NCBI GenBank assembly: GCA_027061995.1
Contig: JAMOUT010000075.1
Coordinates: 1 to 64,000 of the forward strand
DNA: 64,000 nt
Source: Candidatus Aminicenantota bacterium
GTDB lineage: Bacteria; Acidobacteriota; Aminicenantia; JAMOAD01
Reading direction: 5' to 3'
How positions within the stretch are numbered: the stretch's first letter is position 1; every line of letters starts with the position of its first letter. A program made the translations under genes and the position numbers. Below the pieces are notes generated by a model. It ran no database searches, was not told the origin of the DNA, and was given only the letters and a program-made list of their open reading frames with translations. Positions 1 through 64,000 of this stretch are shown here, in pieces.

Positions 1-186
1 GTTCCCGATTTTATGAAAAAGATAGCCATGGTTTTACCCACAGGCTGGGCTATGGCTGCAACAGATAAACTTTTGTTTTACAAAAATCCGTTTTCTTCGA
101 TAATCCCCAATCTATTCATTTTGACAGGGTTTACAATAATATTTGCTCTGCTCTCAATAAAATTCTTTAACATTGAAAAAACTTAA
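1..186 (+). CDS. ABC-2 type transporter permease, C-terminal fragment
   Basis: The frame is open from the window edge and ends in TAA at 184-186, giving the last 61 residues of a membrane protein. The stretch VLPTGWAMAA followed by a hydrophobic segment and a short basic tail resembles the end of ABC-2 permeases, where a conserved P-G-W motif precedes the last transmembrane helix. The stop lies inside the first copy of a 48-bp direct repeat. A TTG at 173-175 in another frame begins a copy of the start of the gene at 859, so the two genes were probably once overlapping and translationally coupled. The substrate is unknown. Confidence 0.55.
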   Translation, partial: VPDFMKKIAMVLPTGWAMAATDKLLFYKNPFSSIIPNLFILTGFTIIFALLSIKFFNIEKT

Positions 187-213
187 AGAGATTGAAGTTA
201 AAGCATATTCGGG
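166..213 (+). repeat. Direct repeat copy A flanking the toxin-antitoxin module
   Basis: These 48 bases match 852-899 at 45 of 48 positions (mismatches at 193, 194 and 199). The repeat holds the last codons and stop of the ABC permease and the first codons (TTG start) of the downstream small gene. The distance between copies is 686 bp, exactly the size of the intervening unit that carries the toxin-antitoxin pair. Confidence 0.85.
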
Positions 214-229
214 GATTATTAAAAATATT

Positions 230-258
230 TTGTCTTATGATTTTTTTTATGCTATAAT
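230..258 (+). promoter_or_regulatory. Sigma-70-type promoter of the toxin-antitoxin pair
   Basis: TTGTCT (230-235) and TATAAT (253-258) are separated by 17 bases. An AGGAGA ribosome-binding site follows at 265-270, before the ATG at 277. The promoter lies inside the inserted unit, so the module brings its own expression signals. Confidence 0.65.
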
Positions 259-276
259 TTTTATAGGAGACAATAG

Positions 277-474
277 ATGAGAGTAATTATTGATATTGAG
301 GATAATAAAAAAGGGAAATCTTTTATTGAATTTATTAAAGAGCTTCCCTTTATAAAATTTAAGATTAAAGAGGATGGCAAAAGGGATAAAAAAGGGGAAT
401 TTAGCGAATTATTCGGAATATGGAAAAACAGAGATATTACAAAGGAAAGTTTAAGAGAGGAAGCGTGGAGATAA
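277..474 (+). CDS. VapB-like antitoxin
   Basis: This 65-residue protein begins with a beta-strand (MRVIIDI), has a lysine-rich middle, and ends in FGIWKNRDITKESLREEAWR. That tail resembles the toxin-binding C-terminus of VapB-type antitoxins that precede PIN toxins. An AGGAGA site sits 6 bases before the ATG. The stop is 3 bases before the toxin start, the usual arrangement of a type II pair. Its expected roles are neutralising the PIN ribonuclease and autorepressing the promoter at 230-258. The identification rests on position, size and tail; the DNA-binding fold was not resolved by eye. Confidence 0.7.
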   Translation: MRVIIDIEDNKKGKSFIEFIKELPFIKFKIKEDGKRDKKGEFSELFGIWKNRDITKESLREEAWR

Positions 475-477
475 TCA

Positions 478-849
478 ATGATTCTCTGCGATACTGATGT
501 TATTATTGAGTATCTGAAAGGAAGCAAAAAGGCGAAAAGAGAACTTGAAAAAATAAAACTTAATAACATAACCCTTAGTAGTATAACTTTAATGGAAATT
601 TATTTTGGAGCATTAAATAAAAAAGAGCTAAATAATATAAAAAGAGTTTTGGAAAATTTTAATATTTTAAAAGTTAACGAAGATATATCGGATCTGTCTA
701 TTGACTTAATTTTAAAGTATTCAAAAAGTCATGGTTTAAGGATTCCCGATTCATTAATAGGAGCTACGGCAATTTATTATGATGTCCCTCTTTTTACATA
801 TAATACAAAAGATTTTCATTTTATTGAAAATTTAAGACTTTATAAATAA
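478..849 (+). CDS. vapC: VapC-like PIN-domain ribonuclease toxin
   Basis: This 123-residue protein is a full-length PIN domain. The acidic residues that bind the catalytic metal are visible: D5/D7 in LCDTDVIIEYL, E40 in LMEIYFG, D91 in RIPDSLIGATA, and D112 near the end in NTKDF. VapC toxins are magnesium-dependent RNases that cut tRNA or rRNA and stop translation when the antitoxin is lost. The gene lies 3 bp after the antitoxin gene. The pair sits in an otherwise housekeeping context between two imperfect copies of a 48-bp sequence, which points to insertion. Confidence 0.85.
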   Translation: MILCDTDVIIEYLKGSKKAKRELEKIKLNNITLSSITLMEIYFGALNKKELNNIKRVLENFNILKVNEDISDLSIDLILKYSKSHGLRIPDSLIGATAIYYDVPLFTYNTKDFHFIENLRLYK

Positions 850-851
850 TT

Positions 852-899
852 TTTAACATTGAAAAAACTTAAAGAGATAAAAGTCAAAGCATATTCGGG
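852..899 (+). repeat. Direct repeat copy B flanking the toxin-antitoxin module
   Basis: Second copy of the 48-bp repeat seen at 166-213. It starts 2 bases after the toxin stop codon and runs into the first codons of the small gene that follows. It retains remnants of the permease 3' end upstream of the TTG start, so it reconstructs the ancestral junction. Confidence 0.85.
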
Positions 900-1101
900 T
901 TATAAAGGAGATGAAAAACCTGTAAGTTTTAATTATCAAGGGGATGATTACAGTGTAAAAGAGATAATGGAATCCTGCAAACTATCTGAAAAAAACAGCG
1001 CAATAATTTATAATGTTTTTAAAATCAAAACAACCGAAGGTAAAATTTTCAAACTTTATTATGATGATATATCCTGTAAATGGTTTTTGAAAACGGATTG
1101 A
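859..1101 (+). CDS. Conserved hypothetical small cytoplasmic protein
   Basis: This 80-residue protein starts at TTG and begins MKKLKEIKVKAYSGYKGDE. It has no signal peptide or membrane segment and looks like a small beta-rich fold with a basic start and a C-terminal tryptophan (CKWFLKTD). The start is supported by a partial copy of the same first codons at 173-214, where the TTG overlaps the end of the ABC permease gene. Before the toxin-antitoxin insertion it was probably coupled to the transporter gene; it now sits just after the toxin stop, with no obvious ribosome-binding site. Function unknown. Confidence 0.6.
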   Translation: MKKLKEIKVKAYSGYKGDEKPVSFNYQGDDYSVKEIMESCKLSEKNSAIIYNVFKIKTTEGKIFKLYYDDISCKWFLKTD

Positions 1102-1104
1102 ACT

Positions 1105-2214
1105 CTATTTTAGTAAAGCTGTATATTCAAACCCTACCATAAAAGCATAACCTTTTTCCCCGTTTCTCCACGGTTCTTTGTATTCTCTTTCATTTTCTTT
1201 GATTCCCGTTATTATCATGGAAAGATTTTTTGTCAGTGTTTTTCTGATTTTAAGAATAAATCTTTTTATATTTTGATCATGATAAATATTCCCTATTTTC
1301 TGCGGATAATACTCTCCGTAAGAGAGATTTATTATATTGCCCCTGTTTTCAAATTTAAAATTCAGATATCCCCCTCTTCCCTCTATCGGGGTTTTAAATT
1401 TATAAAAAATATTTCTGTAATAATAACTTTTATCCCAAAATATCTCATCTTCATTAAATTCCCGGTGAAACCCGTATTGATCATAGATAGCTTCTCCCGA
1501 AAGAGAAAAATGCCCGATTTTTAAAAGAAAATCAGCCCCGAGGTGGTTTTTGTATTCTTTTTGTTGCTCTGAGCCTATCCCATCATGAGCTTTTACGGAA
1601 ACTCCGAGTTTAAAAAAATTAAAATCAAAACCGAATCTTGCTATTCCCGCTTTAAAAGAGTTTGTATCTCTGTTCTCTTCCCCATTGACAATCGCAAGAT
1701 CTATGGAAAATATAAACGGTTTCCAATGAAAAAAAACACCTGTTTCTCTTAATAAAATCGCTTCATCTCTTATAAAAGGGGAGCCGAATTTATAATTATT
1801 TAAAAACAGAGGATAATTTATTCTGCCGAAGGGAGTTGGTTTTTTCCCGATTGATATTAACATATTTTTATTTTTATATCCTATTTCAATCTTTGATATC
1901 TCAAATGTCGGGATATTAAAATTTTCAATATAATTCTTTCTTTCACTGTCCATTAAAATATTTTTTCCGTAAGATTGATTTAAAAAAAATTCTGATTCTA
2001 CGAAAAAGGAGTGACTTGAAATCTGTTTTTCTATATCTATTTTTATAACGGCTTCAACCCCGAAGGTCATCTCAAGCCCGCTCCAAAATATCCGTTGGTC
2101 ATTAACTAAATATCCCCTGAATACAGCGGAAATATCCATATCAGGTTTTTCGGAGGATAAAACCAAAGGTTGAATACAAAAAAACAGGATAAAAATAATA
2201 AGTATCTTTTTCAT
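1105..2214 (-). CDS. Outer-membrane beta-barrel (porin-like) protein
   Basis: This 369-residue protein has a clear signal peptide (about residues 1-20). The rest is rich in alternating polar/hydrophobic strands with many aromatic residues, for example LISIGKKPTPFGRINYPLF and GGYLNFKFENRGNIINLSYG. This pattern is typical of 12- to 16-strand outer-membrane barrels. The stretch IGKKPTPFGRINYP resembles the eyelet region of porins of the phosphate- or carbohydrate-selective type, but the substrate cannot be told. The gene is monocistronic and convergent with the small gene at 859. There is no ribosome-binding site before the ATG, and a promoter lies almost on top of it, so the mRNA may have a leader of only a few bases. 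Confidence 0.65.
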   Translation of the reverse strand: MKKILIIFILFFCIQPLVLSSEKPDMDISAVFRGYLVNDQRIFWSGLEMTFGVEAVIKIDIEKQISSHSFFVESEFFLNQSYGKNILMDSERKNYIENFNIPTFEISKIEIGYKNKNMLISIGKKPTPFGRINYPLFLNNYKFGSPFIRDEAILLRETGVFFHWKPFIFSIDLAIVNGEENRDTNSFKAGIARFGFDFNFFKLGVSVKAHDGIGSEQQKEYKNHLGADFLLKIGHFSLSGEAIYDQYGFHREFNEDEIFWDKSYYYRNIFYKFKTPIEGRGGYLNFKFENRGNIINLSYGEYYPQKIGNIYHDQNIKRFILKIRKTLTKNLSMIITGIKENEREYKEPWRNGEKGYAFMVGFEYTALLK

Positions 2215-2223
2215 ATCGAAAAA

Positions 2224-2252
2224 ATATTATAAAAAAAGATAATGGTTGTCAA
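2224..2252 (-). promoter_or_regulatory. Promoter of the outer-membrane protein gene
   Basis: On the minus strand TTGACA (2252-2247) is followed by an AT-rich -10 region. The options are TATAAT at 2231-2226 with a 15-base spacer, or TAATAT at 2229-2224 with 17. The predicted start of transcription is only 3-6 bases before the ATG at 2214, with no ribosome-binding site. Confidence 0.5.
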
Positions 2253-2289
2253 TATCAAGAGTTTAAAATATGTTGAAACTTATTGCTTC

Positions 2290-2318
2290 TTGACCAAAGC
2301 CCGATGTTAAACTATAAT
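2290..2318 (+). promoter_or_regulatory. Sigma-70-type promoter of the pgpA-cinA-folK operon
   Basis: TTGACC (2290-2295), 17 bases, then TATAAT (2313-2318). AGGAG follows at about 2334-2338, just upstream of the pgpA ATG at 2344. This is a near-consensus housekeeping promoter. Confidence 0.75.
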
Positions 2319-2343
2319 CAATTTACTATTAAAGGAGATTATT

Positions 2344-2811
2344 ATGGATAAAATCAATAGGATTATAGCTACCTTTTTTTACACGGGTTATCTTCCGATA
2401 GCTCCCGGAACTTGGGCATCTTTGTTTACAACAATTATTCTGTTTTTTGTTCTCAAAACCCTGACACTTCCCATGTATCTGTTTGTTTTGGTATTTATTT
2501 TTATTATCGGAAGTGTGATATCCGATTATCTTTCAAAAAAATATAATGTTGAAGATCCGAGATGGATAGTTATTGACGAGGTCGTCGGGATATTGGTAAC
2601 ATTCCTTCCTTTCTATTATAAAGTTGTTTTTAATCCCAAGGCTCTGATAGTCGGGTTTTTCCTGTTCAGAATTTTTGATGTTATAAAACCTTTTCCTGTC
2701 AGCTGCGCCGATAAAAAAATCAAAAACGGATTCGGCATTATGTTTGACGATGTTCTTGCGGGAGTTTATGCGTCTATATTATTATTTTTGTTGAGAGGCT
2801 TTCTTGTATGA
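2344..2811 (+). CDS. pgpA: Phosphatidylglycerophosphatase A
   Basis: PgpA removes the phosphate from phosphatidylglycerophosphate to make phosphatidylglycerol in the inner membrane. The 155-residue length is usual. Family signatures are present in order: GYLPIAPGTWASL near the N-terminus, WIVIDEVVG, FRIFDVIKPFPV, and GFGIMFDDVLAGVYA near the C-terminus. Hydrophobic helices lie between them. The ATG has a good AGGAG site. The stop overlaps the cinA start (ATGA), a coupling seen in other bacteria. Confidence 0.95.
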   Translation: MDKINRIIATFFYTGYLPIAPGTWASLFTTIILFFVLKTLTLPMYLFVLVFIFIIGSVISDYLSKKYNVEDPRWIVIDEVVGILVTFLPFYYKVVFNPKALIVGFFLFRIFDVIKPFPVSCADKKIKNGFGIMFDDVLAGVYASILLFLLRGFLV

Positions 2812-4049
2812 GAGCTGAAATCATAGCAATCGGCTCCGAACTTTTAACCCCGTATAAAACTGATACAAACTCATTGTATCTGACGGAAAAACTTCTTGAA
2901 ACCGGGATAAAAACAGATTATAAAACAATTGTCGGAGACAGTAGAGAAACTCTTTATAAAGCTGTAAAAGATGCTTCAAAAAGGGTTCAACTAATAATTA
3001 CGACAGGGGGATTAGGGCCTACGGAAGATGATATAACGAGAGAGGTTGTCGCTAATTTTCTTAAAAAAGAGTTAATTCTGCATGAAGATATAGTTTCGGA
3101 TATAAAAAAACATTTTTCATTCAGAAAACTCAAGATGCCTGAAATAAATATAAGGCAGGGTTTTGTGATTGACGGAGCCGAAATAATTAAAAACAGTGTA
3201 GGGACCGCCCCCGGGCAATGGTATGAAGATGAGAACATTAAAATTGCGATTCTTCCGGGTCCTCCTTCCGAGATGAAACCTATGGTTGAAAATTTTCTGC
3301 TTAAAAAATTAAAAAAATATTCCTCTTTTCATTATAAAACAAGGAGCATGCGAATAGTAGGACTTACAGAATCCGCAGTTGAAGAAAAAATAGAGGATAT
3401 AATATCGGGATTAAAAAATCCGTGGGTTAATATACTCGCAATTCCCGGCCAGATAGAGATTAATATTATGGCACGGGGAAAAGAGGGCAAAGATGAAGCT
3501 CTTTTAAAAGGGGAAGAGGTTTTTAAAAAAGTTTACGATAGATTGAAAGAACATGTTTTTACACTTCAAAAGGATAAATTTGAAAAAGTTATAGGAGAGA
3601 TGCTTTTAAAATCAAAAAGGGATATCGCTGTTGCCGAAAGCTGCACGGGTGGTCTTCTTGCAAACAGAATAACGGATATATCGGGAAGTTCCGCTTATTT
3701 TGAAAGGGGTGTTGTTTCATATTCTAACAGAGCAAAGATAGAGATGTTAAAGGTAAAACAAGAGACAATCGAAAAGCATGGGGCTGTTTCAAAAGAGACC
3801 GCAAAAGAGATGGCGGAAGGGATAAGAAAACTTGCTGATACGCACTATGGAATCGGGATTACGGGGATAGCCGGACCTACCGGAGGAACTATGGAAAAAC
3901 CGGTGGGCCTTGTTTATATATCTCTTTCAACTCCCGAAAAAACCGAAGTTTTTCAATACAGATTCATAGGGAGAAGGGAAAAAATAAAATGGCAATCATC
4001 TCAACAAGCTCTTTATCATCTTTGGAAAGATTTGAAAGGGGATGAATAA
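2808..4049 (+). CDS. cinA: CinA-family protein (ADP-ribose pyrophosphatase/nicotinamide-nucleotide amidase)
   Basis: This 413-residue protein has the usual two domains. The N-terminal part is MoCF/COG1058-like, with TTGGLGPTEDD at residues 65-75 and ILPGPPSEMKPM around 148-159. The C-terminal part is the amidase domain, with AVAESCTGGLLANRI from residue 274 and GITGIAGPTGGT further on. Known family members hydrolyse ADP-ribose and deamidate nicotinamide mononucleotide in NAD salvage, or act in competence. It overlaps pgpA by 4 bp and folK by 8 bp, so the three are translated as one operon. Confidence 0.93.
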   Translation: MRAEIIAIGSELLTPYKTDTNSLYLTEKLLETGIKTDYKTIVGDSRETLYKAVKDASKRVQLIITTGGLGPTEDDITREVVANFLKKELILHEDIVSDIKKHFSFRKLKMPEINIRQGFVIDGAEIIKNSVGTAPGQWYEDENIKIAILPGPPSEMKPMVENFLLKKLKKYSSFHYKTRSMRIVGLTESAVEEKIEDIISGLKNPWVNILAIPGQIEINIMARGKEGKDEALLKGEEVFKKVYDRLKEHVFTLQKDKFEKVIGEMLLKSKRDIAVAESCTGGLLANRITDISGSSAYFERGVVSYSNRAKIEMLKVKQETIEKHGAVSKETAKEMAEGIRKLADTHYGIGITGIAGPTGGTMEKPVGLVYISLSTPEKTEVFQYRFIGRREKIKWQSSQQALYHLWKDLKGDE

Positions 4050-4974
4050 TCGCTGTTTTCTCGGGCTTGGTTCTAATCTCGGGGATAAAAAAGAAAATCT
4101 CCGAAAAGCAAAAGAACTTTTAATACAAAAAAATATCAAAATAATTAATGAATCCACTATATATGAAACCAAACCAATGTATTATTCGGAGCAGGATAAT
4201 TTTCTCAATCAGGTTATCGAGGTTAAAACAGATTATCAGCCCGATGAATTATTGGAAATAATATCCGAGATAGAAAAAAAATTAAAAAGGGTCAGAAAAA
4301 TAAAATACGGTCCGAGAACAATTGATATCGATATCCTGTTCTACGGTGATAAGATAATAATGAGAGAAAATTTGATAATTCCTCACCATAGAATCATTGA
4401 GAGAGAATTTGTTCTTGAGCCCCTTTGTGAAATTGCCGGAGATTTTATCCATCCCGAACACAGAAAAACAATGTGCGAACTCAAGGAGGAACTTATCCGA
4501 GAAAACAGGAAAACAAAATTTTTATGCGATGCAATGCTTGGTGATATTGCCGAATGGTTAAGATTAACGGGGTTTTTTGTTTTTTATAATCCTGATGCGG
4601 ATGATAATGAATTGGTCAGGCTCTCCTCCGAAAAAGGGTATATACTTTTAACTCGTGATAAAGAATTGTCAAAAAGGAAAAATATAAATGCTTTATATAT
4701 AGAATCAAAAGAATTCAAGGGAACAATCAGAGAAATTTTTAAAAAACTTAAACTTTCCATAGATGAAAAAGATATTTTTTCAAGATGCCCGATATGCGGA
4801 GAAAAACTGATTGATATTGATAAAGATGAAGTCAAACTTTTTATTCCCATTAGAATTTATGAAGAGCATGATAAATTCAAAATGTGCAGAAAATGTGAGA
4901 AAATCTATTGGAAAGGGGAAAAATATAAAAATTTATACAATCAATATCTTGAAATAAAAGATATCTTAGAGTAA
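4042..4974 (+). CDS. folK: HPPK (FolK) fused to a Mut7-C RNase-like domain
   Basis: Residues 1 to about 140 are 6-hydroxymethyl-7,8-dihydropterin pyrophosphokinase: FLGLGSNLGDKKENL at the start, GPRTIDIDILFYGD at 90-103 with the metal-binding Asp pair (D95, D97), and PHHRIIEREFVLEPL. Residues about 158-300 are a Mut7-C domain, a PIN-like RNase family. It has FLCDAMLGDIAEWLRLTGF (Asp163), LLTRDKEL (Asp206) and a zinc ribbon of C249-x2-C252 and C282-x2-C285. FolK makes the pterin pyrophosphate used for folate. The reading frame runs through the junction without a stop or internal restart. I do not know this fusion as a standard architecture. It is last in the pgpA-cinA-folK operon. Confidence 0.92.
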   Translation: MNNRCFLGLGSNLGDKKENLRKAKELLIQKNIKIINESTIYETKPMYYSEQDNFLNQVIEVKTDYQPDELLEIISEIEKKLKRVRKIKYGPRTIDIDILFYGDKIIMRENLIIPHHRIIEREFVLEPLCEIAGDFIHPEHRKTMCELKEELIRENRKTKFLCDAMLGDIAEWLRLTGFFVFYNPDADDNELVRLSSEKGYILLTRDKELSKRKNINALYIESKEFKGTIREIFKKLKLSIDEKDIFSRCPICGEKLIDIDKDEVKLFIPIRIYEEHDKFKMCRKCEKIYWKGEKYKNLYNQYLEIKDILE

Positions 4975-5001
4975 AACATTACTTGTTTTACTCTAAGATA
5001 T
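4961..5001. terminator. Hairpin between convergent genes (possible bidirectional terminator)
   Basis: A perfect 17-bp inverted repeat (4961-4977 and 4985-5001) with a 7-base loop overlaps the folK stop codon. It lies between folK and the convergent TMEM43-like gene. There is no strong T-run on either side, so termination is likely but not certain. Confidence 0.55.
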
Positions 5002-5038
5002 AACAATATTCTTTGATTCGGATAAAAAATTGTTTTAT

Positions 5039-6166
5039 TTATGCTGCCGCTGTTTTTTGTCCCTTCTTTTTAAATATAAGAAAGATTCCTCCTATAACAA
5101 GAACGGATACAACGAGAAGCGCTATAAGGCTATGGGCAATCATGGACACAATGATTATTATCAAACTAAAAATAAGTGCAAGAATAAAAGTTGCTATTCC
5201 TACCACGCTCCTTGTAACACTCCCGAGAAAAGGCAATATATCAAGTATTGCAAACAGAGGTCCGAAAAGAGCTTGAAATCCTCCCCACATTAAGAGGAAT
5301 CCTATCAATCTCATTATCCATAACCAGAATTTATATTCTGTTTTCATGGTTGAAACAGCATCCTCTCTCGAACCATAAAACAATCTGTATAATCTTTTCT
5401 TTCCTTTATAATAATAGGGAACAATATTTGAGCCCTCAATTTTACCGAAGATGGTTCCGTTAAAAGATTTATCCAAAGCACTATAACTTATTTTCACATC
5501 TCCGAGCTTAGGTGAGGACAAAGAACCCTCCCCTTTATATATAATCCCGTTTGAAAGATACCCGTCTATATAATCATTGATTAACATCTCTTCAGTAATT
5601 GCAAGAGGATGAGAGGCGGGTAGGACAACCGATTTAATATCAATATTATAAACCCCGATTTTACCTGTTTCAGCTGTCCAAGTTTTCGGCTCCACCGGTA
5701 AAGGGGGATTTTCATGCCCTTGAGGGTGTTTGAAATTACTTGAATCCTGAGGTGAGCGTGTCCATCTTTTCAGATATTTGTAAGTTATAACTTTTTCGGT
5801 TTTTCCGCCGAGTTTTTTCTTTGATTTTGTGCTTTTTTCTTCAACCCAAGCATACATCTCAACGGACCGGGACAACCTGGTATAAGGACCGGGTTTGATA
5901 TAATCGGGATCACCGATATTTCCTTCACTTTCAAAAGTTCCCGTAATTGAAACAAATTTCCCGTTTAACGAAGGATCTAATTTTTCCGCTGAAGCGGGAA
6001 TACTCATCTTTTCCGCAGCTTTACCCATGTTAACTCTTCCCTCGTTTTTCCAGAGAATAACAATAGCAATAATAATCATAATAATTCCGCCGAGAATCCC
6101 TTTAATGGAATTTCCGATATTACTACCTAAACCAATGGTTTCTTTTTCAGTAAATACATCCGGCAT
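5039..6166 (-). CDS. TMEM43/LUMA-family membrane protein
   Basis: This 375-residue protein has one transmembrane helix near residues 25-40, followed by the characteristic WKNEGR. A large soluble region follows, with paired motifs such as SRSVEMYAWVEEK and YKYLKRWTRSPQDSS. Three closely spaced hydrophobic helices fill the last 100 residues. This arrangement matches the TMEM43 (LUMA) family, known from animal inner nuclear membranes and from many bacteria, where its role is unresolved. A GGAGG site precedes the ATG. It stands alone, convergent with folK. Function in this organism is unknown. Confidence 0.78.
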   Translation of the reverse strand: MPDVFTEKETIGLGSNIGNSIKGILGGIIMIIIAIVILWKNEGRVNMGKAAEKMSIPASAEKLDPSLNGKFVSITGTFESEGNIGDPDYIKPGPYTRLSRSVEMYAWVEEKSTKSKKKLGGKTEKVITYKYLKRWTRSPQDSSNFKHPQGHENPPLPVEPKTWTAETGKIGVYNIDIKSVVLPASHPLAITEEMLINDYIDGYLSNGIIYKGEGSLSSPKLGDVKISYSALDKSFNGTIFGKIEGSNIVPYYYKGKKRLYRLFYGSREDAVSTMKTEYKFWLWIMRLIGFLLMWGGFQALFGPLFAILDILPFLGSVTRSVVGIATFILALIFSLIIIIVSMIAHSLIALLVVSVLVIGGIFLIFKKKGQKTAAA

Positions 6167-6297
6167 ACTACCTCCTTGTCTTTTATAATTTTACAAAAGA
6201 ATATTAGCAAAAAAAAGATTTGATTTCAATAAAGTTTAAAAGATTTTATATGGTTCTCAAAATAATGATTTTAACTATTAAATATTCTATAATGTTT

Positions 6298-7023
6298 TTA
6301 TCTTGTTGTCATGAAATATAGATGATCCTGATAATAAAAATCTATTTTAGAACCGGGTGCGGTATATTCGGATAATCTGAAATGCCCCATGGGACCGACA
6401 ACTTCAATATCAAATCTGTATTTTGTTCCAATTTTAAAAAGGGCCTTATCAATCTCTATACTTTCTCCGACAATGGTTCTATTAAAAATAGTCCTTCCCC
6501 CTTTTTTAAACTCTGTTATAGTTACTCTTGTATTCAACACTCTTCCCGTATAATTCCATCTAAATCTTATCGTTCTTGATAGAGTTCTTCCACCTACGGG
6601 TATAACCGCATTCGGCTGAGGGAAAACCCATTCGATGATATTGTTAATTCTATATGTTCCGAGGATAATAGGTTTGCTTCTCCTTCTTTCTTTTGATATG
6701 GATGGAGATTGAAGATATGATATTATAATTTTTTTACCCGGTTGGACTTCATAATGGTAAGAAGTTCCGCTTGAATAATACCCCGCACCTCCTCCTTTAA
6801 TTAATAATTCATTTAAGAAAATTTTAATATCATCTACTTTAACTCCCCCTCTGGTTATATTCAATGCTACATTAAGATATCCGAGATATGCAGAAAATCC
6901 TACAACTTTTAATTTTTTTGTAAGAGGAATTATTCTTGTTCTCGCTGAAACTTGTGAGATAAATGAAAAAAACAGAATCAATAAAAGAAAGATGATTAGC
7001 ATTTTTTGTTTTAAAAATTTCAT
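6298..7023 (-). CDS. Secreted beta-rich protein of unknown function (member of the -24/-12 regulon)
   Basis: This 241-residue protein has an N-terminal signal sequence (residues 1 to about 27, ending near QVSA). The mature part looks beta-rich. A C-terminal section, IEWVFPQPNAVIPVGG then RTIRFRWNYTG, faintly recalls the W-x-G and I-x-W pattern of the Kre9-like modules encoded at 33-47 kb, but no full module is present. An AGGAG site precedes the ATG. The upstream DNA has the same CGGTAT-N5-TTGAT element and paired palindromes as the paralog array, so it is probably co-regulated with it. No known family recognised. Confidence 0.65.
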   Translation of the reverse strand: MKFLKQKMLIIFLLLILFFSFISQVSARTRIIPLTKKLKVVGFSAYLGYLNVALNITRGGVKVDDIKIFLNELLIKGGGAGYYSSGTSYHYEVQPGKKIIISYLQSPSISKERRRSKPIILGTYRINNIIEWVFPQPNAVIPVGGRTLSRTIRFRWNYTGRVLNTRVTITEFKKGGRTIFNRTIVGESIEIDKALFKIGTKYRFDIEVVGPMGHFRLSEYTAPGSKIDFYYQDHLYFMTTR

Positions 7024-7057
7024 TTTATTCTCCTTTTATAATATAATAAAATATATA

Positions 7058-7073
7058 ATCAATTTTCATACCG
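7058..7073 (-). promoter_or_regulatory. Sigma-54-like (-24/-12) promoter
   Basis: On the minus strand: CGGTAT, GAAAA, TTGAT. The GG and the G of TTGAT keep the 10-base spacing (GG-N10-G) of -24/-12 promoters. It is nearly identical to the element before the gene at 38198-39514. Confidence 0.55.
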
Positions 7074-7136
7074 TAAGTTAAACAATGGAAAACCTTGATA
7101 TTAGTAAGTCCCTTGGTGGAAAATAAGTTATTCTTC

Positions 7137-7168
7137 GACAATTCTGTTTGAATAAATACAGAAATGAC
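7137..7168 (-). promoter_or_regulatory. Paired upstream activator-like palindromes
   Basis: GACAATTCTGTT (7137-7148) and TACAGAAATGAC (7157-7168), given on the plus strand, have centres exactly 20 bp apart. They lie about 83 and 103 bp upstream of the -12 element. The layout matches that of the array genes at 33-48 kb. Confidence 0.55.
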
Positions 7169-7189
7169 GAATTAAAATATTTTAATTCG
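7168..7189. terminator. AT-rich palindrome downstream of the polysaccharide operon
   Basis: A perfect 22-bp palindrome (arms CGAATTAAAAT/ATTTTAATTCG) lies about 55 bp after the rmlA stop and next to the palindromic sites of the 6298-7023 gene. It may end the long operon. It is AT-rich, so the hairpin would be weak. Confidence 0.35.
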
Positions 7190-7242
7190 ATTAATGAAAT
7201 GATGTTATCTGAAATACATTATTTTAAACGCGAAAAAGTAAT

Positions 7243-8109
7243 TCAATTAATTTTGTTCAGATATTCCCCGTATTCATTATTAATCTCTTTTGCGAGTCTC
7301 AAAAGTTGCTTTTTATCTATATACCCCATTTTATATGCTATCTCTTCAATACAGGCGATTTTAAACCCTTGTCTCTCCTCTATGGTCTTAATGAAAATCG
7401 ATGCATCTATCAAGGATTCATAAGTTCCCGTATCAAGCCATGCATATCCTCTTCCGAGAAGCTCCACTTTTAATTTTCCTTTTTTAAGAAATTCCTGATT
7501 TACGGCGGTTATTTCAAGCTCTCCCCTTTTTGATGGTTTTATTTTTTTCGCTATATCAATAACACTATTATCATATATATATAAACCTGTTACCGCATAA
7601 TTGCTTTCGGGATTTTGCGGTTTTTCCTCAATACTTGTAACATTGCCGTTTTTATCAAATTTAACAACTCCGTATCTTTCGGGGTCCTTTACAAAATATC
7701 CGAAAACCACCCCGCCACCATTTTTCTCAACATGTTTTATTCCCGCGGTTAATATATCGGGAAGTCCGTGCCCGTAAAAAATATTATCTCCGAGAATCAT
7801 TGCAATGCTATCGGAGCCAATGAACTGTTCCCCAATTATAAATGCCTGAGCAAGCCCCTCGGGTTTCGGTTGCACCTGATAAGATATCTTTAATCCTATC
7901 TGTGAACCATCATTAAGAAGTTCTTTAAATTTGGGTGTATCTTCCGGTGTCGATATTATAAGTATCTCTTTAATCCCCGAAAGCATCAATACTGAAAGAG
8001 GGTAATAAATCATGGGTTTATTATAAACCGGAAGAAGTTGTTTACTTACGACCTTTGTTATAGGGTTAAGCCTTGAACCTGTTCCTCCGGCTAAAATTAT
8101 CCCTTTCAC
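7243..8109 (-). CDS. rmlA: Glucose-1-phosphate thymidylyltransferase
   Basis: The enzyme makes dTDP-glucose from glucose-1-phosphate and dTTP, the first step to dTDP-rhamnose and other deoxysugars. The 288-residue length is normal. The nucleotidyltransferase signature [32 protein letters not shown] is at the N-terminus, with [27 protein letters not shown] and [21 protein letters not shown] following. It is the last gene of the polysaccharide operon, 15 bp after the APS kinase gene. rmlB, rmlC and rmlD are not in this window. Confidence 0.95.
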
Positions 8110-8124
8110 TTTTTCTCCCTAAAT

Positions 8125-8859
8125 TTATAAATCCTTATAAAATCTTTTTTTAACATATTCAAACACAATATCAGCGGATTCTTCTATTGTAAGTTTTTCA
8201 GTATCAAGCAGGATTTCAGGATTTGCAGGTTCATCATAATCATCGGAAACTCCCGTAAAATTTTTTCTTTTTCCTTCAAGAGCCTCTTTGTAAACCCCTT
8301 TATCATCTCTTTTAATACATGTTTCAACGGAAGCTTTAACGAAAATTTCAATGAAATTCTTTGTCATCTCTTTAACACAATCTCGCGTCTCCTTATAGGG
8401 AGACACGAATGAAGCAACGACAGAGATTGAATTTTTTTGAAGAATCTTTATAAGAATTCCCACCCTTTTAAGATGAAGTTTTCTGCTTTCTCTGTCAAAC
8501 CCGATTTCAGGAAGAAGATCTCTTATATCTTTACTATCTATTCTTTCAATGGGGATATACTCCCATTTTTTCAGTTTTTCATATACTTTATCAGCTATTA
8601 CGGTTTTCCCTGATTTGGGGAGCCCCGTAAACCATAGAACAAATGGTTCAATTTTTTTCTTTCCTATTTTGACTTTATTCCACAATCTTTCATGAAGAAA
8701 ATAAACCATTATTTTAATAACAAGTTCGATAAGTCCGGCAGCTATCGCCAGATCAAGTCTTCCGAAAAAAACAAAAATAATAATTGTTGTCGTTAAAGTG
8801 GCAAAAAATCTCCATGAAATCGCTTTTAAAAGTGATCTGAGTTTTGTTTCAATATACAT
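8125..8859 (-). CDS. cysC: DUF2061 membrane domain fused to adenylylsulfate (APS) kinase
   Basis: Residues 5-65 form a DUF2061-type membrane domain with two helices (SLLKAISWRFFATLTTT and a second segment ending MVYFLHERLWNKV). Residues about 73-240 are an APS kinase: P-loop GLPKSGKT (79-86), FVSPYKETRDCV (151-162), and GVYKEALEGKRKNFTGVSDDY with NPEILLDTE near the end. The usual DGD loop reads IDSKDIRD. APS kinase makes PAPS, the sulfate donor. A sulfotransferase gene lies in the same operon at 27566-28441, so PAPS is probably made for polysaccharide sulfation. The membrane domain would place synthesis at the inner membrane. ATP sulfurylase is not in the window. Confidence 0.88.
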   Translation of the reverse strand: MYIETKLRSLLKAISWRFFATLTTTIIIFVFFGRLDLAIAAGLIELVIKIMVYFLHERLWNKVKIGKKKIEPFVLWFTGLPKSGKTVIADKVYEKLKKWEYIPIERIDSKDIRDLLPEIGFDRESRKLHLKRVGILIKILQKNSISVVASFVSPYKETRDCVKEMTKNFIEIFVKASVETCIKRDDKGVYKEALEGKRKNFTGVSDDYDEPANPEILLDTEKLTIEESADIVFEYVKKRFYKDL

Positions 8860-8961
8860 TTATGAATTATAAATCAATGAATGAGCTTTGTAAAGATAGC
8901 CATATAAACTTCTTAATATGTATAGTAAAACAGTATTTAAATATTTTCTTTATACAAATAT

Positions 8962-10653
8962 TTAAAACTTCCTGAATTTTAAGATAGTAGCCACATATTG
9001 ATTTTTATAAATCAGTTGCTTTTTAATTTTAAAATATCTTCCTTTCTTACTCTCTTTAAATAACATCCTCTTTAGTGCGACTTCTCCTGGCCTATCAATC
9101 GGATTCATATATCCGTCAAAAATTATATACTTAATTTTATATTTAATTATTTTTTTTAAAAAGAAATTCACAAGTTTATTATAATTATCATAAATACTTT
9201 TCGTTTTAGGGATAAAATATATAATATTAACCTTTTTATTGAGATAATATCTGACGGTTGTTAAAGTGGAAAAGACGGCAATTCGGTCACCGGGTTTGAT
9301 ATGATTATTGTTAAGCCATTTTGCAATAACATAAGCCCCCCTATTAGGTGATAATAGATTGTATTTATACGCTTTTTTATAAGAGATTAAATATATGTTC
9401 ATAAAAAAAACAAAAAACAATATAAAAAAAATAGCTTTTTCGAAGATATGGATTCTATAATCTTTTATAAACAGATAAATGATAGGTGCGATAAAAACAA
9501 TGGAGATTAAGATAATGCTCGGAACAATAATTAATTTTACGAAACAGATATATAATACAAACAGATACAATATTATTCTTAAATAAAAAAACGATTTTCC
9601 TTTTAACTTTTCTTTTAAGACTTTCAAACCATAAAACAATCCTACAAAACTTACGAAATAAAAGAGATAAATAAAAGATAAAAATCTTCGTATATGGTGA
9701 CTCGAAGATAAGGAAAATCTGTGAACCGTAAAAATATACCCTTTTGCAATAAAAAAGATACATTCATATAGTAAAACGGAAATGGCAAATCTTTTGTTTT
9801 TTTTATACAGATAATAAAAACCTACGGCAAATAAAATAATTAAAATAAACAGAAAACCCCAATGGATAAAAAGGGGTAATTTAGCAGGTATAAAAAATAG
9901 AATAGCTGAATATATAATTGAAAAAAGTTGAAGCGGATTTTTAATAAAATAAAGGTATGATTTGGAATCAAAAATATATTGAATTTTTGAGATTAATCTT
10001 GGGACTAATTTTATATAGAAAACCAGAAGTCCACCCGATATTATTAGAATAAACATAAGATATTTAACCCATATTTTTTTCTTAATCCTGATGAAATTTA
10101 CTATGTAACTAAAAAACAACAATATCCCCTCAAATCTTGTAAACACTCCCAATAAACTTGAGACAAACGAGGCGACATTTTTTTCTGTAAGAAAAAAATA
10201 AAATGATAATACAACAAAAAAAAGATAAAGAGAATCTGTCGTAGGGAACACAAAAAACTGTAAAAAAGGACTACTTAAAATAAAAATAACTCCAATAGAA
10301 TAAAAATTCTCGGTGGTTTCTTTAAAAAGTTTGTATGAGAAAAATACAATCCCTACACTTGATAAAAAAGATATTAATTTTGCCCCGATAATAAACCCAT
10401 CATAATTAGAAAAGAGTAGATTAATAAAAGAACCAAGTATCCATAAAAATACGGGGAACAGAGGAGGAATAAATTTAAGTTTTAAATTGCCTGCAAATAA
10501 TTTTTCAGCAGCAAAACAATATTTATAAAAATCGGGAGGAGCGAGATTTGTTATTTTAAAAAGTAATATTCCATTTAAAAAAGAGAACATTATCAAGAAA
10601 AAAAGCGGGTTTTTTATAAGATTCAGTATCCTTTTTCTTATCTTTCCCATCAT
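8962..10653 (-). CDS. Integral membrane GT-C-type glycosyltransferase
   Basis: This 563-residue protein has about a dozen hydrophobic segments. The first periplasmic loop has an acidic pair (APPDFYKYCFAAEKLFAG). LGVFTRFEGILLF matches the R-x-E region of polyprenyl-phosphate-sugar mannosyl- and arabinosyltransferases of the GT-C fold. A soluble C-terminal part follows (GDRIAVFSTLTTVRYYLN). It would transfer a sugar from a lipid-phosphate donor on the periplasmic side. It lies between the Wzz gene and, after a 102-bp gap, the APS kinase gene. The acceptor is unknown. Confidence 0.72.
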   Translation of the reverse strand: MMGKIRKRILNLIKNPLFFLIMFSFLNGILLFKITNLAPPDFYKYCFAAEKLFAGNLKLKFIPPLFPVFLWILGSFINLLFSNYDGFIIGAKLISFLSSVGIVFFSYKLFKETTENFYSIGVIFILSSPFLQFFVFPTTDSLYLFFVVLSFYFFLTEKNVASFVSSLLGVFTRFEGILLFFSYIVNFIRIKKKIWVKYLMFILIISGGLLVFYIKLVPRLISKIQYIFDSKSYLYFIKNPLQLFSIIYSAILFFIPAKLPLFIHWGFLFILIILFAVGFYYLYKKNKRFAISVLLYECIFFIAKGYIFTVHRFSLSSSHHIRRFLSFIYLFYFVSFVGLFYGLKVLKEKLKGKSFFYLRIILYLFVLYICFVKLIIVPSIILISIVFIAPIIYLFIKDYRIHIFEKAIFFILFFVFFMNIYLISYKKAYKYNLLSPNRGAYVIAKWLNNNHIKPGDRIAVFSTLTTVRYYLNKKVNIIYFIPKTKSIYDNYNKLVNFFLKKIIKYKIKYIIFDGYMNPIDRPGEVALKRMLFKESKKGRYFKIKKQLIYKNQYVATILKFRKF

Positions 10654-10684
10654 TTTATATTATAAATTATATAAAATTTTTCAT

Positions 10685-11839
10685 CTATTTATTTTCTTTC
10701 CCACCTTCAAGCAAAAAGGATAATAATGAAAAAAATAAAATTGAGAAAAAGAAAGCAGAAAAAATAATCAGTTTTTTATTTGTTTTTACCGGCCGGGCAG
10801 AAATAGTCAGGGGAGGATTAAATCTTATATCTTCATTATATACTTTTTTAAATTTTTCCACAGCCACGGATAGATCATTGTAAACTTTCTTTCCGATATC
10901 CCCTTTTAAATCAAGTTTTTTTAAAAAAAAGTCAAATTCTTTTAAAAATGTTCTATAAACATGAACAACCGTTTTCTTGTCTATTATCTTTTGTTTTAGC
11001 TCCCGAAAAAAAATAATTTTTATCTGTTCAATATCTTTATTCCTTTTATAAAAAGCCAAACTTTGTTTTAAATCGGCAATCTGAGACTCAATCCCAACTA
11101 TCTGATTTACGGGGGAAAGATACCTGTATCCCCCGTTATCCGTTGATACTAACTGAAAAGAATTCATTTTCCTTGAGTCAGGGTATTTTTTTAATATCAT
11201 TAAGATATCCCCTTTCTTTTTCTCCAATAAATTTATATTAAATTTAGCATGAAATGTCTTATCATTATATTTTACGATCAAATCTTTGGAACGATAATAA
11301 TTAGAAGAAATATAATCATAAATCTTCTTATCAACAATGGATTCTCGAATAAAAGATCCAAGTAATTTGACAATTTCACCTGTTTTTTCAGGATTTTTGC
11401 ATCTGTGTGAGATTTTTACCCCTATTATAAAATTTACTGTTTCATCCTTTATTTTACCAAAATTCTTTATATCTTCTTTTGTATATGCATAAATAGGCTT
11501 TATTGCTTTGCTCGGATTCACCTTTTTCATTCCGTCTATAATAAGACGGAGTTTATTTTTATCTTTCACATTATTGGATAAGAACCGATAAAAATTATCA
11601 CGATCAGTGAATATCAAAGAATAATCCTTATAATCAATTAATGAAATTTTTTTACCTTTAGTTGAGAATCTCAAAATACCGTTGCATTTGTAATATTTAG
11701 GTAACATAAAAACAATAACAACGGACAAGAAAGTAATAATAAAAACACCCGATAAAATAAACAACTTTCTTTTCCATAAAATTCTAAACAAGTCAAATAA
11801 ATCAATCTCATCATTAATATTTGTTTTTTCATTATTCAT
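10685..11839 (-). CDS. Wzz-type polysaccharide chain-length determinant
   Basis: This 384-residue protein has the two-helix layout of Wzz/PCP proteins: INDEIDLFDLFRILWKRK followed by a transmembrane helix at about residues 32-52. A long, mainly helical periplasmic region comes next, and a second helix starts near residue 355 after the proline-containing ISARPVKTNKK. No tyrosine-kinase domain follows, so it is the O-antigen-type or PCP-1/2-like form rather than a Wzc fusion. It controls chain length with Wzy. The gene is 25 bp after the fucose-synthase-like gene. Confidence 0.85.
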   Translation of the reverse strand: MNNEKTNINDEIDLFDLFRILWKRKLFILSGVFIITFLSVVIVFMLPKYYKCNGILRFSTKGKKISLIDYKDYSLIFTDRDNFYRFLSNNVKDKNKLRLIIDGMKKVNPSKAIKPIYAYTKEDIKNFGKIKDETVNFIIGVKISHRCKNPEKTGEIVKLLGSFIRESIVDKKIYDYISSNYYRSKDLIVKYNDKTFHAKFNINLLEKKKGDILMILKKYPDSRKMNSFQLVSTDNGGYRYLSPVNQIVGIESQIADLKQSLAFYKRNKDIEQIKIIFFRELKQKIIDKKTVVHVYRTFLKEFDFFLKKLDLKGDIGKKVYNDLSVAVEKFKKVYNEDIRFNPPLTISARPVKTNKKLIIFSAFFFSILFFSLLSFLLEGGKENK

Positions 11840-11864
11840 AATCTTCCTCCGTATTTTAATAGGG

Positions 11865-12926
11865 TTAAAATTTTACATAATCTTTATAAGTCAATTTTAT
11901 ACCGGTTTCCAATGAGGTTTTTGCTTTCCAACCCAAATTATTTATCTTGGAAACATCAAGGAGTTTTCTCGGTGTTCCATCCGGTTTTGAGCTATCCCAA
12001 TCAAGCTTTCCGTCAAACTCTACGATAGTTTTTACAATTTCGGCGAGTTTTTTTATTGTAATATCTTCCCCTGTTCCTATATTAATAAGCTCTCCTATAT
12101 CATTATAATCGTATTTTTTCATAAGAAAAACAACTGCTTCCGCCAAATCATCAACAAATAAAAATTCCCTCTTCGGGGAACCGGTTCCCCATAATTTAAC
12201 AAAAACTTGCCCGTCATCTCCTTTTAAAATCCCGAATTTTTCAAGAAATTTCTTAATCTCCCCATCATTACCGGATAAAGGGAATTCTTTCATCGGTCTC
12301 TTTTTAAAATCTTCTCTTATCTCCGAGAATTTGTCTTCGGATAATAATTTTGCAAGATGGAATTTCCTTATTAAGGCAGGCAAAACATGGGAGTTAAACA
12401 AATCATAATTATCGTTCCGACCATATAAGTTAGTGGGTTGAACAGCAAGATAATCCGTTCCATACTGCTCATTATAGTATCTGCACATCTTAATCCCCGC
12501 TATTTTTGCAAGAGCATAAGCTTCGTTTGTAGGTTCGAGAGGAGAGGTTAAAAGGGACTCCTCTTTCATAGGTTGAGGTGCAAGTCTCGGATATATGCAA
12601 GAGCTTCCGAGAAAAAGAAGTTTTCGGACTCCGAACTTATATGCGGAATGAATTATATTTACCTGAATCAGAAGATTATTATAGATAAATTCGGCGGGAT
12701 ATGTTTTGTTTGACATAATCCCTCCCACTTTCGCAGCAGCAAGAAAAACATAATCGGGTTTTTCTTTTTCAAAAAAATCCTCAACGACTTTTTGTCTTTC
12801 CAAATCAAGTTCTGTATGGGTTTTAAGAATCAGGTTTTTGTAACCTTTTTTATTTAACTCTCTGACAATAGCTGAACCTACAAGCCCCTTATGTCCTGCC
12901 ACATAGATTTTATCCTCTTTTTTCAT
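11865..12926 (-). CDS. fcl: GDP-L-fucose synthase-like epimerase/reductase
   Basis: This is an extended SDR enzyme with the Fcl hallmarks: [18 protein letters not shown] (NADP site), [39 protein letters not shown], the catalytic Y137-x3-K141 pair, and [11 protein letters not shown]. It would convert GDP-4-keto-6-deoxymannose to GDP-fucose. At 353 residues it is some 35 longer than common Fcl proteins, because of an insert around [19 protein letters not shown]-mannose dehydratase (gmd) is not in the window and must lie elsewhere. A GGAGG site precedes the ATG. Confidence 0.9.
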
Positions 12927-12947
12927 TTATACCTCCTCGGAAATTTT

Positions 12948-14231
12948 CTATAAAAAATATCCCTCTAACTCTTTTCCCACATCATGTATAAAAGGATGTC
13001 CTTCAAGAGCAAATCCATATGAATCAAGAAGAAGAGCGTTATCCTGTGAATGCATCCCTTCAAAAATAGATTCGGAATATTTTTCTTTTTTGGTAATTCC
13101 CGCTTTTAAATCAAACCCGTAGTTTGACAAAAGAACAATGTCGGGAGCTTTATCAAAGTATTTACCTTTGTAAATCTCCTCTTTGAAAAAAACCTCTTTT
13201 ATCACTTGCTTATTTTCTATTTCCAAACTTAAAAATCTCTTTTTTATCTCTTCTCTTATTTTATCATAATTTTTTTTCTTCACTTTTCCTTTTCCGTATT
13301 TACCTTCAAGATGTATGTATATTCTTGAAGGATCAAGAGCAAAAACAGTGGAATTTTCATCTATGCTCTTAAGATTTTTCGGATTTTCATCATTAAATTT
13401 CAGATACCCCCACTCCTTGAGATATTGAGAAAGGTAAACCTCATATTTTAAAGAGGTGAAACCATGATCGGATAAGATTATAAAGGGAATCCCTTTTTTA
13501 TCCATCTCATCGGTAATTTCACCTATTATTTCATCAACTTTTTTATAATACCCTATAAAATCATTATGGTTCGGATGGTTCAAATCATCTTTTGCCTTAA
13601 ATAAAAAATGGTGAAGTCTGTCTGTTCCCGTTATGATAAAATAAAAAAGATTCCATTTTTCTTTTATCAGTTTTTTATACAATAAATATCTTTTATCAAG
13701 TGTCTCGTGAAGTTCTTTCATAAAATATTTTTTATCCTTTTTCCCCAAAGCTGTGTCAACATCAACCTTATAATCAATCTCTTTAAGATATGATAAAAAA
13801 TTCTTAGGATATACCGCGTTTTCCAAATCAAGAGCAACAAAACCGGAGATAAGATAACCGTTAATTTTTCTGACAGGATAAGTATTGGGAAGGTTTATTA
13901 CAATGGATTTTTTTCCTTTTTTTTCTATCTTTTCCCACATTGTTTTAACAGGTAAAAGGGGAAAAGTGGGAAATCTATAACCGTAATTTTTATTATTTAT
14001 CTCCATGAATCCGTATATACCGTGTTCACCCGGATTCATTCCTGTCATAAAAGATGTCCATGAAACAGAGGAAATTTCGGGAACAGGAACCTGTGTTTTA
14101 ATAAATTTGTATTTTTCAATCAATCTTTTAAAATTCGGCATTATCCCTTTTTCCGCAAATTCCTTAACAAGTTCAAAAGGAACACCGTCAATCCCTATAA
14201 TCATAAATTTTCTTGTTTTTTTAAAAAGCAT
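12948..14231 (-). CDS. Alkaline-phosphatase-superfamily phosphodiesterase (PF01663-like)
   Basis: This 427-residue protein has FMIIGIDGVPFELVKEF with a metal-binding Asp, then SSVSWTSFMTGMNPGEHGIYGF with the nucleophile Ser/Thr, and later GTDRLHHF and ILSDHGFTSL, which supply the remaining metal ligands. This is the type I phosphodiesterase/nucleotide pyrophosphatase branch of the alkaline phosphatase fold. The ATG at 14231 is chosen because GAGGGAAG lies just upstream; an ATG at 14258 is possible but has a poorer site. No signal peptide is visible. In the operon it could trim or transfer a phospho-sugar or lipid-linked intermediate; this is inference. Confidence 0.75.
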   Translation of the reverse strand: MLFKKTRKFMIIGIDGVPFELVKEFAEKGIMPNFKRLIEKYKFIKTQVPVPEISSVSWTSFMTGMNPGEHGIYGFMEINNKNYGYRFPTFPLLPVKTMWEKIEKKGKKSIVINLPNTYPVRKINGYLISGFVALDLENAVYPKNFLSYLKEIDYKVDVDTALGKKDKKYFMKELHETLDKRYLLYKKLIKEKWNLFYFIITGTDRLHHFLFKAKDDLNHPNHNDFIGYYKKVDEIIGEITDEMDKKGIPFIILSDHGFTSLKYEVYLSQYLKEWGYLKFNDENPKNLKSIDENSTVFALDPSRIYIHLEGKYGKGKVKKKNYDKIREEIKKRFLSLEIENKQVIKEVFFKEEIYKGKYFDKAPDIVLLSNYGFDLKAGITKKEKYSESIFEGMHSQDNALLLDSYGFALEGHPFIHDVGKELEGYFL

Positions 14232-15204
14232 TCTTCCCTCTTTTTTTAAACCAATCATAGGTTAATTCAAGCCCCTTCTTCAAATTAATATCAGGTTTAA
14301 ACTCTAAAATTTTGTTTGCTTTTCGGATAGATGTCCAATTTCTCCTTATTTCCCCTTTTCTTTCAGGTTTATATTCCACTATTACATCCTCTTTGACAAT
14401 ATCTTTAATATATTTAACAAGTTGATTCACCGAAGTTTCCACTCCTGTTCCGAGTTGAAAAATCTCCCCACCGACTCCTTTTTTTTCTATCGCCCTTATA
14501 ATCACATTCGCAAGATCTCCGGCATAAATAAAATCTCTTGTTTGATTGCCGTCCCCGTAAATATAGATACTCTTTTTCCCCATAATCCTTTTTAAAAATT
14601 CCGCCACTACACTCCCCTTATGATAGGAGTAAATACCATAAACATTTGAGAATCTCAAAACAACGGTATTAACTCCAAAGCTTCCGTAAAAAGCCTTGCA
14701 ATACCCTTCTCCCGCTAACTTTGATGCCCCGTAAGGTGAAAGGGGGGAGGGGATTTTACCCTCATCAAGAGGGGGAAGTTGCTCTCCGAGCGGTGCGGCG
14801 GAGGAAGAAAAAACAAATTTCTTAATCTTATATTTTACGGAATAATTTAAAAGATTTAATATCCCCATAATATTTATCTCAGCATCACTAAAAGGGTTTT
14901 CAATGGAAGGAATTACCCCTGTTTGAGCCGCAAGATGAACAACAAAATCAGTTGCTTCAAAAATATTATCAAGCTTTTTATCTCTTACATCCCCTTTTAT
15001 AAAGATAACATCCGCTTTTTCAGATAATCTTTCCGAATATTCAGCTTTATTTTTTTTTACTATATCTTTCAACAACTCCAAATTACCCGATGAAAGATTA
15101 TCAAGAATTATAATTTTATATTTTCCGATTTTTAAAATATAATCCGTAAGATTTAATCCTACAAACCCTGCTCCGCCTGAAATTAAGATTGTCTTTTTCA
15201 TCAT
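14221..15204 (-). CDS. NAD-dependent sugar-nucleotide epimerase (GalE/WbpP-like)
   Basis: This is a 327-residue extended SDR protein. ILISGGAGFVGLNLTDYIL is the NAD site, followed by IILDNLSSGN, VVHLAAQTGV, FSSSAAPLGEQLPP, the catalytic YGASK, and VVLRFSNVYGIYSY. These features fit a UDP-hexose 4-epimerase or related enzyme; the exact substrate is open. It overlaps the preceding glycosyltransferase gene by 4 bp and the next gene by about 11 bp. Confidence 0.82.
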   Translation of the reverse strand: MMKKTILISGGAGFVGLNLTDYILKIGKYKIIILDNLSSGNLELLKDIVKKNKAEYSERLSEKADVIFIKGDVRDKKLDNIFEATDFVVHLAAQTGVIPSIENPFSDAEINIMGILNLLNYSVKYKIKKFVFSSSAAPLGEQLPPLDEGKIPSPLSPYGASKLAGEGYCKAFYGSFGVNTVVLRFSNVYGIYSYHKGSVVAEFLKRIMGKKSIYIYGDGNQTRDFIYAGDLANVIIRAIEKKGVGGEIFQLGTGVETSVNQLVKYIKDIVKEDVIVEYKPERKGEIRRNWTSIRKANKILEFKPDINLKKGLELTYDWFKKRGKNAF

Positions 15205-15836
15205 TTTAATATCTCTCTTAATACTATGAAGAACTGATTAAAATGCCTCCATGCAATCCCACGAGGTTTTTCAACCGGAATCTCTTTAATATTAATCTCT
15301 TTTATTCTTGCCCTTTTTTTATAAAAAAATAAAACAAAAACTCCGCATGTGCATCCCCCTTTTAATTCTTCAATACCGTTCGCGAATGATTTTCTAAATG
15401 CTCTAAAGCCTGTCCCAGCATCATAAACACCTGTTTTAAGCCTTGTGATAAAAGAGATAATTCTTTCCGATATTCTGGGAATCTTTCTTCTTCTGCCGAG
15501 AACAAGGTCAGCTTTATCGTCGATAATCGGTTTTACAAGTTCTGAAATTCTGTTAGCAGGATGCTCGCCGTCAGCATCAATTGTTACTATAATATCAGAA
15601 TCTATTAAATTTATCCCTTTTATTATGTTTTTAAGATATCCTAAATTTCTCGAATTTTTTATAACCTTCGCCCCTTTTTCTTCCGATATTTGAGAAGTAT
15701 TATCTTTACTTGCATCATCTATTACAACAACTTCATCAACATGTTTTTTTACATCATCTATAACTTTACCTATTCTTTTCTCTTCATTATAAGCGGGGAT
15801 AAGCGCTGTAACTTTATACCTGTTATTTATTCCCAT
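15201..15836 (-). CDS. Family 2 glycosyltransferase (dolichol-phosphate-mannose-synthase-like)
   Basis: This 211-residue protein is a single GT-A domain: VTALIPAYNEEKRIGKVI, EVVVIDDASKDNT, NLGYLKNIIKGI, IIVTIDADGEHP (the D-x-D metal site) and DAGTGFRAFRKSFANG. It has no C-terminal membrane domain. Related enzymes make polyprenyl-phosphate sugars, which would suit the GT-C transferase at 8962-10653. It overlaps the thioredoxin gene by 14 bp. Confidence 0.85.
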   Translation of the reverse strand: MGINNRYKVTALIPAYNEEKRIGKVIDDVKKHVDEVVVIDDASKDNTSQISEEKGAKVIKNSRNLGYLKNIIKGINLIDSDIIVTIDADGEHPANRISELVKPIIDDKADLVLGRRRKIPRISERIISFITRLKTGVYDAGTGFRAFRKSFANGIEELKGGCTCGVFVLFFYKKRARIKEINIKEIPVEKPRGIAWRHFNQFFIVLREILK

Positions 15837-16170
15837 TATTTATTATTTTTATCGCATCATCTATAAGATTTGCGAGTTGCTTTTTTGATGATGCTCCTAT
15901 AATCTCTTTAATTTTCTTTCTCCCTTTAACAATCATGTAAGAGGGAACTCCCTGTATATCATAATCTCTTGCAATTTTTTTATTGATATCAACATTCACT
16001 TTTACAAACTCAACTTTATCTTTATACATCTCAATTATATTGTTTAACAGAGGCTCCATCATTCTGCAAGGGGGACACCATACAGCCCAAAAATCAATAA
16101 AAACAGGCTTTGAACAATTTAATACTTTATCATAAAATTCCTTTTCATCGATAGTTTTAAGATCCCACAT
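15823..16170 (-). CDS. Thioredoxin-like protein with WCPPC active site
   Basis: This 115-residue protein is a complete thioredoxin fold: FIDFWAVWCPPCRMMEPLL with the active site W31-C-P-P-C35, FVKVNVDINKKIARDYDIQGVPSYMIV with the cis-proline, and a final helix. Classical thioredoxins have WCGPC; the extra proline changes the redox potential. There is no signal peptide, so it acts in the cytoplasm. It lies between the UDP-sulfoquinovose-synthase-like gene (16-bp gap) and a glycosyltransferase gene (14-bp overlap). A reductant role in supplying sulfite, or in reducing the Cys cluster of its neighbour, is possible but inferred. Confidence 0.88.
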   Translation of the reverse strand: MWDLKTIDEKEFYDKVLNCSKPVFIDFWAVWCPPCRMMEPLLNNIIEMYKDKVEFVKVNVDINKKIARDYDIQGVPSYMIVKGRKKIKEIIGASSKKQLANLIDDAIKIINNGNK

Positions 16171-16186
16171 CTTATATATCCTTAAA

Positions 16187-17653
16187 TTAAAATTTATCTA
16201 TTATCTCAATGACTTTTGATTCTCTCTTCTCCCCCGACCAATGAGTTTTAGGAAGAATGACATGTTTTTTCTCCTCAATCCTTGCTTTAATATGAGGTTT
16301 TGTCAAAAGTTTAAACATTCTGTATATCTCCTCTTCAAGTTTAACATTGGGTTTAAAACCGAATTTATCGGGAAGATTTTTATATATGGCTTCATAAGGG
16401 TGTTCGTCAGCTTCGACTCTCGGATTTTCAAGTCTCTGAATCTTGGGAGCTAATCCGAATTCCTCTTTTCCGATTTTCGCCACGGTTGTAGCAAGTTCAT
16501 ACAGGGAATAAACCCCGGATAATTGGTTTACAACATCATAAACTCCCGGTGCCGGTGGATTATTTATAAGCCTTGTCATACATTGCATAGCATCAGACAG
16601 AGCAAGAAACCCTCTCTTCTGATGTCCCGAACCATACAGAGTTAGGGGAATATCCACAATCGCTTGAGCAACGAACCTGTTTATAACTGTTCCAAACCAT
16701 TCATCAACATCAAACCTTGTCCTTAAATCATCATCCTCTTCAAAAGCGGGAATATGAACTCCGTAGATAACTCCTTGCATTATGTCATAAGATCTGAGCC
16801 ACCAGTATTTACAAGCTTCGTAAACATTAAAAGTATCCTGCACTTTAGAAACATGGTAAAAACTAACGGGATCTCTCGGGGTTAATTCTCCTCCGAGACT
16901 CCACTCTCTATCTCCCCATTTTAAAACAGCGTCAGCGGGGAAAAGCCCCTCGAAAATAGGTCTTCCCGTAAGAGGAGTCCCGTATTCTCCCATTGTTCCC
17001 AACTTTATTAAAGGGGTATTCGGAACAATATCCTTTATGGCGAAAAGGAGTCTTAGCGTTCCCATAACATTGTTGGTTTGAACAAAAACAGCATGCTCAT
17101 CATCCACCATACTGTAAGGCGCAGACGGGTTTTCAGCATAATGAACTATCACATCGGGTTTTACCTCTTCAAGAAACTCCCTTAATCTGTTTCTATCCAA
17201 AAGATTTATCTCTCTGAAATTTATATTAATCCCGAGAACCTCTTTTGCTTTTCTTAATCTTTGTGTCATTCTTGCTATGGGAACTATTGTATGAGAGCCT
17301 TTTTCCTTAACCCAATTTCTCCTGCTGTAATTATCTATTCCGCTTATCTCATAACCCAAACCACCGAGCCAAAGAGCAAGAGACCACCCGAGATAGCCGT
17401 CTATACCGAGTATCATAACTTTCATCTTTTTTAATTTATATCCGTATTCAGATTTTTCCCACTCGGGACATTCCTCAAAATTTACTGAAGACGGGTCAAA
17501 AAAACCGAGGTCAGGTCTCCTTTTACACGAGCCCATATTAAACCCCTCTTCCACCTCACCGGCACTCTGTCCGCAAGCTCTGAAATCAACACCGCCTTTA
17601 AATTCAAACATCGGACAATTCCAACATGTGTTATCAGCATTATGTTCATTCAT
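16187..17653 (-). CDS. UDP-sulfoquinovose synthase (SQD1/Agl3) homologue with N-terminal Cys-rich extension
   Basis: Residues 77-480 match the SQD1 family. GIDGYLGWSLALWLGGLG (83-100) and IDNYSRR (106-112) form the NAD site. NPSAPYSM (175-182), then QTNNVMGTLRLLFAIK, KLGTMGEYGTP (217-227) and FYHVSK with the Tyr/Lys pair follow. QGVIYGVH, FGTVINRFVAQA and NPRVEADEHPYEAIY are also present. SQD1 joins UDP-glucose and sulfite to make UDP-sulfoquinovose. Residues 1-76 carry five Cys (10, 13, 27, 43, 62), with C-W-N-C and E-C-P-E-W-E patterns that could bind a metal; I do not know this as part of plant or archaeal enzymes. It is in the polysaccharide operon, followed by a thioredoxin. Confidence 0.85.
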   Translation of the reverse strand: MNEHNADNTCWNCPMFEFKGGVDFRACGQSAGEVEEGFNMGSCKRRPDLGFFDPSSVNFEECPEWEKSEYGYKLKKMKVMILGIDGYLGWSLALWLGGLGYEISGIDNYSRRNWVKEKGSHTIVPIARMTQRLRKAKEVLGININFREINLLDRNRLREFLEEVKPDVIVHYAENPSAPYSMVDDEHAVFVQTNNVMGTLRLLFAIKDIVPNTPLIKLGTMGEYGTPLTGRPIFEGLFPADAVLKWGDREWSLGGELTPRDPVSFYHVSKVQDTFNVYEACKYWWLRSYDIMQGVIYGVHIPAFEEDDDLRTRFDVDEWFGTVINRFVAQAIVDIPLTLYGSGHQKRGFLALSDAMQCMTRLINNPPAPGVYDVVNQLSGVYSLYELATTVAKIGKEEFGLAPKIQRLENPRVEADEHPYEAIYKNLPDKFGFKPNVKLEEEIYRMFKLLTKPHIKARIEEKKHVILPKTHWSGEKRESKVIEIIDKF

Positions 17654-17745
17654 TAGATATCTCCTCCCTATTTAATAATTATATTTTATCATAAAAAGCC
17701 ATTAAATAATAATATTAATACTAATTTACAGTTAATTTTATGGAG

Positions 17746-19104
17746 CTATCTTCCATTAAAATTTAGGACTGTTTTTATTGTTTTAATTAAAATAATCAAA
17801 TCAAAAATAAAACTCATATTTTTTATATAGTATAATTCATACTTAAATTTTTCCATTTGTTGTTCTACGGTATTGATATATCCCATTTTTACCTGCGACC
17901 AACCGGTAAGTCCGGGCTTGATAAAAAATCTCAAATCATAGAAAGGGATTTTCTCTTTCAGCATATCTGCAAAATATTTTCTTATCGGTCTATTCCCGAT
18001 TAAACTCATATCTCCCTTTAGGACATTAATTAATTGAGGTAATTCATCAAGCCTTGAAAATCTAAGAAATTTTCCTATTTTTGTTATTCTCGGATCATTT
18101 TTCCCGGACCATTTAGGTCCTGTTTCCTTTTCAGCATCAATAATCATAGTTCTGAATTTTATTAATTTAAAAGGTTTTTTATACCATCCCAACCTCTCTT
18201 GTATAAAAAATACGGGTCCCCTTGAAGTAAGCTTAATTAAAAGGGGGATTATAAGAAAAACAGGAGATGAAAAAGCCAAGATTAATAGAGATATTATAAT
18301 ATCAAACAATCTTTTAAGTTTATAATAAGAGGAGATATTAATAAGATAATTTTTTTCATAAACAATATGCCAAACATTCTCAAAGCTTATATCAAAAATT
18401 TTCCCTGATAAACTCATATAAAAATTATCAAAATCATATATAAAAAATCCTTTGAATTTCAGTTCTATTATCTCTTCCATTTTATATTTTATCTCTTTAT
18501 TTTCGAGAGAGATAACAATGATATCATCTTTTCTGAAATTGCTTTCTATTTGTTCCACAAAACTCTTTATTTTATCATCGGTAACAAACTCAAACATAAA
18601 AAGAGGATTATTTTCAAATTCATTAATAATTATCTTTTGCAGCTTTTTCGAAAACCCTAAAAAAAACACCCTTTGTTTATTAATCTTTCTTTCAAATTTT
18701 GAGTAGAAAAAAAATCTTTGCAGTATAAGAAGGAGAAAATAAAAAGGAAAAATTAAAATAAATACCAATCTTCCGATAAAATAATACGGGATAAAATAAA
18801 ATATAAAACCAATAAAAATTGATACGAATACCAAAGAAAAGAAGATTTTAACAATATTCTTACTAAAATTACCAATCTCCCATCTTTCGTAAACTCCGAA
18901 AATATAAAAAGACAAAATTACCAAGGGAGATAAAATAAGATAAACGAGTAATATTTTTCTTAGAAGAACGCAAGAAAACACACTGCTATCATACAAAGTT
19001 CTCGCAAAATAAGACAATATAATAGCCAATAAAAGAATTATTTGGTCCAAAAGGAGTAATTTAACCCTTACCTTGTTAAAAATATATGAAAAATAATCCT
19101 TCAT
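17746..19104 (-). CDS. Undecaprenyl-phosphate sugar phosphotransferase (initiating transferase)
   Basis: This 452-residue protein of the WbaP/WcaJ type has four or five N-terminal membrane helices and a nucleotide-binding-like middle region. The C-terminal bacterial sugar transferase domain contains YKLKRLFDIIISLLILAF, GPVFFIQERLGWYKKPFKLIKFRTM, SRLDELPQLINVLKGDMSLIGNRP and FFIKPGLTGWSQVKMGY. It starts repeat-unit synthesis by loading the first sugar-1-phosphate on undecaprenyl phosphate. The first sugar cannot be told. It overlaps the previous GT4 gene by 4 bp and is separated from the next gene by 92 bp, the widest gap in this half of the operon. Confidence 0.93.
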   Translation of the reverse strand: MKDYFSYIFNKVRVKLLLLDQIILLLAIILSYFARTLYDSSVFSCVLLRKILLVYLILSPLVILSFYIFGVYERWEIGNFSKNIVKIFFSLVFVSIFIGFIFYFIPYYFIGRLVFILIFPFYFLLLILQRFFFYSKFERKINKQRVFFLGFSKKLQKIIINEFENNPLFMFEFVTDDKIKSFVEQIESNFRKDDIIVISLENKEIKYKMEEIIELKFKGFFIYDFDNFYMSLSGKIFDISFENVWHIVYEKNYLINISSYYKLKRLFDIIISLLILAFSSPVFLIIPLLIKLTSRGPVFFIQERLGWYKKPFKLIKFRTMIIDAEKETGPKWSGKNDPRITKIGKFLRFSRLDELPQLINVLKGDMSLIGNRPIRKYFADMLKEKIPFYDLRFFIKPGLTGWSQVKMGYINTVEQQMEKFKYELYYIKNMSFIFDLIILIKTIKTVLNFNGR

Positions 19105-20315
19105 TTTTCAATCAAAGACTTAAATGTATTATAATATTTTTCAATACTCTTTTTTCTGTCATATCTCTCAACAAAAATTTTTCTCAATGATTTACCCTCC
19201 TCTTTTACAAGTTCTTTATTACTATAATATAACATAATATTTTCAATAAATCCATCCGAATCCCCTTCTTTAACAAATTTTCCGAGCTTGAATTCATTAA
19301 TAAAGTTAAAAATTTCATTCTCCTTATCACCGACTAAAATAAAAGGCTTGCCTACCGCAATAATTCCGTAAAACTTGGAGGGAAGCAATAATCCTCCGAT
19401 ACCCTCTTTAATACTGATAAGAGATATATCCGCCATATTAAGGCTAAAATTCAAATCATTATACCTTTGATAAGGAAGAATCATTACATTTTTCAAACTA
19501 TATTTTTTAATAAAATCTACTATCTGCTTTTTTTTAACTCCTCCGCCGATAAATTGGAAAATGATATTTTTTTCATTTTTGAATTTTTTAATACCTTCTA
19601 ATATGGTTTTAAACTCATGCCCCAGCCCCATATTTCCGGAATATTGAACTATGAATTTATCTTTTAGTGAAAATTTTTTAACGAACGGATTATCTTCTTT
19701 TTTAACAGGAAAAAGCTTGTTTCCATCGGACCAATTAGGAATTATATTTATTTTATTTTTGTCAATATTATAATTGTTTAAAATAGTTTCTTTCATTTTA
19801 TCTCCGAGAGAAATAACTTTATCCGCTCCGTTGAAAATCGTATTATTAATTTTTCTCAAAACTTTTGAAAAAACGGAATTCCCTCTCAACATTTTTAACC
19901 GAATTTCTAATTCAGGGTGTAAATCTTCCACAACATATATTATTTTCGCTTTCTTTATTTTTCCCAGTAAAACCCCCACAAGAGCAATCATCGGGGGCGA
20001 GGAAAAAACCATTATTATATCAATATTCTTAATAAACAAACCTTTGAATAAGACATTTATAAAAAAAGTTAACATCTCCGCTAATCTGTAAAACGAGGAT
20101 CTGTTTTTCCCGTAAATATTATTAACTCTGTGAATTTTAATCCCTTTATATTCCTCAAATTTCTTATGTTTTTTCTCTCCATTATAACTATTTCTCGAAC
20201 ATACAACAGATATATTAACACCTTTCGCTACCAAATCCTCGGATAATTCTGTTAAGAGTTGAGGAACGGAAGTGATATCAGGATAAAAATATCTGTTAAT
20301 TATTAGTATTCTCAA
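19101..20315 (-). CDS. Family 4 glycosyltransferase
   Basis: This 404-residue GT-B protein begins MRILIINRYFYPDITSVPQLLTELSEDLVAKGVNISVVCS, the WbuB-like GT4 start. It has an acceptor-domain motif YVVEDLHPELEI and a donor-binding half with INIIPNWSDGNKLFP, FIVQYSGNMGLGHEF and GGLLLPSKFYGIIAVGKPFI. It adds a sugar to the lipid-linked repeat unit on the cytoplasmic face. A 4-bp overlap ties it to the initiating transferase. Confidence 0.9.
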   Translation of the reverse strand: MRILIINRYFYPDITSVPQLLTELSEDLVAKGVNISVVCSRNSYNGEKKHKKFEEYKGIKIHRVNNIYGKNRSSFYRLAEMLTFFINVLFKGLFIKNIDIIMVFSSPPMIALVGVLLGKIKKAKIIYVVEDLHPELEIRLKMLRGNSVFSKVLRKINNTIFNGADKVISLGDKMKETILNNYNIDKNKINIIPNWSDGNKLFPVKKEDNPFVKKFSLKDKFIVQYSGNMGLGHEFKTILEGIKKFKNEKNIIFQFIGGGVKKKQIVDFIKKYSLKNVMILPYQRYNDLNFSLNMADISLISIKEGIGGLLLPSKFYGIIAVGKPFILVGDKENEIFNFINEFKLGKFVKEGDSDGFIENIMLYYSNKELVKEEGKSLRKIFVERYDRKKSIEKYYNTFKSLIEK

Positions 20316-20330
20316 TTCTAATTTGTCTCC

Positions 20331-21500
20331 TTAAGTTTCACTATCTAATACTTTCTTTAATAATTTGATTATTCTGTTTGCCCTTTCCTCCTGGGAAGGA
20401 AAACTTTTTAATCTTTCATACCCTTTCTTCTTTAAATTATCCTGTAAATTAACATCTTTAATCAATTTATCAATTAGAAGAGCAGCTTTTTTACTCTTAT
20501 AAGGATTAACATAAACCGCTGCATCTTTGCATATTTCTCTTGAAAATTTTTTATTTGAAACCACCAATGGTTTTCCACTCGCAAAAGCTTCAAGATAAGT
20601 AGCTGAAAAAGTTTCCAGTATGCTCGGAACAAAGACTATTTCGGCCTTTTCGTATAAGCCATATACCTCTTCATACGAATATGAACCGATGTTCTTAACA
20701 ACATCACATACTTTATTCTTTTTTATTCTTTTCTTTACCTTTTTCCACACTTTTCCACTCTTCTTTAAAGTCAGAATAAAATTAAATTTATAATCAGCTA
20801 TTTCTTTTAATTCTTTTGCAATTGAGGGTATGGTTACATATGCTTTATGATAATAATCAGCACCAGGGCAAAAAATAACAAAATTCTTGTTAGGCTTTAT
20901 TACCTCTTTTCCTTTTTGCAACCAGTTCTTATAATCATCAATAAATATTCTGTCAAAAGCATTCGGAATAACATAAGTCTTTTTTTCCGAGATGAAGAGT
21001 CTTTTACAAAAGTTTTTTTTAGATTCTTCGGTTTGAAAAATCCAATGATCAGCCATTCTCGCATAATACATCTGATATAAGGTTAAAAGGAATCTTTTTA
21101 GAATAGAAAAGAGATCTCCGAATACAAGAAAACTTCTAATATCTGAATGTGTTATATACGGATTACTGATTCCGAGAATATGTTTGATATTGAAATTAAC
21201 ATAAGCAGGGCCTGCCATAGTATAAACAGCATTTATATTATTTTGTTCGATAATTGCTATCAGATGTTTTCTACTTTTTTTATCTTTTGAGGGACTCTTG
21301 TGAAATACAAAGATTCTATCATTTTCCACCCCCCAACTTTTTAACAATTCAAAAACAGGTAAAGAAACCGCAAAAAACCATTTAATATCTCCTTTCCCCT
21401 TTATGAGAATATGCTTGATAAACAAAGCTGAATTTTTTAGAGGTCCCCCCATTATGTTCGTAGTCGAATTAAATAATATTCTTTTTTTTTCATATGTCAT
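20331..21500 (-). CDS. Family 4 glycosyltransferase
   Basis: This 389-residue GT-B protein has RILFNSTTNIMGGPLKNSALF near the start, then KKTYVIPNAFDRIF, FVIFCPGADYYHKAYVTIPSIAKEL, and the family motif EIVFVPSILETFSATYLEAFASGKPLVVS. The ATG at 21500 is chosen because AGGTG lies 6 bases upstream. A GTG at 21509, directly after the previous stop, is an alternative. It is part of the polysaccharide operon; donor and acceptor are unknown. Confidence 0.87.
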   Translation of the reverse strand: MTYEKKRILFNSTTNIMGGPLKNSALFIKHILIKGKGDIKWFFAVSLPVFELLKSWGVENDRIFVFHKSPSKDKKSRKHLIAIIEQNNINAVYTMAGPAYVNFNIKHILGISNPYITHSDIRSFLVFGDLFSILKRFLLTLYQMYYARMADHWIFQTEESKKNFCKRLFISEKKTYVIPNAFDRIFIDDYKNWLQKGKEVIKPNKNFVIFCPGADYYHKAYVTIPSIAKELKEIADYKFNFILTLKKSGKVWKKVKKRIKKNKVCDVVKNIGSYSYEEVYGLYEKAEIVFVPSILETFSATYLEAFASGKPLVVSNKKFSREICKDAAVYVNPYKSKKAALLIDKLIKDVNLQDNLKKKGYERLKSFPSQEERANRIIKLLKKVLDSET

Positions 21501-21509
21501 CAAAAACAC

Positions 21510-22634
21510 CTATTCTATGGAAACAACCGTTTGTTTTTTAAAAATAATATCGTAAATTTTTTCATATTTTCTTACCATCTTATCAATAGAAAACCGTTTT
21601 GATATTTTTCTTCGTGCATTTTTCCCAATCAAAATTCTTTTTTGCTTATCTTCCAATAAATTAATTATTTTCTTTGAAAAAGTATTATGATCATTTATAT
21701 CTACGAGAATACCATCAATATCATTTTCTATTAATTCTCTGTTAGCGGGGATGTCGGTTGTAATTACAGGTAATGAATAAGCCATAGCTTCGGAAACAGC
21801 GTTTGAAAATCCTTCTGAAAAAGTATGTAACACGAAAATATCGGACATTCTATATAAAGGTTCAATTGCTTTAACATTTCCCGGAAACTTTATAAAATTT
21901 TCCAGACCTTTAGATTTAACAAAAGCCTCAACATTCTTTTTCAAAGGGCCGTCACCGGCAATAAAAAGATATATTTCCCTTTTTTCAAGTATTTTACTGA
22001 TTATCTTTACTAATACCTGATGTCCTTTTAACTCATCAAAACGACCGACACTTAGAATAATTGGGATTCCATCTTTTAAAAAATACTTTTTTAATGTTTC
22101 TTTTGGGGGAGAATAATGATTATTATTAACTTCCGGTACTCCATTGTAAACTATTCCTATTTTTCCTCTTTCTATTTTTAAGAAATCAACACAATTGTTT
22201 TTAATTGCCTTTGAATTTACTACAACAAAATCAGCAACCCTGTGAGAAAACAAATCACAAATAGTCCATTTATTAAAATAACTAAAATGTTCTCCTCGCT
22301 GAGATGTTATTAATGAAATTTTTTTCCCCATGAACAACTTAATCATGCCCCCAAAAAAATTAGCTGTTGGTAATATAGTATGAACAATATCTATTTTTTT
22401 ATCCTCAATAATTTTTTTTATTTGCCAAAATGATCCTATTATATTTTTGTAGTTTTTCACTCTAACAATATTTACCGAATCTTTTACTTCCTCGACAAAA
22501 CTATTTTCATTGGTAAGCAGAATCAGATTTGGGGAAAAGGTGTTTTTATCAAGATTGTTTAACAAATATACAAGCTGTCGTTCAGATCCGCCTGTTTTTA
22601 AGGAGGGAATCATTAAGAGTAAATTAATTTTCAT
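21510..22634 (-). CDS. Family 4 glycosyltransferase
   Basis: This 374-residue GT-B protein has LLLMIPSLKTGGSERQLVYLLNNL at the N-terminus, IGIVYNGVPEVNN, ILSVGRFDELKGHQVLVKII, LFIAGDGPLKKNVEAFVKSKGL, and MSDIFVLHTFSEGFSNAVSEAMAYSLPVITTD, the E-x7-E motif of GT4 enzymes. The G-x-G-G-x-E-R-x motif is the acceptor-side loop. It overlaps the polymerase gene upstream by 11 bp. Confidence 0.92.
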   Translation of the reverse strand: MKINLLLMIPSLKTGGSERQLVYLLNNLDKNTFSPNLILLTNENSFVEEVKDSVNIVRVKNYKNIIGSFWQIKKIIEDKKIDIVHTILPTANFFGGMIKLFMGKKISLITSQRGEHFSYFNKWTICDLFSHRVADFVVVNSKAIKNNCVDFLKIERGKIGIVYNGVPEVNNNHYSPPKETLKKYFLKDGIPIILSVGRFDELKGHQVLVKIISKILEKREIYLFIAGDGPLKKNVEAFVKSKGLENFIKFPGNVKAIEPLYRMSDIFVLHTFSEGFSNAVSEAMAYSLPVITTDIPANRELIENDIDGILVDINDHNTFSKKIINLLEDKQKRILIGKNARRKISKRFSIDKMVRKYEKIYDIIFKKQTVVSIE

Positions 22635-24000
22635 TGGATGAGAGATAAATGATTATCTGAAAAACAAAAACAAAGATTAGAAAAGGGAGTAAAAAAAAGG
22701 TTAACATTGAAATAGCACTTGCAAAATTTCTTGAAACAGAGAAAAAAATTAGTGTAACTATCAAAAGACTATAACCTATAAACTTAATCCTACTTACCCT
22801 TAGCATTTTACAATACAAAATCTTTAATAATACTCCAAATAAAATAAATTCGAGAAAAAACAAGTTTTCTCCGAAATTCAATATAGAAGTTCCCAGCAAA
22901 CTTGCATTATAAGTTATTCCAAATTCCTTATTTTTCGGAAAAAAATACTCATTGTAAAATTTTACAATACTAAAATTCGGCTTATTTTTCCAAATAAATT
23001 TTGGAACGAAGATTAAAACAGAGTGAAGATAGTTTCTCCCGTAGAAACGAATATCTAACGGATGGGTTAAGATAACAACATATTGCTCAGTGCTATAAAA
23101 CATTTTTGTAATAATTCCTCTTAATTTTATGTCCATGCTTTTTTCATATTCTTTTTTTATATAATAGGATCTGAACACATGAAAAAGGAAAAATAACAAA
23201 AAAATAAAAAAGGATAAAAACATAATTTTCCTAAGTCTTATTTTCTTTATCTTATAATGGTAAATCATTAAAATCACTAAAATCGGTACGAACACATGCC
23301 CTCTACTTCCCTCGAAAAGATACACTATCAAAAAAAAGCCAGTTAGAACGATTGTTAAAAAAGTAATTTTCTTATTTTTCAAATATGAAAAATAGAAAAA
23401 CATTATCATTCCAATAGGAGAAAAAAAACTCATCAAGAACAAAAATCCATGTCCACTAATGAAAAAAGTTCTTCTACCTAGATGGGTGAAAAAATAAATG
23501 GGATCAGACTTAATAATAAGAAAAAAAGAAAGAAAACCTGACAAAACAAATAGAATGGATAATATCTGACCATATAGATACCATCTGGTAGGAAGTTCGG
23601 GGGGTAACTTCTTTGAAACATCCCGCGAACTTTTTATCAAATATCCCATGTAAAAAGATAAAACAGCTATATTTATAAAAAAAAACATTTTAATTGCAAA
23701 TGTAGTATTAAAAATATCTTTTGAAATATTTAGTGTGGGACCGTAAATAGTAATAAAGATAGGATGTATTAAATAAAAAAGCTGAAAAAGAAAAAGAAAC
23801 AAAATGAAAGGGGAAAAGATATCGGTTAATCTGTTTTTCAAGAGTGTTAAAGGAATAATCCATTGAAAAAAAACACTTTCCGTAATTAAGAAATAAAGAA
23901 ATATTGGAGATTTTTCTGAAAAAGTGAAAAATAAAAAATTTATAGAAACCATTATTAAATAATAAAAAACAAGATTAATCTTTTGTTTCTCTATCTTCAT
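22624..24000 (-). CDS. Wzy-type O-antigen/oligosaccharide repeat-unit polymerase
   Basis: This 458-residue protein has about 12 hydrophobic helices and few conserved residues. A loop SRGHVFVPILVILMIYHYK and a later periplasmic stretch, PLDIRFYGRNYLHSVLIFVPKFIWKNKP, are typical of Wzy-like polymerases. It would join lipid-linked repeat units in the periplasm. The start at 24000 is chosen because its ATG overlaps the asnB stop as ATGA. A longer in-frame start at 24048 lies inside asnB without support. It is the only polymerase candidate in the locus. Confidence 0.8.
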   Translation of the reverse strand: MKIEKQKINLVFYYLIMVSINFLFFTFSEKSPIFLYFLITESVFFQWIIPLTLLKNRLTDIFSPFILFLFLFQLFYLIHPIFITIYGPTLNISKDIFNTTFAIKMFFFINIAVLSFYMGYLIKSSRDVSKKLPPELPTRWYLYGQILSILFVLSGFLSFFLIIKSDPIYFFTHLGRRTFFISGHGFLFLMSFFSPIGMIMFFYFSYLKNKKITFLTIVLTGFFLIVYLFEGSRGHVFVPILVILMIYHYKIKKIRLRKIMFLSFFIFLLFFLFHVFRSYYIKKEYEKSMDIKLRGIITKMFYSTEQYVVILTHPLDIRFYGRNYLHSVLIFVPKFIWKNKPNFSIVKFYNEYFFPKNKEFGITYNASLLGTSILNFGENLFFLEFILFGVLLKILYCKMLRVSRIKFIGYSLLIVTLIFFSVSRNFASAISMLTFFLLPFLIFVFVFQIIIYLSSNEN

Positions 24001-25892
24001 AATAAAGAAATTTCCTCCGCCCATTTTAAAAACACATAAATAGTCCAAAGCTCAACACTAAAATTCTCTTTTTTATTGGAAAGGATGTTTTTAAGTTCCT
24101 TTTCGTTAAAAAAAATACTGGTTTTTTGGGGAAAGTTATTTAGATAGTGCACAATTTCATCTCGGACAAAGTTTTTCACCCATTTTTTTAAAGGAATACC
24201 AAATCCTTTCTTAGGTAAAGAAAATAATTCCTCTGGAATCTTATCTTTAAATGTTTCTTTTAATATCCACTTTGAAATGTTTCCCTTTAATTTATATTCG
24301 GTAGGTATTTTCAAAGCAAATTCCACTATTCTATGGTCAAGGATAGGGACCCTAACTTCCAATGAATTTAACATACTCATCCTATCTACTTTTGTAAGTA
24401 TGTCATTGACCATATAATTTTTTAAATCATGACACATATTCCATTGAGGAAGAGAAAACTCTTTCGTTAGATTTAGTTGCCCTGTGAAAATAGAGGGGGA
24501 ATAATTCTCTTCTATTTCTCTTTTAAATCCTTTACTATACAGAGATTTCTTTATTATTTTAGTCACCTGAAACATATGAGATATTATTTGCTCATCTCCC
24601 CTGGACGATAAAATTTCACAAAACTTGTATAATCTTCTTTTCTTTTTCGTAAAGTGAGAAACAAATTTCATAGTAGGACATAAAATTATCTTTTCTGATA
24701 AAAACCTTAAAGCATAAGGAATTTTTAAGTATTTTTCAAAATACTTTGAAAACATGTAAGGCCTTACATAACCCCCGAAATTTTCGTCTCCTCCGTCTCC
24801 GGAAAGCGAAACAGTAACTTTTTCTCGGGCATATTTTGAGACAAGATATGTAGGAATCATAGAATGGTCTGCAAACGGCTCATCCATCTGGTAAATTAGT
24901 TCCGGTATTATATCCCTAAAATTATCAAAAGATAAAATTTCTTCCGTATGCTCCGTTCCATACTTTTCCGCGGTCAATCTAGCATACTCTCTTTCATCTT
25001 TCTCCCCCTCAAAACCAATTGTAAAAGTTTTTACTGGTTTTGACGAAAGCTCAGCCATAGTGGCAACAACTATTGTTGAATCTATCCCACCGGAAAGAAA
25101 AGCACCCAGCGGCACATCGGAAATCATCCTTTTTTTTACCGAATCTTTCATCAATCCTCTCAAGATTTCTTTAATTTCGTTTATGTCTGTAATTTTATCC
25201 CTACATGAACAATCTATCTCCCAGTATTTTATTTTTTTTATCGCCCCTGTTTTTAAATCATACCTAAGGTAATGGCCAGGTTCAAGTTTATAGGAGTTTT
25301 TAAAAACTGTTGAGGGGTAAGGAATATATCCTAGAGAAAAGTAATCATTCAAACTTACAAAATCAATCTCTTTATCAAAATTTTGTAACTTGAAGAGGGC
25401 TTTAAGCTCAGAGGAAAAAGCCAATTGGCCCCCTTTATAAAAATAGAAAACAGGCTTTATACCTATTCTGTCTCTTATAAGGTATAGGATTCTATTTTTT
25501 AAATCAAGCAATCCAATAGCAAACATCCCATTAAGTTTGTTTACAAAATCAATTCCCCATTCTCTGTAAGCTTTCAGAATAACTTCGGTATCCGATTTGG
25601 TTTTAAAAGAATATCCACCCTTTATAAGCTTTTCCCTAATCTCAAGGAAATTATATATTTCTCCATTAAAAACAATTACAAGATCATCTTCATCTGACAT
25701 AGGTTGATTTGCAGTGTCTGACAAATCAATAATGCTCAATCGCCTGTGTCCCAAACCTACCCATTTACCAGATGCTTGCGCTACAAAACTACCTTCAGCA
25801 TCCGGTCCTCGGTGTTTTATCTCTCCCGCCATTACAAGAAGCTCTTTTTTTTCTATCTTGTTAATGGAAATAACCCCACAAATCCCGCACAT
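23997..25892 (-). CDS. asnB: Asparagine synthase (glutamine-hydrolysing)
   Basis: This 631-residue protein has the N-terminal amidotransferase domain beginning MCGICGV with the catalytic Cys2, HRGPDAEGSF, HRRLSIIDLSDTANQPM and VFNGEIYNFLEI. The synthetase half has GAFLSGGIDSTIV (PP-loop) and VSLSGDGGDENFGGY. AsnB homologues are common in polysaccharide loci, where they may amidate a uronic acid or other sugar carboxyl group rather than aspartate. That alternative fits the UDP-glucuronate epimerase at the head of this operon. Confidence 0.93.
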   Translation of the reverse strand: MCGICGVISINKIEKKELLVMAGEIKHRGPDAEGSFVAQASGKWVGLGHRRLSIIDLSDTANQPMSDEDDLVIVFNGEIYNFLEIREKLIKGGYSFKTKSDTEVILKAYREWGIDFVNKLNGMFAIGLLDLKNRILYLIRDRIGIKPVFYFYKGGQLAFSSELKALFKLQNFDKEIDFVSLNDYFSLGYIPYPSTVFKNSYKLEPGHYLRYDLKTGAIKKIKYWEIDCSCRDKITDINEIKEILRGLMKDSVKKRMISDVPLGAFLSGGIDSTIVVATMAELSSKPVKTFTIGFEGEKDEREYARLTAEKYGTEHTEEILSFDNFRDIIPELIYQMDEPFADHSMIPTYLVSKYAREKVTVSLSGDGGDENFGGYVRPYMFSKYFEKYLKIPYALRFLSEKIILCPTMKFVSHFTKKKRRLYKFCEILSSRGDEQIISHMFQVTKIIKKSLYSKGFKREIEENYSPSIFTGQLNLTKEFSLPQWNMCHDLKNYMVNDILTKVDRMSMLNSLEVRVPILDHRIVEFALKIPTEYKLKGNISKWILKETFKDKIPEELFSLPKKGFGIPLKKWVKNFVRDEIVHYLNNFPQKTSIFFNEKELKNILSNKKENFSVELWTIYVFLKWAEEISLL

Positions 25893-25911
25893 TTTTTCTC
25901 CTTATTAAGTC

Positions 25912-26808
25912 TTAAATACCCTCAATAAATTCTTCAATTTCAGCACCTTTATTTAACCTATCCCTTAAAATAAGCTTGTTATTATTTTTTTGAAATACAG
26001 AAAGATTTTCTTTCTCTCTATTCTCTGTTATGAATAGGAGTCCGTCATCCTTTAATATGAGTTTTAGATTATTAACAATGTTTATAATCTCTTTTTTCTT
26101 CAAATAAACAAGGTTTAAAACATTTGCCACCTTAATAATATCAAGCTGCTCATGATTCCATGGTTCGGAGGTATCCCACTGTTCAATCCGTATTTTGTCA
26201 CTTTCTTCGACAAGTTTAAGAATCCTCCGATCCAAAAGCACAACATCCCTCCCGCTGTCTATATATCTTTTTTGATATTTCTTCCCTTTCATCCTAAAAT
26301 ATCTTTTAGCAAGAAAAAAAACAGGAAAAAAACTTTTTTTATCAAGTAGAAAAGTCCAATGTTTATTGGCAACAATAAAGGATTTTCCCTTGGTATCATA
26401 AAAAAAGAAAGAGTTCTTTACTTTTACTATCTTCACATTAAATAAATAATCAGTTAAGTAAAAAGTTAAAAGATGTTTACGAAGCCTATAAAAAAGATAT
26501 AATGATGAGACTCCCGTTGAAGCACCGACTTCCAATAAATTCACTTTTTTGGATTTAATTGTTTTTAGAATCAATTCATCTGTAAGTAAGTTTCTTTTAT
26601 ATAGAGTTGTTTTCCATGTTTTTTTATAGTAAATATGAGAAACTAATTCATTAAATTCTTCATTATCCAATTCCTCGGAATAAAATAATTTGTAAAGTGG
26701 AGGAATCTTAGGAAAAATATTTTTGAAAAGAAGATTGTTCCCATTATTATTATAATATATTAACGAATTTTTTATAAGAAAGTTTTTCAAGTTTTTCATT
26801 ATATTCAT
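25912..26808 (-). CDS. SAM-dependent methyltransferase-like protein
   Basis: This 298-residue protein has a methyltransferase motif I at NLLEVGASTGVSSLYLF. A motif IV/V-like stretch, DIIKVANVLNLVYLKKKEI, is followed by LILKDDGLLFITENRE. A basic insert in the middle (KRYFRMKGKKYQKRYIDSG) is unusual. It overlaps the next methyltransferase gene upstream by 4 bp. It could methylate a sugar, but the motifs are weak and other uses of the fold are possible. Confidence 0.6.
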   Translation of the reverse strand: MNIMKNLKNFLIKNSLIYYNNNGNNLLFKNIFPKIPPLYKLFYSEELDNEEFNELVSHIYYKKTWKTTLYKRNLLTDELILKTIKSKKVNLLEVGASTGVSSLYLFYRLRKHLLTFYLTDYLFNVKIVKVKNSFFFYDTKGKSFIVANKHWTFLLDKKSFFPVFFLAKRYFRMKGKKYQKRYIDSGRDVVLLDRRILKLVEESDKIRIEQWDTSEPWNHEQLDIIKVANVLNLVYLKKKEIINIVNNLKLILKDDGLLFITENREKENLSVFQKNNNKLILRDRLNKGAEIEEFIEGI

Positions 26809-27563
26809 TTTTTTCTACCAATCACAACAAAATACGACCCTATTTTTAATGAATCAACAATCTTAAAAGGAAGTAACCATTTCATGGTTCTGTTCCCTAA
26901 CCAATTATAATATCTATAAATTTTTTTTAAAAGTTTTCTTTTTCTAAAATTATAACCCAAGGAGATTAGTCCTATTTCCCTTAATTCCAAAACTTCCAAA
27001 TTGTTTTTTTCATAAACCTTTTTCAAATCTTTCTTATCAATAATAATATGTTTGTTAAATACCTCCTCGTCCAAAACTTTCTGAATTTTCCCCTGAATTC
27101 CCGTTAACTTAGGAACTCCGGTTATCAAAAGCCCGTCTTTTTTCAAAAAGGAAGAAAAAACCTTTATTATCTCATTATAATCCTCAAAATGTTCTATTAC
27201 TCCAAAAGATGAGACTATATCAAATTTCTCTGAAAAATTCTCACCAAGTTTTGTAAAATCATTTTTCACAATATTAGCCTTTATATTTTCAAATCTTAGC
27301 CTATCCTTTATCAATTTTATGCCAGCATCAGAATAATCAACTCCCCATACTTCATAGCCATAGAACTTTTTAAAATATATAATCCATCTCGAATCTCCGC
27401 ATCCGAGTTCAAGATACGAAAGATGACTTCCTTGTTTCAAAATTTCCTTAAAAATTTCAATTAGATGTTTCTCAATAATTCCATATCCACTCTTTTGCAC
27501 AATTCTTGGCTTCCTCTTTTTTCCATAGTAGCTTTCCCAAAAAGTTTTATCGGTAAGTTTCAT
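26805..27563 (-). CDS. Class I SAM-dependent methyltransferase
   Basis: This 252-residue protein has motif I LSYLELGCGDSRWIIYFKKF, motif II YEVWGVDYSDAG, and FDIVSSFGVIEHFEDY followed by FLKKDGLLITGVPKL. These are standard Rossmann-fold methyltransferase features. The C-terminal third is basic with a hydrophobic patch. It follows the sulfotransferase gene by 2 bp and overlaps the next methyltransferase gene by 4 bp. Likely a sugar O- or N-methyltransferase. Confidence 0.85.
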   Translation of the reverse strand: MKLTDKTFWESYYGKKRKPRIVQKSGYGIIEKHLIEIFKEILKQGSHLSYLELGCGDSRWIIYFKKFYGYEVWGVDYSDAGIKLIKDRLRFENIKANIVKNDFTKLGENFSEKFDIVSSFGVIEHFEDYNEIIKVFSSFLKKDGLLITGVPKLTGIQGKIQKVLDEEVFNKHIIIDKKDLKKVYEKNNLEVLELREIGLISLGYNFRKRKLLKKIYRYYNWLGNRTMKWLLPFKIVDSLKIGSYFVVIGRKK

Positions 27564-27565
27564 TG

Positions 27566-28441
27566 TTAGTATTCCACTTTTTCCAATGAAAACTCATCGG
27601 AAATCAGGGAAAAAGACCCCCCTATTATAGATGTTTTTGAAAAACATTTCCTATATAAAGCATAAAAAAGAATCATAATTTTAAAAGGAATACAAGAAAA
27701 CAAATAATAGAGAAACAAACTTTTCACATCGAACCATTTGCCATATCTTTCTTTCTCCTCTCTATTAGAAAAACTGGTGTTCTTCCTATAACTTACATCT
27801 AAAAAACATTCTTTAAATTCAATACCGGCAAATTCAAAGATTTTTATCAAAAGCTCAATATTTTTATTTTTAATGTCGGAATATTTGATAAAAAATACAG
27901 GAAATTTCCGAATTATTTTTTTCCTTGCTTTTTTTGATAAAATATAAAGAAGAACCTCTCTTGTCAAAGAACCCTTTATTCCTATTTTCTTTTGAAAATT
28001 AATCGCTGATTTAACATTATCAAGAAAAGCTCTTTCTATAATTATAAAGTTAGCATCAGGAAATTTTTTTTTGAGCTTAAAAAAATTTAATATGTGAGCT
28101 TTTTGTAACCACGCTTTTCCCCCTTCTTTTCTTGTGAAAGCATCCATGACAAACTCAAATACGGTGAGATAATCCTTAAAACGATTTTCATACAAAAGCT
28201 TCTTCTCAAGCCCTGTCAACCTGAAAAAATCACCCGAAGTAAAAGTTTCAACAAAAGCAATATAGTTATCAATCCTATTCAAAGTACCAAAAATCGATGG
28301 GAAAACTTCAAAAAGATTTGTTTCTACTATACCTCTGTGATATTCACTCTGTATGCCTTTAACTTTATCAGAGTTAAGAATAATATTCGACAACCATTTT
28401 GTTCCCGAACGGTCTTTTCCTAATACAAAAATCCTTTTCAT
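27566..28441 (-). CDS. PAPS-dependent sulfotransferase
   Basis: This 291-residue protein begins RIFVLGKDRSGTKWLSNIIL, the 5'-phosphosulfate-binding loop of sulfotransferases (R-S-G-T-x-W-L). A later segment, PDANFIIIERAFLDNVKSAINFQKK, corresponds to the 3'-phosphate-binding strand and helix, where the usual RNP is replaced by ERA. It would transfer sulfate from PAPS to a sugar hydroxyl before export. The APS kinase at 8125-8859 in the same operon can provide PAPS. It lies 2 bp from each neighbour, so it is tightly in the operon. Confidence 0.82.
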   Translation of the reverse strand: MKRIFVLGKDRSGTKWLSNIILNSDKVKGIQSEYHRGIVETNLFEVFPSIFGTLNRIDNYIAFVETFTSGDFFRLTGLEKKLLYENRFKDYLTVFEFVMDAFTRKEGGKAWLQKAHILNFFKLKKKFPDANFIIIERAFLDNVKSAINFQKKIGIKGSLTREVLLYILSKKARKKIIRKFPVFFIKYSDIKNKNIELLIKIFEFAGIEFKECFLDVSYRKNTSFSNREEKERYGKWFDVKSLFLYYLFSCIPFKIMILFYALYRKCFSKTSIIGGSFSLISDEFSLEKVEY

Positions 28442-28443
28442 CT

Positions 28444-29949
28444 TTAACTACCTCCGAATATTCTACCTTTTATTGCATGAAACACAAATTGATCCTCTTT
28501 TGGTAATTTAAATATGATTAAAAACAAAAAATACAAAGCAAGTTCTATGAAAATAGCGGTAACCAAAAAAAAGAAAGGAGCTTTTAGCAAATAAATAAAA
28601 TTTTTAAAAATAACAATAAATGCCAATGGAAAAATTAAGGACAATATTGGTTTTAAGTATTCTCTATCTAAAGGAAATATCCCAACAACACTCTTGATAT
28701 AAAACATCTTAATAAAATTAAAACCAATCAAACTAACCCCTGTGGATATACAAGCCCCAACTATTCCGTACTTGGGAATAAGTAAATAATTCAAAACTAT
28801 ATTGATTAAAACCATTGGTACCGAAAATAATAATTCTTTTTCTCTTTTCCCCAACATAATAAGCACATTTCCGACAGAGCCGGAAAATGATAAAATTAAC
28901 CAAATAATTGAAAAAATTATCAAGATAACCATACCTTGTCTATATTCCTTCTTAAAAACGCCCAAGATAATATCACTGTTTACGATAAAAAACACGGAAA
29001 AAGGAAGAGTTAAGGTAAAAATCCATCTTGATACGATTTTGAACAACTTGTCTGCTTCTACGAATTCCTTTTTTACAAACAAGGAAGACAGAACAGGCGA
29101 GAAAATAGAATTAAATGAAAACCAAAATAAAAACAGTAAATAGCTAATTCTATAAACAAAAGAATAGATCCCCACTGATTTTGAAGTTTTAAAATAACCG
29201 AGCATAATAATATCTGTTTTATTTAAAATCATCACTGTAAAATACAAAAGAAGTATTGGAAAAGAGAACTTCAGTAACTCTTTTCCATCCCCTTTAACTT
29301 TTTTTAAGAAGACTTTAATGTTTAGCCTATAATTTAAAAGATAGAAACCGATGAAAACTGAAATCAAAGTAGAAAAAAGAAAAGCATAAACAGCTGAATA
29401 TAATCCAAACCCCAAATAATAAAGAAAAAGAAAAAGACCTAATGAAGATATTGGCTGAAGAATATCCTTTAAAAAAGCTGAATATTTCAATTCCTTAAAA
29501 CCTCTGAAAAAGGAGACTATCATGATTAACATTGCTTGAAAGACTAATACCAAGGAAAACAACCTTAGCAAACCAACCAAATCTTTATTCTTAAAAATAT
29601 AGATGGAGACCTCTCTTGATGAAAAAAACATTAGCATCGCAAAAATTAAACTTAAGAAAAAAACAAAGAAGATCGAGAATCTTATTACCCATTCTGTTTT
29701 TTCCAAATCCTTTTTCTCCATATATTCAGATATATATTTCACCGCTGTCATATTAAGACCGAAAATAGATAATACCGTTAAAACATTAACAATGCTTAGC
29801 CCGAGACTATAGAGCCCGTATGATGCAGCTCCCAACAAATTTGCAATTAACAAATGATACAATGTCCTAAAAAAAGTTCCACCGAGCTGTCCTCCAAAAC
29901 TTATCCCAGCATTCTTAACAATTAATTTAAGATTATCTTTCATATACAA
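28444..29949 (-). CDS. Wzx-type polysaccharide flippase (MOP family)
   Basis: This 501-residue protein has about 14 hydrophobic helices. The N-terminus, NAGISFGGQLGGTFFRTLYHLLIANLLGAASYGLYSLG, is typical of MOP-superfamily flippases that move undecaprenyl-linked repeat units across the inner membrane. ILNKTDIIMLGYFKTSKSVGIYSF in the middle matches the family's seventh-helix motif. With the Wzy-like and Wzz-like proteins it completes a Wzx/Wzy export route. Outer-membrane Wza is not in this window. Confidence 0.92.
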   Translation of the reverse strand: MYMKDNLKLIVKNAGISFGGQLGGTFFRTLYHLLIANLLGAASYGLYSLGLSIVNVLTVLSIFGLNMTAVKYISEYMEKKDLEKTEWVIRFSIFFVFFLSLIFAMLMFFSSREVSIYIFKNKDLVGLLRLFSLVLVFQAMLIMIVSFFRGFKELKYSAFLKDILQPISSLGLFLFLYYLGFGLYSAVYAFLFSTLISVFIGFYLLNYRLNIKVFLKKVKGDGKELLKFSFPILLLYFTVMILNKTDIIMLGYFKTSKSVGIYSFVYRISYLLFLFWFSFNSIFSPVLSSLFVKKEFVEADKLFKIVSRWIFTLTLPFSVFFIVNSDIILGVFKKEYRQGMVILIIFSIIWLILSFSGSVGNVLIMLGKREKELLFSVPMVLINIVLNYLLIPKYGIVGACISTGVSLIGFNFIKMFYIKSVVGIFPLDREYLKPILSLIFPLAFIVIFKNFIYLLKAPFFFLVTAIFIELALYFLFLIIFKLPKEDQFVFHAIKGRIFGGS

Positions 29950-29952
29950 ATG

Positions 29953-31446
29953 TTATTCAACATAGCCTAATGATTTTATTTTCCGAATCTCTTTTTCCGA
30001 GGCTTTTTTCACGGTTGTTTTCCTTTTGATTTTCTTAAGCAGTTTGAATAAAATCCCTTTATATTTTCTTCTCAGAGATGTTCCCCTTAGTAAACTGTGA
30101 ATCTCGTAAGGGTCATCAATTATGTTAAAGAATTCTTCAACACCGGTAGTCTTATAAATGTAATGATATCTTTTATCAATTATAGAATATTTATCACCTT
30201 TTTCATAAACAACATAATCCGGTATTTTTTTTAGCTGTTTTCTTGTTTTAAATACTTCCCTTTGTGCGAAGGAAAATGATTTATTGTATTTCTTGCCTGA
30301 GTTATAAATAAAGTGAATCAATGATTTCCCACTTAAAGTATCTTTTTCTTTATTATTCAGACTTAGAAGATCAATAATCGTAGGTAAAATATCCGGATGT
30401 TCAACTACTTCGGTTATTTTCTTACCCATCTCTTTGTTGTTAAAATAGAAAATCAAAGGAATATGGATATGCTCCTTATATATATGTTTTGCATGAGTAA
30501 ACCAATTATGATTGCCTAAACCTTCACCATGATCTCCGGTTATAATCCATAATGAATGTTTATTTAATCCTTTTTTTTCAAAATAAAAAAAAATTTCTCT
30601 TAAAACAGAATCCATATACATTATCTCTGCATCATAAAGATTAATCTGTTCATACATTATATCAATAGCACTCATTCCTTCATGTTTTAAATCTCCCATC
30701 TCCTTAAAATATCTATTTTTCTCTCTATGTTTAAAAACTTCACCTTTGTAAACAAGGGGATTAATTCTATGTTCTTTTTCCCAAAAGTTTATCATTTTCC
30801 TCTTATCTGTCAGGTTTTTAATCTTAGATAAAAAAATATTTGGAGGATAATAAGGTCTATGGGGATCAAACAGGTGAATCCAAATAAAGTGCTTATCTTT
30901 ATTCTCTTTTTTTTTAAAACTTGAAAAATATTCCTTTATTTTCCGAAAAGTCAGTTTTGCATCTCTGTATTTTTTACCATATTTCTTTTTAATCCTCGGG
31001 TCAATAGGTTCATTGTAAAAATCAAACCCTTGATATAAATTACATGCTCCAAACAAACCAACACTTGTAAAAGCATAAGTTTTAAACCCCTTTTCTTTTA
31101 AAATCTCAGCTATTGTTTGAAATCTCTCATCTAATTTAAACCAATTTTTCAAAACCCCGTGAATGCGAGGATAAAGCCCTGTGAAAATTGATGAGTGAGC
31201 AGGGGCAGTCGAAGCAATGTTGGAGTAAGCATTATTAAAAATAATTCCTTCTTTAGCAAGATTATCAATGAATGGTGTTATTTTTCTTGGATAACCATAG
31301 CAGCTTAAATGATCGGCTCTCAGAGTATCAATGGTTATTAAGAAGATATGATCTACCCTTATTTTCCCCCGTTTTTTTAACAAATAATAAGAAACAGATA
31401 ACAATATTAATAATAGAGTGAAAAATAATAGTGTCTTTTTGTTCAT
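29953..31446 (-). CDS. Membrane-anchored sulfatase-fold protein with Thr at the nucleophile position
   Basis: This 497-residue protein has an N-terminal membrane anchor (residues 5-22) and a sulfatase-family domain: HIFLITIDTLRADHLSCYGYPR (metal Asp), STAPAHSSIFTGLYPRIHG, IWITGDHGEGLGNHNW and a C-terminal sub-domain. The classical sulfatase signature is C/S-x-P-x-R; here it reads T-A-P-A-H. There is no Cys or Ser that could become formylglycine. Proteins of this type may act as phosphotransferases or phosphohydrolases. It faces the periplasm and is the second gene of the operon. Confidence 0.82.
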   Translation of the reverse strand: MNKKTLLFFTLLLILLSVSYYLLKKRGKIRVDHIFLITIDTLRADHLSCYGYPRKITPFIDNLAKEGIIFNNAYSNIASTAPAHSSIFTGLYPRIHGVLKNWFKLDERFQTIAEILKEKGFKTYAFTSVGLFGACNLYQGFDFYNEPIDPRIKKKYGKKYRDAKLTFRKIKEYFSSFKKKENKDKHFIWIHLFDPHRPYYPPNIFLSKIKNLTDKRKMINFWEKEHRINPLVYKGEVFKHREKNRYFKEMGDLKHEGMSAIDIMYEQINLYDAEIMYMDSVLREIFFYFEKKGLNKHSLWIITGDHGEGLGNHNWFTHAKHIYKEHIHIPLIFYFNNKEMGKKITEVVEHPDILPTIIDLLSLNNKEKDTLSGKSLIHFIYNSGKKYNKSFSFAQREVFKTRKQLKKIPDYVVYEKGDKYSIIDKRYHYIYKTTGVEEFFNIIDDPYEIHSLLRGTSLRRKYKGILFKLLKKIKRKTTVKKASEKEIRKIKSLGYVE

Positions 31447-31489
31447 TTAAAATAGTCCTTCTTTGTCATAAACAGGTAATTTCTTGCCA

Positions 31490-32521
31490 TTAATTATTTT
31501 CTTTAAAAACATAATATTCTAAATACCATTCTACAAATTTTTTAATCCCTTCCTCAACTGATATAGAAGGTTTATAATTAAAATCTTTTATTAGCTCCGA
31601 TACATCTGCAAATGTCTTTGAAACATCCCCCGGCTGCATCGGTAAAAAATTCTTTTTTGCCTCTTTTCCCGTTATTTTTTCAATAGCTTTTATGAAATCC
31701 ATTAAACCCACGGGGCTACTGTTTCCGATATTATAGATTTTATAAATCTCTTTTTGTTTTTCTCCGTATCGGATTATCTTAAAAACCCCTTCGATTATAT
31801 CATCTATATATGTAAAATCTCTTTCCATCTTGCCGTAATTATAGACATCAATTGGTTTATTCTCAGAAATCGCTTTGACAAATTTGAAAAGTGCCATGTC
31901 GGGTCTTCCCCATGGCCCGTAAACAGTAAAGAATCTTAATCCGGTTGTTTTTAAATCGAAGAGGTGACTGTAAGTATGCGCAAAAAGCTCGTCAGCTTTT
32001 TTTGTAGCTGCATAAAGTGATATGGGCTTATCAACATTATCGGTTTCCTTAAAAGGGATTTCTTTGTTTAAACCGTAAACCGACGAAGAGCTTGCATAAA
32101 CAAGATGTTTAATATTATTTTTTTTACCGGCTTCAAGAATATTCATAAAACCCAAAATATTGCTGTTTATATATGAGTATGGATGAGTTATGCTGTATCT
32201 GACCCCTGCCTGAGCCGCAAGATTGCAAACCATATCGAATTTTTCATTTTCAAAAAGGGAATCTACCTTTTCCTTATCTTCAAGATTAAGTTTAATAAAT
32301 CTATAATTCTTGTATTTTGAGGATTTTATCAATTTGTCATATTCTATATTCTTCCTCTCTATACCACTCTCTTTCAATCTGCCGTATTTAAGCTCCACAT
32401 CATAATAATCATTTATATTATCAAGACCAACTATCTCATAATTTTCAAGGGAAAGTCTTTTTACAAGATGAAAACCAATAAATCCTGCTGTTCCGGTGAT
32501 TAAAATCTTATTTTTACTCAT
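31490..32521 (-). CDS. UDP-glucuronate 4-epimerase-like protein
   Basis: This 343-residue extended SDR protein has ILITGTAGFIGFHLVKRL, VGLDNINDYYDVELKYGRL (typical of glucuronate epimerases of the LpsL/Cap1J type), NLAAQAGVRYSITHPYSY, YASSSSVYGLN, YAATKKADEL and FFTVYGPWGRPDMALFKFVKAI. It would make UDP-galacturonate from UDP-glucuronate. It is the first gene of the polysaccharide operon. A GGAGA site lies 7 bases before the ATG, and an ops-like element and a promoter lie upstream. Confidence 0.9.
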   Translation of the reverse strand: MSKNKILITGTAGFIGFHLVKRLSLENYEIVGLDNINDYYDVELKYGRLKESGIERKNIEYDKLIKSSKYKNYRFIKLNLEDKEKVDSLFENEKFDMVCNLAAQAGVRYSITHPYSYINSNILGFMNILEAGKKNNIKHLVYASSSSVYGLNKEIPFKETDNVDKPISLYAATKKADELFAHTYSHLFDLKTTGLRFFTVYGPWGRPDMALFKFVKAISENKPIDVYNYGKMERDFTYIDDIIEGVFKIIRYGEKQKEIYKIYNIGNSSPVGLMDFIKAIEKITGKEAKKNFLPMQPGDVSKTFADVSELIKDFNYKPSISVEEGIKKFVEWYLEYYVFKENN

Positions 32522-32544
32522 GTTCTATCTCCAAAATCATATAA

Positions 32545-32558
32545 GACAGGCTACCGCC
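32545..32558 (-). promoter_or_regulatory. ops (JUMPstart-type) element in the polysaccharide operon leader
   Basis: On the minus strand the leader reads GGCGGTAGCCTGTC, 24 bases before the ATG of the first gene. It matches the E. coli ops element GGCGGTAGCGTG at 11 of 12 bases. In enterobacteria ops pauses RNA polymerase in the leader of long polysaccharide operons and recruits the NusG paralog RfaH, which suppresses termination. Position (leader) and operon type (about 25 kb of sugar genes) both fit. Confidence 0.7.
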
Positions 32559-32621
32559 CTTAACTTTTTTATTAATATTCATCTATTATCTTAATTAAAA
32601 CCATAATAATTATAACAAATA

Positions 32622-32650
32622 ATTATAACAATAATACCCTATTATGACAA
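32622..32650 (-). promoter_or_regulatory. Sigma-70-type promoter of the polysaccharide operon
   Basis: On the minus strand TTGTCA (32650-32645), 17 bases, then TATAAT (32627-32622). A second TATAAT lies at 32614-32609. The predicted transcript would have a leader of about 90 bases that contains the ops-like element. Confidence 0.65.
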
Positions 32651-32692
32651 GACTACTATATTCTCATACCCTAAAAATCGAATAATAAAAAC

Positions 32693-32726
32693 AAAAAAAG
32701 CCCTTCCGAAAGGAAGGGCTTTTTTA
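32693..32726 (-). terminator. Rho-independent terminator of the first array gene
   Basis: An 8-bp GC-rich stem (GCCCTTCC/GGAAGGGC) with a 4-base loop at 32708-32711 is flanked by an A-run on the left and a T-run on the right. Read on the minus strand it ends in seven T. It terminates the gene at 32745-33884 and may work in both directions. Confidence 0.85.
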
Positions 32727-32744
32727 TAAATTAATTTTTAGATC

Positions 32745-33884
32745 TTATCTTCTCCTCTTCATTTCTTTACCTTTAAGATTAATTTCCGTAGAAGCAAGGA
32801 CTTCATGAGTTTCAGCATTCCTGTAAACAACCTTAAATCCTCCGATTCCGGGGCCAAGCTTCATGCCTGTATTTATTGTTACAAATCTCTTATTAGTTCT
32901 CATCCCTAATCTTCTTTTCGCAATAAATCTTCCCGTTTCTCCCTTTAATACAAGACCTCTTTTTGTAATTTTCCCGATTGTTTTAATAGGCTCTTCTCCT
33001 CTATACAAAACTATTTCTATTTCGGCTCCACCTTTCGCTAATCTTTCTCTGAAAACAGGATTTTCAAATCTTTTAAGTTTATTAATTTCCAATCTTAAGC
33101 ATTGAGGACAATAGGGACCGGGCTGCGGACCATCAGGACCAAAAGGACCCCAAGGACCCCAACCTATAATTATGCGAGCATTTCTGAGTTTTTCTATAAT
33201 CCACGGATCAATATGGATACCGTTATCACTGCAGTTATCACTAATTGTAAAAACATCGCCATTGTCATAGACAGCATTATCAACGGTTTTTACTCTTACT
33301 ACATAAGAACCATTGGGAATAGTGTTAGGAATTGTCCATGAGAAAGAACCGTCATTGGCAGTCGGATTTACTATGATAGTTTGCAAAGTAGTCAAATCAG
33401 TCTTATATAGCGTAATCTTAACACTATCATTCATGCTACCGCTCTTTGTCCATCTGATTGTGTGAGAACTTCCTTTCTCTAAACAATCTCCACTACGCGG
33501 ATCGGTTACCGTAATCGTGCCACCCGTCGGAGCAGATGTTGCGATATTGAAAACATCACTATCATCATAAACCTGATTATCAATTGTCTTTACCCTGACA
33601 ATATACTGACCGTTAGGAATGGAATTAGGAATTGTCCATGAGAAGGAACCATCATTAGCGGTCGGCCTAACTATTATCATTTGTAATGTCGTATGATCGG
33701 GTTTATACAGCGTAATTTTAACATTATTGTCCATACTACCGCTCTTTGTCCATCTGATAGTATATGTGCTTCCCTTGTGCCATGTTGAGCCCGAGTGGGG
33801 ATTTGTTACTGTTATGCTTTGTGCATAACTCATTGCAGTTATGAAAACCGCAATCAATAAAAACAATAAAACTTTTTTCTTCAT
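32745..33884 (-). CDS. Secreted Kre9/KNH-like module protein (array member 1)
   Basis: This 379-residue protein has a signal peptide (1-21, ending SYA-Q). Two beta-sandwich modules of about 92 residues follow (about 23-115 and 122-213). Each has the pattern ITVTxPxSG-W-KGS-YTIRWTKSG-M-VKITLY-II-PTANDGSFSWTIP-P-G-Y-VRVKT-VYD-FxI, as in the Ser-Thr-rich/Kre9-KNH-like family (PF10342). The C-terminal part of 165 residues has a Trp/Gly/Pro-rich linker (GWGPWGPFGPDGPQPGP) and an unknown basic domain. The ATG at 33884 has an ideal AAAGGAGG site; an earlier in-frame ATG at 33968 lacks one and would bury the signal peptide. Confidence 0.85.
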   Translation of the reverse strand: MKKKVLLFLLIAVFITAMSYAQSITVTNPHSGSTWHKGSTYTIRWTKSGSMDNNVKITLYKPDHTTLQMIIVRPTANDGSFSWTIPNSIPNGQYIVRVKTIDNQVYDDSDVFNIATSAPTGGTITVTDPRSGDCLEKGSSHTIRWTKSGSMNDSVKITLYKTDLTTLQTIIVNPTANDGSFSWTIPNTIPNGSYVVRVKTVDNAVYDNGDVFTISDNCSDNGIHIDPWIIEKLRNARIIIGWGPWGPFGPDGPQPGPYCPQCLRLEINKLKRFENPVFRERLAKGGAEIEIVLYRGEEPIKTIGKITKRGLVLKGETGRFIAKRRLGMRTNKRFVTINTGMKLGPGIGGFKVVYRNAETHEVLASTEINLKGKEMKRRR

Positions 33885-33919
33885 TTGAAAACCTCCTTTA
33901 GTTTTTAATAAATAGTATA

Positions 33920-33937
33920 TGCATTTTTTGTGCCATA
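33920..33937 (-). promoter_or_regulatory. Sigma-54-like promoter of array member 1
   Basis: On the minus strand: TATGGCAC, AAAAA, ATGCA. TGGCAC and TGC with GG-N10-GC spacing match the -24/-12 consensus. This is the best sigma-54 match of the set. It lies 36 bases before the ATG. Confidence 0.7.
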
Positions 33938-34010
33938 GCGCATTATTTAAGAAAACGGTTGATATCATTGCATTTTATTTTGTCCACCACTATTCATCAA
34001 ACAACCGAAC

Positions 34011-34074
34011 GACAGAATTGTCGGCCGGTTAGACAAAAATGTCGGCCGGTTTTAAAATTATTGACAAAAATGTT
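34011..34074 (-). promoter_or_regulatory. Three upstream activator-like palindromes of array member 1
   Basis: Plus-strand sites are GACAGAATTGTC (34011-34022), GACAAAAATGTC (34032-34043) and GACAAAAATGTT (34063-34074). The first two have centres 21 bp apart and are each followed by GGCCGG. They lie about 95-147 bp upstream of the -12 element. Confidence 0.65.
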
Positions 34075-34135
34075 AATCTTCTCCGGAATTGTTTTCCCCT
34101 TTTGGCTATAATTATATTTGATTTCGCGTATTGAT

Positions 34136-34174
34136 TTAAAAAAAAAGCCGCCTTTTCATCTGAAAAGGCGGCTT
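34136..34174 (-). terminator. Rho-independent terminator of array member 2
   Basis: A 14-bp perfect inverted repeat (34145-34158 and 34161-34174, GC-rich AAGCCGCC core) is followed on the minus strand by nine T. It ends the gene at 34195-35712. The related terminator at 35932-35965 shares the AGCCGCCTTTTC core. Confidence 0.88.
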
Positions 34175-34194
34175 ATATATCTGATACGGTTTTT

Positions 34195-35712
34195 TTATTT
34201 CAGCATATCATTAATTGCTTTTCCACTTTTACTCATACTATTGTTATTCGGATTACAATCATCATTAGTTTTAAGATTATCAGCTCCTATATCAGGGTCA
34301 TATGTAAGATAAACTTTGAATGTGGGCGGAAACTCCCCTTCATTCGGAGAACTCGAATTCCAATCCATCTCATAGTTTATTGTGATAGTTTCTCCCGCTT
34401 TAAGATTCTGAAAATTTTTCGTTTTTAAGGGATGAGTAGGATCTCCCATATCCATAACTATCATCTGTTGGTTAGGGTGGCTTATGTAATCCGCATTGCC
34501 CACATTCTTAACTACCCCTGTAATTCTGACTTTCCCTCTGAATTGACTATACTTTCTTACTATACTAAATTTTATATCCACTACGGCAAGGTCAGGACAC
34601 TTTTTAGTAAGCCTTGCATTTTGTAAAATCTTAGGGTTAATTGTAGTAATAAGTGAATTATTATAAACTCTTCCATGCTCCATACCTTTAACTTTTAGTT
34701 CCTTTTCACCTATCGGGTTTTTACCGGAAAAAACCACCAATTTGTAACCGCGAGGATTCCTTCCCATCATTTCCTTTTGTTTAGGTGTTAATCTTAAATC
34801 AAACATGCTCGGCATACTATTAAAAAAGACTCCTCCTCTTTTTACCATAGGTCTGAATACACCAAAATTATAAATGACCTCTCTTCCTTTCATCAACTTT
34901 ATAGTTACCGGCTGTTTAATGTTTGATTTCTCAAGAGCATTTTTAATACCACCGATTCCACGAATTCTGGGACCCGGTCCGTGCATGTAAATAGCAAGTT
35001 CGGCAAGATTCAGGCTTGCACGAAAACGCCCGAAGTCAATAGAAGGAATTCCACTATCACAATTATTACTAATAGAAAAAATGTCACTATCATCATATAC
35101 GGTATTGTCAACTGTTTTTACTCTTACAACATAAGAACCTTCGGGAATAGAGTTCGGGACTACCCAAGTATAAGCACCATCATTGGCAGTCGGGTTTACT
35201 ATGATAGTTTGTAAAGTAGTCAAATCAGTCTTATATAGCGTAATCTTAACACTATCATTCATACTACCGCTCTTTGTCCATGTGATCGTGTGAGAACTTC
35301 CTTTTTTCCAACAATCTCCACTATGCGGATCGGTTACCGTAATCGTGCCACCCGTCGGAGCAGGTGTTGCGATATTAAAAACAACACTATCATCATAAAC
35401 AGCATTGTCCATTGTCTTTACTCGGACAATATACTGGCCATCAGGAATGGAATTGGAAACCACCCACGAGAAAATGCCGTCATTAGCAGTCGGCCTAACT
35501 ATTATCATTTGTAATGTCGTATGATCGGGTTTATACAGCGTAATTTTAACATTATTATCCATACTACCGCTCTTTGTCCAAGTGATATTATAAGTGTTTC
35601 CCTTATACCATGTTGAACCCGAGTGGGGATTTGTAACGGTAATGCTTTGAGCATAACTAAAGGCAATCATAAAAACTGCAATTAAAAAAATCATTAAAAC
35701 TCTTTTCTTCAT
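34195..35712 (-). CDS. Secreted Kre9/KNH-like module protein with CARDB-like C-terminus (array member 2)
   Basis: This 505-residue protein has a signal peptide (1-21) and two Kre9-like modules (about 22-112 and 119-210). A unique middle section follows (about 215-370) with a Gly/Pro-rich hinge. A CARDB-like C-terminal domain begins near CPDLAVVDIKFSIVRKY and contains VVKNVGNADYISHPN, LKAGETITINYEMDW and a final Asp/Asn-rich loop. CARDB domains are adhesion-type folds on bacterial surface proteins. The AAGGAACTATAGGAGG leader and ATG are well placed. The second module is nearly identical in DNA to that of member 1. Confidence 0.85.
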   Translation of the reverse strand: MKKRVLMIFLIAVFMIAFSYAQSITVTNPHSGSTWYKGNTYNITWTKSGSMDNNVKITLYKPDHTTLQMIIVRPTANDGIFSWVVSNSIPDGQYIVRVKTMDNAVYDDSVVFNIATPAPTGGTITVTDPHSGDCWKKGSSHTITWTKSGSMNDSVKITLYKTDLTTLQTIIVNPTANDGAYTWVVPNSIPEGSYVVRVKTVDNTVYDDSDIFSISNNCDSGIPSIDFGRFRASLNLAELAIYMHGPGPRIRGIGGIKNALEKSNIKQPVTIKLMKGREVIYNFGVFRPMVKRGGVFFNSMPSMFDLRLTPKQKEMMGRNPRGYKLVVFSGKNPIGEKELKVKGMEHGRVYNNSLITTINPKILQNARLTKKCPDLAVVDIKFSIVRKYSQFRGKVRITGVVKNVGNADYISHPNQQMIVMDMGDPTHPLKTKNFQNLKAGETITINYEMDWNSSSPNEGEFPPTFKVYLTYDPDIGADNLKTNDDCNPNNNSMSKSGKAINDMLK

Positions 35713-35748
35713 TTGAAAACCTCCTATAGTTCCTTAATAAACAGTATA

Positions 35749-35766
35749 TACATTTTTTGTGCCATA
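35749..35766 (-). promoter_or_regulatory. Sigma-54-like promoter of array member 2
   Basis: On the minus strand: TATGGCAC, AAAAA, ATGTA. It differs by one base from the element of member 1 and sits at the same distance from the gene start (-12 element about 39 bases before the ATG). Confidence 0.65.
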
Positions 35767-35839
35767 GAGCATTATTTTAGAAAACGGTTGATATCATTGC
35801 TTTTAATTTTGTTCTCCCTTATGCACTAAACGATGAATC

Positions 35840-35872
35840 GACTAATATGTCGCCTAAACAGACAGAAATGTC
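35840..35872 (-). promoter_or_regulatory. Paired upstream activator-like palindromes of array member 2
   Basis: GACTAATATGTC (35840-35851) and GACAGAAATGTC (35861-35872) have centres 21 bp apart. They lie about 95 and 116 bp upstream of the -12 element. Confidence 0.6.
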
Positions 35873-35931
35873 AGTCAATTTTAAAATTATTTTCCCCTTT
35901 TGGATATGATTATGTTGCTTTAATATTGATT

Positions 35932-35965
35932 TAAAAAAGCCGCCTTTTCGTTGGAAAAGGCGGCT
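35932..35965 (-). terminator. Rho-independent terminator of array member 3
   Basis: A 12-bp stem (35938-35949 and 35954-35965) with a GTTG loop is followed on the minus strand by six T. It lies 22 bp after the stop of the gene at 35988. Confidence 0.87.
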
Positions 35966-35987
35966 CTATCTCTGAGACAGTTTTTAT

Positions 35988-37742
35988 TTATTCAATAAAA
36001 TCAAATACTGTGATATAGGTGCCTTCAACATTATGAGCCTTGATTGCTTTACTTGAAATAACATGGTTTTTATCTTTTATAACAAGCGCATACTTTATTA
36101 GCTTTCCGCACGGAGCTCTCTTAACCTTAACAACATATTTGTTGCTATACGGATAATAACAGGTAGAATTCATCATCTTTTTGTTTATGGGAATCTCTTT
36201 CAATCTTTCCCATGTTTTTGTTTTTTCTCTGTAATATTTAATATATGCTTCTTCGGCTCCGACAAAATCATACAGGAATGCAACCGTTCCTTCATTATGG
36301 TAAGTCACTCCTGTTTCAACTTTTTTTGTTTGATCGACGATTTTAAAACTTTTGATATAAGGTTTGCGTTTAACCCAAAGAATTGAATAAGAATTATTGT
36401 CTTTTCCTATTGATTCCATTTCGATTGTTATATCTCTGTATTTATCATGAATTTGAAAGGAACCTATGCTTGAGTCTTTTTTACTATCATATGTTACCCA
36501 ATTCTTTTTAGTTTTAGTATCATATATTTTACCCCTTACAGCATCAACAAAATTATAATAGATTAAAGGTGGAATTTGTCCGCAATTCACCCAAACAGTT
36601 TTATTTTTGGTATCTTTAAAAAAAAGTTTTGATTTTATATTTATATCTCCTCGCTTAACCTTTAAGTTTAACAAAGCCTTATTGTTATCTTCGTTCGCTT
36701 CGTCAATCAATCTGCTTGAATCAACCATAACCTGAAGAGTATAATAACCGGCTTTAGTATATTTAATATTGTTTAACCTGATAACAATTTGCTCATTCCT
36801 TTTTAAACCATATTTCACAAATCCTTTTGATATGCTATTGTCATTATTATAAGCATAGGTTTTAAAAAATTTATCTGCCGGAATATCATTCCCGATATTC
36901 TTTATTGTTACTTTAATGGAAAAAGGTCTGTTTGAATACAAGGTGGAAGGCTCTGTTTCAACTTTTATAATTTTAAGATCAGGTTTGTATTCCATGAATT
37001 TTTGCAATGGCTCCGCGAGAGTATTATTATATGTTTTTAATGTTGCAGTTTCCGGTTGATTATAATTGTCTTTGATAAAATCTGTCAAAGAACTTCTTTT
37101 AATTGTAAAAACAGCACTATCATCATATACCTTGTTATTCATCGTTTTCACTCGGATAATATACTGTCCATCAGGTATGGAATTAGGAATTGTCCATGAG
37201 AAGGAACCATCATTGACGGTCGGCCTAACTATTATCATTTGTAATGTCGTATGATCGGGTTTATACAGCGTAATTTTAACATTATTGTCCATGCTACCGC
37301 TCTTTGTCCATCTGATTGTGTGAGAACTTCCTTTCTCTAAACAATCTCCACTATGCGGATCGGTTACCGTAATCGTGCCACCCGTCGGAGCAGGTGTTGC
37401 GATATTAAAAACAACACTATCATCATAAACCTGATTATCAATTGTCTTTACCCTGACAATATACTGACCGTTAGGAATGGAATTAGGAATTGTCCATGAG
37501 AAGGAACCATCATTAGCGGTCGGCCTAACTATTATCATTTGTAATGTCGTATGATCGGGTTTATACAGCGTAATTTTAACATTATTGTCCATACTACCGC
37601 TCTTTGTCCATCCGATAGTATATGTGCTTCCCTTGTGCCATGTCGAGCCCGAGTGGGGATTTGTAACGGTAATGCTTTGGGCATAACTAAAGGCAATCAT
37701 AAAAACTGCAATTAACAATAACATTAATACTTTTCTTTTCAC
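35988..37742 (-). CDS. Secreted Kre9/KNH-like module protein with CARDB domain (array member 3)
   Basis: This 584-residue protein starts at GTG, 8 bases after GGAGG. It has a signal peptide (1-21) and two Kre9-like modules (about 22-112 and 120-212). A CARDB domain spans about 250-360 (PDLKIIKVETEPSTLYSNRP, VTIKNIGNDIPADKFF, EANEDNNKALLNLKV). A 220-residue unknown region follows, with several WVxxK and YxxKxKxxP strands. The first module, signal peptide and leader are identical in DNA over 371 bp to member 5. The modules inside the gene also repeat each other closely. Predicted to be exported and extracellular or surface-bound; no anchor is visible. Confidence 0.86.
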   Translation of the reverse strand: MKRKVLMLLLIAVFMIAFSYAQSITVTNPHSGSTWHKGSTYTIGWTKSGSMDNNVKITLYKPDHTTLQMIIVRPTANDGSFSWTIPNSIPNGQYIVRVKTIDNQVYDDSVVFNIATPAPTGGTITVTDPHSGDCLEKGSSHTIRWTKSGSMDNNVKITLYKPDHTTLQMIIVRPTVNDGSFSWTIPNSIPDGQYIIRVKTMNNKVYDDSAVFTIKRSSLTDFIKDNYNQPETATLKTYNNTLAEPLQKFMEYKPDLKIIKVETEPSTLYSNRPFSIKVTIKNIGNDIPADKFFKTYAYNNDNSISKGFVKYGLKRNEQIVIRLNNIKYTKAGYYTLQVMVDSSRLIDEANEDNNKALLNLKVKRGDINIKSKLFFKDTKNKTVWVNCGQIPPLIYYNFVDAVRGKIYDTKTKKNWVTYDSKKDSSIGSFQIHDKYRDITIEMESIGKDNNSYSILWVKRKPYIKSFKIVDQTKKVETGVTYHNEGTVAFLYDFVGAEEAYIKYYREKTKTWERLKEIPINKKMMNSTCYYPYSNKYVVKVKRAPCGKLIKYALVIKDKNHVISSKAIKAHNVEGTYITVFDFIE

Positions 37743-37789
37743 TCTTAATTCCTCCTTTAATTTTAATAAAAAAAATATTCAATTTTTAT
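37419..37789 (-). repeat. 371-bp block identical to 42072-42442
   Basis: Base-by-base comparison shows no difference from the end of the first module through the signal peptide, GTG start, ribosome-binding site and -12 element. The first mismatch is at 37790 (A) versus 42443 (G), inside the -24 element. Identity across silent sites and the leader points to recent gene conversion or duplication. Confidence 0.9.
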
Positions 37790-37794
37790 ACCAA
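37778..37794 (-). promoter_or_regulatory. Sigma-54-like promoter of array member 3
   Basis: On the minus strand: TTGGTAT, AAAAA, TTGAA. It is one base away from the member 5 element (TTGGCAT). The GG-N10-G spacing is kept. Confidence 0.55.
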
Positions 37795-37869
37795 AACATA
37801 TTCTTCGGAAAAATATTTAACCGCCTCGTTCTTTATAAAAAAACAAAATACTACCTTAAATAGATTGAC

Positions 37870-37901
37870 GACAATATTGTCTTATTAAAAACAATTTTGT
37901 C
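37870..37901 (-). promoter_or_regulatory. Paired upstream activator-like palindromes of array member 3
   Basis: GACAATATTGTC (37870-37881, a perfect palindrome) and AACAATTTTGTC (37890-37901) have centres exactly 20 bp apart, about 96 and 116 bp upstream of the -12 element. The rest of the 37795-38133 gap shows no other gene or signal that I can support. Confidence 0.65.
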
Positions 37902-38133
37902 TATAATCTATACAAAGGTGTTGGCATTTGTTTTGTTCCTTATGATTTTCCCCTTTTTATTTTATCTTTGATACATCCGTCTCGGTTTTTTAATATATTA
38001 AAAAGAATCATAATAAGAATATTATATTTACCCGTCTCATTCTCTTATGAATTTAATATTTCACAAAGAGTAAATAAAATATGACAAAAAATTCTCTGAA
38101 ACATCATTATTATTTTTATCTTACCCCGCCAGT

Positions 38134-38170
38134 AAAAAAAAAGAGGGCAAACTTCGTTTGCCCTCTTTTT
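38134..38170 (-). terminator. Rho-independent terminator of array member 4
   Basis: The stem AAAGAGGGCAAAC/GTTTGCCCTCTTT with a 3-base loop (38153-38155) is flanked by an A-run and a T-run. Read on the minus strand it ends in a long T-run. It lies about 30 bp after the stop of the gene at 38198. Confidence 0.87.
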
Positions 38171-38197
38171 ATATCTTCGTTTTGTTATTATTTCCTA

Positions 38198-39514
38198 CTA
38201 TCTCTCCAGAACCTCTATCTCCATATAAACATTATCATAATAATCAACACACTTGTTATTATTATGAGAAAAGCTCTCATCCACTCCGGTGAAAATTATT
38301 CCGTGATTGAAAGAGGGATTTCTAACCCATTTTCTAACCAAAGACGATAAATTTCCCTGTGGATTTTCAATAAGCTCAATAGAAGCATTAAACAGGTTAC
38401 TAAAAGGTTTTGTGACCCTGTAAATTCTTAAGCCACAATAGTTCCCCTTATAATGATGGTAGTGAAGGGTAGCTTTTGTTATCAAACCTTTACCCTTTAG
38501 CTTACTTACATCGAAAAAAGCATGGGCACGGTATGCTTCTCCATAATAATTATATGTTATCGAATCTTCTTTATAAGTATTTGCATAACCAACCCTTAAT
38601 TTTCCGTTACCAGGATCATCATATTTAAACCCCAGCACAAAAGGCGCTCCACCAATTATTGATGATTTTTTCTTATTTTTCCAATGATAAGTGTTCGTTG
38701 TTTTCGCATAAATTTTGTATTTATGAGTTTTTATAGAAGCAAAAATATGAAATGGCTTACTATATCCTACAGCACCATCCTTTTTCCTGACTATTTTAAT
38801 CCTATGATCTCCTATATATTTTATAACATTAGCAAACAGTCTCTCAGGAATCTTCCAATCATAAGTCTTAAGTTTTGATTTATCCCCCCAACGAGAAAGG
38901 CTAATAAAACCTGCTCTAATAACCTTTTCGACCTCTTTTTTATCAAAACTCACAAGATAAATAGCAAATTCTTCTCCAGATTTTCCTTCCCACTTAATCG
39001 TCATTGTGGAACCTTCCTTCCACTTGCCTCCGGTAGGACTAATAATGTTAATGGTCTTTAATTTGCCGTTTTTACCGGGATTCACCGCATCAAGAATGGC
39101 GCCAATGTTTTTACTATTATCAGGCTTAATTATGCCCGCATATTTTCCAACATTGGATAAAGAGTCAATTTTAAACACTTCTCCATCATCATACACAGAA
39201 TTATCCATTGTCTTAACTCTTACTAAGTATTTACCGCTCGGGATACTATTCGGGATTGTCCATAAAAATGACCCATTGTTGGGAGTAGGTTTTGCGATAA
39301 TATAAATAAGAGACTTATGATCAGGTTTATAAAGAGTGATTTTAACCTGTGAATCCATGTTTCCACTCTTACTCCAAACAATCTTATAGGTATTGCCTTT
39401 AATCCAGGTATTTTGGGAATTAGGCTTTTTGACAGTTATTGTCCCTGAACCTGAATAAGCAAATGCAACAAAAAATAAAATGACCACAACAAAAATTAAA
39501 AGTTTTTTTCTCAT
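38198..39514 (-). CDS. Secreted Kre9/KNH-like module protein with DNRLRE-like C-terminus (array member 4)
   Basis: This 438-residue protein has a signal peptide (1-20). Module 1 spans about 23-112 (KPNSQNTWIKGNTYKIVWSK onwards). A diverged second module spans about 143-255 (INIISPTGGKWKEGSTMTIKWEG). The C-terminal domain (about 285-435) has AHAFFDVSKLKGKGLITKATLHYHH, a pattern like DNRLRE/TGF-beta-propeptide-type domains found in secreted fibre proteins. The ATG at 39514 is preceded by GAGGAGG; an upstream in-frame ATG at 39550 overlaps the promoter element and is unlikely. Confidence 0.83.
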   Translation of the reverse strand: MRKKLLIFVVVILFFVAFAYSGSGTITVKKPNSQNTWIKGNTYKIVWSKSGNMDSQVKITLYKPDHKSLIYIIAKPTPNNGSFLWTIPNSIPSGKYLVRVKTMDNSVYDDGEVFKIDSLSNVGKYAGIIKPDNSKNIGAILDAVNPGKNGKLKTINIISPTGGKWKEGSTMTIKWEGKSGEEFAIYLVSFDKKEVEKVIRAGFISLSRWGDKSKLKTYDWKIPERLFANVIKYIGDHRIKIVRKKDGAVGYSKPFHIFASIKTHKYKIYAKTTNTYHWKNKKKSSIIGGAPFVLGFKYDDPGNGKLRVGYANTYKEDSITYNYYGEAYRAHAFFDVSKLKGKGLITKATLHYHHYKGNYCGLRIYRVTKPFSNLFNASIELIENPQGNLSSLVRKWVRNPSFNHGIIFTGVDESFSHNNNKCVDYYDNVYMEIEVLER

Positions 39515-39545
39515 TATAACCTCCTCTAAAAAAGTAAAAAAGTTT

Positions 39546-39562
39546 ATCAATTTTCATGCCAA
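39546..39562 (-). promoter_or_regulatory. Sigma-54-like promoter of array member 4
   Basis: On the minus strand: TTGGCAT, GAAAA, TTGAT, with GG-N10-G spacing. A sequence nearly identical to its downstream half recurs at 40753-40767, in a decayed context. Confidence 0.62.
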
Positions 39563-39626
39563 AGTTTAAAACCATTGAATACACCAATATTTAACAAATA
39601 AAAAAAGATTTCTAAAAAATTTTGCC

Positions 39627-39658
39627 GACAATATTGTATGATAAAAAACATTTTTGTC
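39627..39658 (-). promoter_or_regulatory. Paired upstream activator-like palindromes of array member 4
   Basis: GACAATATTGTA (39627-39638) and AACATTTTTGTC (39647-39658) have centres exactly 20 bp apart, about 85 and 105 bp upstream of the -12 element. Confidence 0.62.
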
Positions 39659-40238
39659 GGGTTTCACTTGTTGAAAACTAAATGATAAATGTTATTTCGC
39701 CTGTTTTTTACACACGCCACCCAGCACTTTCTTTAAACAACCATAATAATTATTCTGCCGCTTCCATATAACTCTTAACCAAAGTTTCATAAAGATTTCT
39801 TTATCAGGAACCAACAGTTAAAACACTTTCATAATTACAATAAAATAATATTAAAACTATGACCATATCTTTCTCTTCAACTGTTTTTTTTCTTTTTGAA
39901 TGTATTCAAAAGTTTTTTAGTTTACCTGTCATCTTTATTTTTTACCTTCCCTTTTTTATTTATTAAAAATTGCATAACTTCAAACTTTCAACTTTGTTTT
40001 TGCACGATTGTTTCTTTCTTTATCTTCCCTAACAGTATGATAAGGGGCTATCTTATCTCAAGCCAAACATCTTTTAAGATATAAATCCACTCTTTTCTTT
40101 CTACAGCGTTAAATTTCCCGAGGGCAATTGATAGGATATTGAGGTATTTTATTCCTTTGGTTTATATAAAGAATTTATGTTTAGTAGGTTCCAAGACTTT
40201 TTCCCTATATTTTTACGCCACCTCATACTTTTTCTTTA
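39659..40238. other. Non-coding stretch with faint coding remnants
   Basis: No intact gene is seen. On the minus strand a short frame around 40040-40120 reads LGKFNAVERKEWIYILKDVWLEIR and then stops. It looks like former coding sequence but matches nothing I recognise. It lies downstream of the decayed paralog at 40239-40443. Confidence 0.4.
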
Positions 40239-40443
40239 CTAATTATTAACTTTCGGAGTCATTAACCATACAATGAGATCATGTAGAGTTTCTCTTGATA
40301 CAGTCATATCTTTACGCTTGCATTCATCTCCCCGTTTTTTGACCACCTTATGGTATATGAATGAACACTCTTCATACCAAGTATTACACAATATCGAAGC
40401 TGTTACTATAATACTCTGCAAATGCCCCAGAGAGGATAAACAT
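40239..40443 (-). pseudogene. Decayed Kre9/KNH-like module protein
   Basis: The minus-strand frame from 40421 reads QSIIVTASILCNTWYEE, later SRETLHDLIVWLMTPKVNN. It aligns along its length with the member 6 module (ITVTSPHSGETWYKG, DRETLETIIVRPTANNGSY). A signal-peptide-like end (ATG at 40443: MFILSGAFA) lies just upstream in another frame, so a frameshift separates the two. A decayed -24/-12 element lies upstream at 40510-40525. The frame closes after about 60 residues. This is a dead paralog of the array. Confidence 0.6.
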
Positions 40444-40509
40444 CATAATAAATAAACATTATAATTTTTTTTCTATCATTTTAGACATACAAAATTCATG
40501 AAATATAGG

Positions 40510-40525
40510 TTTAATCTTTATGCCA
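40510..40525 (-). promoter_or_regulatory. Degenerate sigma-54-like element of the decayed paralog
   Basis: On the minus strand: TGGCAT, AAAGA, TTAAA. The -24 half is intact and the G of the -12 half is lost. A weak GACA-N4-AATC site at 40619-40630 lies at the expected distance (about 112 bp). Confidence 0.35.
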
Positions 40526-40630
40526 TACTATTTATTATTATATTAATGCTTTAAATATTATTTAATAACTATATTTAAACTATTTTTAATAATTAATTTG
40601 CAAGGTTAGCTAAAAAAAGACAAAAAAATC

Positions 40631-40949
40631 TATAAATAATTATATTTATACATTGCTGTCCTATAAGATTCAGAGTGTCCAAAAGAGAGTAATATCAAGA
40701 GTTAACGAAAAAGATAAGTAAGATTTCTTTTTTTACTCTATTAAAAAAGTTAATCAATTTTCATATAATTAGTCCTTTCTAATTATTAGTCGAGTGTTCT
40801 CCTTATGAAAAAATTAAAATTTTGTAATGACGGCGGTTAAACATCTCGGATATACAATTTTCTTTTGAAAATATAGCAGAATCAACAATCGTTTTTTTGT
40901 CCAAAAAAATCCTTTCATTTTTCCTTTCTTTTATATTATTAAAATTTTT
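40631..40949. other. Non-coding stretch with a second relic promoter
   Basis: No gene is supported. At 40753-40767 the minus strand reads TATAT, GAAAA, TTGAT followed by TAACTTTTTTA, matching the member 4 promoter and leader except that the GG of the -24 half is gone. A TACAATTTTCTT site at 40853-40864 lies about 103 bp upstream. This looks like a relic of another lost paralog. Confidence 0.35.
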
Positions 40950-42395
40950 TTAATTAGAGCATTTTTTCTTTCCTGTATTATGAACAGGTGCTCCCACACC
41001 TACAACTTTTATATAAGTTTTAACTAAATTGTTCCCAATAGAACGCTCCGCACAATCACTGTTAATCGGGCAAACTACATAAACAGCAACTTTTCTTACC
41101 CCCGATAAAAACCATCTGTTCTCTACAGTATAGGATCTATGACCTCCCGGAGAGATTTTTGGTAAACTAAAAATTTTGGGAGGGTCCGGAGGGAGAGTGG
41201 GATCATGCACTATATTCTTTATCAAAATCTGTAAATTACATCTACTGCAGGAATTTTGATCTCCGATGTTTTTTACATCAACATTTAATATTACTTTTTT
41301 ACCGGGAGCCACCTCTTTTTTATCATCCACACAAACAATAAGATCAGGAAGACCTTTTGTAAAAATTGTCTTTATAATTTTATTATTATCATACCTCTTT
41401 TCTCGAACTCCTCTGCTCTCATTAACAGTATAAGTAAAAATGTATCTACCCTTCTTCTTAAAATAAAAATCAGCTTTCCAATTAACACTTCCACCTCGAG
41501 AAATATTAGAAAAGATATGTTTTATCACTTTTGTATAATTTTCAGGTCCATTAACAACAAGTTTTGTTTCAACATTATTCACACCCTTTAAACCCATATT
41601 CCCCACTTTAACTTTAAACTCAGTTTTATTAACAGTTCCTCCGACAGGTGCAAGAGAGGCCTCCCGAATATAAAGATCGGGTAGAGATATAATTTCTGTA
41701 GCCGGGTTGTTCCCAATGATAATATTGTCAAGAAGATTATCAATATAAAAAAGTTTGCTCTCTGTTGAAATTCCCCCTCCTATAGTTTTTATTTTAATTA
41801 AATATTTTCCATTATCCAAAACTGACGGAATCCTCCACATATAAAAATTTTCCCCGAGATTATTTTCACAAGATGAGACAACATCCATAACAAAGGATAC
41901 GCCATGTCCAGCTTGCTTATAAAGCTTAATTTTCACCTGTGAAGACATATCCCCTTCCCTTTTCCATCTTATTTTATAAGTTCTGTTCTTTCTTAATTTT
42001 TCTCCACTTAAAGGGAAAATCATGGTTAGCTTAGGTTGAATAACCGATTCAGAGATTGTAAAATTATCGGAATCATCATAAACCTGATTATCAATTGTCT
42101 TTACCCTGACAATATACTGACCGTTAGGAATGGAATTAGGAATTGTCCATGAGAAGGAACCATCATTAGCGGTCGGCCTAACTATTATCATTTGTAATGT
42201 CGTATGATCGGGTTTATACAGCGTAATTTTAACATTATTGTCCATACTACCGCTCTTTGTCCATCCGATAGTATATGTGCTTCCCTTGTGCCATGTCGAG
42301 CCCGAGTGGGGATTTGTAACGGTAATGCTTTGGGCATAACTAAAGGCAATCATAAAAACTGCAATTAACAATAACATTAATACTTTTCTTTTCAC
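40950..42395 (-). CDS. Secreted Kre9/KNH-like module protein with two CARDB-like domains (array member 5)
   Basis: This 481-residue protein starts at GTG with GGAGG 8 bases upstream and has a signal peptide (1-21). Module 1 (about 22-112) is identical to that of member 3. A diverged second module (about 116-215) begins TMIFPLSGEKLRKNRTYKIRW. Two CARDB-like domains (about 233-340 and 345-465) follow: LPDLYIREASLAPVGG with VKVGNMGLKGVNN, and LPDLIVCVDDKKEVAPG with VDVKNIGDQNS. It ends with a Cys-containing tail (GKKKCSN). No terminator is clear. Likely an exported adhesion or matrix protein. Confidence 0.86.
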   Translation of the reverse strand: MKRKVLMLLLIAVFMIAFSYAQSITVTNPHSGSTWHKGSTYTIGWTKSGSMDNNVKITLYKPDHTTLQMIIVRPTANDGSFSWTIPNSIPNGQYIVRVKTIDNQVYDDSDNFTISESVIQPKLTMIFPLSGEKLRKNRTYKIRWKREGDMSSQVKIKLYKQAGHGVSFVMDVVSSCENNLGENFYMWRIPSVLDNGKYLIKIKTIGGGISTESKLFYIDNLLDNIIIGNNPATEIISLPDLYIREASLAPVGGTVNKTEFKVKVGNMGLKGVNNVETKLVVNGPENYTKVIKHIFSNISRGGSVNWKADFYFKKKGRYIFTYTVNESRGVREKRYDNNKIIKTIFTKGLPDLIVCVDDKKEVAPGKKVILNVDVKNIGDQNSCSRCNLQILIKNIVHDPTLPPDPPKIFSLPKISPGGHRSYTVENRWFLSGVRKVAVYVVCPINSDCAERSIGNNLVKTYIKVVGVGAPVHNTGKKKCSN

Positions 42396-42442
42396 TCTTA
42401 ATTCCTCCTTTAATTTTAATAAAAAAAATATTCAATTTTTAT
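42072..42442 (-). repeat. 371-bp block identical to 37419-37789
   Basis: Second copy of the block shared with array member 3. It covers the end of module 1, the signal peptide, the start codon, the leader and the -12 element. The genes differ completely beyond both ends. Confidence 0.9.
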
Positions 42443-42447
42443 GCCAA
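42431..42447 (-). promoter_or_regulatory. Sigma-54-like promoter of array member 5
   Basis: On the minus strand: TTGGCAT, AAAAA, TTGAA, with GG-N10-G spacing. The leader downstream is identical to that of member 3. Confidence 0.6.
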
Positions 42448-42523
42448 AATGTTTTATTTGTTAAAAATATCATAAAATATTAAATAACATTAAAAACAAT
42501 TTTTTTGGTAACAAGTAAAATAC

Positions 42524-42555
42524 AACAATTTTGTCGATTCAAATACAATTACAAT
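42524..42555 (-). promoter_or_regulatory. Upstream activator-like palindrome and half-site of array member 5
   Basis: AACAATTTTGTC (42524-42535) lies about 97 bp upstream of the -12 element. TACAATTACAAT (42544-42555), exactly 20 bp further, keeps only one arm. Confidence 0.5.
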
Positions 42556-42703
42556 AAGTGGCCTTCATGTAGAACAATCACGGTTTTCAACCAAAATATC
42601 TTTTTGTTAAAATTAATATAAGTATTTAGTAATAGAAAAGCGTTCATTGCTAAAATTATAATATAAAATAAAAGATAAAAACATCCCTGAATAACAAGTT
42701 TAT

Positions 42704-43960
42704 CTATTTCAATTTGAACACATGGATAATGGGTTTATCCTTATCAACATAAGGTTCCGCAATATAAAGATATCCCCTATCTCTATCAAAAGCAACAGCT
42801 CCCAAATGATCTTTTTGCTGATTGGAATTTATATGAAAAAGATATTTATCTATGTTCAAACTTGTGTATGGCTGAGGTTCATAAGGTTTAGACCTTCCTT
42901 CTATGACCTTTTTAAAATCATCGGGATCATAAAACAGGATAATGCCGTCAAGATAGGTTGACCACCAACCTCTATTATCACATTCAAGACAGGGTCCATC
43001 CTGATTCCCGTACCAGCACTCACCTCTCCCCTTTGTTCCAACAAAAACAACGGCAGCTTTATCTCCCTTGGTCAACCATACGGCTCCCTGCCATTCATCC
43101 GAATTATGATAATTTTTCATCTTGTGTTGAGTTTGATCAAGATCCTCTGTTGAAGTATATTTTAAAAGAGTTTTAAAATTGAGTTTTGTCCCGTTTGAGG
43201 GGGGATTACCCTGTTTCCAGGGGGCGACGGCAAAGAGAGAAGGTCCTTGTCCCGACCACCCTCCGTCTCTGAATCTTCCTGTGGCAAGCTGATAACCATC
43301 TATATATTCATCAGCCCAATTTTTCGGAATTTCAAACATATAATCATTAGTGCAATATTCATGATGAGGTGTATCAATATACCAATTACCCGCTTTTTTT
43401 GGATTTGATAAATCAAGTTCACACCGGCCGTGAGTTAGATCGGAAGGTTCCTGATAATGTTGTCCGATACAGAAATAGAGTTTTGCCGAATTTTGATTTT
43501 CCTGCTTGGGAAGATATGTAATGCCCACTCTCGGAATCTCATAATTTGAGATATTAAGGATATCCTTGAATTTCTGTATTGTTTTTGCTCTCGGTAATTC
43601 GGAAAGAACCTTATTTTTTGAAATAACGGGTTTTGGAATACTTATTTCCGATATTCTATATTCCCAAGCATGTCCTGTTCCATAAAGGGAACCCGGGTAT
43701 CCGTCATTTTCTCCGTTTTTATCCCCTTCGGGACAATAAGTAAGAGCAAATCCTCCCCATTCCCAACTGTTAACTATCTCTCCTGTTCCATCAGGCAATC
43801 TGAATGCTCCCATATACTCCAAATCGGAAGGTTGTATCAGTTGAGTGGGGATAGGGATGTTACTATTATTCGTATCTTCATCATTACCATTTTCAGTAGC
43901 TTTATTGCAATTGAACGCTAATAAAATTAAAAACAAAAATAATATAAAATATTTTTTCAT
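42704..43960 (-). CDS. Putative lipoprotein of unknown function within the array
   Basis: This 418-residue protein has a signal sequence ending LLAFNC, so Cys18 could be lipidated, although Asn at -1 is unusual for a lipobox. A low-complexity Asn/Asp linker follows. The mature part is rich in Trp, Gly and aromatic residues (SWEWGGFALTYCPEGDKNG, RFRDGGWSGQGPSLFAVAPW, GAVAFDRDRGYLYIAEPY). The last of these resembles a propeller blade repeat, but no family is recognised. It has no Kre9-like module and no -24/-12 element. It starts 60 bp after member 6, beyond a hairpin, and lacks a good ribosome-binding site. It may depend on read-through from member 6. Confidence 0.65.
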   Translation of the reverse strand: MKKYFILFLFLILLAFNCNKATENGNDEDTNNSNIPIPTQLIQPSDLEYMGAFRLPDGTGEIVNSWEWGGFALTYCPEGDKNGENDGYPGSLYGTGHAWEYRISEISIPKPVISKNKVLSELPRAKTIQKFKDILNISNYEIPRVGITYLPKQENQNSAKLYFCIGQHYQEPSDLTHGRCELDLSNPKKAGNWYIDTPHHEYCTNDYMFEIPKNWADEYIDGYQLATGRFRDGGWSGQGPSLFAVAPWKQGNPPSNGTKLNFKTLLKYTSTEDLDQTQHKMKNYHNSDEWQGAVWLTKGDKAAVVFVGTKGRGECWYGNQDGPCLECDNRGWWSTYLDGIILFYDPDDFKKVIEGRSKPYEPQPYTSLNIDKYLFHINSNQQKDHLGAVAFDRDRGYLYIAEPYVDKDKPIIHVFKLK

Positions 43961-43972
43961 TTTAAATAACCC

Positions 43973-44001
43973 AAAGCGGGAGAGTTTTACTCTCCCGCTT
44001 T
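43973..44001 (-). terminator. Hairpin after array member 6
   Basis: The stem AAAGCGGGAGAG/CTCTCCCGCTTT (43973-43984 and 43990-44001) has a 5-base loop. On the minus strand it is followed by GGGTTATTT rather than a pure T-run, so termination may be partial and allow read-through into the lipoprotein gene. Confidence 0.65.
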
Positions 44002-44019
44002 ATTTATTATATACAGATA

Positions 44020-45444
44020 TCAGAACAAACGAACGCCTACTCTATAGCGATTATTCTCCTTATCAGATTCGCATCTTGTAATTCTACTTGTGATGGTTAT
44101 ATACATAGTATAGTGTCCCGCTTTTAATCTGGGATGAACAGAATGTTTTTTGCTCGGGTGACCGAATATTTTATTAAAGCTTATCACTTTTTCTTCATTA
44201 CGATCAAACTTGAATGGCCCATAAGTTCCATTGGCACCTTCTATTTCTTGAAAACCACCCTTATAAAGTTCCCATTTTACAAATACATTATACAAAGATG
44301 AATAACCGGAACCTCCTGCTTTGGCATGAATTTTAAATTTCACTCGCCAGCGATGGGAAGGTCTTCCGTAAACTTTTTTAATTTTAAAATCACTTATTCT
44401 GGTAATCATCAAATCTGCATCAGTTACATATATTTTCTTAATTAGTTTATTGTTTCTTTCATCTGTTTCAGTAATTTCGTTCTCAGGATCAACTTGTATA
44501 TAAACGCTTGTTCCGCAAAGATTAACGCCTTCCAAATCCGAGCGATGAACAAGGCATATGTTAAGTTGACTGTTAGCGTTTAATCGGATATTATCCTTAT
44601 TTATATTAAAACGCCTCATAGGCTGATTGTCGGGAATAACTAAAACGCGATACTTAAAAGGTCCATTATAAGCGCTATAATAATTTTTTATATTAGCTCC
44701 GATACATCCGTCAAAAGATCTTGAGAAAAAGATATCTTTCACTTCGAAATCGCGCATAATTCTAAGGTTGTGCCCCAGATAATCTCCAAGGGTACTGCTT
44801 GCTATATTAAAAATTTCGCTATCATCATATACGGCATTATCCATTGTCTTTACCCTTACTACATACTGTCCATTAGGTACACTTGAAGGAATACTCCATG
44901 AATACGAACCATTATTTGCTGTCGGTCTTACTATTATTGTCTCAAGAGTTTCTCCATCAGTATGGTAAAGCGTTATCTTTACCTGACTATCCATTGCTCC
45001 TGTCTTAGTCCATCTTATCGTATAAGAATGACTGTCTCCTTTATACCATGTTTCTCTACTAGGAGAGGTTACATTTATTGATGCTGCGGGCGCATTGGCG
45101 ATAGTAAAAACAGCACTTTCTCCGTAAACGGCATTATCCATAGTTTTTACTCTTACTACATACTGACCTGCATGAACGCTTGTCGGAATACTCCATGAAT
45201 ACGAACCATTATTTGCTGTTGGTCTTACTATTATTGTCTCAAGAGTTTCTCTGTCAGTATGGTAAAGAGTTATCTTTACCTGACTATCCATTGCTCCTGT
45301 CTTAGTCCATCTTATCGTATAAGAATGACTGTCTCCTTTATACCATGTTTCTCCCGAATGTGGGGAAGTTACTGTTATTGTCTGTGAAAAACATAGTACC
45401 CCCATAATCATTACTACAAAAAACAAAAATAATTTTTTCTTCAT
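44020..45444 (-). CDS. Secreted Kre9/KNH-like module protein with CARDB-like C-terminus (array member 6)
   Basis: This 474-residue protein has a signal peptide (1-20) and two closely similar modules (about 21-113 and 117-208). They repeat in DNA with a period of about 297 bp, and both contain WYKGDSHSYTIRWTKTGAMD. The C-terminal 265 residues hold two CARDB-like stretches, with VDPENEITETDERNNKLIKK and a final SDKENNRYRVGVRLF that matches the E-x-NN end motif of CARDB. The ATG follows AAAGGAGG. The modules are more diverged from members 1-3 and 5 than those are from each other. Confidence 0.85.
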   Translation of the reverse strand: MKKKLFLFFVVMIMGVLCFSQTITVTSPHSGETWYKGDSHSYTIRWTKTGAMDSQVKITLYHTDRETLETIIVRPTANNGSYSWSIPTSVHAGQYVVRVKTMDNAVYGESAVFTIANAPAASINVTSPSRETWYKGDSHSYTIRWTKTGAMDSQVKITLYHTDGETLETIIVRPTANNGSYSWSIPSSVPNGQYVVRVKTMDNAVYDDSEIFNIASSTLGDYLGHNLRIMRDFEVKDIFFSRSFDGCIGANIKNYYSAYNGPFKYRVLVIPDNQPMRRFNINKDNIRLNANSQLNICLVHRSDLEGVNLCGTSVYIQVDPENEITETDERNNKLIKKIYVTDADLMITRISDFKIKKVYGRPSHRWRVKFKIHAKAGGSGYSSLYNVFVKWELYKGGFQEIEGANGTYGPFKFDRNEEKVISFNKIFGHPSKKHSVHPRLKAGHYTMYITITSRITRCESDKENNRYRVGVRLF

Positions 45445-45482
45445 GATCTTTTACCTCCTTTATTTGTTAATATAATAACCTT

Positions 45483-45499
45483 ATCAAATTCTATGCCAC
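45483..45499 (-). promoter_or_regulatory. Sigma-54-like promoter of array member 6
   Basis: On the minus strand: GTGGCAT, AGAAT, TTGAT. The GG-N10-G spacing is kept, and the -12 element lies about 40 bases before the ATG. Confidence 0.6.
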
Positions 45500-45574
45500 A
45501 ATCTCTTTTGCGATAAAAAAGCTTAATTCTATTCTTTCTTCAGGAAAACAACTTTTTCATTTTTTTATAATTTC

Positions 45575-45606
45575 GACATTATTGTTATATTAACAACGAA
45601 ATTGTT
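45575..45606 (-). promoter_or_regulatory. Paired upstream activator-like palindromes of array member 6
   Basis: GACATTATTGTT (45575-45586) and the inverted repeat AACAA-N5-TTGTT (45592-45606) lie about 96 and 114 bp upstream of the -12 element. Confidence 0.5.
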
Positions 45607-46077
45607 AAGCTTTTCAATTAAATTCTTTTATTTCGAAACAGTACTATAAGCTTATAATCAGAGTTATCAATTTTATTCTATATAAATCTGTTGAAAGAGA
45701 AAAAGCGACACCTCATATATATTCACTTATATTAATTATTCCTTTAGTATTAGTTAGCAAAACTTTAACTCCCTTATAGTCGAACAATTTTAACCGGAGT
45801 AATCTTATCTTCCCTTTTTTATCAATCTTAGGGATATTGTTTTCCTGCTTTTTACTCAAAAAAATATTATTCTTTATTATTAGTCGGTAATTTAGTTATA
45901 CAATTAACAAAACGGTCAAATCCTTTTAAATATTCTTTATTATATTAAAGGGTGTTACATATAAATTTTTTAACATGGTTAATTATTGCAGGCTCACAAT
46001 GATTTTAAAAAACTGTGATAAAAATACAAATATTTTTGAGCCTACTTAAATATATTTTTTTTAAACATTAAAATTAA
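45607..46077. other. Non-coding AT-rich stretch
   Basis: No open frame, hairpin or recognisable signal is supported here. It lies between the regulatory region of member 6 and a short coding relic. Confidence 0.5.
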
Positions 46078-46200
46078 CTATAATTCAATCTTAATTGTAT
46101 TAACTGCGGGAGCAAAACGAATTTTACTTTCCAAAACCCCTGTTTTAGCAATTACAATAAGTTTAGGACATACTCTTTTATGGATACCGAAAAATAATTT
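46078..46200 (-). pseudogene. Short relic of a coding sequence
   Basis: The minus-strand frame reads KLFFGIHKRV, then PKLIVIAKTGVLESKIRFAP and VNTIKIEL, then a stop at 46078-46080. The alternating hydrophobic pattern is protein-like, but the frame is closed upstream after 40 codons and no start or promoter is visible. It could be the last strands of a lost secreted beta-protein. The family is not recognised. Confidence 0.35.
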
Positions 46201-46379
46201 TTATGTGCTTAATTTAATTTCCCCTTTACAAATATTAGCACAATGATTTGATTTGTCTGTTTCCAATCGAATATCTTTTCCCTTTTTATCTTTACTCTTA
46301 TTTTTTATTTTTTACCGCATTTTCTTCTCTTTCTCATTCTTTAAACATTATTAAAAACAAACTATTTCACTTCCCCTTA

Positions 46380-47408
46380 TTAATTATCAGAACCTGAGTT
46401 AAATTTTGTTTTATTTATAATTGTTTTCTTTGTCTTTATCTTTTTTAAAGGAGATACCGATAGCTTTGTAATAGTAAAAACTCCGCTATCATCAGAATAT
46501 TTACCATCCTTTGTTCTTATCCTGATAAAATATTTACCCGAGGGAATAGTTGCGGGAATCTTCCACTTATAATCTTTTGCACTGGTTGGATATCGTCTTG
46601 TTATAATAGTTTGCAATTTTTTATTATCCGCTCTGTAAAGAGAAAGCTCAATGTAAGGATCAAGCTTTGACAATGACATTGTAAACCATCCGATATCATA
46701 TTTCAGACCTTGATACCATTTAAAGCCTTTTTCAGGGGTTTGTAATTTTAAGGTAGGTGGAATATCAAGTATATAAAAAACATCACTGAAAGCAGAGACT
46801 CTCCCATCCGTGGTTATTACTTTAACAACATACTGTCCTTCAGGTATTGAAGAAGAAATATTCCATCTATAATTACCACTGTTCCGCACTCTTCTTGCAA
46901 TTTCGGTTTGTAAAGTTCTTTTATCAGGCTTAAATAAAAATATGTTCACATATCTGTCCATGGAAAACAAACGCATCCAGGCTATGTCAAGCACATCCAA
47001 TCCTTTATAAAATTTTTGATTTTTATAAGGAGCTTGAATAGCTATGGCAGGTGCAGGCTCTTTAACAGTAAAGTATCCGCTGTTCCCTGAAACAGCAGTA
47101 TTAGTCCCTACTATTTTTATATAATAGGAGCCCGGTTTTAAATTTGTCGGAACTAACCATTTGTAATTTCCATTATTAAAAACATTATTTCCTATGTCCA
47201 GCACTTTCCCTTGTTTATCACACAAATAGATATTAATATGAGAAATAATGTGTTTTTTAATTGTCATTTTCCATTTTACCGGAACATATGATTCCCAAGT
47301 CCAAACACTTCCTGATTTGGGAGAAACCACATTAATTCTACCCGCAGAATAGAGCACACTTCCTAACACAAAGAGGACCAACAAACTTACAAAAATTTTT
47401 TTGTTCAT
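46380..47408 (-). CDS. Secreted protein of three Kre9/KNH-like modules (array member 7)
   Basis: This 342-residue protein has a signal peptide (1-20) and three diverged modules (about 21-115, 118-212 and 216-312). Each has the W-Y/F-x-G-L, I-x-W, I-x-LY/LF, G-N/D-Y-x-W-x-I-P and G-x-Y-x-I/V-K/R pattern. A short Lys/Thr-rich tail follows and no extra domain. It is the simplest form of the family. The ATG follows AGGAGG closely. The -12 element is only about 25 bases before the ATG, so the leader would be short. Confidence 0.82.
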   Translation of the reverse strand: MNKKIFVSLLVLFVLGSVLYSAGRINVVSPKSGSVWTWESYVPVKWKMTIKKHIISHINIYLCDKQGKVLDIGNNVFNNGNYKWLVPTNLKPGSYYIKIVGTNTAVSGNSGYFTVKEPAPAIAIQAPYKNQKFYKGLDVLDIAWMRLFSMDRYVNIFLFKPDKRTLQTEIARRVRNSGNYRWNISSSIPEGQYVVKVITTDGRVSAFSDVFYILDIPPTLKLQTPEKGFKWYQGLKYDIGWFTMSLSKLDPYIELSLYRADNKKLQTIITRRYPTSAKDYKWKIPATIPSGKYFIRIRTKDGKYSDDSGVFTITKLSVSPLKKIKTKKTIINKTKFNSGSDN

Positions 47409-47430
47409 TTTAACCTCCTAATAAAAAGCT

Positions 47431-47447
47431 ATCAAATACCATGCCAA
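47431..47447 (-). promoter_or_regulatory. Sigma-54-like promoter of array member 7
   Basis: On the minus strand: TTGGCAT, GGTAT, TTGAT, with GG-N10-G spacing. Confidence 0.6.
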
Positions 47448-47528
47448 AAAAAGATACCTCTCCATAAATAAATTTATTGTTTTTACTATTACTTTCTTTC
47501 AGGGCAATCTTTACCTCAAGTATCTATC

Positions 47529-47560
47529 GCCATTTATGTCGATATGCATACATTTTTGTC
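47529..47560 (-). promoter_or_regulatory. Paired upstream activator-like sites of array member 7
   Basis: GCCATTTATGTC (47529-47540) and TACATTTTTGTC (47549-47560) have centres exactly 20 bp apart, about 102 and 122 bp upstream of the -12 element. Both keep the TGTC arm and have lost part of the other. Confidence 0.5.
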
Positions 47561-47773
47561 AATTTTAAAAGTTCAATTACTTCTTAACTGATTTTCAAAA
47601 TATTCTTAATTTCCTGTCCACACTTTAAGAAAATGCGTCTTTTGGATTATATAAATTTAAAAAAAGAAAATTAATCTATGGCTTGCTGCTACTACCATTA
47701 AGTTTTTTATTTTTAAAATATTGGATTTATTGCTTTCTCTTGCACTATTATAAAGGTAAACTTTCATTTAAAT

Positions 47774-47974
47774 TCATACATCTTTCAGTGAATGGAACCA
47801 TGGAGTTCTCTTACAAAATGAATCTTTCCAGACCCCGGAAGGAGTAAGTATATCATGGTGAGTCATTCCTTTTGTCCGTATATAGAATCTTAATTTTGCA
47901 GCATCGGATATTTTTGTTCCTATATTTCTAATTCCCACAAAAATATTACTTCTAAAAAAGGTTCCTATACTTTC
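47774..47974 (-). pseudogene. Remnant of a CARDB-type array member
   Basis: The minus-strand frame reads SNIFVGIRNIGTKISDAAKL, then RFYIRTKGMTHHDIL and on to a stop at 47774-47776 (66 codons). The phrase V-G-I-R-N-I-G-T with A-A-K-L-R-F-Y is the core of a CARDB domain (V-x-V-K-N-I-G). There is no start codon, signal peptide or Kre9-like module. A -24/-12-like element lies only 18 bp upstream, so the 5' part of the gene has been deleted while its promoter and activator sites remain. Confidence 0.6.
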
Positions 47975-47991
47975 TTAAATTAAATTTGTTT

Positions 47992-48007
47992 TCAAAATAT
48001 CATGCCA
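47992..48007 (-). promoter_or_regulatory. Sigma-54-like element left upstream of the CARDB remnant
   Basis: On the minus strand: TGGCAT, GATAT, TTTGA. The -24 half matches the intact copies; the -12 half is shifted by one base and is probably inactive or weak. Confidence 0.4.
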
Positions 48008-48076
48008 TAATAATTCTGTATCATAAAAAGTTATTAATATTTACTAATAGAGCAATGAACCATCATCATGTAACAC

Positions 48077-48107
48077 GACAATATTGTCGTTCAGGGAACA
48101 AAATTGT
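48077..48107 (-). promoter_or_regulatory. Paired upstream activator-like palindromes without an intact gene
   Basis: GACAATATTGTC (48077-48088, perfect, extended to 14 bp by flanking C and G) and ACAAAATTGT (48098-48107) have centres exactly 20 bp apart. They lie about 89 and 109 bp upstream of the relic -12 element. Confidence 0.6.
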
Positions 48108-48137
48108 AAGCAAATTGATTAACAAAAAACCATGTTT

Positions 48138-48593
48138 TTAACTCTGAACTTTATCTCTCTTTTTACTTTTTCTCACAAGATACAACCCTATGATAATAAC
48201 AAATATCACTATGGTATTTGTTGCAATCTCTTTTATGTATAAATCCATGGAATCGGGGGTAATATTTTCTATAGGTTTTGCGGATAAAATTAAAATTTTT
48301 CTGACACTTGATATTATCCCTATAATTAAAAAGGGCTCCACATTAATATTCTTTGTTTTAAGATAATCATAAATAAGCCACAGAACTTCGAGAATAATCA
48401 TTGCAAGAAGAAGTTCATGCAAAATAATCACGGAACTTTCAATTAAATCTTTCGTTTCCACATATTTGTTTATCCCTTTTATAATGGAATGAATAACAAC
48501 CGCAAAAGCGGTAATCAGAAGAACAAAAGCTATAAAAACATGGATATAATCATCAATTTTTTCAAGAAAACTAACAATCTTTTTTGAAAGCAT
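48138..48593 (-). CDS. PsiE-family (phosphate-starvation-inducible E) membrane protein
   Basis: This protein of about 151 residues has four hydrophobic helices. The family motif VEPFLIIGIISSVRKILIL lies between helices three and four, and EVLWLIYDYLKTKNINVEPF just before it. The role of PsiE proteins is not settled. The start is uncertain: ATG at 48593 is used, while a TTG at 48620 would add nine residues; neither has a ribosome-binding site. It is divergent from typA. Confidence 0.75.
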   Translation of the reverse strand: MLSKKIVSFLEKIDDYIHVFIAFVLLITAFAVVIHSIIKGINKYVETKDLIESSVIILHELLLAMIILEVLWLIYDYLKTKNINVEPFLIIGIISSVRKILILSAKPIENITPDSMDLYIKEIATNTIVIFVIIIGLYLVRKSKKRDKVQS

Positions 48594-48692
48594 ATTTTTT
48601 AATAACAAATTAAGAAACAAATGTCAAATAAGCGAACTATTTTCTTCCATATTACTTGTTCTGATAATTAACAACCGTCTTTTTTGATATTC

Positions 48693-48715
48693 TGTCCCTG
48701 TAAATTTCAGGGACA
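48693..48715. other. Small inverted repeat between psiE-like and typA genes
   Basis: TGTCCCTG and CAGGGACA form a perfect 8-bp stem with a 7-base loop. There is no T-run on either side. It could be an operator or a leader hairpin. Its function is unknown. Confidence 0.35.
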
Positions 48716-48755
48716 AAAGTGAACTTATTTAATTTTATAATATTTATCAGGTTTA

Positions 48756-48764
48756 TGTTATAAT
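48756..48764 (+). promoter_or_regulatory. Extended -10 promoter of typA
   Basis: TGTTATAAT is an extended -10 element. No clear -35 is seen at the usual distance. A GGAGAAGGG ribosome-binding site follows, before the ATG at 48837. Confidence 0.45.
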
Positions 48765-48836
48765 ATCACTTTTATGAAATACGGATATTTTCTATCATAT
48801 AATTAAAATATAAAAAATCGGAGAAGGGAAATCATT

Positions 48837-50654
48837 ATGAAAAAAATTAGGAATATTGCAATTATCGCACATGTTGATCATGGAAAGACAACTTTGATTG
48901 ATGCGATTTTAAAACAAACGGGTGTTTTCAGACAGAATCAGAAGATTGAAGAGAGGGTAATGGATTCAAATACTCTTGAAAAGGAGAGGGGGATAACGAT
49001 TTTTTCAAAAAACGCATCATTTTTTTATAAAGATTATAAGATAAATATTGTGGATACTCCCGGGCATGCTGATTTTGGCGGAGAGGTTCAAAGAATCCTG
49101 AATATGGTGGATTCAGTTTTATTATTGGTAGATGCTTTTGAGGGTCCGATGCCTCAGACAAAATATGTTCTGAAAAAATCTCTTGAAAAAGGGTTGAATC
49201 CCATTGTTGTGATAAATAAGATTGACAGAGTTAATGCAAAACCCGAGGAGGTTTTGGATGCTGTTCTTGATCTGTTTATAGAATTAAATGCAAATGATAA
49301 TCAACTTGATTTTCCCGTTGTTTATGCCACTGCAAAGGATGGAATAGCAAAATATGAGCTTTCCGATTCAAACAATGACTTAACTCCGCTCTTTGAAACA
49401 ATAATATCCAATGTAAAGGAACCGGAAGGAGATGTTAATAAACCTCTTCAACTCTTAATTTCAACTATCGGATATGATAATTACATAGGTAAAATAGGGA
49501 CGGGGAAAATTATAAACGGTAAAGTAAAAAAGGGGGAAGAGGTATTACTTATCAATAAAAAAGAGGAAAAACTATTATTTAAAATTTCGGAAGTTTTTAC
49601 TTATAGCGGAATAAAAAGGGTGAGCATAAAGGAGGCTCATGCGGGAGACATTGTATCCATAGCAGGGACAAATTCAATAGATATAGGAAACAGTATAACG
49701 GACAAAGAACACCCTGTCTTATTGCCCTCCATTGATATTGATGAACCGACAATGGCGATGACCTTTATGGTAAATGATTCCCCGTTTGCGGGTAAAGACG
49801 GGAAATATATCTCATCAAGACAAATCCTTGAAAGGCTTGAAAGGGAGCTTTTATCAAATGTAAGCTTAAAACTTGAAGAAACGGAATCAAAAGGGGCTTT
49901 TATTCTGAAAGGGAGAGGAACACTGCAATTGTCAATATTAATTGAAAATATGAGAAGAGAGGGATATGAATTTCAAGTTTCAAAACCGAAAGTGATTTAT
50001 AAAAATATAGACGGAAAACAGTATGAACCTATGGAACTTGCGGTTATAGATGTCGCCGAGGAGTATTCGGGCGTTGTTATCGAAATGTTCGGATTAAGAA
50101 AAGGGGAGCTTCAAAATATGATTCATTATAACAATGGTTATATAAGGCTGGAGTTTAAAATTCCGGCGAGAGGTCTTATTGGGTTAAACGGAGAATTTTT
50201 AACGGCAACAAGAGGAACCGGAATATTAAATCATACTTTTCTTAAATATGAACCGGACAAAGGGGAGATAAACAAGAATCAAAAAGGGGTTCTTGTATCA
50301 TTGACAGCCGGAACATCGGTGGCTTATGCCCTGTTTAATCTTCAAGCAAGGGGAACTATGTTTATAAATCCGGGAGTGGCTGTTTATCCGGGTTTGATAA
50401 TAGGGGAACATAGTAAAGATAATGATTTAACCGTTAATGTGTGTAAAACAAAAAAGCTGACTAATATGAGAGCCGCAGGCTCCGATGATGCCATTAAGCT
50501 TAATCCCCCGAAAAGATTTACTTTAGAGCAAGCTCTTGAATATATAGAAGATGATGAGCTTTTGGAGATAACACCAAAAAATATCAGAATGAGAAAAAAA
50601 ATATTGGATGCGAATAAGAGGAAAAAAAACATTAGATTTGAAAAAGCGGTGTAA
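48837..50654 (+). CDS. typA: Ribosome-associated GTPase TypA/BipA
   Basis: This 605-residue protein has the full translational GTPase layout. G1 is AHVDHGKTTLIDAIL, followed by ERGITIFSKNASF (switch I), VDTPGHADFGGEV (G3) and VINKIDR (G4). The EF-G-like domains III and V and the TypA-specific C-terminal domain follow (RGLIGLNGEFLTATRGTG, NVCKTKKLTNMRAAGSDDA, TLEQALEYIEDDELLEITP). It helps 50S subunit assembly and translation under stress. It stands alone, divergent from the PsiE-like gene. Confidence 0.97.
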   Translation: MKKIRNIAIIAHVDHGKTTLIDAILKQTGVFRQNQKIEERVMDSNTLEKERGITIFSKNASFFYKDYKINIVDTPGHADFGGEVQRILNMVDSVLLLVDAFEGPMPQTKYVLKKSLEKGLNPIVVINKIDRVNAKPEEVLDAVLDLFIELNANDNQLDFPVVYATAKDGIAKYELSDSNNDLTPLFETIISNVKEPEGDVNKPLQLLISTIGYDNYIGKIGTGKIINGKVKKGEEVLLINKKEEKLLFKISEVFTYSGIKRVSIKEAHAGDIVSIAGTNSIDIGNSITDKEHPVLLPSIDIDEPTMAMTFMVNDSPFAGKDGKYISSRQILERLERELLSNVSLKLEETESKGAFILKGRGTLQLSILIENMRREGYEFQVSKPKVIYKNIDGKQYEPMELAVIDVAEEYSGVVIEMFGLRKGELQNMIHYNNGYIRLEFKIPARGLIGLNGEFLTATRGTGILNHTFLKYEPDKGEINKNQKGVLVSLTAGTSVAYALFNLQARGTMFINPGVAVYPGLIIGEHSKDNDLTVNVCKTKKLTNMRAAGSDDAIKLNPPKRFTLEQALEYIEDDELLEITPKNIRMRKKILDANKRKKNIRFEKAV

Positions 50655-50781
50655 ACACGCTTGATCTGTTTATTCCAAATATATTAACAATATATCTATT
50701 ATTATTTTCATTAAAAAATTTTAAAAAGGCTTCTTTAAAAAACAATTAAATAGTGATAATATTATTAATGTAGGAGGAGAT

Positions 50782-52890
50782 ATGAGGAAGAATATCAAAA
50801 CTTTTATAATAATTTTGTTTTTACTATTTTCATCCTCTTTAATAAATGCGGATCGAAAAAAGAATATAAAAACAAAAATAAATAATGTTAGAACGCTGCA
50901 TTATGACCTGAATCTTATTGTAAAACCGGAACTTAAGTATCTTTCGGGGTCTCTTGAAATGAATTTCCATCAGGTTAAAGAAGCTTTTTTTCTCCTTGAT
51001 AAACGAGCAATGATTTCAAGGATTACTACGGACAGCACTAAAACAAGGATTAAACTTATAAAGGATATGAATACAATAAAGAAATTGAAATTTAATAGTG
51101 AGATAAAGATAGAGGATATATTAAATAATGTAAAAATTTATCTTGTTTATCTTGACGATGAAAAAGATAATTTCTCAAAACTTACGATAGATTACAGAAT
51201 AATATATAGCGGCAATACAAACAATCGAATGGATTTCTCTCATCTTGAAATTCAAGGAAATAATTCGGGAATAATCAATAAAAAGGGGATATATCTTGTC
51301 GGTGGAAGTTATTGGTATCCCTATTTTCCTGGACCTTTGGGGACTTACAAACTGAAGGTTAATATATCCAAACCTTACTCTGTTGTATCGGAAGGAGAGA
51401 TGACTATGCTTGATCAAGGTTTAAACAGAGTTTTTTCCTTTAATGTTTTTTATCCTCTTGAATTTCTTGACCTTGTCGGGGGGGATTATATTGTAAATGA
51501 AGAAAGTTATAAAGGGAAAAAGATAGGAACATATTTCTTTCTTCCCGACTCCAAATATTCCGATATGTATATAAAAAAGACAAAAGAATTTTTGGATCTT
51601 TATGAAACTTTGTTTACTCCCTACCCTTTTACAAAATTCTTAATAGTTGAAAATTTTCTTCAGACGGGTTACGGAATGTCCTCTTTTACACTTCTCGGAA
51701 ACAGAGTTATCCCTCTTCCGTTTATTGTTACAACCTCTCTCGGTCATGAGATTTTACATAATTGGTGGGGTAATTCCGTTTATGTTGATTATTCTCAAGG
51801 AAATTGGTGCGAAGGGCTTACGGTTTTGTATGCGGATTATTATTATGCGAATCAAAGAAACAAAGGAAAAGATTATAGGTTTCAGATATTAAAGGATTAT
51901 TATTCTTATGTAAACAATGACAATGAGATTGCAATAAAAGATTTTTTATCAAGGACAAATCCTGCCGATAGAACAATAGGTTACGGCAAGAGTATGATGT
52001 TTTTTTATATGTTAAGAAATTTAATCGGTAAAGAAAACTTTGAACAGGGATTAAAAGAATTTGCCGTAAAATACAGATTTAGGAAAGCTTCTTTTTCCGA
52101 TATTAAAAATATTATGGAGAAATATTATAAACAAGACCTGGGATGGTTTTTCGAGCAGTGGATAAACAGAAAGGGAGCGATTCAATTAAAAATAGAATTA
52201 TTAAACAAGAGAAAAAGAGTAAAGGAATATATAGTGGAGATTAGAATATCTCAGCTTCAAGAGGGTCCCCCCTATATTTCAGATATCCCGACAAAAATAA
52301 CCTCTGCAAACGGAGAAAGTATAAAATATAATATAAAAATTAATGAAAAGGTTCAGGAGATAAAGCTTGCTTTTAACCAAAATCCTGTTACCATACAGTT
52401 TGATCCTGACTATGAGTTATTCAGAAAACTTTATAAGTCCGAAGTCCCCCCCTCAATCTCCATTTTCATTGGTAAAGATCCCGTCTCCATAGAAACATCG
52501 GGAAGCAGATTTGCCGAGAGAATAAAAAATAATTTTCCGAATAAAAAAATTCAACCTGACGGGTTAAACAAAGTAATAATTAACCCTTCTTTTGAGGTTA
52601 TGAAAGAAAAATTGAGCAGAGCCGGATTCTATGTAAAGGGAAACAAAGTGGAAATAAACGGATATTATTATGATATAAGAGAGCTTAATATTGTTTTAAC
52701 GAATAAAGAGGGGGATTTGTTTTACCTTTTGATATACTCGACTAATTTTGATTTTCCCGAAAAAACACTGTATAAAATTACCCACTATGGTAAATACGGA
52801 GTTCTTATTTGGGACAAAAACCTAACTCTTATTAAAAAGGTTCTACTCAAACCGAGAGTTTTTCCTTTAAGGATTAACTTGGGTAATTAA
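50782..52890 (+). CDS. Secreted M1-family zinc metallopeptidase-like protein
   Basis: This 702-residue protein has a signal peptide (1-23). The gluzincin site is H322-E323-x2-H326 in LGHEILHNWWGNSVY, followed by GNWCEGLTVLYADYY with the third ligand Glu344. The upstream GYGMSSFTLLG replaces the GAMEN exopeptidase motif, so strict aminopeptidase activity is doubtful. The N-terminal half is the M1 beta-saddle. The last 200 residues are less typical. A strong AGGAGGAG site precedes the ATG. It stands between typA and the rnf operon and is probably periplasmic or secreted. Confidence 0.85.
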   Translation: MRKNIKTFIIILFLLFSSSLINADRKKNIKTKINNVRTLHYDLNLIVKPELKYLSGSLEMNFHQVKEAFFLLDKRAMISRITTDSTKTRIKLIKDMNTIKKLKFNSEIKIEDILNNVKIYLVYLDDEKDNFSKLTIDYRIIYSGNTNNRMDFSHLEIQGNNSGIINKKGIYLVGGSYWYPYFPGPLGTYKLKVNISKPYSVVSEGEMTMLDQGLNRVFSFNVFYPLEFLDLVGGDYIVNEESYKGKKIGTYFFLPDSKYSDMYIKKTKEFLDLYETLFTPYPFTKFLIVENFLQTGYGMSSFTLLGNRVIPLPFIVTTSLGHEILHNWWGNSVYVDYSQGNWCEGLTVLYADYYYANQRNKGKDYRFQILKDYYSYVNNDNEIAIKDFLSRTNPADRTIGYGKSMMFFYMLRNLIGKENFEQGLKEFAVKYRFRKASFSDIKNIMEKYYKQDLGWFFEQWINRKGAIQLKIELLNKRKRVKEYIVEIRISQLQEGPPYISDIPTKITSANGESIKYNIKINEKVQEIKLAFNQNPVTIQFDPDYELFRKLYKSEVPPSISIFIGKDPVSIETSGSRFAERIKNNFPNKKIQPDGLNKVIINPSFEVMKEKLSRAGFYVKGNKVEINGYYYDIRELNIVLTNKEGDLFYLLIYSTNFDFPEKTLYKITHYGKYGVLIWDKNLTLIKKVLLKPRVFPLRINLGN

Positions 52891-53017
52891 AAAATATAAG
52901 ATATTTAATCTCACCTTTCAACGGTTTATTCTATTTTTGTCTTAAACCTTTCTTAATACAAAAGATAGTTTATCATCTTGTTTTATGGCATTTGTAATTT
53001 CAAACTTGTTATTTTCC

Positions 53018-53046
53018 TTGACAAAAAACGGTTTTTTTTATATGCT
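53018..53046 (+). promoter_or_regulatory. Sigma-70-type promoter of the rnf operon
   Basis: TTGACA (53018-53023), 17 bases, then TATGCT (53041-53046). It lies about 30 bp before the chosen rnfC start. Confidence 0.6.
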
Positions 53047-53078
53047 TGATAACAATTTATTTTATTATGGAAGGGAAA

Positions 53079-54410
53079 ATGAATAAAAAAACATTTCCGA
53101 AAGGTATTCATCCTCCTGATAAAAAGGAGCTTTCTAAAGATTTTAAAACAGAGTTTTTTCCGGCTCCCTCTACAATCGTTATACCTCTTCATCAACATAT
53201 CGGAGCTCCCGCAGAACCGCTTGTCAACAAAAAAGACAGGGTTCTGAAAGGGCAAAAGATAGGTGAAGCCAAAGGATTTATATCAGCCCCGATTCATGCG
53301 TCCGTATCGGGAACAGTTAAATCGATTGAGCCTCATCTTACTCCGAGTGGGAAAAAAATTATGTCTGTTATCATAACTAATGATGGAGAAGATGAAATTC
53401 ATCCGGACATTAAGCCATTAAAAGATGATATTTCATCATATTCTCCCGAAGAGGTTAGAACAGCTGTCCGAGATGCCGGAATCGTTGGTTTGGGTGGAGC
53501 TGCATTCCCCACTTCGGTGAAACTTTCACCCCCCAAGGAATTTCCTGTTGACACTGTAATACTCAATGGTGCCGAATGCGAGCCTTATCTTACAACAGAC
53601 TACAGGTTGATGCTTGAAAAAACCGATGAACTTATTATCGGTGCAGAGATTCTTAAAGAAACTGTCGGAGCCTCTAAAATCTATATTGGAATTGAAGATA
53701 ATAAAGAGGATTTGATTTCTCTTTACGCTGAAAAATTGAAAGGAAGAGCTGATTTTGAGGTTGCCCCGTTAAAGACAAAGTATCCTCAAGGGGGAGAAAA
53801 AATGTTGGTAAAAGCTATTCTCGGAAGAGAAGTTCCGACCGGCGGACTTCCTTTTCATGTCGGAGTTCTCGTTCAAAATGTGGGCACAACCTATGCTGTT
53901 TATGAAACACTGAAAACAGGAATGCCCCTTATTGAAAGAGGACTAACCATTACCGGAGAAGGGATAAAAACACCTAAGAATCTGTCTGTCAGAATAGGAA
54001 CTATGTTTAAGGATATTGTTGAATTTTCCGGCGGATATGCGGGGAATCCCGGCAAACTTATAATGGGCGGCCCCATGATGGGAATTTCCCAATATACTGA
54101 CAATGTTCCCGTTATAAAAGCTACTTCGGGAATTCTTGTTCTTCCCGATGAAGAGATTCCACATAAAAAAGAGTATCCTTGTATAAGCTGTAATTCTTGT
54201 GTTGATCATTGCCCTATGAACCTTGTTCCTACAAGAATAGTGAAGTTAGCACAGAATAAACTATTTGAAGAATCTAAAAAATGGGGACTTCTTGATTGTA
54301 TTGAATGCGGAACCTGTTCTTATGTGTGCCCCGCGAATATCCCTCTCGTTCATTGGATTAGATACGGTAAAAACGAATTAATGAAATTAAGAAAAAAATC
54401 GGAGAAATAA
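53079..54410 (+). CDS. rnfC: Rnf electron-transport complex subunit C
   Basis: This 443-residue protein is a peripheral NADH- and FMN-binding subunit. The N-terminus begins TFPKGIHPPDKKELS, with IHASVSGTVKSIEP (barrel-sandwich hybrid), GLGGAAFPTSVKLSPP (nucleotide site), LNGAECEPYLTTDYRLM and GGEKMLVKAILGREVPTGG. Two 4Fe-4S motifs follow, CISCNSCVDHCP and CIECGTCSYVCP. The ATG at 53079 is chosen because GGAAGGG lies just upstream and the family begins here; an in-frame ATG at 53046 lies inside the promoter. It is the first gene of rnfCDGEAB. Confidence 0.95.
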   Translation: MNKKTFPKGIHPPDKKELSKDFKTEFFPAPSTIVIPLHQHIGAPAEPLVNKKDRVLKGQKIGEAKGFISAPIHASVSGTVKSIEPHLTPSGKKIMSVIITNDGEDEIHPDIKPLKDDISSYSPEEVRTAVRDAGIVGLGGAAFPTSVKLSPPKEFPVDTVILNGAECEPYLTTDYRLMLEKTDELIIGAEILKETVGASKIYIGIEDNKEDLISLYAEKLKGRADFEVAPLKTKYPQGGEKMLVKAILGREVPTGGLPFHVGVLVQNVGTTYAVYETLKTGMPLIERGLTITGEGIKTPKNLSVRIGTMFKDIVEFSGGYAGNPGKLIMGGPMMGISQYTDNVPVIKATSGILVLPDEEIPHKKEYPCISCNSCVDHCPMNLVPTRIVKLAQNKLFEESKKWGLLDCIECGTCSYVCPANIPLVHWIRYGKNELMKLRKKSEK

Positions 54411-54411
54411 G

Positions 54412-55383
54412 ATGGAAAAACAATATGCAAGTGATTTTAAAATATCCTCTTCTCCCCATTTGAGAGGGAAAGAGAGTGTCCCAAAAATTATGTATTGGGT
54501 AGTTGGTATTCTAATGCTTCCCGTTGCATCCTCGATTTATTTTTTCGGAATGAATGCTGTCCGAATTCTCCTTATCTCCGTTATTGTTTCTCTTTTGACC
54601 GAATATATATTTCTTGTGTCAAGAAAAAAAGATATATCATTGCTTTTCGATGGATCTGCTATCATTACGGGTATCCTTCTTGCACTTACTTTACCTCCGG
54701 GACTCAAAAGTTCTTATGTTGTGATAGGAGCCTTCGTATCAATAGCTCTCGGAAAACAGGTTTTCGGAGGACTCGGCTATAACATGTTTAACCCCGCTCT
54801 TGTCGGGAGGGCTTTTCTTCAAGCATCTTTTCCCGTTGCGATGACAACCTGGATTCCACCTGTAATACAAAAGATGGTTGATGCAAAAACATTTGCAACC
54901 CCTCTCGGAGGTTTTAAATTCTCCCATATTTTAACCCCTTATAAAAATCTTCTTATCGGCAATACCGGAGGTTCTTTGGGAGAAACATCGGCTATTCTTT
55001 TAATAGTCGGGGGAATTATCCTTTTAATAAAAAAATATATTGACTGGAAAATTCCTACGGGAATTTTATTAACGGTTTTTGTTTTAGAGGGAGGTTTATA
55101 TCTTATTAATCCCGAAAAATATGCGAACCCTCTGTTTCATATTTTAGCGGGCGGTCTTTTACTCGGAGCTTTTTTTATGGCAACCGATATGGTTACATCT
55201 CCGATTACACCGAAAGGGACATGGATATATGCTGTCGGAATAGGTGTTCTTGTCGTATTAATAAGAGTATTCGGAGGGTTACCCGAAGGGGTAATGTATT
55301 CAATTTTAATAATGAATGCGTTTGTTCCATTGTTAAATAGATATACAAGACCCAAAATACTCGGCGAAGGGGGTAAAAAATGA
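54412..55383 (+). CDS. rnfD: Rnf electron-transport complex subunit D
   Basis: This 323-residue membrane protein of the NqrB/RnfD family has about nine helices. Family stretches include GLGYNMFNPALVGRAFLQASFP and FFMATDMVTSPITPKG, where the Thr in VTSP is the expected covalent FMN site. A GGAGA site precedes the ATG, one base after the rnfC stop. The end overlaps rnfG (ATGA). Confidence 0.95.
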   Translation: MEKQYASDFKISSSPHLRGKESVPKIMYWVVGILMLPVASSIYFFGMNAVRILLISVIVSLLTEYIFLVSRKKDISLLFDGSAIITGILLALTLPPGLKSSYVVIGAFVSIALGKQVFGGLGYNMFNPALVGRAFLQASFPVAMTTWIPPVIQKMVDAKTFATPLGGFKFSHILTPYKNLLIGNTGGSLGETSAILLIVGGIILLIKKYIDWKIPTGILLTVFVLEGGLYLINPEKYANPLFHILAGGLLLGAFFMATDMVTSPITPKGTWIYAVGIGVLVVLIRVFGGLPEGVMYSILIMNAFVPLLNRYTRPKILGEGGKK

Positions 55384-55946
55384 AATCAAGAATCTATATG
55401 GTTTTTGTATTGACTTTTGTTGCGGTTATTTCAAGCGGCCTCCTTGCTTATTTTGCGGTTTATACTCAACCTTACATTGAAAAAAACAAGAAGAAAGAGA
55501 TAGACAAGGCGATAATGGAGGTTATTCCCGGAGTAAAACAAAGTGAGCCCATAGTTAATGAAAGTAAATTCAAAATTTTTAAAGGGCTTGATGAAAAAGG
55601 GGAAATTATAGGTTATGCCGTTTATACCATTGGAACCGGTTTTCAGGATATGATTACCGTTATGTTCGGCATAGATAAAGATTTGAAAACTCTCTTTAGC
55701 CTTAAAGTCCTTGATCAAAAAGAGACTCCGGGGCTTGGAGCCAAGATAACGGATGATACTGAATTTTTAAGATTTTGGAAGAATAGAAATATAGAAGAAG
55801 GGATTAGATTGGCTAAACATCTAAAAGAGATGAAAGAATTAAAAATTAATGAAGTTAATGCTATTTCAGGAGCAACAATCTCTTCGAGAGCGGTCGTTAA
55901 AATAATTAATGATGCTCTGCAAAAAGTTAAAAAGGAGGTCAAATAA
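55380..55946 (+). CDS. rnfG: Rnf electron-transport complex subunit G
   Basis: This 188-residue protein has one N-terminal membrane helix (6-28) and a periplasmic FMN-binding domain. Typical stretches are GFQDMITVMFGIDKDLKTLFSLKVLDQKETPGLGAKI and INEVNAISGATISSRAVVKII, where SGAT carries the Thr that binds FMN covalently. It overlaps rnfD by 4 bp and rnfE by 1 bp. Confidence 0.95.
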   Translation: MKSRIYMVFVLTFVAVISSGLLAYFAVYTQPYIEKNKKKEIDKAIMEVIPGVKQSEPIVNESKFKIFKGLDEKGEIIGYAVYTIGTGFQDMITVMFGIDKDLKTLFSLKVLDQKETPGLGAKITDDTEFLRFWKNRNIEEGIRLAKHLKEMKELKINEVNAISGATISSRAVVKIINDALQKVKKEVK

Positions 55947-56560
55947 TGGCTTCTAAAGAAAATAGTTATTTTTCGGATTTTATAAAAGGTTTATGGAAGG
56001 AAAATCCCGTTCTTGTTCAATTTCTCGGGATGTGTCCCACGCTTGCCGTTACAAATGCGGTCGTAAATGCCATAGCAATGTCCGCGGCTGTTATTTTTGT
56101 TCTTGTGGCTTCGGCGATAATAATCTCCCTAATTAGAAAATTTATCCCGGCGCAAGTGAGAATAGCGTCTTTTATTGTTGTAATAGCCACCTTTGTTACC
56201 ATGGCTGACCGATATCTTGCCGCATTTTATCCTGAGCTTAGTAAAGCTCTCGGTCCTTTCATCCCTCTTATTGTTGTTAATTGTATAATCCTCGGAAGGA
56301 TGGAGGCTTTTGCTTCTAAAAATAATGTTGGTCGCTCTATTCTTGATGCTCTCGGTATGAGTTTCGGTTTTGCGATAGGCTTATTATTAATGAGCACTTT
56401 CAGAGAGATTCTCGGGAATGGAACATGGCTCGGTTATGAAGTTCTCGGAAATTGGTGGGATAAATGGATGGTTATGATTCTTCCTCCCGGAGCATTTCTC
56501 ACACTCGGAACAATAGTAGGTGTCTCAAAATTCCTGCAGACTAAATTTAAAAAGGCATAA
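55946..56560 (+). CDS. rnfE: Rnf electron-transport complex subunit E
   Basis: This 204-residue membrane protein has six helices. KENPVLVQFLGMCPTLAVTNAVVNAIAM and IPLIVVNCIILGRMEAFASKN are the signature stretches of the RnfE/NqrD family, including the Cys that binds an iron-sulfur centre in the membrane with RnfA. A GGAGG site overlaps the end of rnfG. Confidence 0.95.
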   Translation: MASKENSYFSDFIKGLWKENPVLVQFLGMCPTLAVTNAVVNAIAMSAAVIFVLVASAIIISLIRKFIPAQVRIASFIVVIATFVTMADRYLAAFYPELSKALGPFIPLIVVNCIILGRMEAFASKNNVGRSILDALGMSFGFAIGLLLMSTFREILGNGTWLGYEVLGNWWDKWMVMILPPGAFLTLGTIVGVSKFLQTKFKKA

Positions 56561-56571
56561 GGAGGTTGTAA

Positions 56572-57147
56572 ATGAATTTATTAATAATTTTTATCTCTGC
56601 ATTACTGATAAATAATTTTGTTCTCTCCTATTTCCTCGGGATATGTCCTTTTCTCGGAGTTTCAAATAAATTAAGCTCTGCTGTTTCGATGGGAATGGCG
56701 GTTACTTTTGTTATGACGATTACAGCTGTTGTTACATGGCCTATATATCATCTTATTCTTGTCCCCTATCATTTGGAATTTCTTGAAATTGTCTCTTTTA
56801 TACTTGTTATCGCAGCACTTGTTCAATTCGTTGAGATGTTTATAAGAAAAACATCCGAATCATTGTATGAAGCGCTGGGGATATATCTTCCGTTAATAAC
56901 AACTAATTGCGCTATCCTTGGTTTTGCTTTAATAGCCGTTCTAAAAAACTATACATATTTGGAAACGATTGTATTCGGAGTTGCCGCAGGACTCGGATTT
57001 ACTCTTGCCCTTGTTATTATGGCGGGGATAAGGGAGGAACTTGATTTTGCGGATGTTCCCGAATCTTTGAAAGGACCCGGGATAACTCTTCTTGTCGCTG
57101 GAATACTTGCCCTGTCTTTTATGGGTTTTGCAGGACTTATAAAGTGA
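56572..57147 (+). CDS. rnfA: Rnf electron-transport complex subunit A
   Basis: This 191-residue membrane protein has six helices and is related to RnfE. Signatures are ALLINNFVLSYFLGICPFLGVSNKL and LPLITTNCAILGFAL, each with one conserved Cys. AAGGAGG lies 6 bases before the ATG. Confidence 0.95.
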   Translation: MNLLIIFISALLINNFVLSYFLGICPFLGVSNKLSSAVSMGMAVTFVMTITAVVTWPIYHLILVPYHLEFLEIVSFILVIAALVQFVEMFIRKTSESLYEALGIYLPLITTNCAILGFALIAVLKNYTYLETIVFGVAAGLGFTLALVIMAGIREELDFADVPESLKGPGITLLVAGILALSFMGFAGLIK

Positions 57148-57154
57148 GGTTAAA

Positions 57155-58012
57155 ATGTCTGTATTAATAATATCAATAATAACGCTGGGAGCACTTGCTT
57201 TACTTTTTGCAGTGATTCTTGCCATAGCCGATATTAAATTAAGAGTTGAAGTAGATCCTAAAATAGAGGAGATAGACGGGATTTTACCGCAGGCAAATTG
57301 CGGTGGATGCGGATACCCTGGTTGTAAAAATTATGCGACTGCTATCGTGAACAAGGGAGAGGATATAAACAAGTGTGCCCCCGGAGGTCAGGAAATAACC
57401 GATTTGATTGCTAAGATAATGGGACTTGAAGCAACGGCTACCGAAAAAGTGGTTGCAAGAGTTCATTGCAGAGGAACCGAGGAAGCCGCTAAAAGAAAAG
57501 GGGTATATGAAGGAGTTAAAACATGTCGAGCGGTTGCATTGGTAGGCTCGGGAGACAAACTTTGCGATTGGGGTTGTCTCGGATACGGAGATTGCGAGGA
57601 GGAATGTCCTTTTGACGCTATCACAATGACTGACGAGGGTTTACCATATGTTGACGAAGAAAAATGCACGGGATGCGGAATATGTGTTGATGTTTGCCCT
57701 AAAGATATACTCGAGCTTCATCCTATTGATGAAAATATTATGATTTTTTGCAGATCTCAGGATCCTCCGAAACAATCAAGGGCTGTATGCAAAAACGCTT
57801 GTATCGCATGTAATATATGTGTAAGGAAATGCCCGACAGGGGCTCTTGAAATGGGAAATAATTTGGTTGAAGTTGTTGAACCTGAAAAATTCACAGAAGA
57901 GTGTTACGGAGGAATAGATAAATGTCCTACGGGAGCGATTAATTTTGTTCATCCCGAAAAAATTAAAAGAGAAAATAAAACAGTTGAAATAATAATAAAG
58001 AAAAAGGAATGA
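57155..58012 (+). CDS. rnfB: Rnf electron-transport complex subunit B (ferredoxin-type)
   Basis: This 285-residue protein has an N-terminal membrane helix (1-25) and the RnfB 4Fe-4S cluster domain (NCGGCGYPGCKNYA, then CAPGG). It has ferredoxin-type motifs CDWGCLGYGDCEEECP, CTGCGICVDVCP and CIACNICVRKCP, and a last Cys pair in CYGGIDKCPTGAI. It takes electrons from reduced ferredoxin to the Rnf complex, which pumps Na+ or H+ while reducing NAD. It is the last core subunit gene and overlaps the RseC-like gene by 4 bp. Confidence 0.95.
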   Translation: MSVLIISIITLGALALLFAVILAIADIKLRVEVDPKIEEIDGILPQANCGGCGYPGCKNYATAIVNKGEDINKCAPGGQEITDLIAKIMGLEATATEKVVARVHCRGTEEAAKRKGVYEGVKTCRAVALVGSGDKLCDWGCLGYGDCEEECPFDAITMTDEGLPYVDEEKCTGCGICVDVCPKDILELHPIDENIMIFCRSQDPPKQSRAVCKNACIACNICVRKCPTGALEMGNNLVEVVEPEKFTEECYGGIDKCPTGAINFVHPEKIKRENKTVEIIIKKKE

Positions 58013-58425
58013 AAAAAGAGGAAGGAATAATCACACGAATAGAGGGTAAATTCGCTTATGTAAAACCTTCTGATCCGGCTCTGTGTAAAAAATGCTCCCT
58101 TTCCGCATTATGCGCAATGAATTCATCTCAAGAGATTAAGATGATAAATATTGCAGGTGCAAAGGAAAAAGATAGTGTTATTTTTGATTTGGATTTTGAT
58201 GAATTAAACACAAGATTTATTAAATTCTTAACCTTTGCCCTTTTTATGCTACTCGCAGGTCTTTTGATAGGATATGTGATAGGTCAAAAAACAGGTATTC
58301 AAAAAGAGGTATTATCTGTAATGGGCGGAGGTTTATTCTTATTCTTCGTATATTTAATCTATAATAATAAAGAAAAAGATGAGAAAAAATTACCAAAAAT
58401 CGTAGAAATACAAAAGGAGGAATAA
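58009..58425 (+). CDS. RseC/MucC-family membrane protein
   Basis: This 138-residue protein has an N-terminal soluble part with three Cys (C26, C29 and C35 in CKKCSLSALC) and two membrane helices (about 70-90 and 102-118), followed by a basic/acidic tail. This is the RseC layout. In E. coli RseC works with the Rsx (Rnf) proteins to reduce SoxR. Its position directly after rnfB, overlapping by 4 bp (ATGA), supports a role in Rnf assembly or electron transfer. Confidence 0.85.
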   Translation: MKKEEGIITRIEGKFAYVKPSDPALCKKCSLSALCAMNSSQEIKMINIAGAKEKDSVIFDLDFDELNTRFIKFLTFALFMLLAGLLIGYVIGQKTGIQKEVLSVMGGGLFLFFVYLIYNNKEKDEKKLPKIVEIQKEE

Positions 58426-58426
58426 A

Positions 58427-59179
58427 ATGGGAATTACAAGAAGAGATTTTTTAAAAGTATTGGGAGTTTCGACGCTACCTTTGTTAAACTTTAAAAATAT
58501 TATAAATGACAACAAGGAGTTGGAATTCAAAATTATAACGGCAAAACCCGTTGAATCATTGGTTTTATTATTAAATCAATTAAAAAACTCGGGTGAAAAG
58601 AATATATCTTTATACGGAGTAAACGGAGAAGCCTTAAATATCCTGAAATATGTTCTCAACAGAACCAAAAGCGGTATATATAAGGGAGGATCTAACTCTT
58701 TATGGAATTCCTCTTTGATGGCTGTTCTGGAAGTTAAAAGAGTTGCATATACAAAACCGGGATTTACAATGTTATCCGACAATAGAATTCTCGACCCGAG
58801 AACCGGAGCCTTTTCAAATATAGCAGGAAAAATATATTCCGAGGATAAAGCCGACTATGAAATCACATTAAAAATAAGCTCTATTGCCGATAAGACTGTA
58901 AAAAAACCGGGGACAAAAGCTAAAATCTTGATAAACGGAAGAACGAAAGGTTTTATTAACCTAAGTAAGAATGAAAAACTCTCATTTTCAACAAATCTCG
59001 GAAAAATTAAAATAGTATCCGAATCGGGTAAAGTCAGAGTTGAGGAAAGTTCTTGTAAACATAAAATTTGTATGCATAGAGGTGCTATATCAAATGGCGG
59101 AGAGAAATTAATTTGCGCACCCCAAAAAGTTATTGTGGAGGTTGTAGGAAAATCCATAGTTGACTCGATTGTAGGTTAA
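58427..59179 (+). CDS. Tat-signal protein with C-terminal NusG-domain-II-like fold
   Basis: This 250-residue protein begins MGITRRDFLKVLGVSTLPLL, an ideal twin-arginine signal (T-R-R-x-F-L-K). The middle part contains NRILDPRTGAF, reminiscent of the D-P-R-T-G loop of ApbE flavin transferases, but the rest of an ApbE domain is not evident. Residues about 175-250 resemble NusG domain II (KVRVEESSCKHKICMHRGAI, KLICAPQKVIVEV). Proteins with this fold often sit in rnf operons. Export by Tat suggests folding with a cofactor before transport. It starts 1 bp after the RseC-like stop with GGAGG overlapping it. Confidence 0.75.
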   Translation: MGITRRDFLKVLGVSTLPLLNFKNIINDNKELEFKIITAKPVESLVLLLNQLKNSGEKNISLYGVNGEALNILKYVLNRTKSGIYKGGSNSLWNSSLMAVLEVKRVAYTKPGFTMLSDNRILDPRTGAFSNIAGKIYSEDKADYEITLKISSIADKTVKKPGTKAKILINGRTKGFINLSKNEKLSFSTNLGKIKIVSESGKVRVEESSCKHKICMHRGAISNGGEKLICAPQKVIVEVVGKSIVDSIVG

Positions 59180-59188
59180 CAAAATTTA

Positions 59189-60475
59189 ATGAACAAATCT
59201 TTATCTCTTGTTTTCATAATATTGGTAAGTATTATTTCATTTTCTTCCGATTTTAATAAATATTTTGAAAATAACACATTATTTATAAATCTTACTCATT
59301 CGGGAAATGCAATAAGGGAAGAATATTCAATAAAAAATTTCAGACAAACGGATTTTTGGGCAGGTCCGTTAAACAATATCATTGATGATATGGCTTTGGG
59401 CAAATATAAATTCGAGGTTTATGACAATGATTCAAATAAACTTATTTATTCCACATCTTATTCATCACTTTTTAGCGAATGGCAAACTATCGAAGAATCA
59501 AAAAGACTTTATAAAAGTTTTGAAGAAACAGTCAAAATCCCTTTTCCGAAAAAAACAGTTAGGATAAAAATACTCTCAAGAGATAAAAAAGGAAGATTTA
59601 AACAGGTTTTTTCCTTTGATTTTAATAAATCAAAGGATATTATTAGTAAGGAAATACCTTTAAACCATAGAATAATAAAATTCGGTAAAATAAAAGATTG
59701 TAATAAAGCGGTTGATATTTTAATTATTGGAGAAGGATATTTAAAATCTGATAAAAATAAGTTTAAAAAAGATTTTTACAAGTTCTCAAAAGAGTTTTTT
59801 TCCATTAGCCCTTATAAAAATAACCGAGATAAAATCAATATCAGAGGGTTGTTTATCCCTTCGCAAGAGAGAGAACCGGATGATCCCGAAAGAGATATTT
59901 ATCATAGGACAATGTTTGACACTACCTTTTATACTTTTAAATTACCCCGATATCTTAATTCGTTCTCAATTCATAAACTTTATTTTTTTGCTTCTGCTGT
60001 TCCTTATGATACTATAATGATTATGGTAAACACAAAAAAATATGGAGGAGCGGGAATTTATAATTTTTATTCTATATTTCCCTCAGACAACAAGGCTTCA
60101 AAATATGTTTTTCTTCATGAATTCGGACATAATTTCGGAGGTCTGGGAGATGAATATTATTCATCAAAAGTAACTTATTCCGATTTTTATCCGAAAGGGG
60201 TTGAACCATGGGAGCCTAACATAACCGCTTTATTAAGTAAAAAAGTGAAATGGCAAAAATTTATTACAAAAAACATCCCCGTTCCCACACCTGATATAAA
60301 AAAATACAGAGATAAAGTCGGCGCTTTCGAAGGAGCGGGATATGTGGCGAGAGGATTATACAGACCTACGAATAATTGCATTATGTATAATAAAGATGCG
60401 GGTAAATTTTGCCCTGTTTGTGAGCATGCGATTAAGCGAAGAATAAAATTTTATTCAGATGAAAAATATAAATAA
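59189..60475 (+). CDS. Secreted M64-family metallopeptidase
   Basis: This 428-residue protein has a signal peptide (1-20). The N-terminal beta domain (about 30-150) is followed by the M64 catalytic domain: VDILIIGEGYLKSDKNKF, the zinc site H310-E311-x2-H314 in LHEFGHNFGGLGDEY with Asp321 as the likely third ligand, and NNCIMYNKDAGKFCPVCEHAI at the end. The family includes an IgA-cleaving enzyme from Clostridium ramosum, but most bacterial members have unknown targets. It lies 9 bp after the Tat protein gene and may be co-transcribed with the rnf operon. Confidence 0.88.
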   Translation: MNKSLSLVFIILVSIISFSSDFNKYFENNTLFINLTHSGNAIREEYSIKNFRQTDFWAGPLNNIIDDMALGKYKFEVYDNDSNKLIYSTSYSSLFSEWQTIEESKRLYKSFEETVKIPFPKKTVRIKILSRDKKGRFKQVFSFDFNKSKDIISKEIPLNHRIIKFGKIKDCNKAVDILIIGEGYLKSDKNKFKKDFYKFSKEFFSISPYKNNRDKINIRGLFIPSQEREPDDPERDIYHRTMFDTTFYTFKLPRYLNSFSIHKLYFFASAVPYDTIMIMVNTKKYGGAGIYNFYSIFPSDNKASKYVFLHEFGHNFGGLGDEYYSSKVTYSDFYPKGVEPWEPNITALLSKKVKWQKFITKNIPVPTPDIKKYRDKVGAFEGAGYVARGLYRPTNNCIMYNKDAGKFCPVCEHAIKRRIKFYSDEKYK

Positions 60476-60484
60476 GGAAAAAAA

Positions 60485-60781
60485 ATGATAATACAGTGTC
60501 CGAATTGCGGAGTTGATCAAGAGTTTGATAAGGATTACCCTTATTGTTCCAACTGCGGATTATATCTTAATCCTGATGAAAAGAAAAAGAGAAAAAACAC
60601 TGCGGGAGAAAACATAAAAGGGGTGGGGATAATTATGTTTTTTCTTTTTATTTTACTATTCTTTTTCGTATCAAGATTTTACGGAGGAGCGGGAATGATA
60701 ATCTCTTTTCTCGTTTTTCTTCTCGGTGTTGTCCGTAAAAACAATGAAAAAGATAAAAAAATGCCTGAAAGTGATGGTTAA
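60485..60781 (+). CDS. Zinc-ribbon membrane protein
   Basis: This 98-residue protein has an N-terminal zinc ribbon (C5-x2-C8 and C21-x2-C24 in CPNCGVDQ and CSNCGLYLNP) followed by two membrane helices (about 48-63 and 67-83) and a charged tail. No family function is known to me. An AAGGAAA site lies before the ATG. The stop overlaps the convergent ABC ATPase gene by 4 bp. Confidence 0.7.
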   Translation: MIIQCPNCGVDQEFDKDYPYCSNCGLYLNPDEKKKRKNTAGENIKGVGIIMFFLFILLFFFVSRFYGGAGMIISFLVFLLGVVRKNNEKDKKMPESDG

Positions 60782-61431
60782 AGATAATAAATATTATCCG
60801 ATATGAATTTGATGATATCCATATTATGAGATATGAAAATCAAAGTGAAGCCATAAGTTTTTTTTAGTCTGAGAATAAGTTCTATGATTTGAGCTTGTAA
60901 TATAACATCAAGACCTCTTAATACTTCATCCATAACTATAAGCTCCGGCATCAGTATAAGAGCTCTTGCAATCGATATTCGTTGTCTTTGTCCTCCGCTC
61001 ATCTCATACGGGTATCTTTTCAGAAAATCCTCCGTTAAACCGACAGCTTCAAGAGCTTCAACCACTTTACCCCTTTTATAAGGAAGTTTATGAATTATGT
61101 AAGGCTCTTTCATGATAAATTCAACATTATATTTTGGATTAAAACTTGAAGAGGAGTTTTGTAAAACTATCTGAATCTTTTTTCTGAAAGCTTTCATATT
61201 ATGCTTCATCCATTCGGAGACTTTCACCCCTTTAAACAGAATATCTCCCGTATCCAGTTTTTCAAGACCCAATAAAATTTTTGCAAGAGTGGATTTTCCT
61301 TTTCCCGAAGGACCGACAATTGAAAAAATTTCTCCTGTCTTAACCTTAAAATTTACATCTTTCAAGATTATCTTATCTTCGTATTTTTTTGAAAGATTAA
61401 TTACCTCTATAATCGATTCTTTATTTCTCAC
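60778..61431 (-). CDS. Oligopeptide/nickel-type ABC transporter ATP-binding protein, short form
   Basis: This 217-residue protein has all ABC motifs: Walker A GPSGKGKST, Q-loop LQNSSSSFNPKY, signature MSGGQRQRISIARAL, Walker B LIVMDEVLRGLDV and H-loop FISHNM. SFNP and the D-loop region match OppF/DppF/NikE. It ends at SDNIYYL, so the usual final strand and C-terminal extension of peptide importers are missing. No permease or binding protein gene is in the window. It overlaps the FAD oxidoreductase gene by 4 bp. Confidence 0.8.
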   Translation of the reverse strand: MRNKESIIEVINLSKKYEDKIILKDVNFKVKTGEIFSIVGPSGKGKSTLAKILLGLEKLDTGDILFKGVKVSEWMKHNMKAFRKKIQIVLQNSSSSFNPKYNVEFIMKEPYIIHKLPYKRGKVVEALEAVGLTEDFLKRYPYEMSGGQRQRISIARALILMPELIVMDEVLRGLDVILQAQIIELILRLKKTYGFTLIFISHNMDIIKFISDNIYYL

Positions 61432-62552
61432 TTAAGTAATTCTTCCCTTTTAAATTCCCTTTTCATGGAAAATTCACTCATATCAAAGGAAAAACTATTG
61501 TCCATAATATAATTAGCCAGTAATTTCCCTGTTGCAGGTCCTAACATAAAACCGTGTCCGCTCATTCCTCCCGCAATAAAGTATCCCTCTATATCCGTTT
61601 TATCTATAATCGGATTACCGTCAGGAGTCATTGTGTATGAACCCGCCCATTGTCTTAACACCTGTGCTTTTTTAATATCGGGAACTAATCTGACAGCTCT
61701 TCTGCTCATCTCATACAAAAACTCAAAAGATTCATTAGTTGATTTCCCCGGATGACTCGGTTTCGGGGTATAGCATCCTATTATTTGTCCGTTTAATCTC
61801 TGATTGAAATAACAACCGTCTTTTCTATAATCAACAAGCATCGGATCAAAAAACTTTTTCAATCGAGTTGTTATAAATGCTTCATGCTTTTCAGGTGCAA
61901 AGGGGAGGGGATAATCTATTGTCATTGACAGGTCTCCGGCCCAGGGACCTGCGGCATTTATAACAATATCACTTTCTATTATTTTTCCGTCTTTAAGTTT
62001 AACCCCTTTAATTTTACCTCCCTTTTCCAATAATGTTTCAACTTCAGTGTCCATTCTAATTTCCCCTCTGTTTTTTATTATCCCTTTAAAGTATCCTTTT
62101 AAAACAAGAAAAGGGTAAGCCTGCCCGTCTTCATTTGAATAAGCTCCTCCTATAACTCCGTCGGTATTCATCTGCGGAACAAGTTTTTTAATCTTTCGGG
62201 GATCCAGATAATCGACTTTTATTCCGAAATTTTTTTGAAGTTCTATATTCTTTTTAAAAATTTTCACCTCATCATCGGTAAAAGCAAGAAGGAGGTAACC
62301 TGTTTGAGCATATTCAACCGAAAAACCGAATTCTTTTTCCATCTCTTTAAAAAGCCTGACACTTTCCATTGCAAGTTTAATTGTTCCCGGAGTGGAAAAT
62401 TGTTGTCTGATTCCCCCTATACATCTACCGGTGGAACCGCTGCCAATATGGCTTTTTTCAAGCAGCAGGATTTTTTTCTTTTTAGAAAGATAGTATCCTG
62501 TTGATAAGCCTAATATTCCGCCTCCAACTATTATAGCATCATATTTTTCCAT
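61428..62552 (-). CDS. FAD-dependent oxidoreductase of the DAO family
   Basis: This 374-residue protein has the dinucleotide-binding motif DAIIVGGGILGLSTGYYLSK, then LLLEKSHIGSGSTGRCIGGIRQQFST, GVIGGAYSNEDGQAYPFLVL, VINAAGPWAG and a final FAD loop GYFIAGGMSGHGFMLGPATGKLLANYI. This matches glycine/sarcosine oxidase beta-type and D-amino-acid dehydrogenase-type enzymes; the substrate is unknown. It is the first gene of a pair with the ABC ATPase. Confidence 0.87.
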   Translation of the reverse strand: MEKYDAIIVGGGILGLSTGYYLSKKKKILLLEKSHIGSGSTGRCIGGIRQQFSTPGTIKLAMESVRLFKEMEKEFGFSVEYAQTGYLLLAFTDDEVKIFKKNIELQKNFGIKVDYLDPRKIKKLVPQMNTDGVIGGAYSNEDGQAYPFLVLKGYFKGIIKNRGEIRMDTEVETLLEKGGKIKGVKLKDGKIIESDIVINAAGPWAGDLSMTIDYPLPFAPEKHEAFITTRLKKFFDPMLVDYRKDGCYFNQRLNGQIIGCYTPKPSHPGKSTNESFEFLYEMSRRAVRLVPDIKKAQVLRQWAGSYTMTPDGNPIIDKTDIEGYFIAGGMSGHGFMLGPATGKLLANYIMDNSFSFDMSEFSMKREFKREELLK

Positions 62553-62700
62553 TAATCACCTCGTCAATATAATATGATTTTAATAAAAAACAGAGATTAA
62601 TTCAATAAAACAAGAAACAAATTAACTTTAATTGATACGATTCATTCTATGAATTAAAATATGCGAATAAGTAAATTTGGAGATATTATCTGATTTTTGA

Positions 62701-62706
62701 TATAAT
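62701..62706 (+). promoter_or_regulatory. -10 element directly before the YitT-family gene (leaderless start)
   Basis: TATAAT at 62701-62706 would start transcription at about 62713, which is the ATG itself. There is no ribosome-binding site. A possible -35 (TTTGGA, 62676-62681) is 19 bases upstream. Confidence 0.45.
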
Positions 62707-62712
62707 TCCAGT

Positions 62713-63576
62713 ATGAAGGATAATATTAAATATGAGATAAAAAATTACTTTTTTATTGTTATAGGGTCACTCATTTTAGCACTCTCATATGCTCTGTTTA
62801 TAATCCCTTTCCATATTGTTCCCGGAGGTGTTTCAGGGATCGCTATTATATTAAACTACTTTTTCAAAACTCCTGTTGGAATCGTAACAATAATATTAAA
62901 TCTTCCCATACTATATATTGGGGTAAAAAAACTCGGGAGAGATTATGGAGTTAAATCAGTGGTCGGGATTGCTCTGTCATATCTTACAATAGATTTGTTT
63001 TACGAACTTCTGGGTTTTAAAAATATACACGCAACTAACAACGAGATTCTTGCAGCAATTTACGGTGGTGTTTTGCTTGGGGTAGGCTTAGGTATCGTTT
63101 TCAAAGGGAGAGCTTCCACCGGAGGAACGGATGTTATAGGGATGATAATCAACAAATATACGGGAATAAGTATAGGTATGGCTATTTTATTTATTGATTC
63201 TATCATAATATCAGGATCCGGCTTTGCTTATAAAAGCCTTGAAGCCCCCCTTATAGGATATCTTACCCTTTTCGTATCAAGTAAAGCGATTGATTTTATA
63301 CTCGAAGGGTGGAATTATGCTAAAATGGCTTTTATAATCACGGATAAGGATGAAGAGGTCAGAAAATTGATTTCTGACACTATTAACAGAAGCGGAACAA
63401 TTTTTCACGGAGAAACTCTTTATAAAAGGGAGAATAAAAATATTATTATGACAGTTATCACAAGAAAACAGTTTCCCACTCTAAGGCAGGAGATAAGAAA
63501 AATTGATCCGGATGCATTTGTTATAATAACAGATGTTTACGAAGTTCTCGGAAAGGGTTTTAGAAAAAGGATATAA
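62713..63576 (+). CDS. YitT-family membrane protein (DUF161 plus DUF2179)
   Basis: This 287-residue protein has five or six N-terminal helices with family stretches FIIPFHIVPGGVSGIAIIL, GVLLGVGLGIVFKGRASTGGTDVIGMII and a C-terminal soluble DUF2179 domain (MAFIITDKDEEVRKLI, MTVITRKQFPTLRQEIRKIDPDAFVIITDVYEVLGKGF). The role of YitT proteins is not known. It is convergent with the gene at 63577. Confidence 0.9.
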   Translation: MKDNIKYEIKNYFFIVIGSLILALSYALFIIPFHIVPGGVSGIAIILNYFFKTPVGIVTIILNLPILYIGVKKLGRDYGVKSVVGIALSYLTIDLFYELLGFKNIHATNNEILAAIYGGVLLGVGLGIVFKGRASTGGTDVIGMIINKYTGISIGMAILFIDSIIISGSGFAYKSLEAPLIGYLTLFVSSKAIDFILEGWNYAKMAFIITDKDEEVRKLISDTINRSGTIFHGETLYKRENKNIIMTVITRKQFPTLRQEIRKIDPDAFVIITDVYEVLGKGFRKRI

Positions 63577-63996
63577 TTATTTTTTTCTCCAAATCGATTG
63601 TTTTCGTTTAACAAGCTCTTCTATGGGAACTCCCAATTTAACAAGGGTGTTTTTTATTGATATTTTAAGATCGGGAATAGATTGATTATAAAGTTCCATA
63701 AGCAATGGTTTTGCTTCCGTAATATTCAGCAGGGTAATCAAATCCAATAAAACCACTCTTGTTTCTCTCTTTTGAAAAGGATTTTTCATCTCATTAAGGA
63801 GATATTTTTTTATAAACTCCTTTTCCCTTTGTTTTAAAATAGAACTATCTTTTCTCAAAATTTCCCTGACTTTGAATATTATATTTTTATCTGTTTTTAA
63901 TTTATTTATCGTAAGTATAAGTTCCTCTCTTAGTGTTTTCTTAAATTCAAGGTTTTTATATCTTTTTTCCATCTCTTTTTCAACATCCTTAATCAT
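63577..63996 (-). CDS. Hypothetical helical (HEAT-like) protein, possibly cut by the window edge
   Basis: This protein of at least 139 residues is almost wholly helical, with leucine-rich helices such as TRVVLLDLITLLNITEAKPLLMELY and IPDLKISIKNTLVKLGVPIEELV, which recall HEAT-type repeats. It ends one base after the YitT stop. The first ATG is 4 bases from the window edge, so the true start may lie outside. Function unknown. Confidence 0.55.
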   Translation of the reverse strand: MIKDVEKEMEKRYKNLEFKKTLREELILTINKLKTDKNIIFKVREILRKDSSILKQREKEFIKKYLLNEMKNPFQKRETRVVLLDLITLLNITEAKPLLMELYNQSIPDLKISIKNTLVKLGVPIEELVKRKQSIWRKK

Positions 63997-64000
63997 CCTT

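Follow-up and report, generated by a model that had tools for sequence, protein, structure and literature searches.

Control of secreted proteins by a dedicated sigma-54 activator is known from the PrsK/PrsR regulon of PEP-CTERM proteins (Haft et al. 2006, PMC1569441), and the RpoN dependence of a PEP-CTERM gene has also been reported (PMC9850573). In this regulon, a conserved activator site, sometimes repeated, is followed by a spacer with a mean length of 62.8 bases and then by the -24/-12 element; Haft and colleagues found it by the same kind of reasoning as we apply here (PMC1569441). In a wider sense, exported functions, among them surface, flagellar and polysaccharide ones, come under sigma-54 and its activators (Francke et al. 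2011, PMC3162934; the D. vulgaris regulome, PMC4641369). This literature on the bacterial exterior names no regulator or site for the class considered here, and searching the literature for our site, or for sigma-54 in Aminicenantes, gave no result. Aminicenantes themselves are widespread and almost wholly uncultured.

Herein, we describe a group of genes for exported proteins from a Candidatus Aminicenantota genome (2.36 Mb, 104 contigs, 95% complete), found in a 64,000-nucleotide stretch of contig C75, hereafter the window. Judging from sequence comparisons, we consider it very likely that seven genes of the window belong to one sigma-54 regulon, which a kinase/activator pair encoded on contig C81 would switch on as a whole.

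Kre9/KNH genes of the window and their promoters

The DNA has a GC content of 32%, and an Rfam scan of the window gave no matches. The seven intact minus-strand genes code for signal-peptide proteins with Kre9/KNH Ig-like modules, accompanied in two of them (members 3 and 5) by CARDB (Table 1). For members 1 and 4, the starts in the list of open reading frames lie upstream of or inside the promoter, and the likely starts are those given in the table. The promoter cores of members 3 and 5 are near-identical and their first ~105 residues identical (37404-37742 and 42054-42395), with unrelated downstream parts; we take such a pattern to reflect module shuffling or a recent gene conversion. Positions 40286-40440, between members 4 and 5, hold Kre9-module fragments with 52-65% identity over about 23 residues, which we read as a true Kre9 remnant.

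Shortly 5' of the likely start, each of the seven members carries TGGYAY-N5-WTG with an exact GG-N10-G spacing, the second base of the -12 element being mostly A. The first-pass annotation had assigned this spacing to an eighth promoter too, that of a relic gene; there, the element reads GG-N11-G and is probably decayed. The relic had been listed beside the Kre9-module genes; tblastn gave no match between it and Kre9 proteins, and its fragment IRNIGTKISDAAKLRFYI is CARDB-like, judged by eye only. Given its GG-N11-G spacing and the lack of a recognisable Kre9 remnant, it is better named an orphan or decayed promoter.

Further upstream lie ACA-N4-TGT-type palindromes, in the form GACA-N4-TGTC. 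Their centres are 21, 21, 20 and 20 bp apart in members 1-4, 20 bp in members 6 and 7, and 20 bp in the relic; member 5 has a single full palindrome. The spacing of 20 or 21 bp claimed earlier for members 1-4, 7 and the relic thus stands, as does the lack of a full second site in member 5, while member 6, formerly called irregular, has a weaker far site at the usual 20 bp. From the near site to the -12 element, we measured 94, 94, 95, 84, 96, 95 and 101 bp in members 1-7 and 88 bp in the relic, each 1 bp less than previously listed owing to the definition of the centre.

Table 1. Genes, -24/-12 elements and palindromes of the Kre9/KNH group (positions in the window)
Feature	Position	Strand	Sequence or remark
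Member 1, secreted, two Kre9/KNH modules	32745..33884	-	likely start 33884
-24/-12 element, member 1	33920..33935	-	TGGCACAAAAAATGCA; at 33935 TGGCACAAAAAATGC
Near palindrome, member 1	34011..34022		GACAATTCTGTC
Far palindrome, member 1	34032..34043		GACATTTTTGTC; spacing to the near palindrome 21 bp
Member 2, secreted, two Kre9/KNH modules	34195..35712	-	
-24/-12 element, member 2	35749..35764	-	TGGCACAAAAAATGTA; at 35764 TGGCACAAAAAATGT
Palindrome pair, member 2	35840..35872		GACATATTAGTC 35840-35851, GACATTTCTGTC 35861-35872
Member 3, Kre9/KNH + CARDB	35988..37742	-	
-24/-12 element, member 3	37778..37793	-	TGGTATAAAAATTGAA; at 37793 TGGTATAAAAATTGA
Palindrome pair, member 3	37870..37901		GACAATATTGTC 37870-37881, GACAAAATTGTT 37890-37901
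Member 4, one full Kre9/KNH module	38198..39514	-	likely start 39514
-24/-12 element, member 4	39546..39561	-	TGGCATGAAAATTGAT; at 39561 TGGCATGAAAATTGA
Palindrome pair, member 4	39627..39658		TACAATATTGTC 39627-39638, GACAAAAATGTT 39647-39658
Member 5, Kre9/KNH + CARDB	40950..42395	-	
-24/-12 element, member 5	42431..42446	-	TGGCATAAAAATTGAA; at 42446 TGGCATAAAAATTGA
Single full palindrome, member 5	42524..42535		GACAAAATTGTT
Member 6, two Kre9/KNH modules	44020..45444	-	
-24/-12 element, member 6	45483..45498	-	TGGCATAGAATTTGAT; at 45498 TGGCATAGAATTTGA
Palindrome pair, member 6	45575..45606		AACAATAATGTC 45575-45586; weaker AACAATTTCGTT 45595-45606
Member 7, three Kre9/KNH modules	46380..47408	-	
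-24/-12 element, member 7	47431..47446	-	TGGCATGGTATTTGAT; at 47446 TGGCATGGTATTTGA
Palindrome pair, member 7	47529..47560		GACATAAATGGC 47529-47540, GACAAAAATGTA 47549-47560
-24/-12-like element, relic	47991..48007	-	TGGCATGATATTTTGA, GG-N11-G
Palindrome pair, relic	48077..48108		GACAATATTGTC 48077-48088, TACAATTTTGTT 48097-48108

These elements are far more frequent in the window than in 200 dinucleotide shuffles of it: GACA-N4-TGTC occurs 10 times (shuffle mean 0.44), ACA-N4-TGT 58 times (16) and the relaxed -24/-12 element 9 times (2.35). The combined pattern, which had been expected to stand out from random DNA, was found 6 times and in none of the shuffles (mean 0.00).

Sigma-54 in the genome

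The sigma factor and the type of regulator implied by the earlier proposal are both encoded here. A genome search recovered rpoN as a 507-aa frame (PF04552, E 3.7e-58), and NtrC-type regulators are present among the 12 strong sigma-54 activator genes. Genome-wide, TGGCAY-N5-TTGM has 28 sites against 1 for the reversed control, and these precede flagellar (motA-, flgB- and flgD-like by eye), prepilin and secreted-protein genes; a handful fall inside genes, probably by chance. Most of the 28 sites, flagellar and prepilin promoters included, end in TTGA. The GA at -12, which the first-pass annotation considered its main weakness, is therefore a habit of this low-GC species and no weakness, and several relatives have TTGC on the same kind of promoter.

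One might object that the -24/-12 likeness is accidental and that the genes have sigma-70-type promoters, the palindromes serving a conventional repressor or activator, the more so as -10-like hexamers abound at 32% GC. Such an accident would have to account for a GG and a -12 TG that keep a fixed spacing without exception across 39 promoters, for the same form in front of flagellar and prepilin genes of this genome, and for the fact that the regulator adjoining the sites is a sigma-54 activator (see below). We find this explanation scarcely credible and retain sigma-54 control.

Two other loci deserve mention. The prepilin gene on contig C46 (L097, promoter of 5782-6240) combines the -24/-12 element TGGCATATTATTTGA with the palindrome GACA-N5-TGTC, which exceeds the regulon site by one base and is perhaps the site of another activator. 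On contig C7 (L096:5755-7128), an NtrX-like activator adjoins an NtrY-like kinase; its GAFTGA loop is degraded to GVFPYA, so it is probably unable to activate sigma-54.

Reach of the regulon

Elsewhere in the genome, the combined pattern precedes two more Kre9 genes (C54 and C79) and one CARDB protein gene (C7). On C13, a match is flanked by an FHA-type activator and a lipase-like gene, and further sites there are weak; a match on C101 falls within a TonB-type coding region and was discarded as chance. Ten Kre9 genes with an upstream region, picked by protein family and not by motif, all have the -24/-12 element, and nine have a palindrome matching at least 7 of 8 positions; one Kre9 gene of C54 shows no clear palindrome. 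A secreted-protein gene on C7 (L098, promoter at 5173, minus strand) has GACAAAATTGTA only 48 bp before its -24/-12 element.

The strict pattern was found in 22 of the 60 genomes searched (own included), with few control matches. Most of the true-pair matches precede secreted proteins of several unrelated families, among them CARDB, Q/E-rich and DxDGDG proteins, and two genomes of the same family have their own clusters of at least six Kre9 genes with the promoter before each. The predicted regulon thus exceeds what had been claimed, as it takes in secreted proteins other than Kre9 and is found across the class. In its general layout, two CGACA-N4-TGTCG-type sites with a spacing of 20-21 bp precede the -24/-12 element by about 50-105 bp. 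In the wider promoter set, which was partly gathered with the motif, so that its statistics describe the architecture and are no independent test, a strong palindrome pair stands before 33 of 36 promoters (0.05 in shuffles), with a spacing of 20-21 bp in 29 of the 33. Near-site distances cluster at about 60, 71 and 82 bp, that is, in steps of helical turns (Rayleigh test with periods of 10.5-11 bp: R 0.56-0.58, nominal p about 1e-5, uncorrected for relatedness).

These data bear on whether the upstream elements might be functionless leftovers, copied along with the paralogues in gene duplication. Long upstream stretches are indeed similar in members 1 and 2 (72% over 309 bp) and in members 3 and 5 (90% over 84 bp), as such copying would leave them. 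However, the other pairs of members align at the promoter core only, the elements persisting where the remainder has diverged; moreover, they precede unrelated families, and the pair spacing and helical phase are maintained across families of the class. The duplication scenario is already disfavoured on these grounds, and we hold it to be highly improbable beside a functional regulon.

A candidate activator and its kinase

The first-pass annotation had placed the activator outside the window, and a candidate response regulator/kinase pair matching this prediction lies on contig C81. The activator (454 aa, L093:5959-7323) has the full domain set of an NtrC-type response regulator, namely, a receiver (PF00072), a sigma-54-interacting AAA+ domain (PF00158) and a Fis-type HTH (PF02954), along with the Walker motifs GETGTGKE and FLDEI and a GAFTGA-type loop, GAYTGA. 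Alongside is its own membrane histidine kinase (L093:7325-8593), with HisKA and HATPase domains and an SHELRNPL box. The neighbours of the activator are flgD and a secreted-protein gene; the pair is divergent from the gene of a 623-aa exported protein, upstream of which there are GACAAATTTGTC and AACATTATTGTC, 20 bp apart, plus TGGAATAAAAATTGA. The -24 element of the C81 promoter reads TGGAAT, and the standard promoter form is found on similar genes at the same position in G003 and in G004. Beside the kinase, most genomes of the class encode a small protein, 120-180 aa long and exported (L093:8600-8992; L275:8547-9008; L338:3269-3697), the one scanned copy of which had no Pfam match; it is possibly a sensor partner of the kinase.

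A tree built from 73 activators of several genomes placed the C81 protein in one clade (support 100/99) with activators of G001, G003, G004, G021, G026, G043 and G045; further members were added by similarity from G019, G039 and, for a second time, G026. Five of nine clade members (those of G003, G004, G021, G043 and G045) lie within 6 kb of a strict motif match, versus none of 100 other activators (Fisher p 1e-6). G022 has a clade-type activator 3.4 kb from a motif match, and G026 also fits. In G043, G045 and G019, there appears to be a motif-driven operon running from secreted protein through kinase to activator, the G019 operon spanning two contigs with overlapping ends. Among 59 relatives, the paired motif occurs in 13 of 26 with a probable orthologue and in 1 of 33 without (p 3e-5); in the lone exception, G032, the motif gene is near a contig end. 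The activator is far from motif genes in G039, G028 and G041, and several genomes have a clade-like activator and no strict motif match. Across the class, the recognition helix ER-V/T/I-L-x-Y-K/R-M/I is conserved.

Another activator might, of course, run the same sigma-54 regulon. Our initial candidate was the PrsR/AtoC-like response regulator of contig C33 (L088:5971-7293), whose operon is of the type IV pilus/type II secretion kind and includes a secretin with TPR. PrsR is its best model match, though below the cut-off. Nevertheless, no motif stands beside it in this genome, nor is its clade found beside motif genes in relatives, whereas the C81 clade adjoins them. Neighbourhoods and tree favoured the latter, and a regulator such as that of C33 seems unlikely to us. 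The C81 pair is the probable regulator of the window genes.

A possible change of site in sub-clade B

In sister sub-clade B (G004 C77 and G026 C96), the helix reads ESTLRYRM, and the activator (L278:4551-5921) shares an operon with a kinase, preceded by a -24-like element. In the neighbouring genes, TCGCAAAATATTGCGA or TCGCAAAATCTTGCGA is present, accompanied at 20 bp by a weaker second site, and TCGCAA-N4-TTGCGA palindromes stand beside sub-clade B in two families (L278:1079-1106 and L338:2285-2320). That the palindrome seems to change together with the helix, at these two loci only, would be expected if each activator reads its adjoining palindrome. It is tempting to suppose that a dedicated Aminicenantes two-component sigma-54 system governs fast-diversifying exported proteins class-wide and that its paralogous ESTLRYRM sub-clade exchanged the site CGACA-N4-TGTCG for TCGCAA-N4-TTGCGA with no change in the 20-bp tandem layout. 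We offer this double proposal tentatively, with somewhat more doubt than confidence; if true, the site switch of sub-clade B is a natural experiment in specificity change.

Proposed mechanism and its meaning

NtrC-type activators bind as dimers at tandem sites, form an AAA+ ring and reach the sigma-54 polymerase by DNA looping. This established mode accounts for the promoter layout. In the scenario we propose, the C81 membrane histidine kinase would phosphorylate the neighbouring activator, two dimers of which would occupy the palindrome pair on the same helical face. An AAA+ ring would then assemble and, through DNA looping, contact the sigma-54 polymerase at -24/-12; ATP hydrolysis would open the promoter, and the secreted proteins would be made together. 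The link from kinase to promoter is our inference.

A regulator, its probable binding site and targets of secreted or surface type are here joined from sequence alone. With several unrelated families sharing one layout, a fixed pair spacing and a helical phase, the activator-site pair is cheap to test, and it offers a way to learn which proteins these bacteria secrete or display, and at what times.

Comparison with known systems

With PrsK/PrsR, the system shares a histidine kinase and an NtrC-type response regulator, dispersed and mostly single-gene units of secreted proteins, and the order of activator site(s), spacer and -24/-12 element. However, the site here is a tandem GACA-N4-TGTC, while that of PrsK/PrsR is a 17-base motif ending in TTTACA. 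Our regulator scores 357 bits against the PrsR model (TIGR02915; cut-off 502.6), and our kinase 47 bits against the PrsK model (TIGR02916; cut-off 300). No exosortase (PF09721) was matched in the 95% complete genome; for those members that were scanned, Pfam and NCBIfam gave no PEP-CTERM domain, and no common PEP-CTERM signal was seen by eye at the C-termini of members. The targets are Kre9, CARDB and other proteins instead of PEP-CTERM proteins, and the lineage is Aminicenantes instead of Proteobacteria. Given the scores below cut-off, the different site and the absence of a detected exosortase, we conclude that this is not PrsK/PrsR, though it would work alike.

As in the control of pilA by PilR, a response-regulator activator would act here with sigma-54, and PilR sites in Pseudomonas contain TGTC elements. 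Unlike PilR, the C81 activator lies outside any pilus locus, and the C46 prepilin promoter has its N5 palindrome in place of the N4 pair, contrary to what PilR on pilA would lead one to expect. Like the general role of sigma-54 at the bacterial exterior, the system has exported functions as its targets. Beside these known kin, it is unusual in spanning a class, in its strictly kept tandem geometry and in having an identifiable activator.
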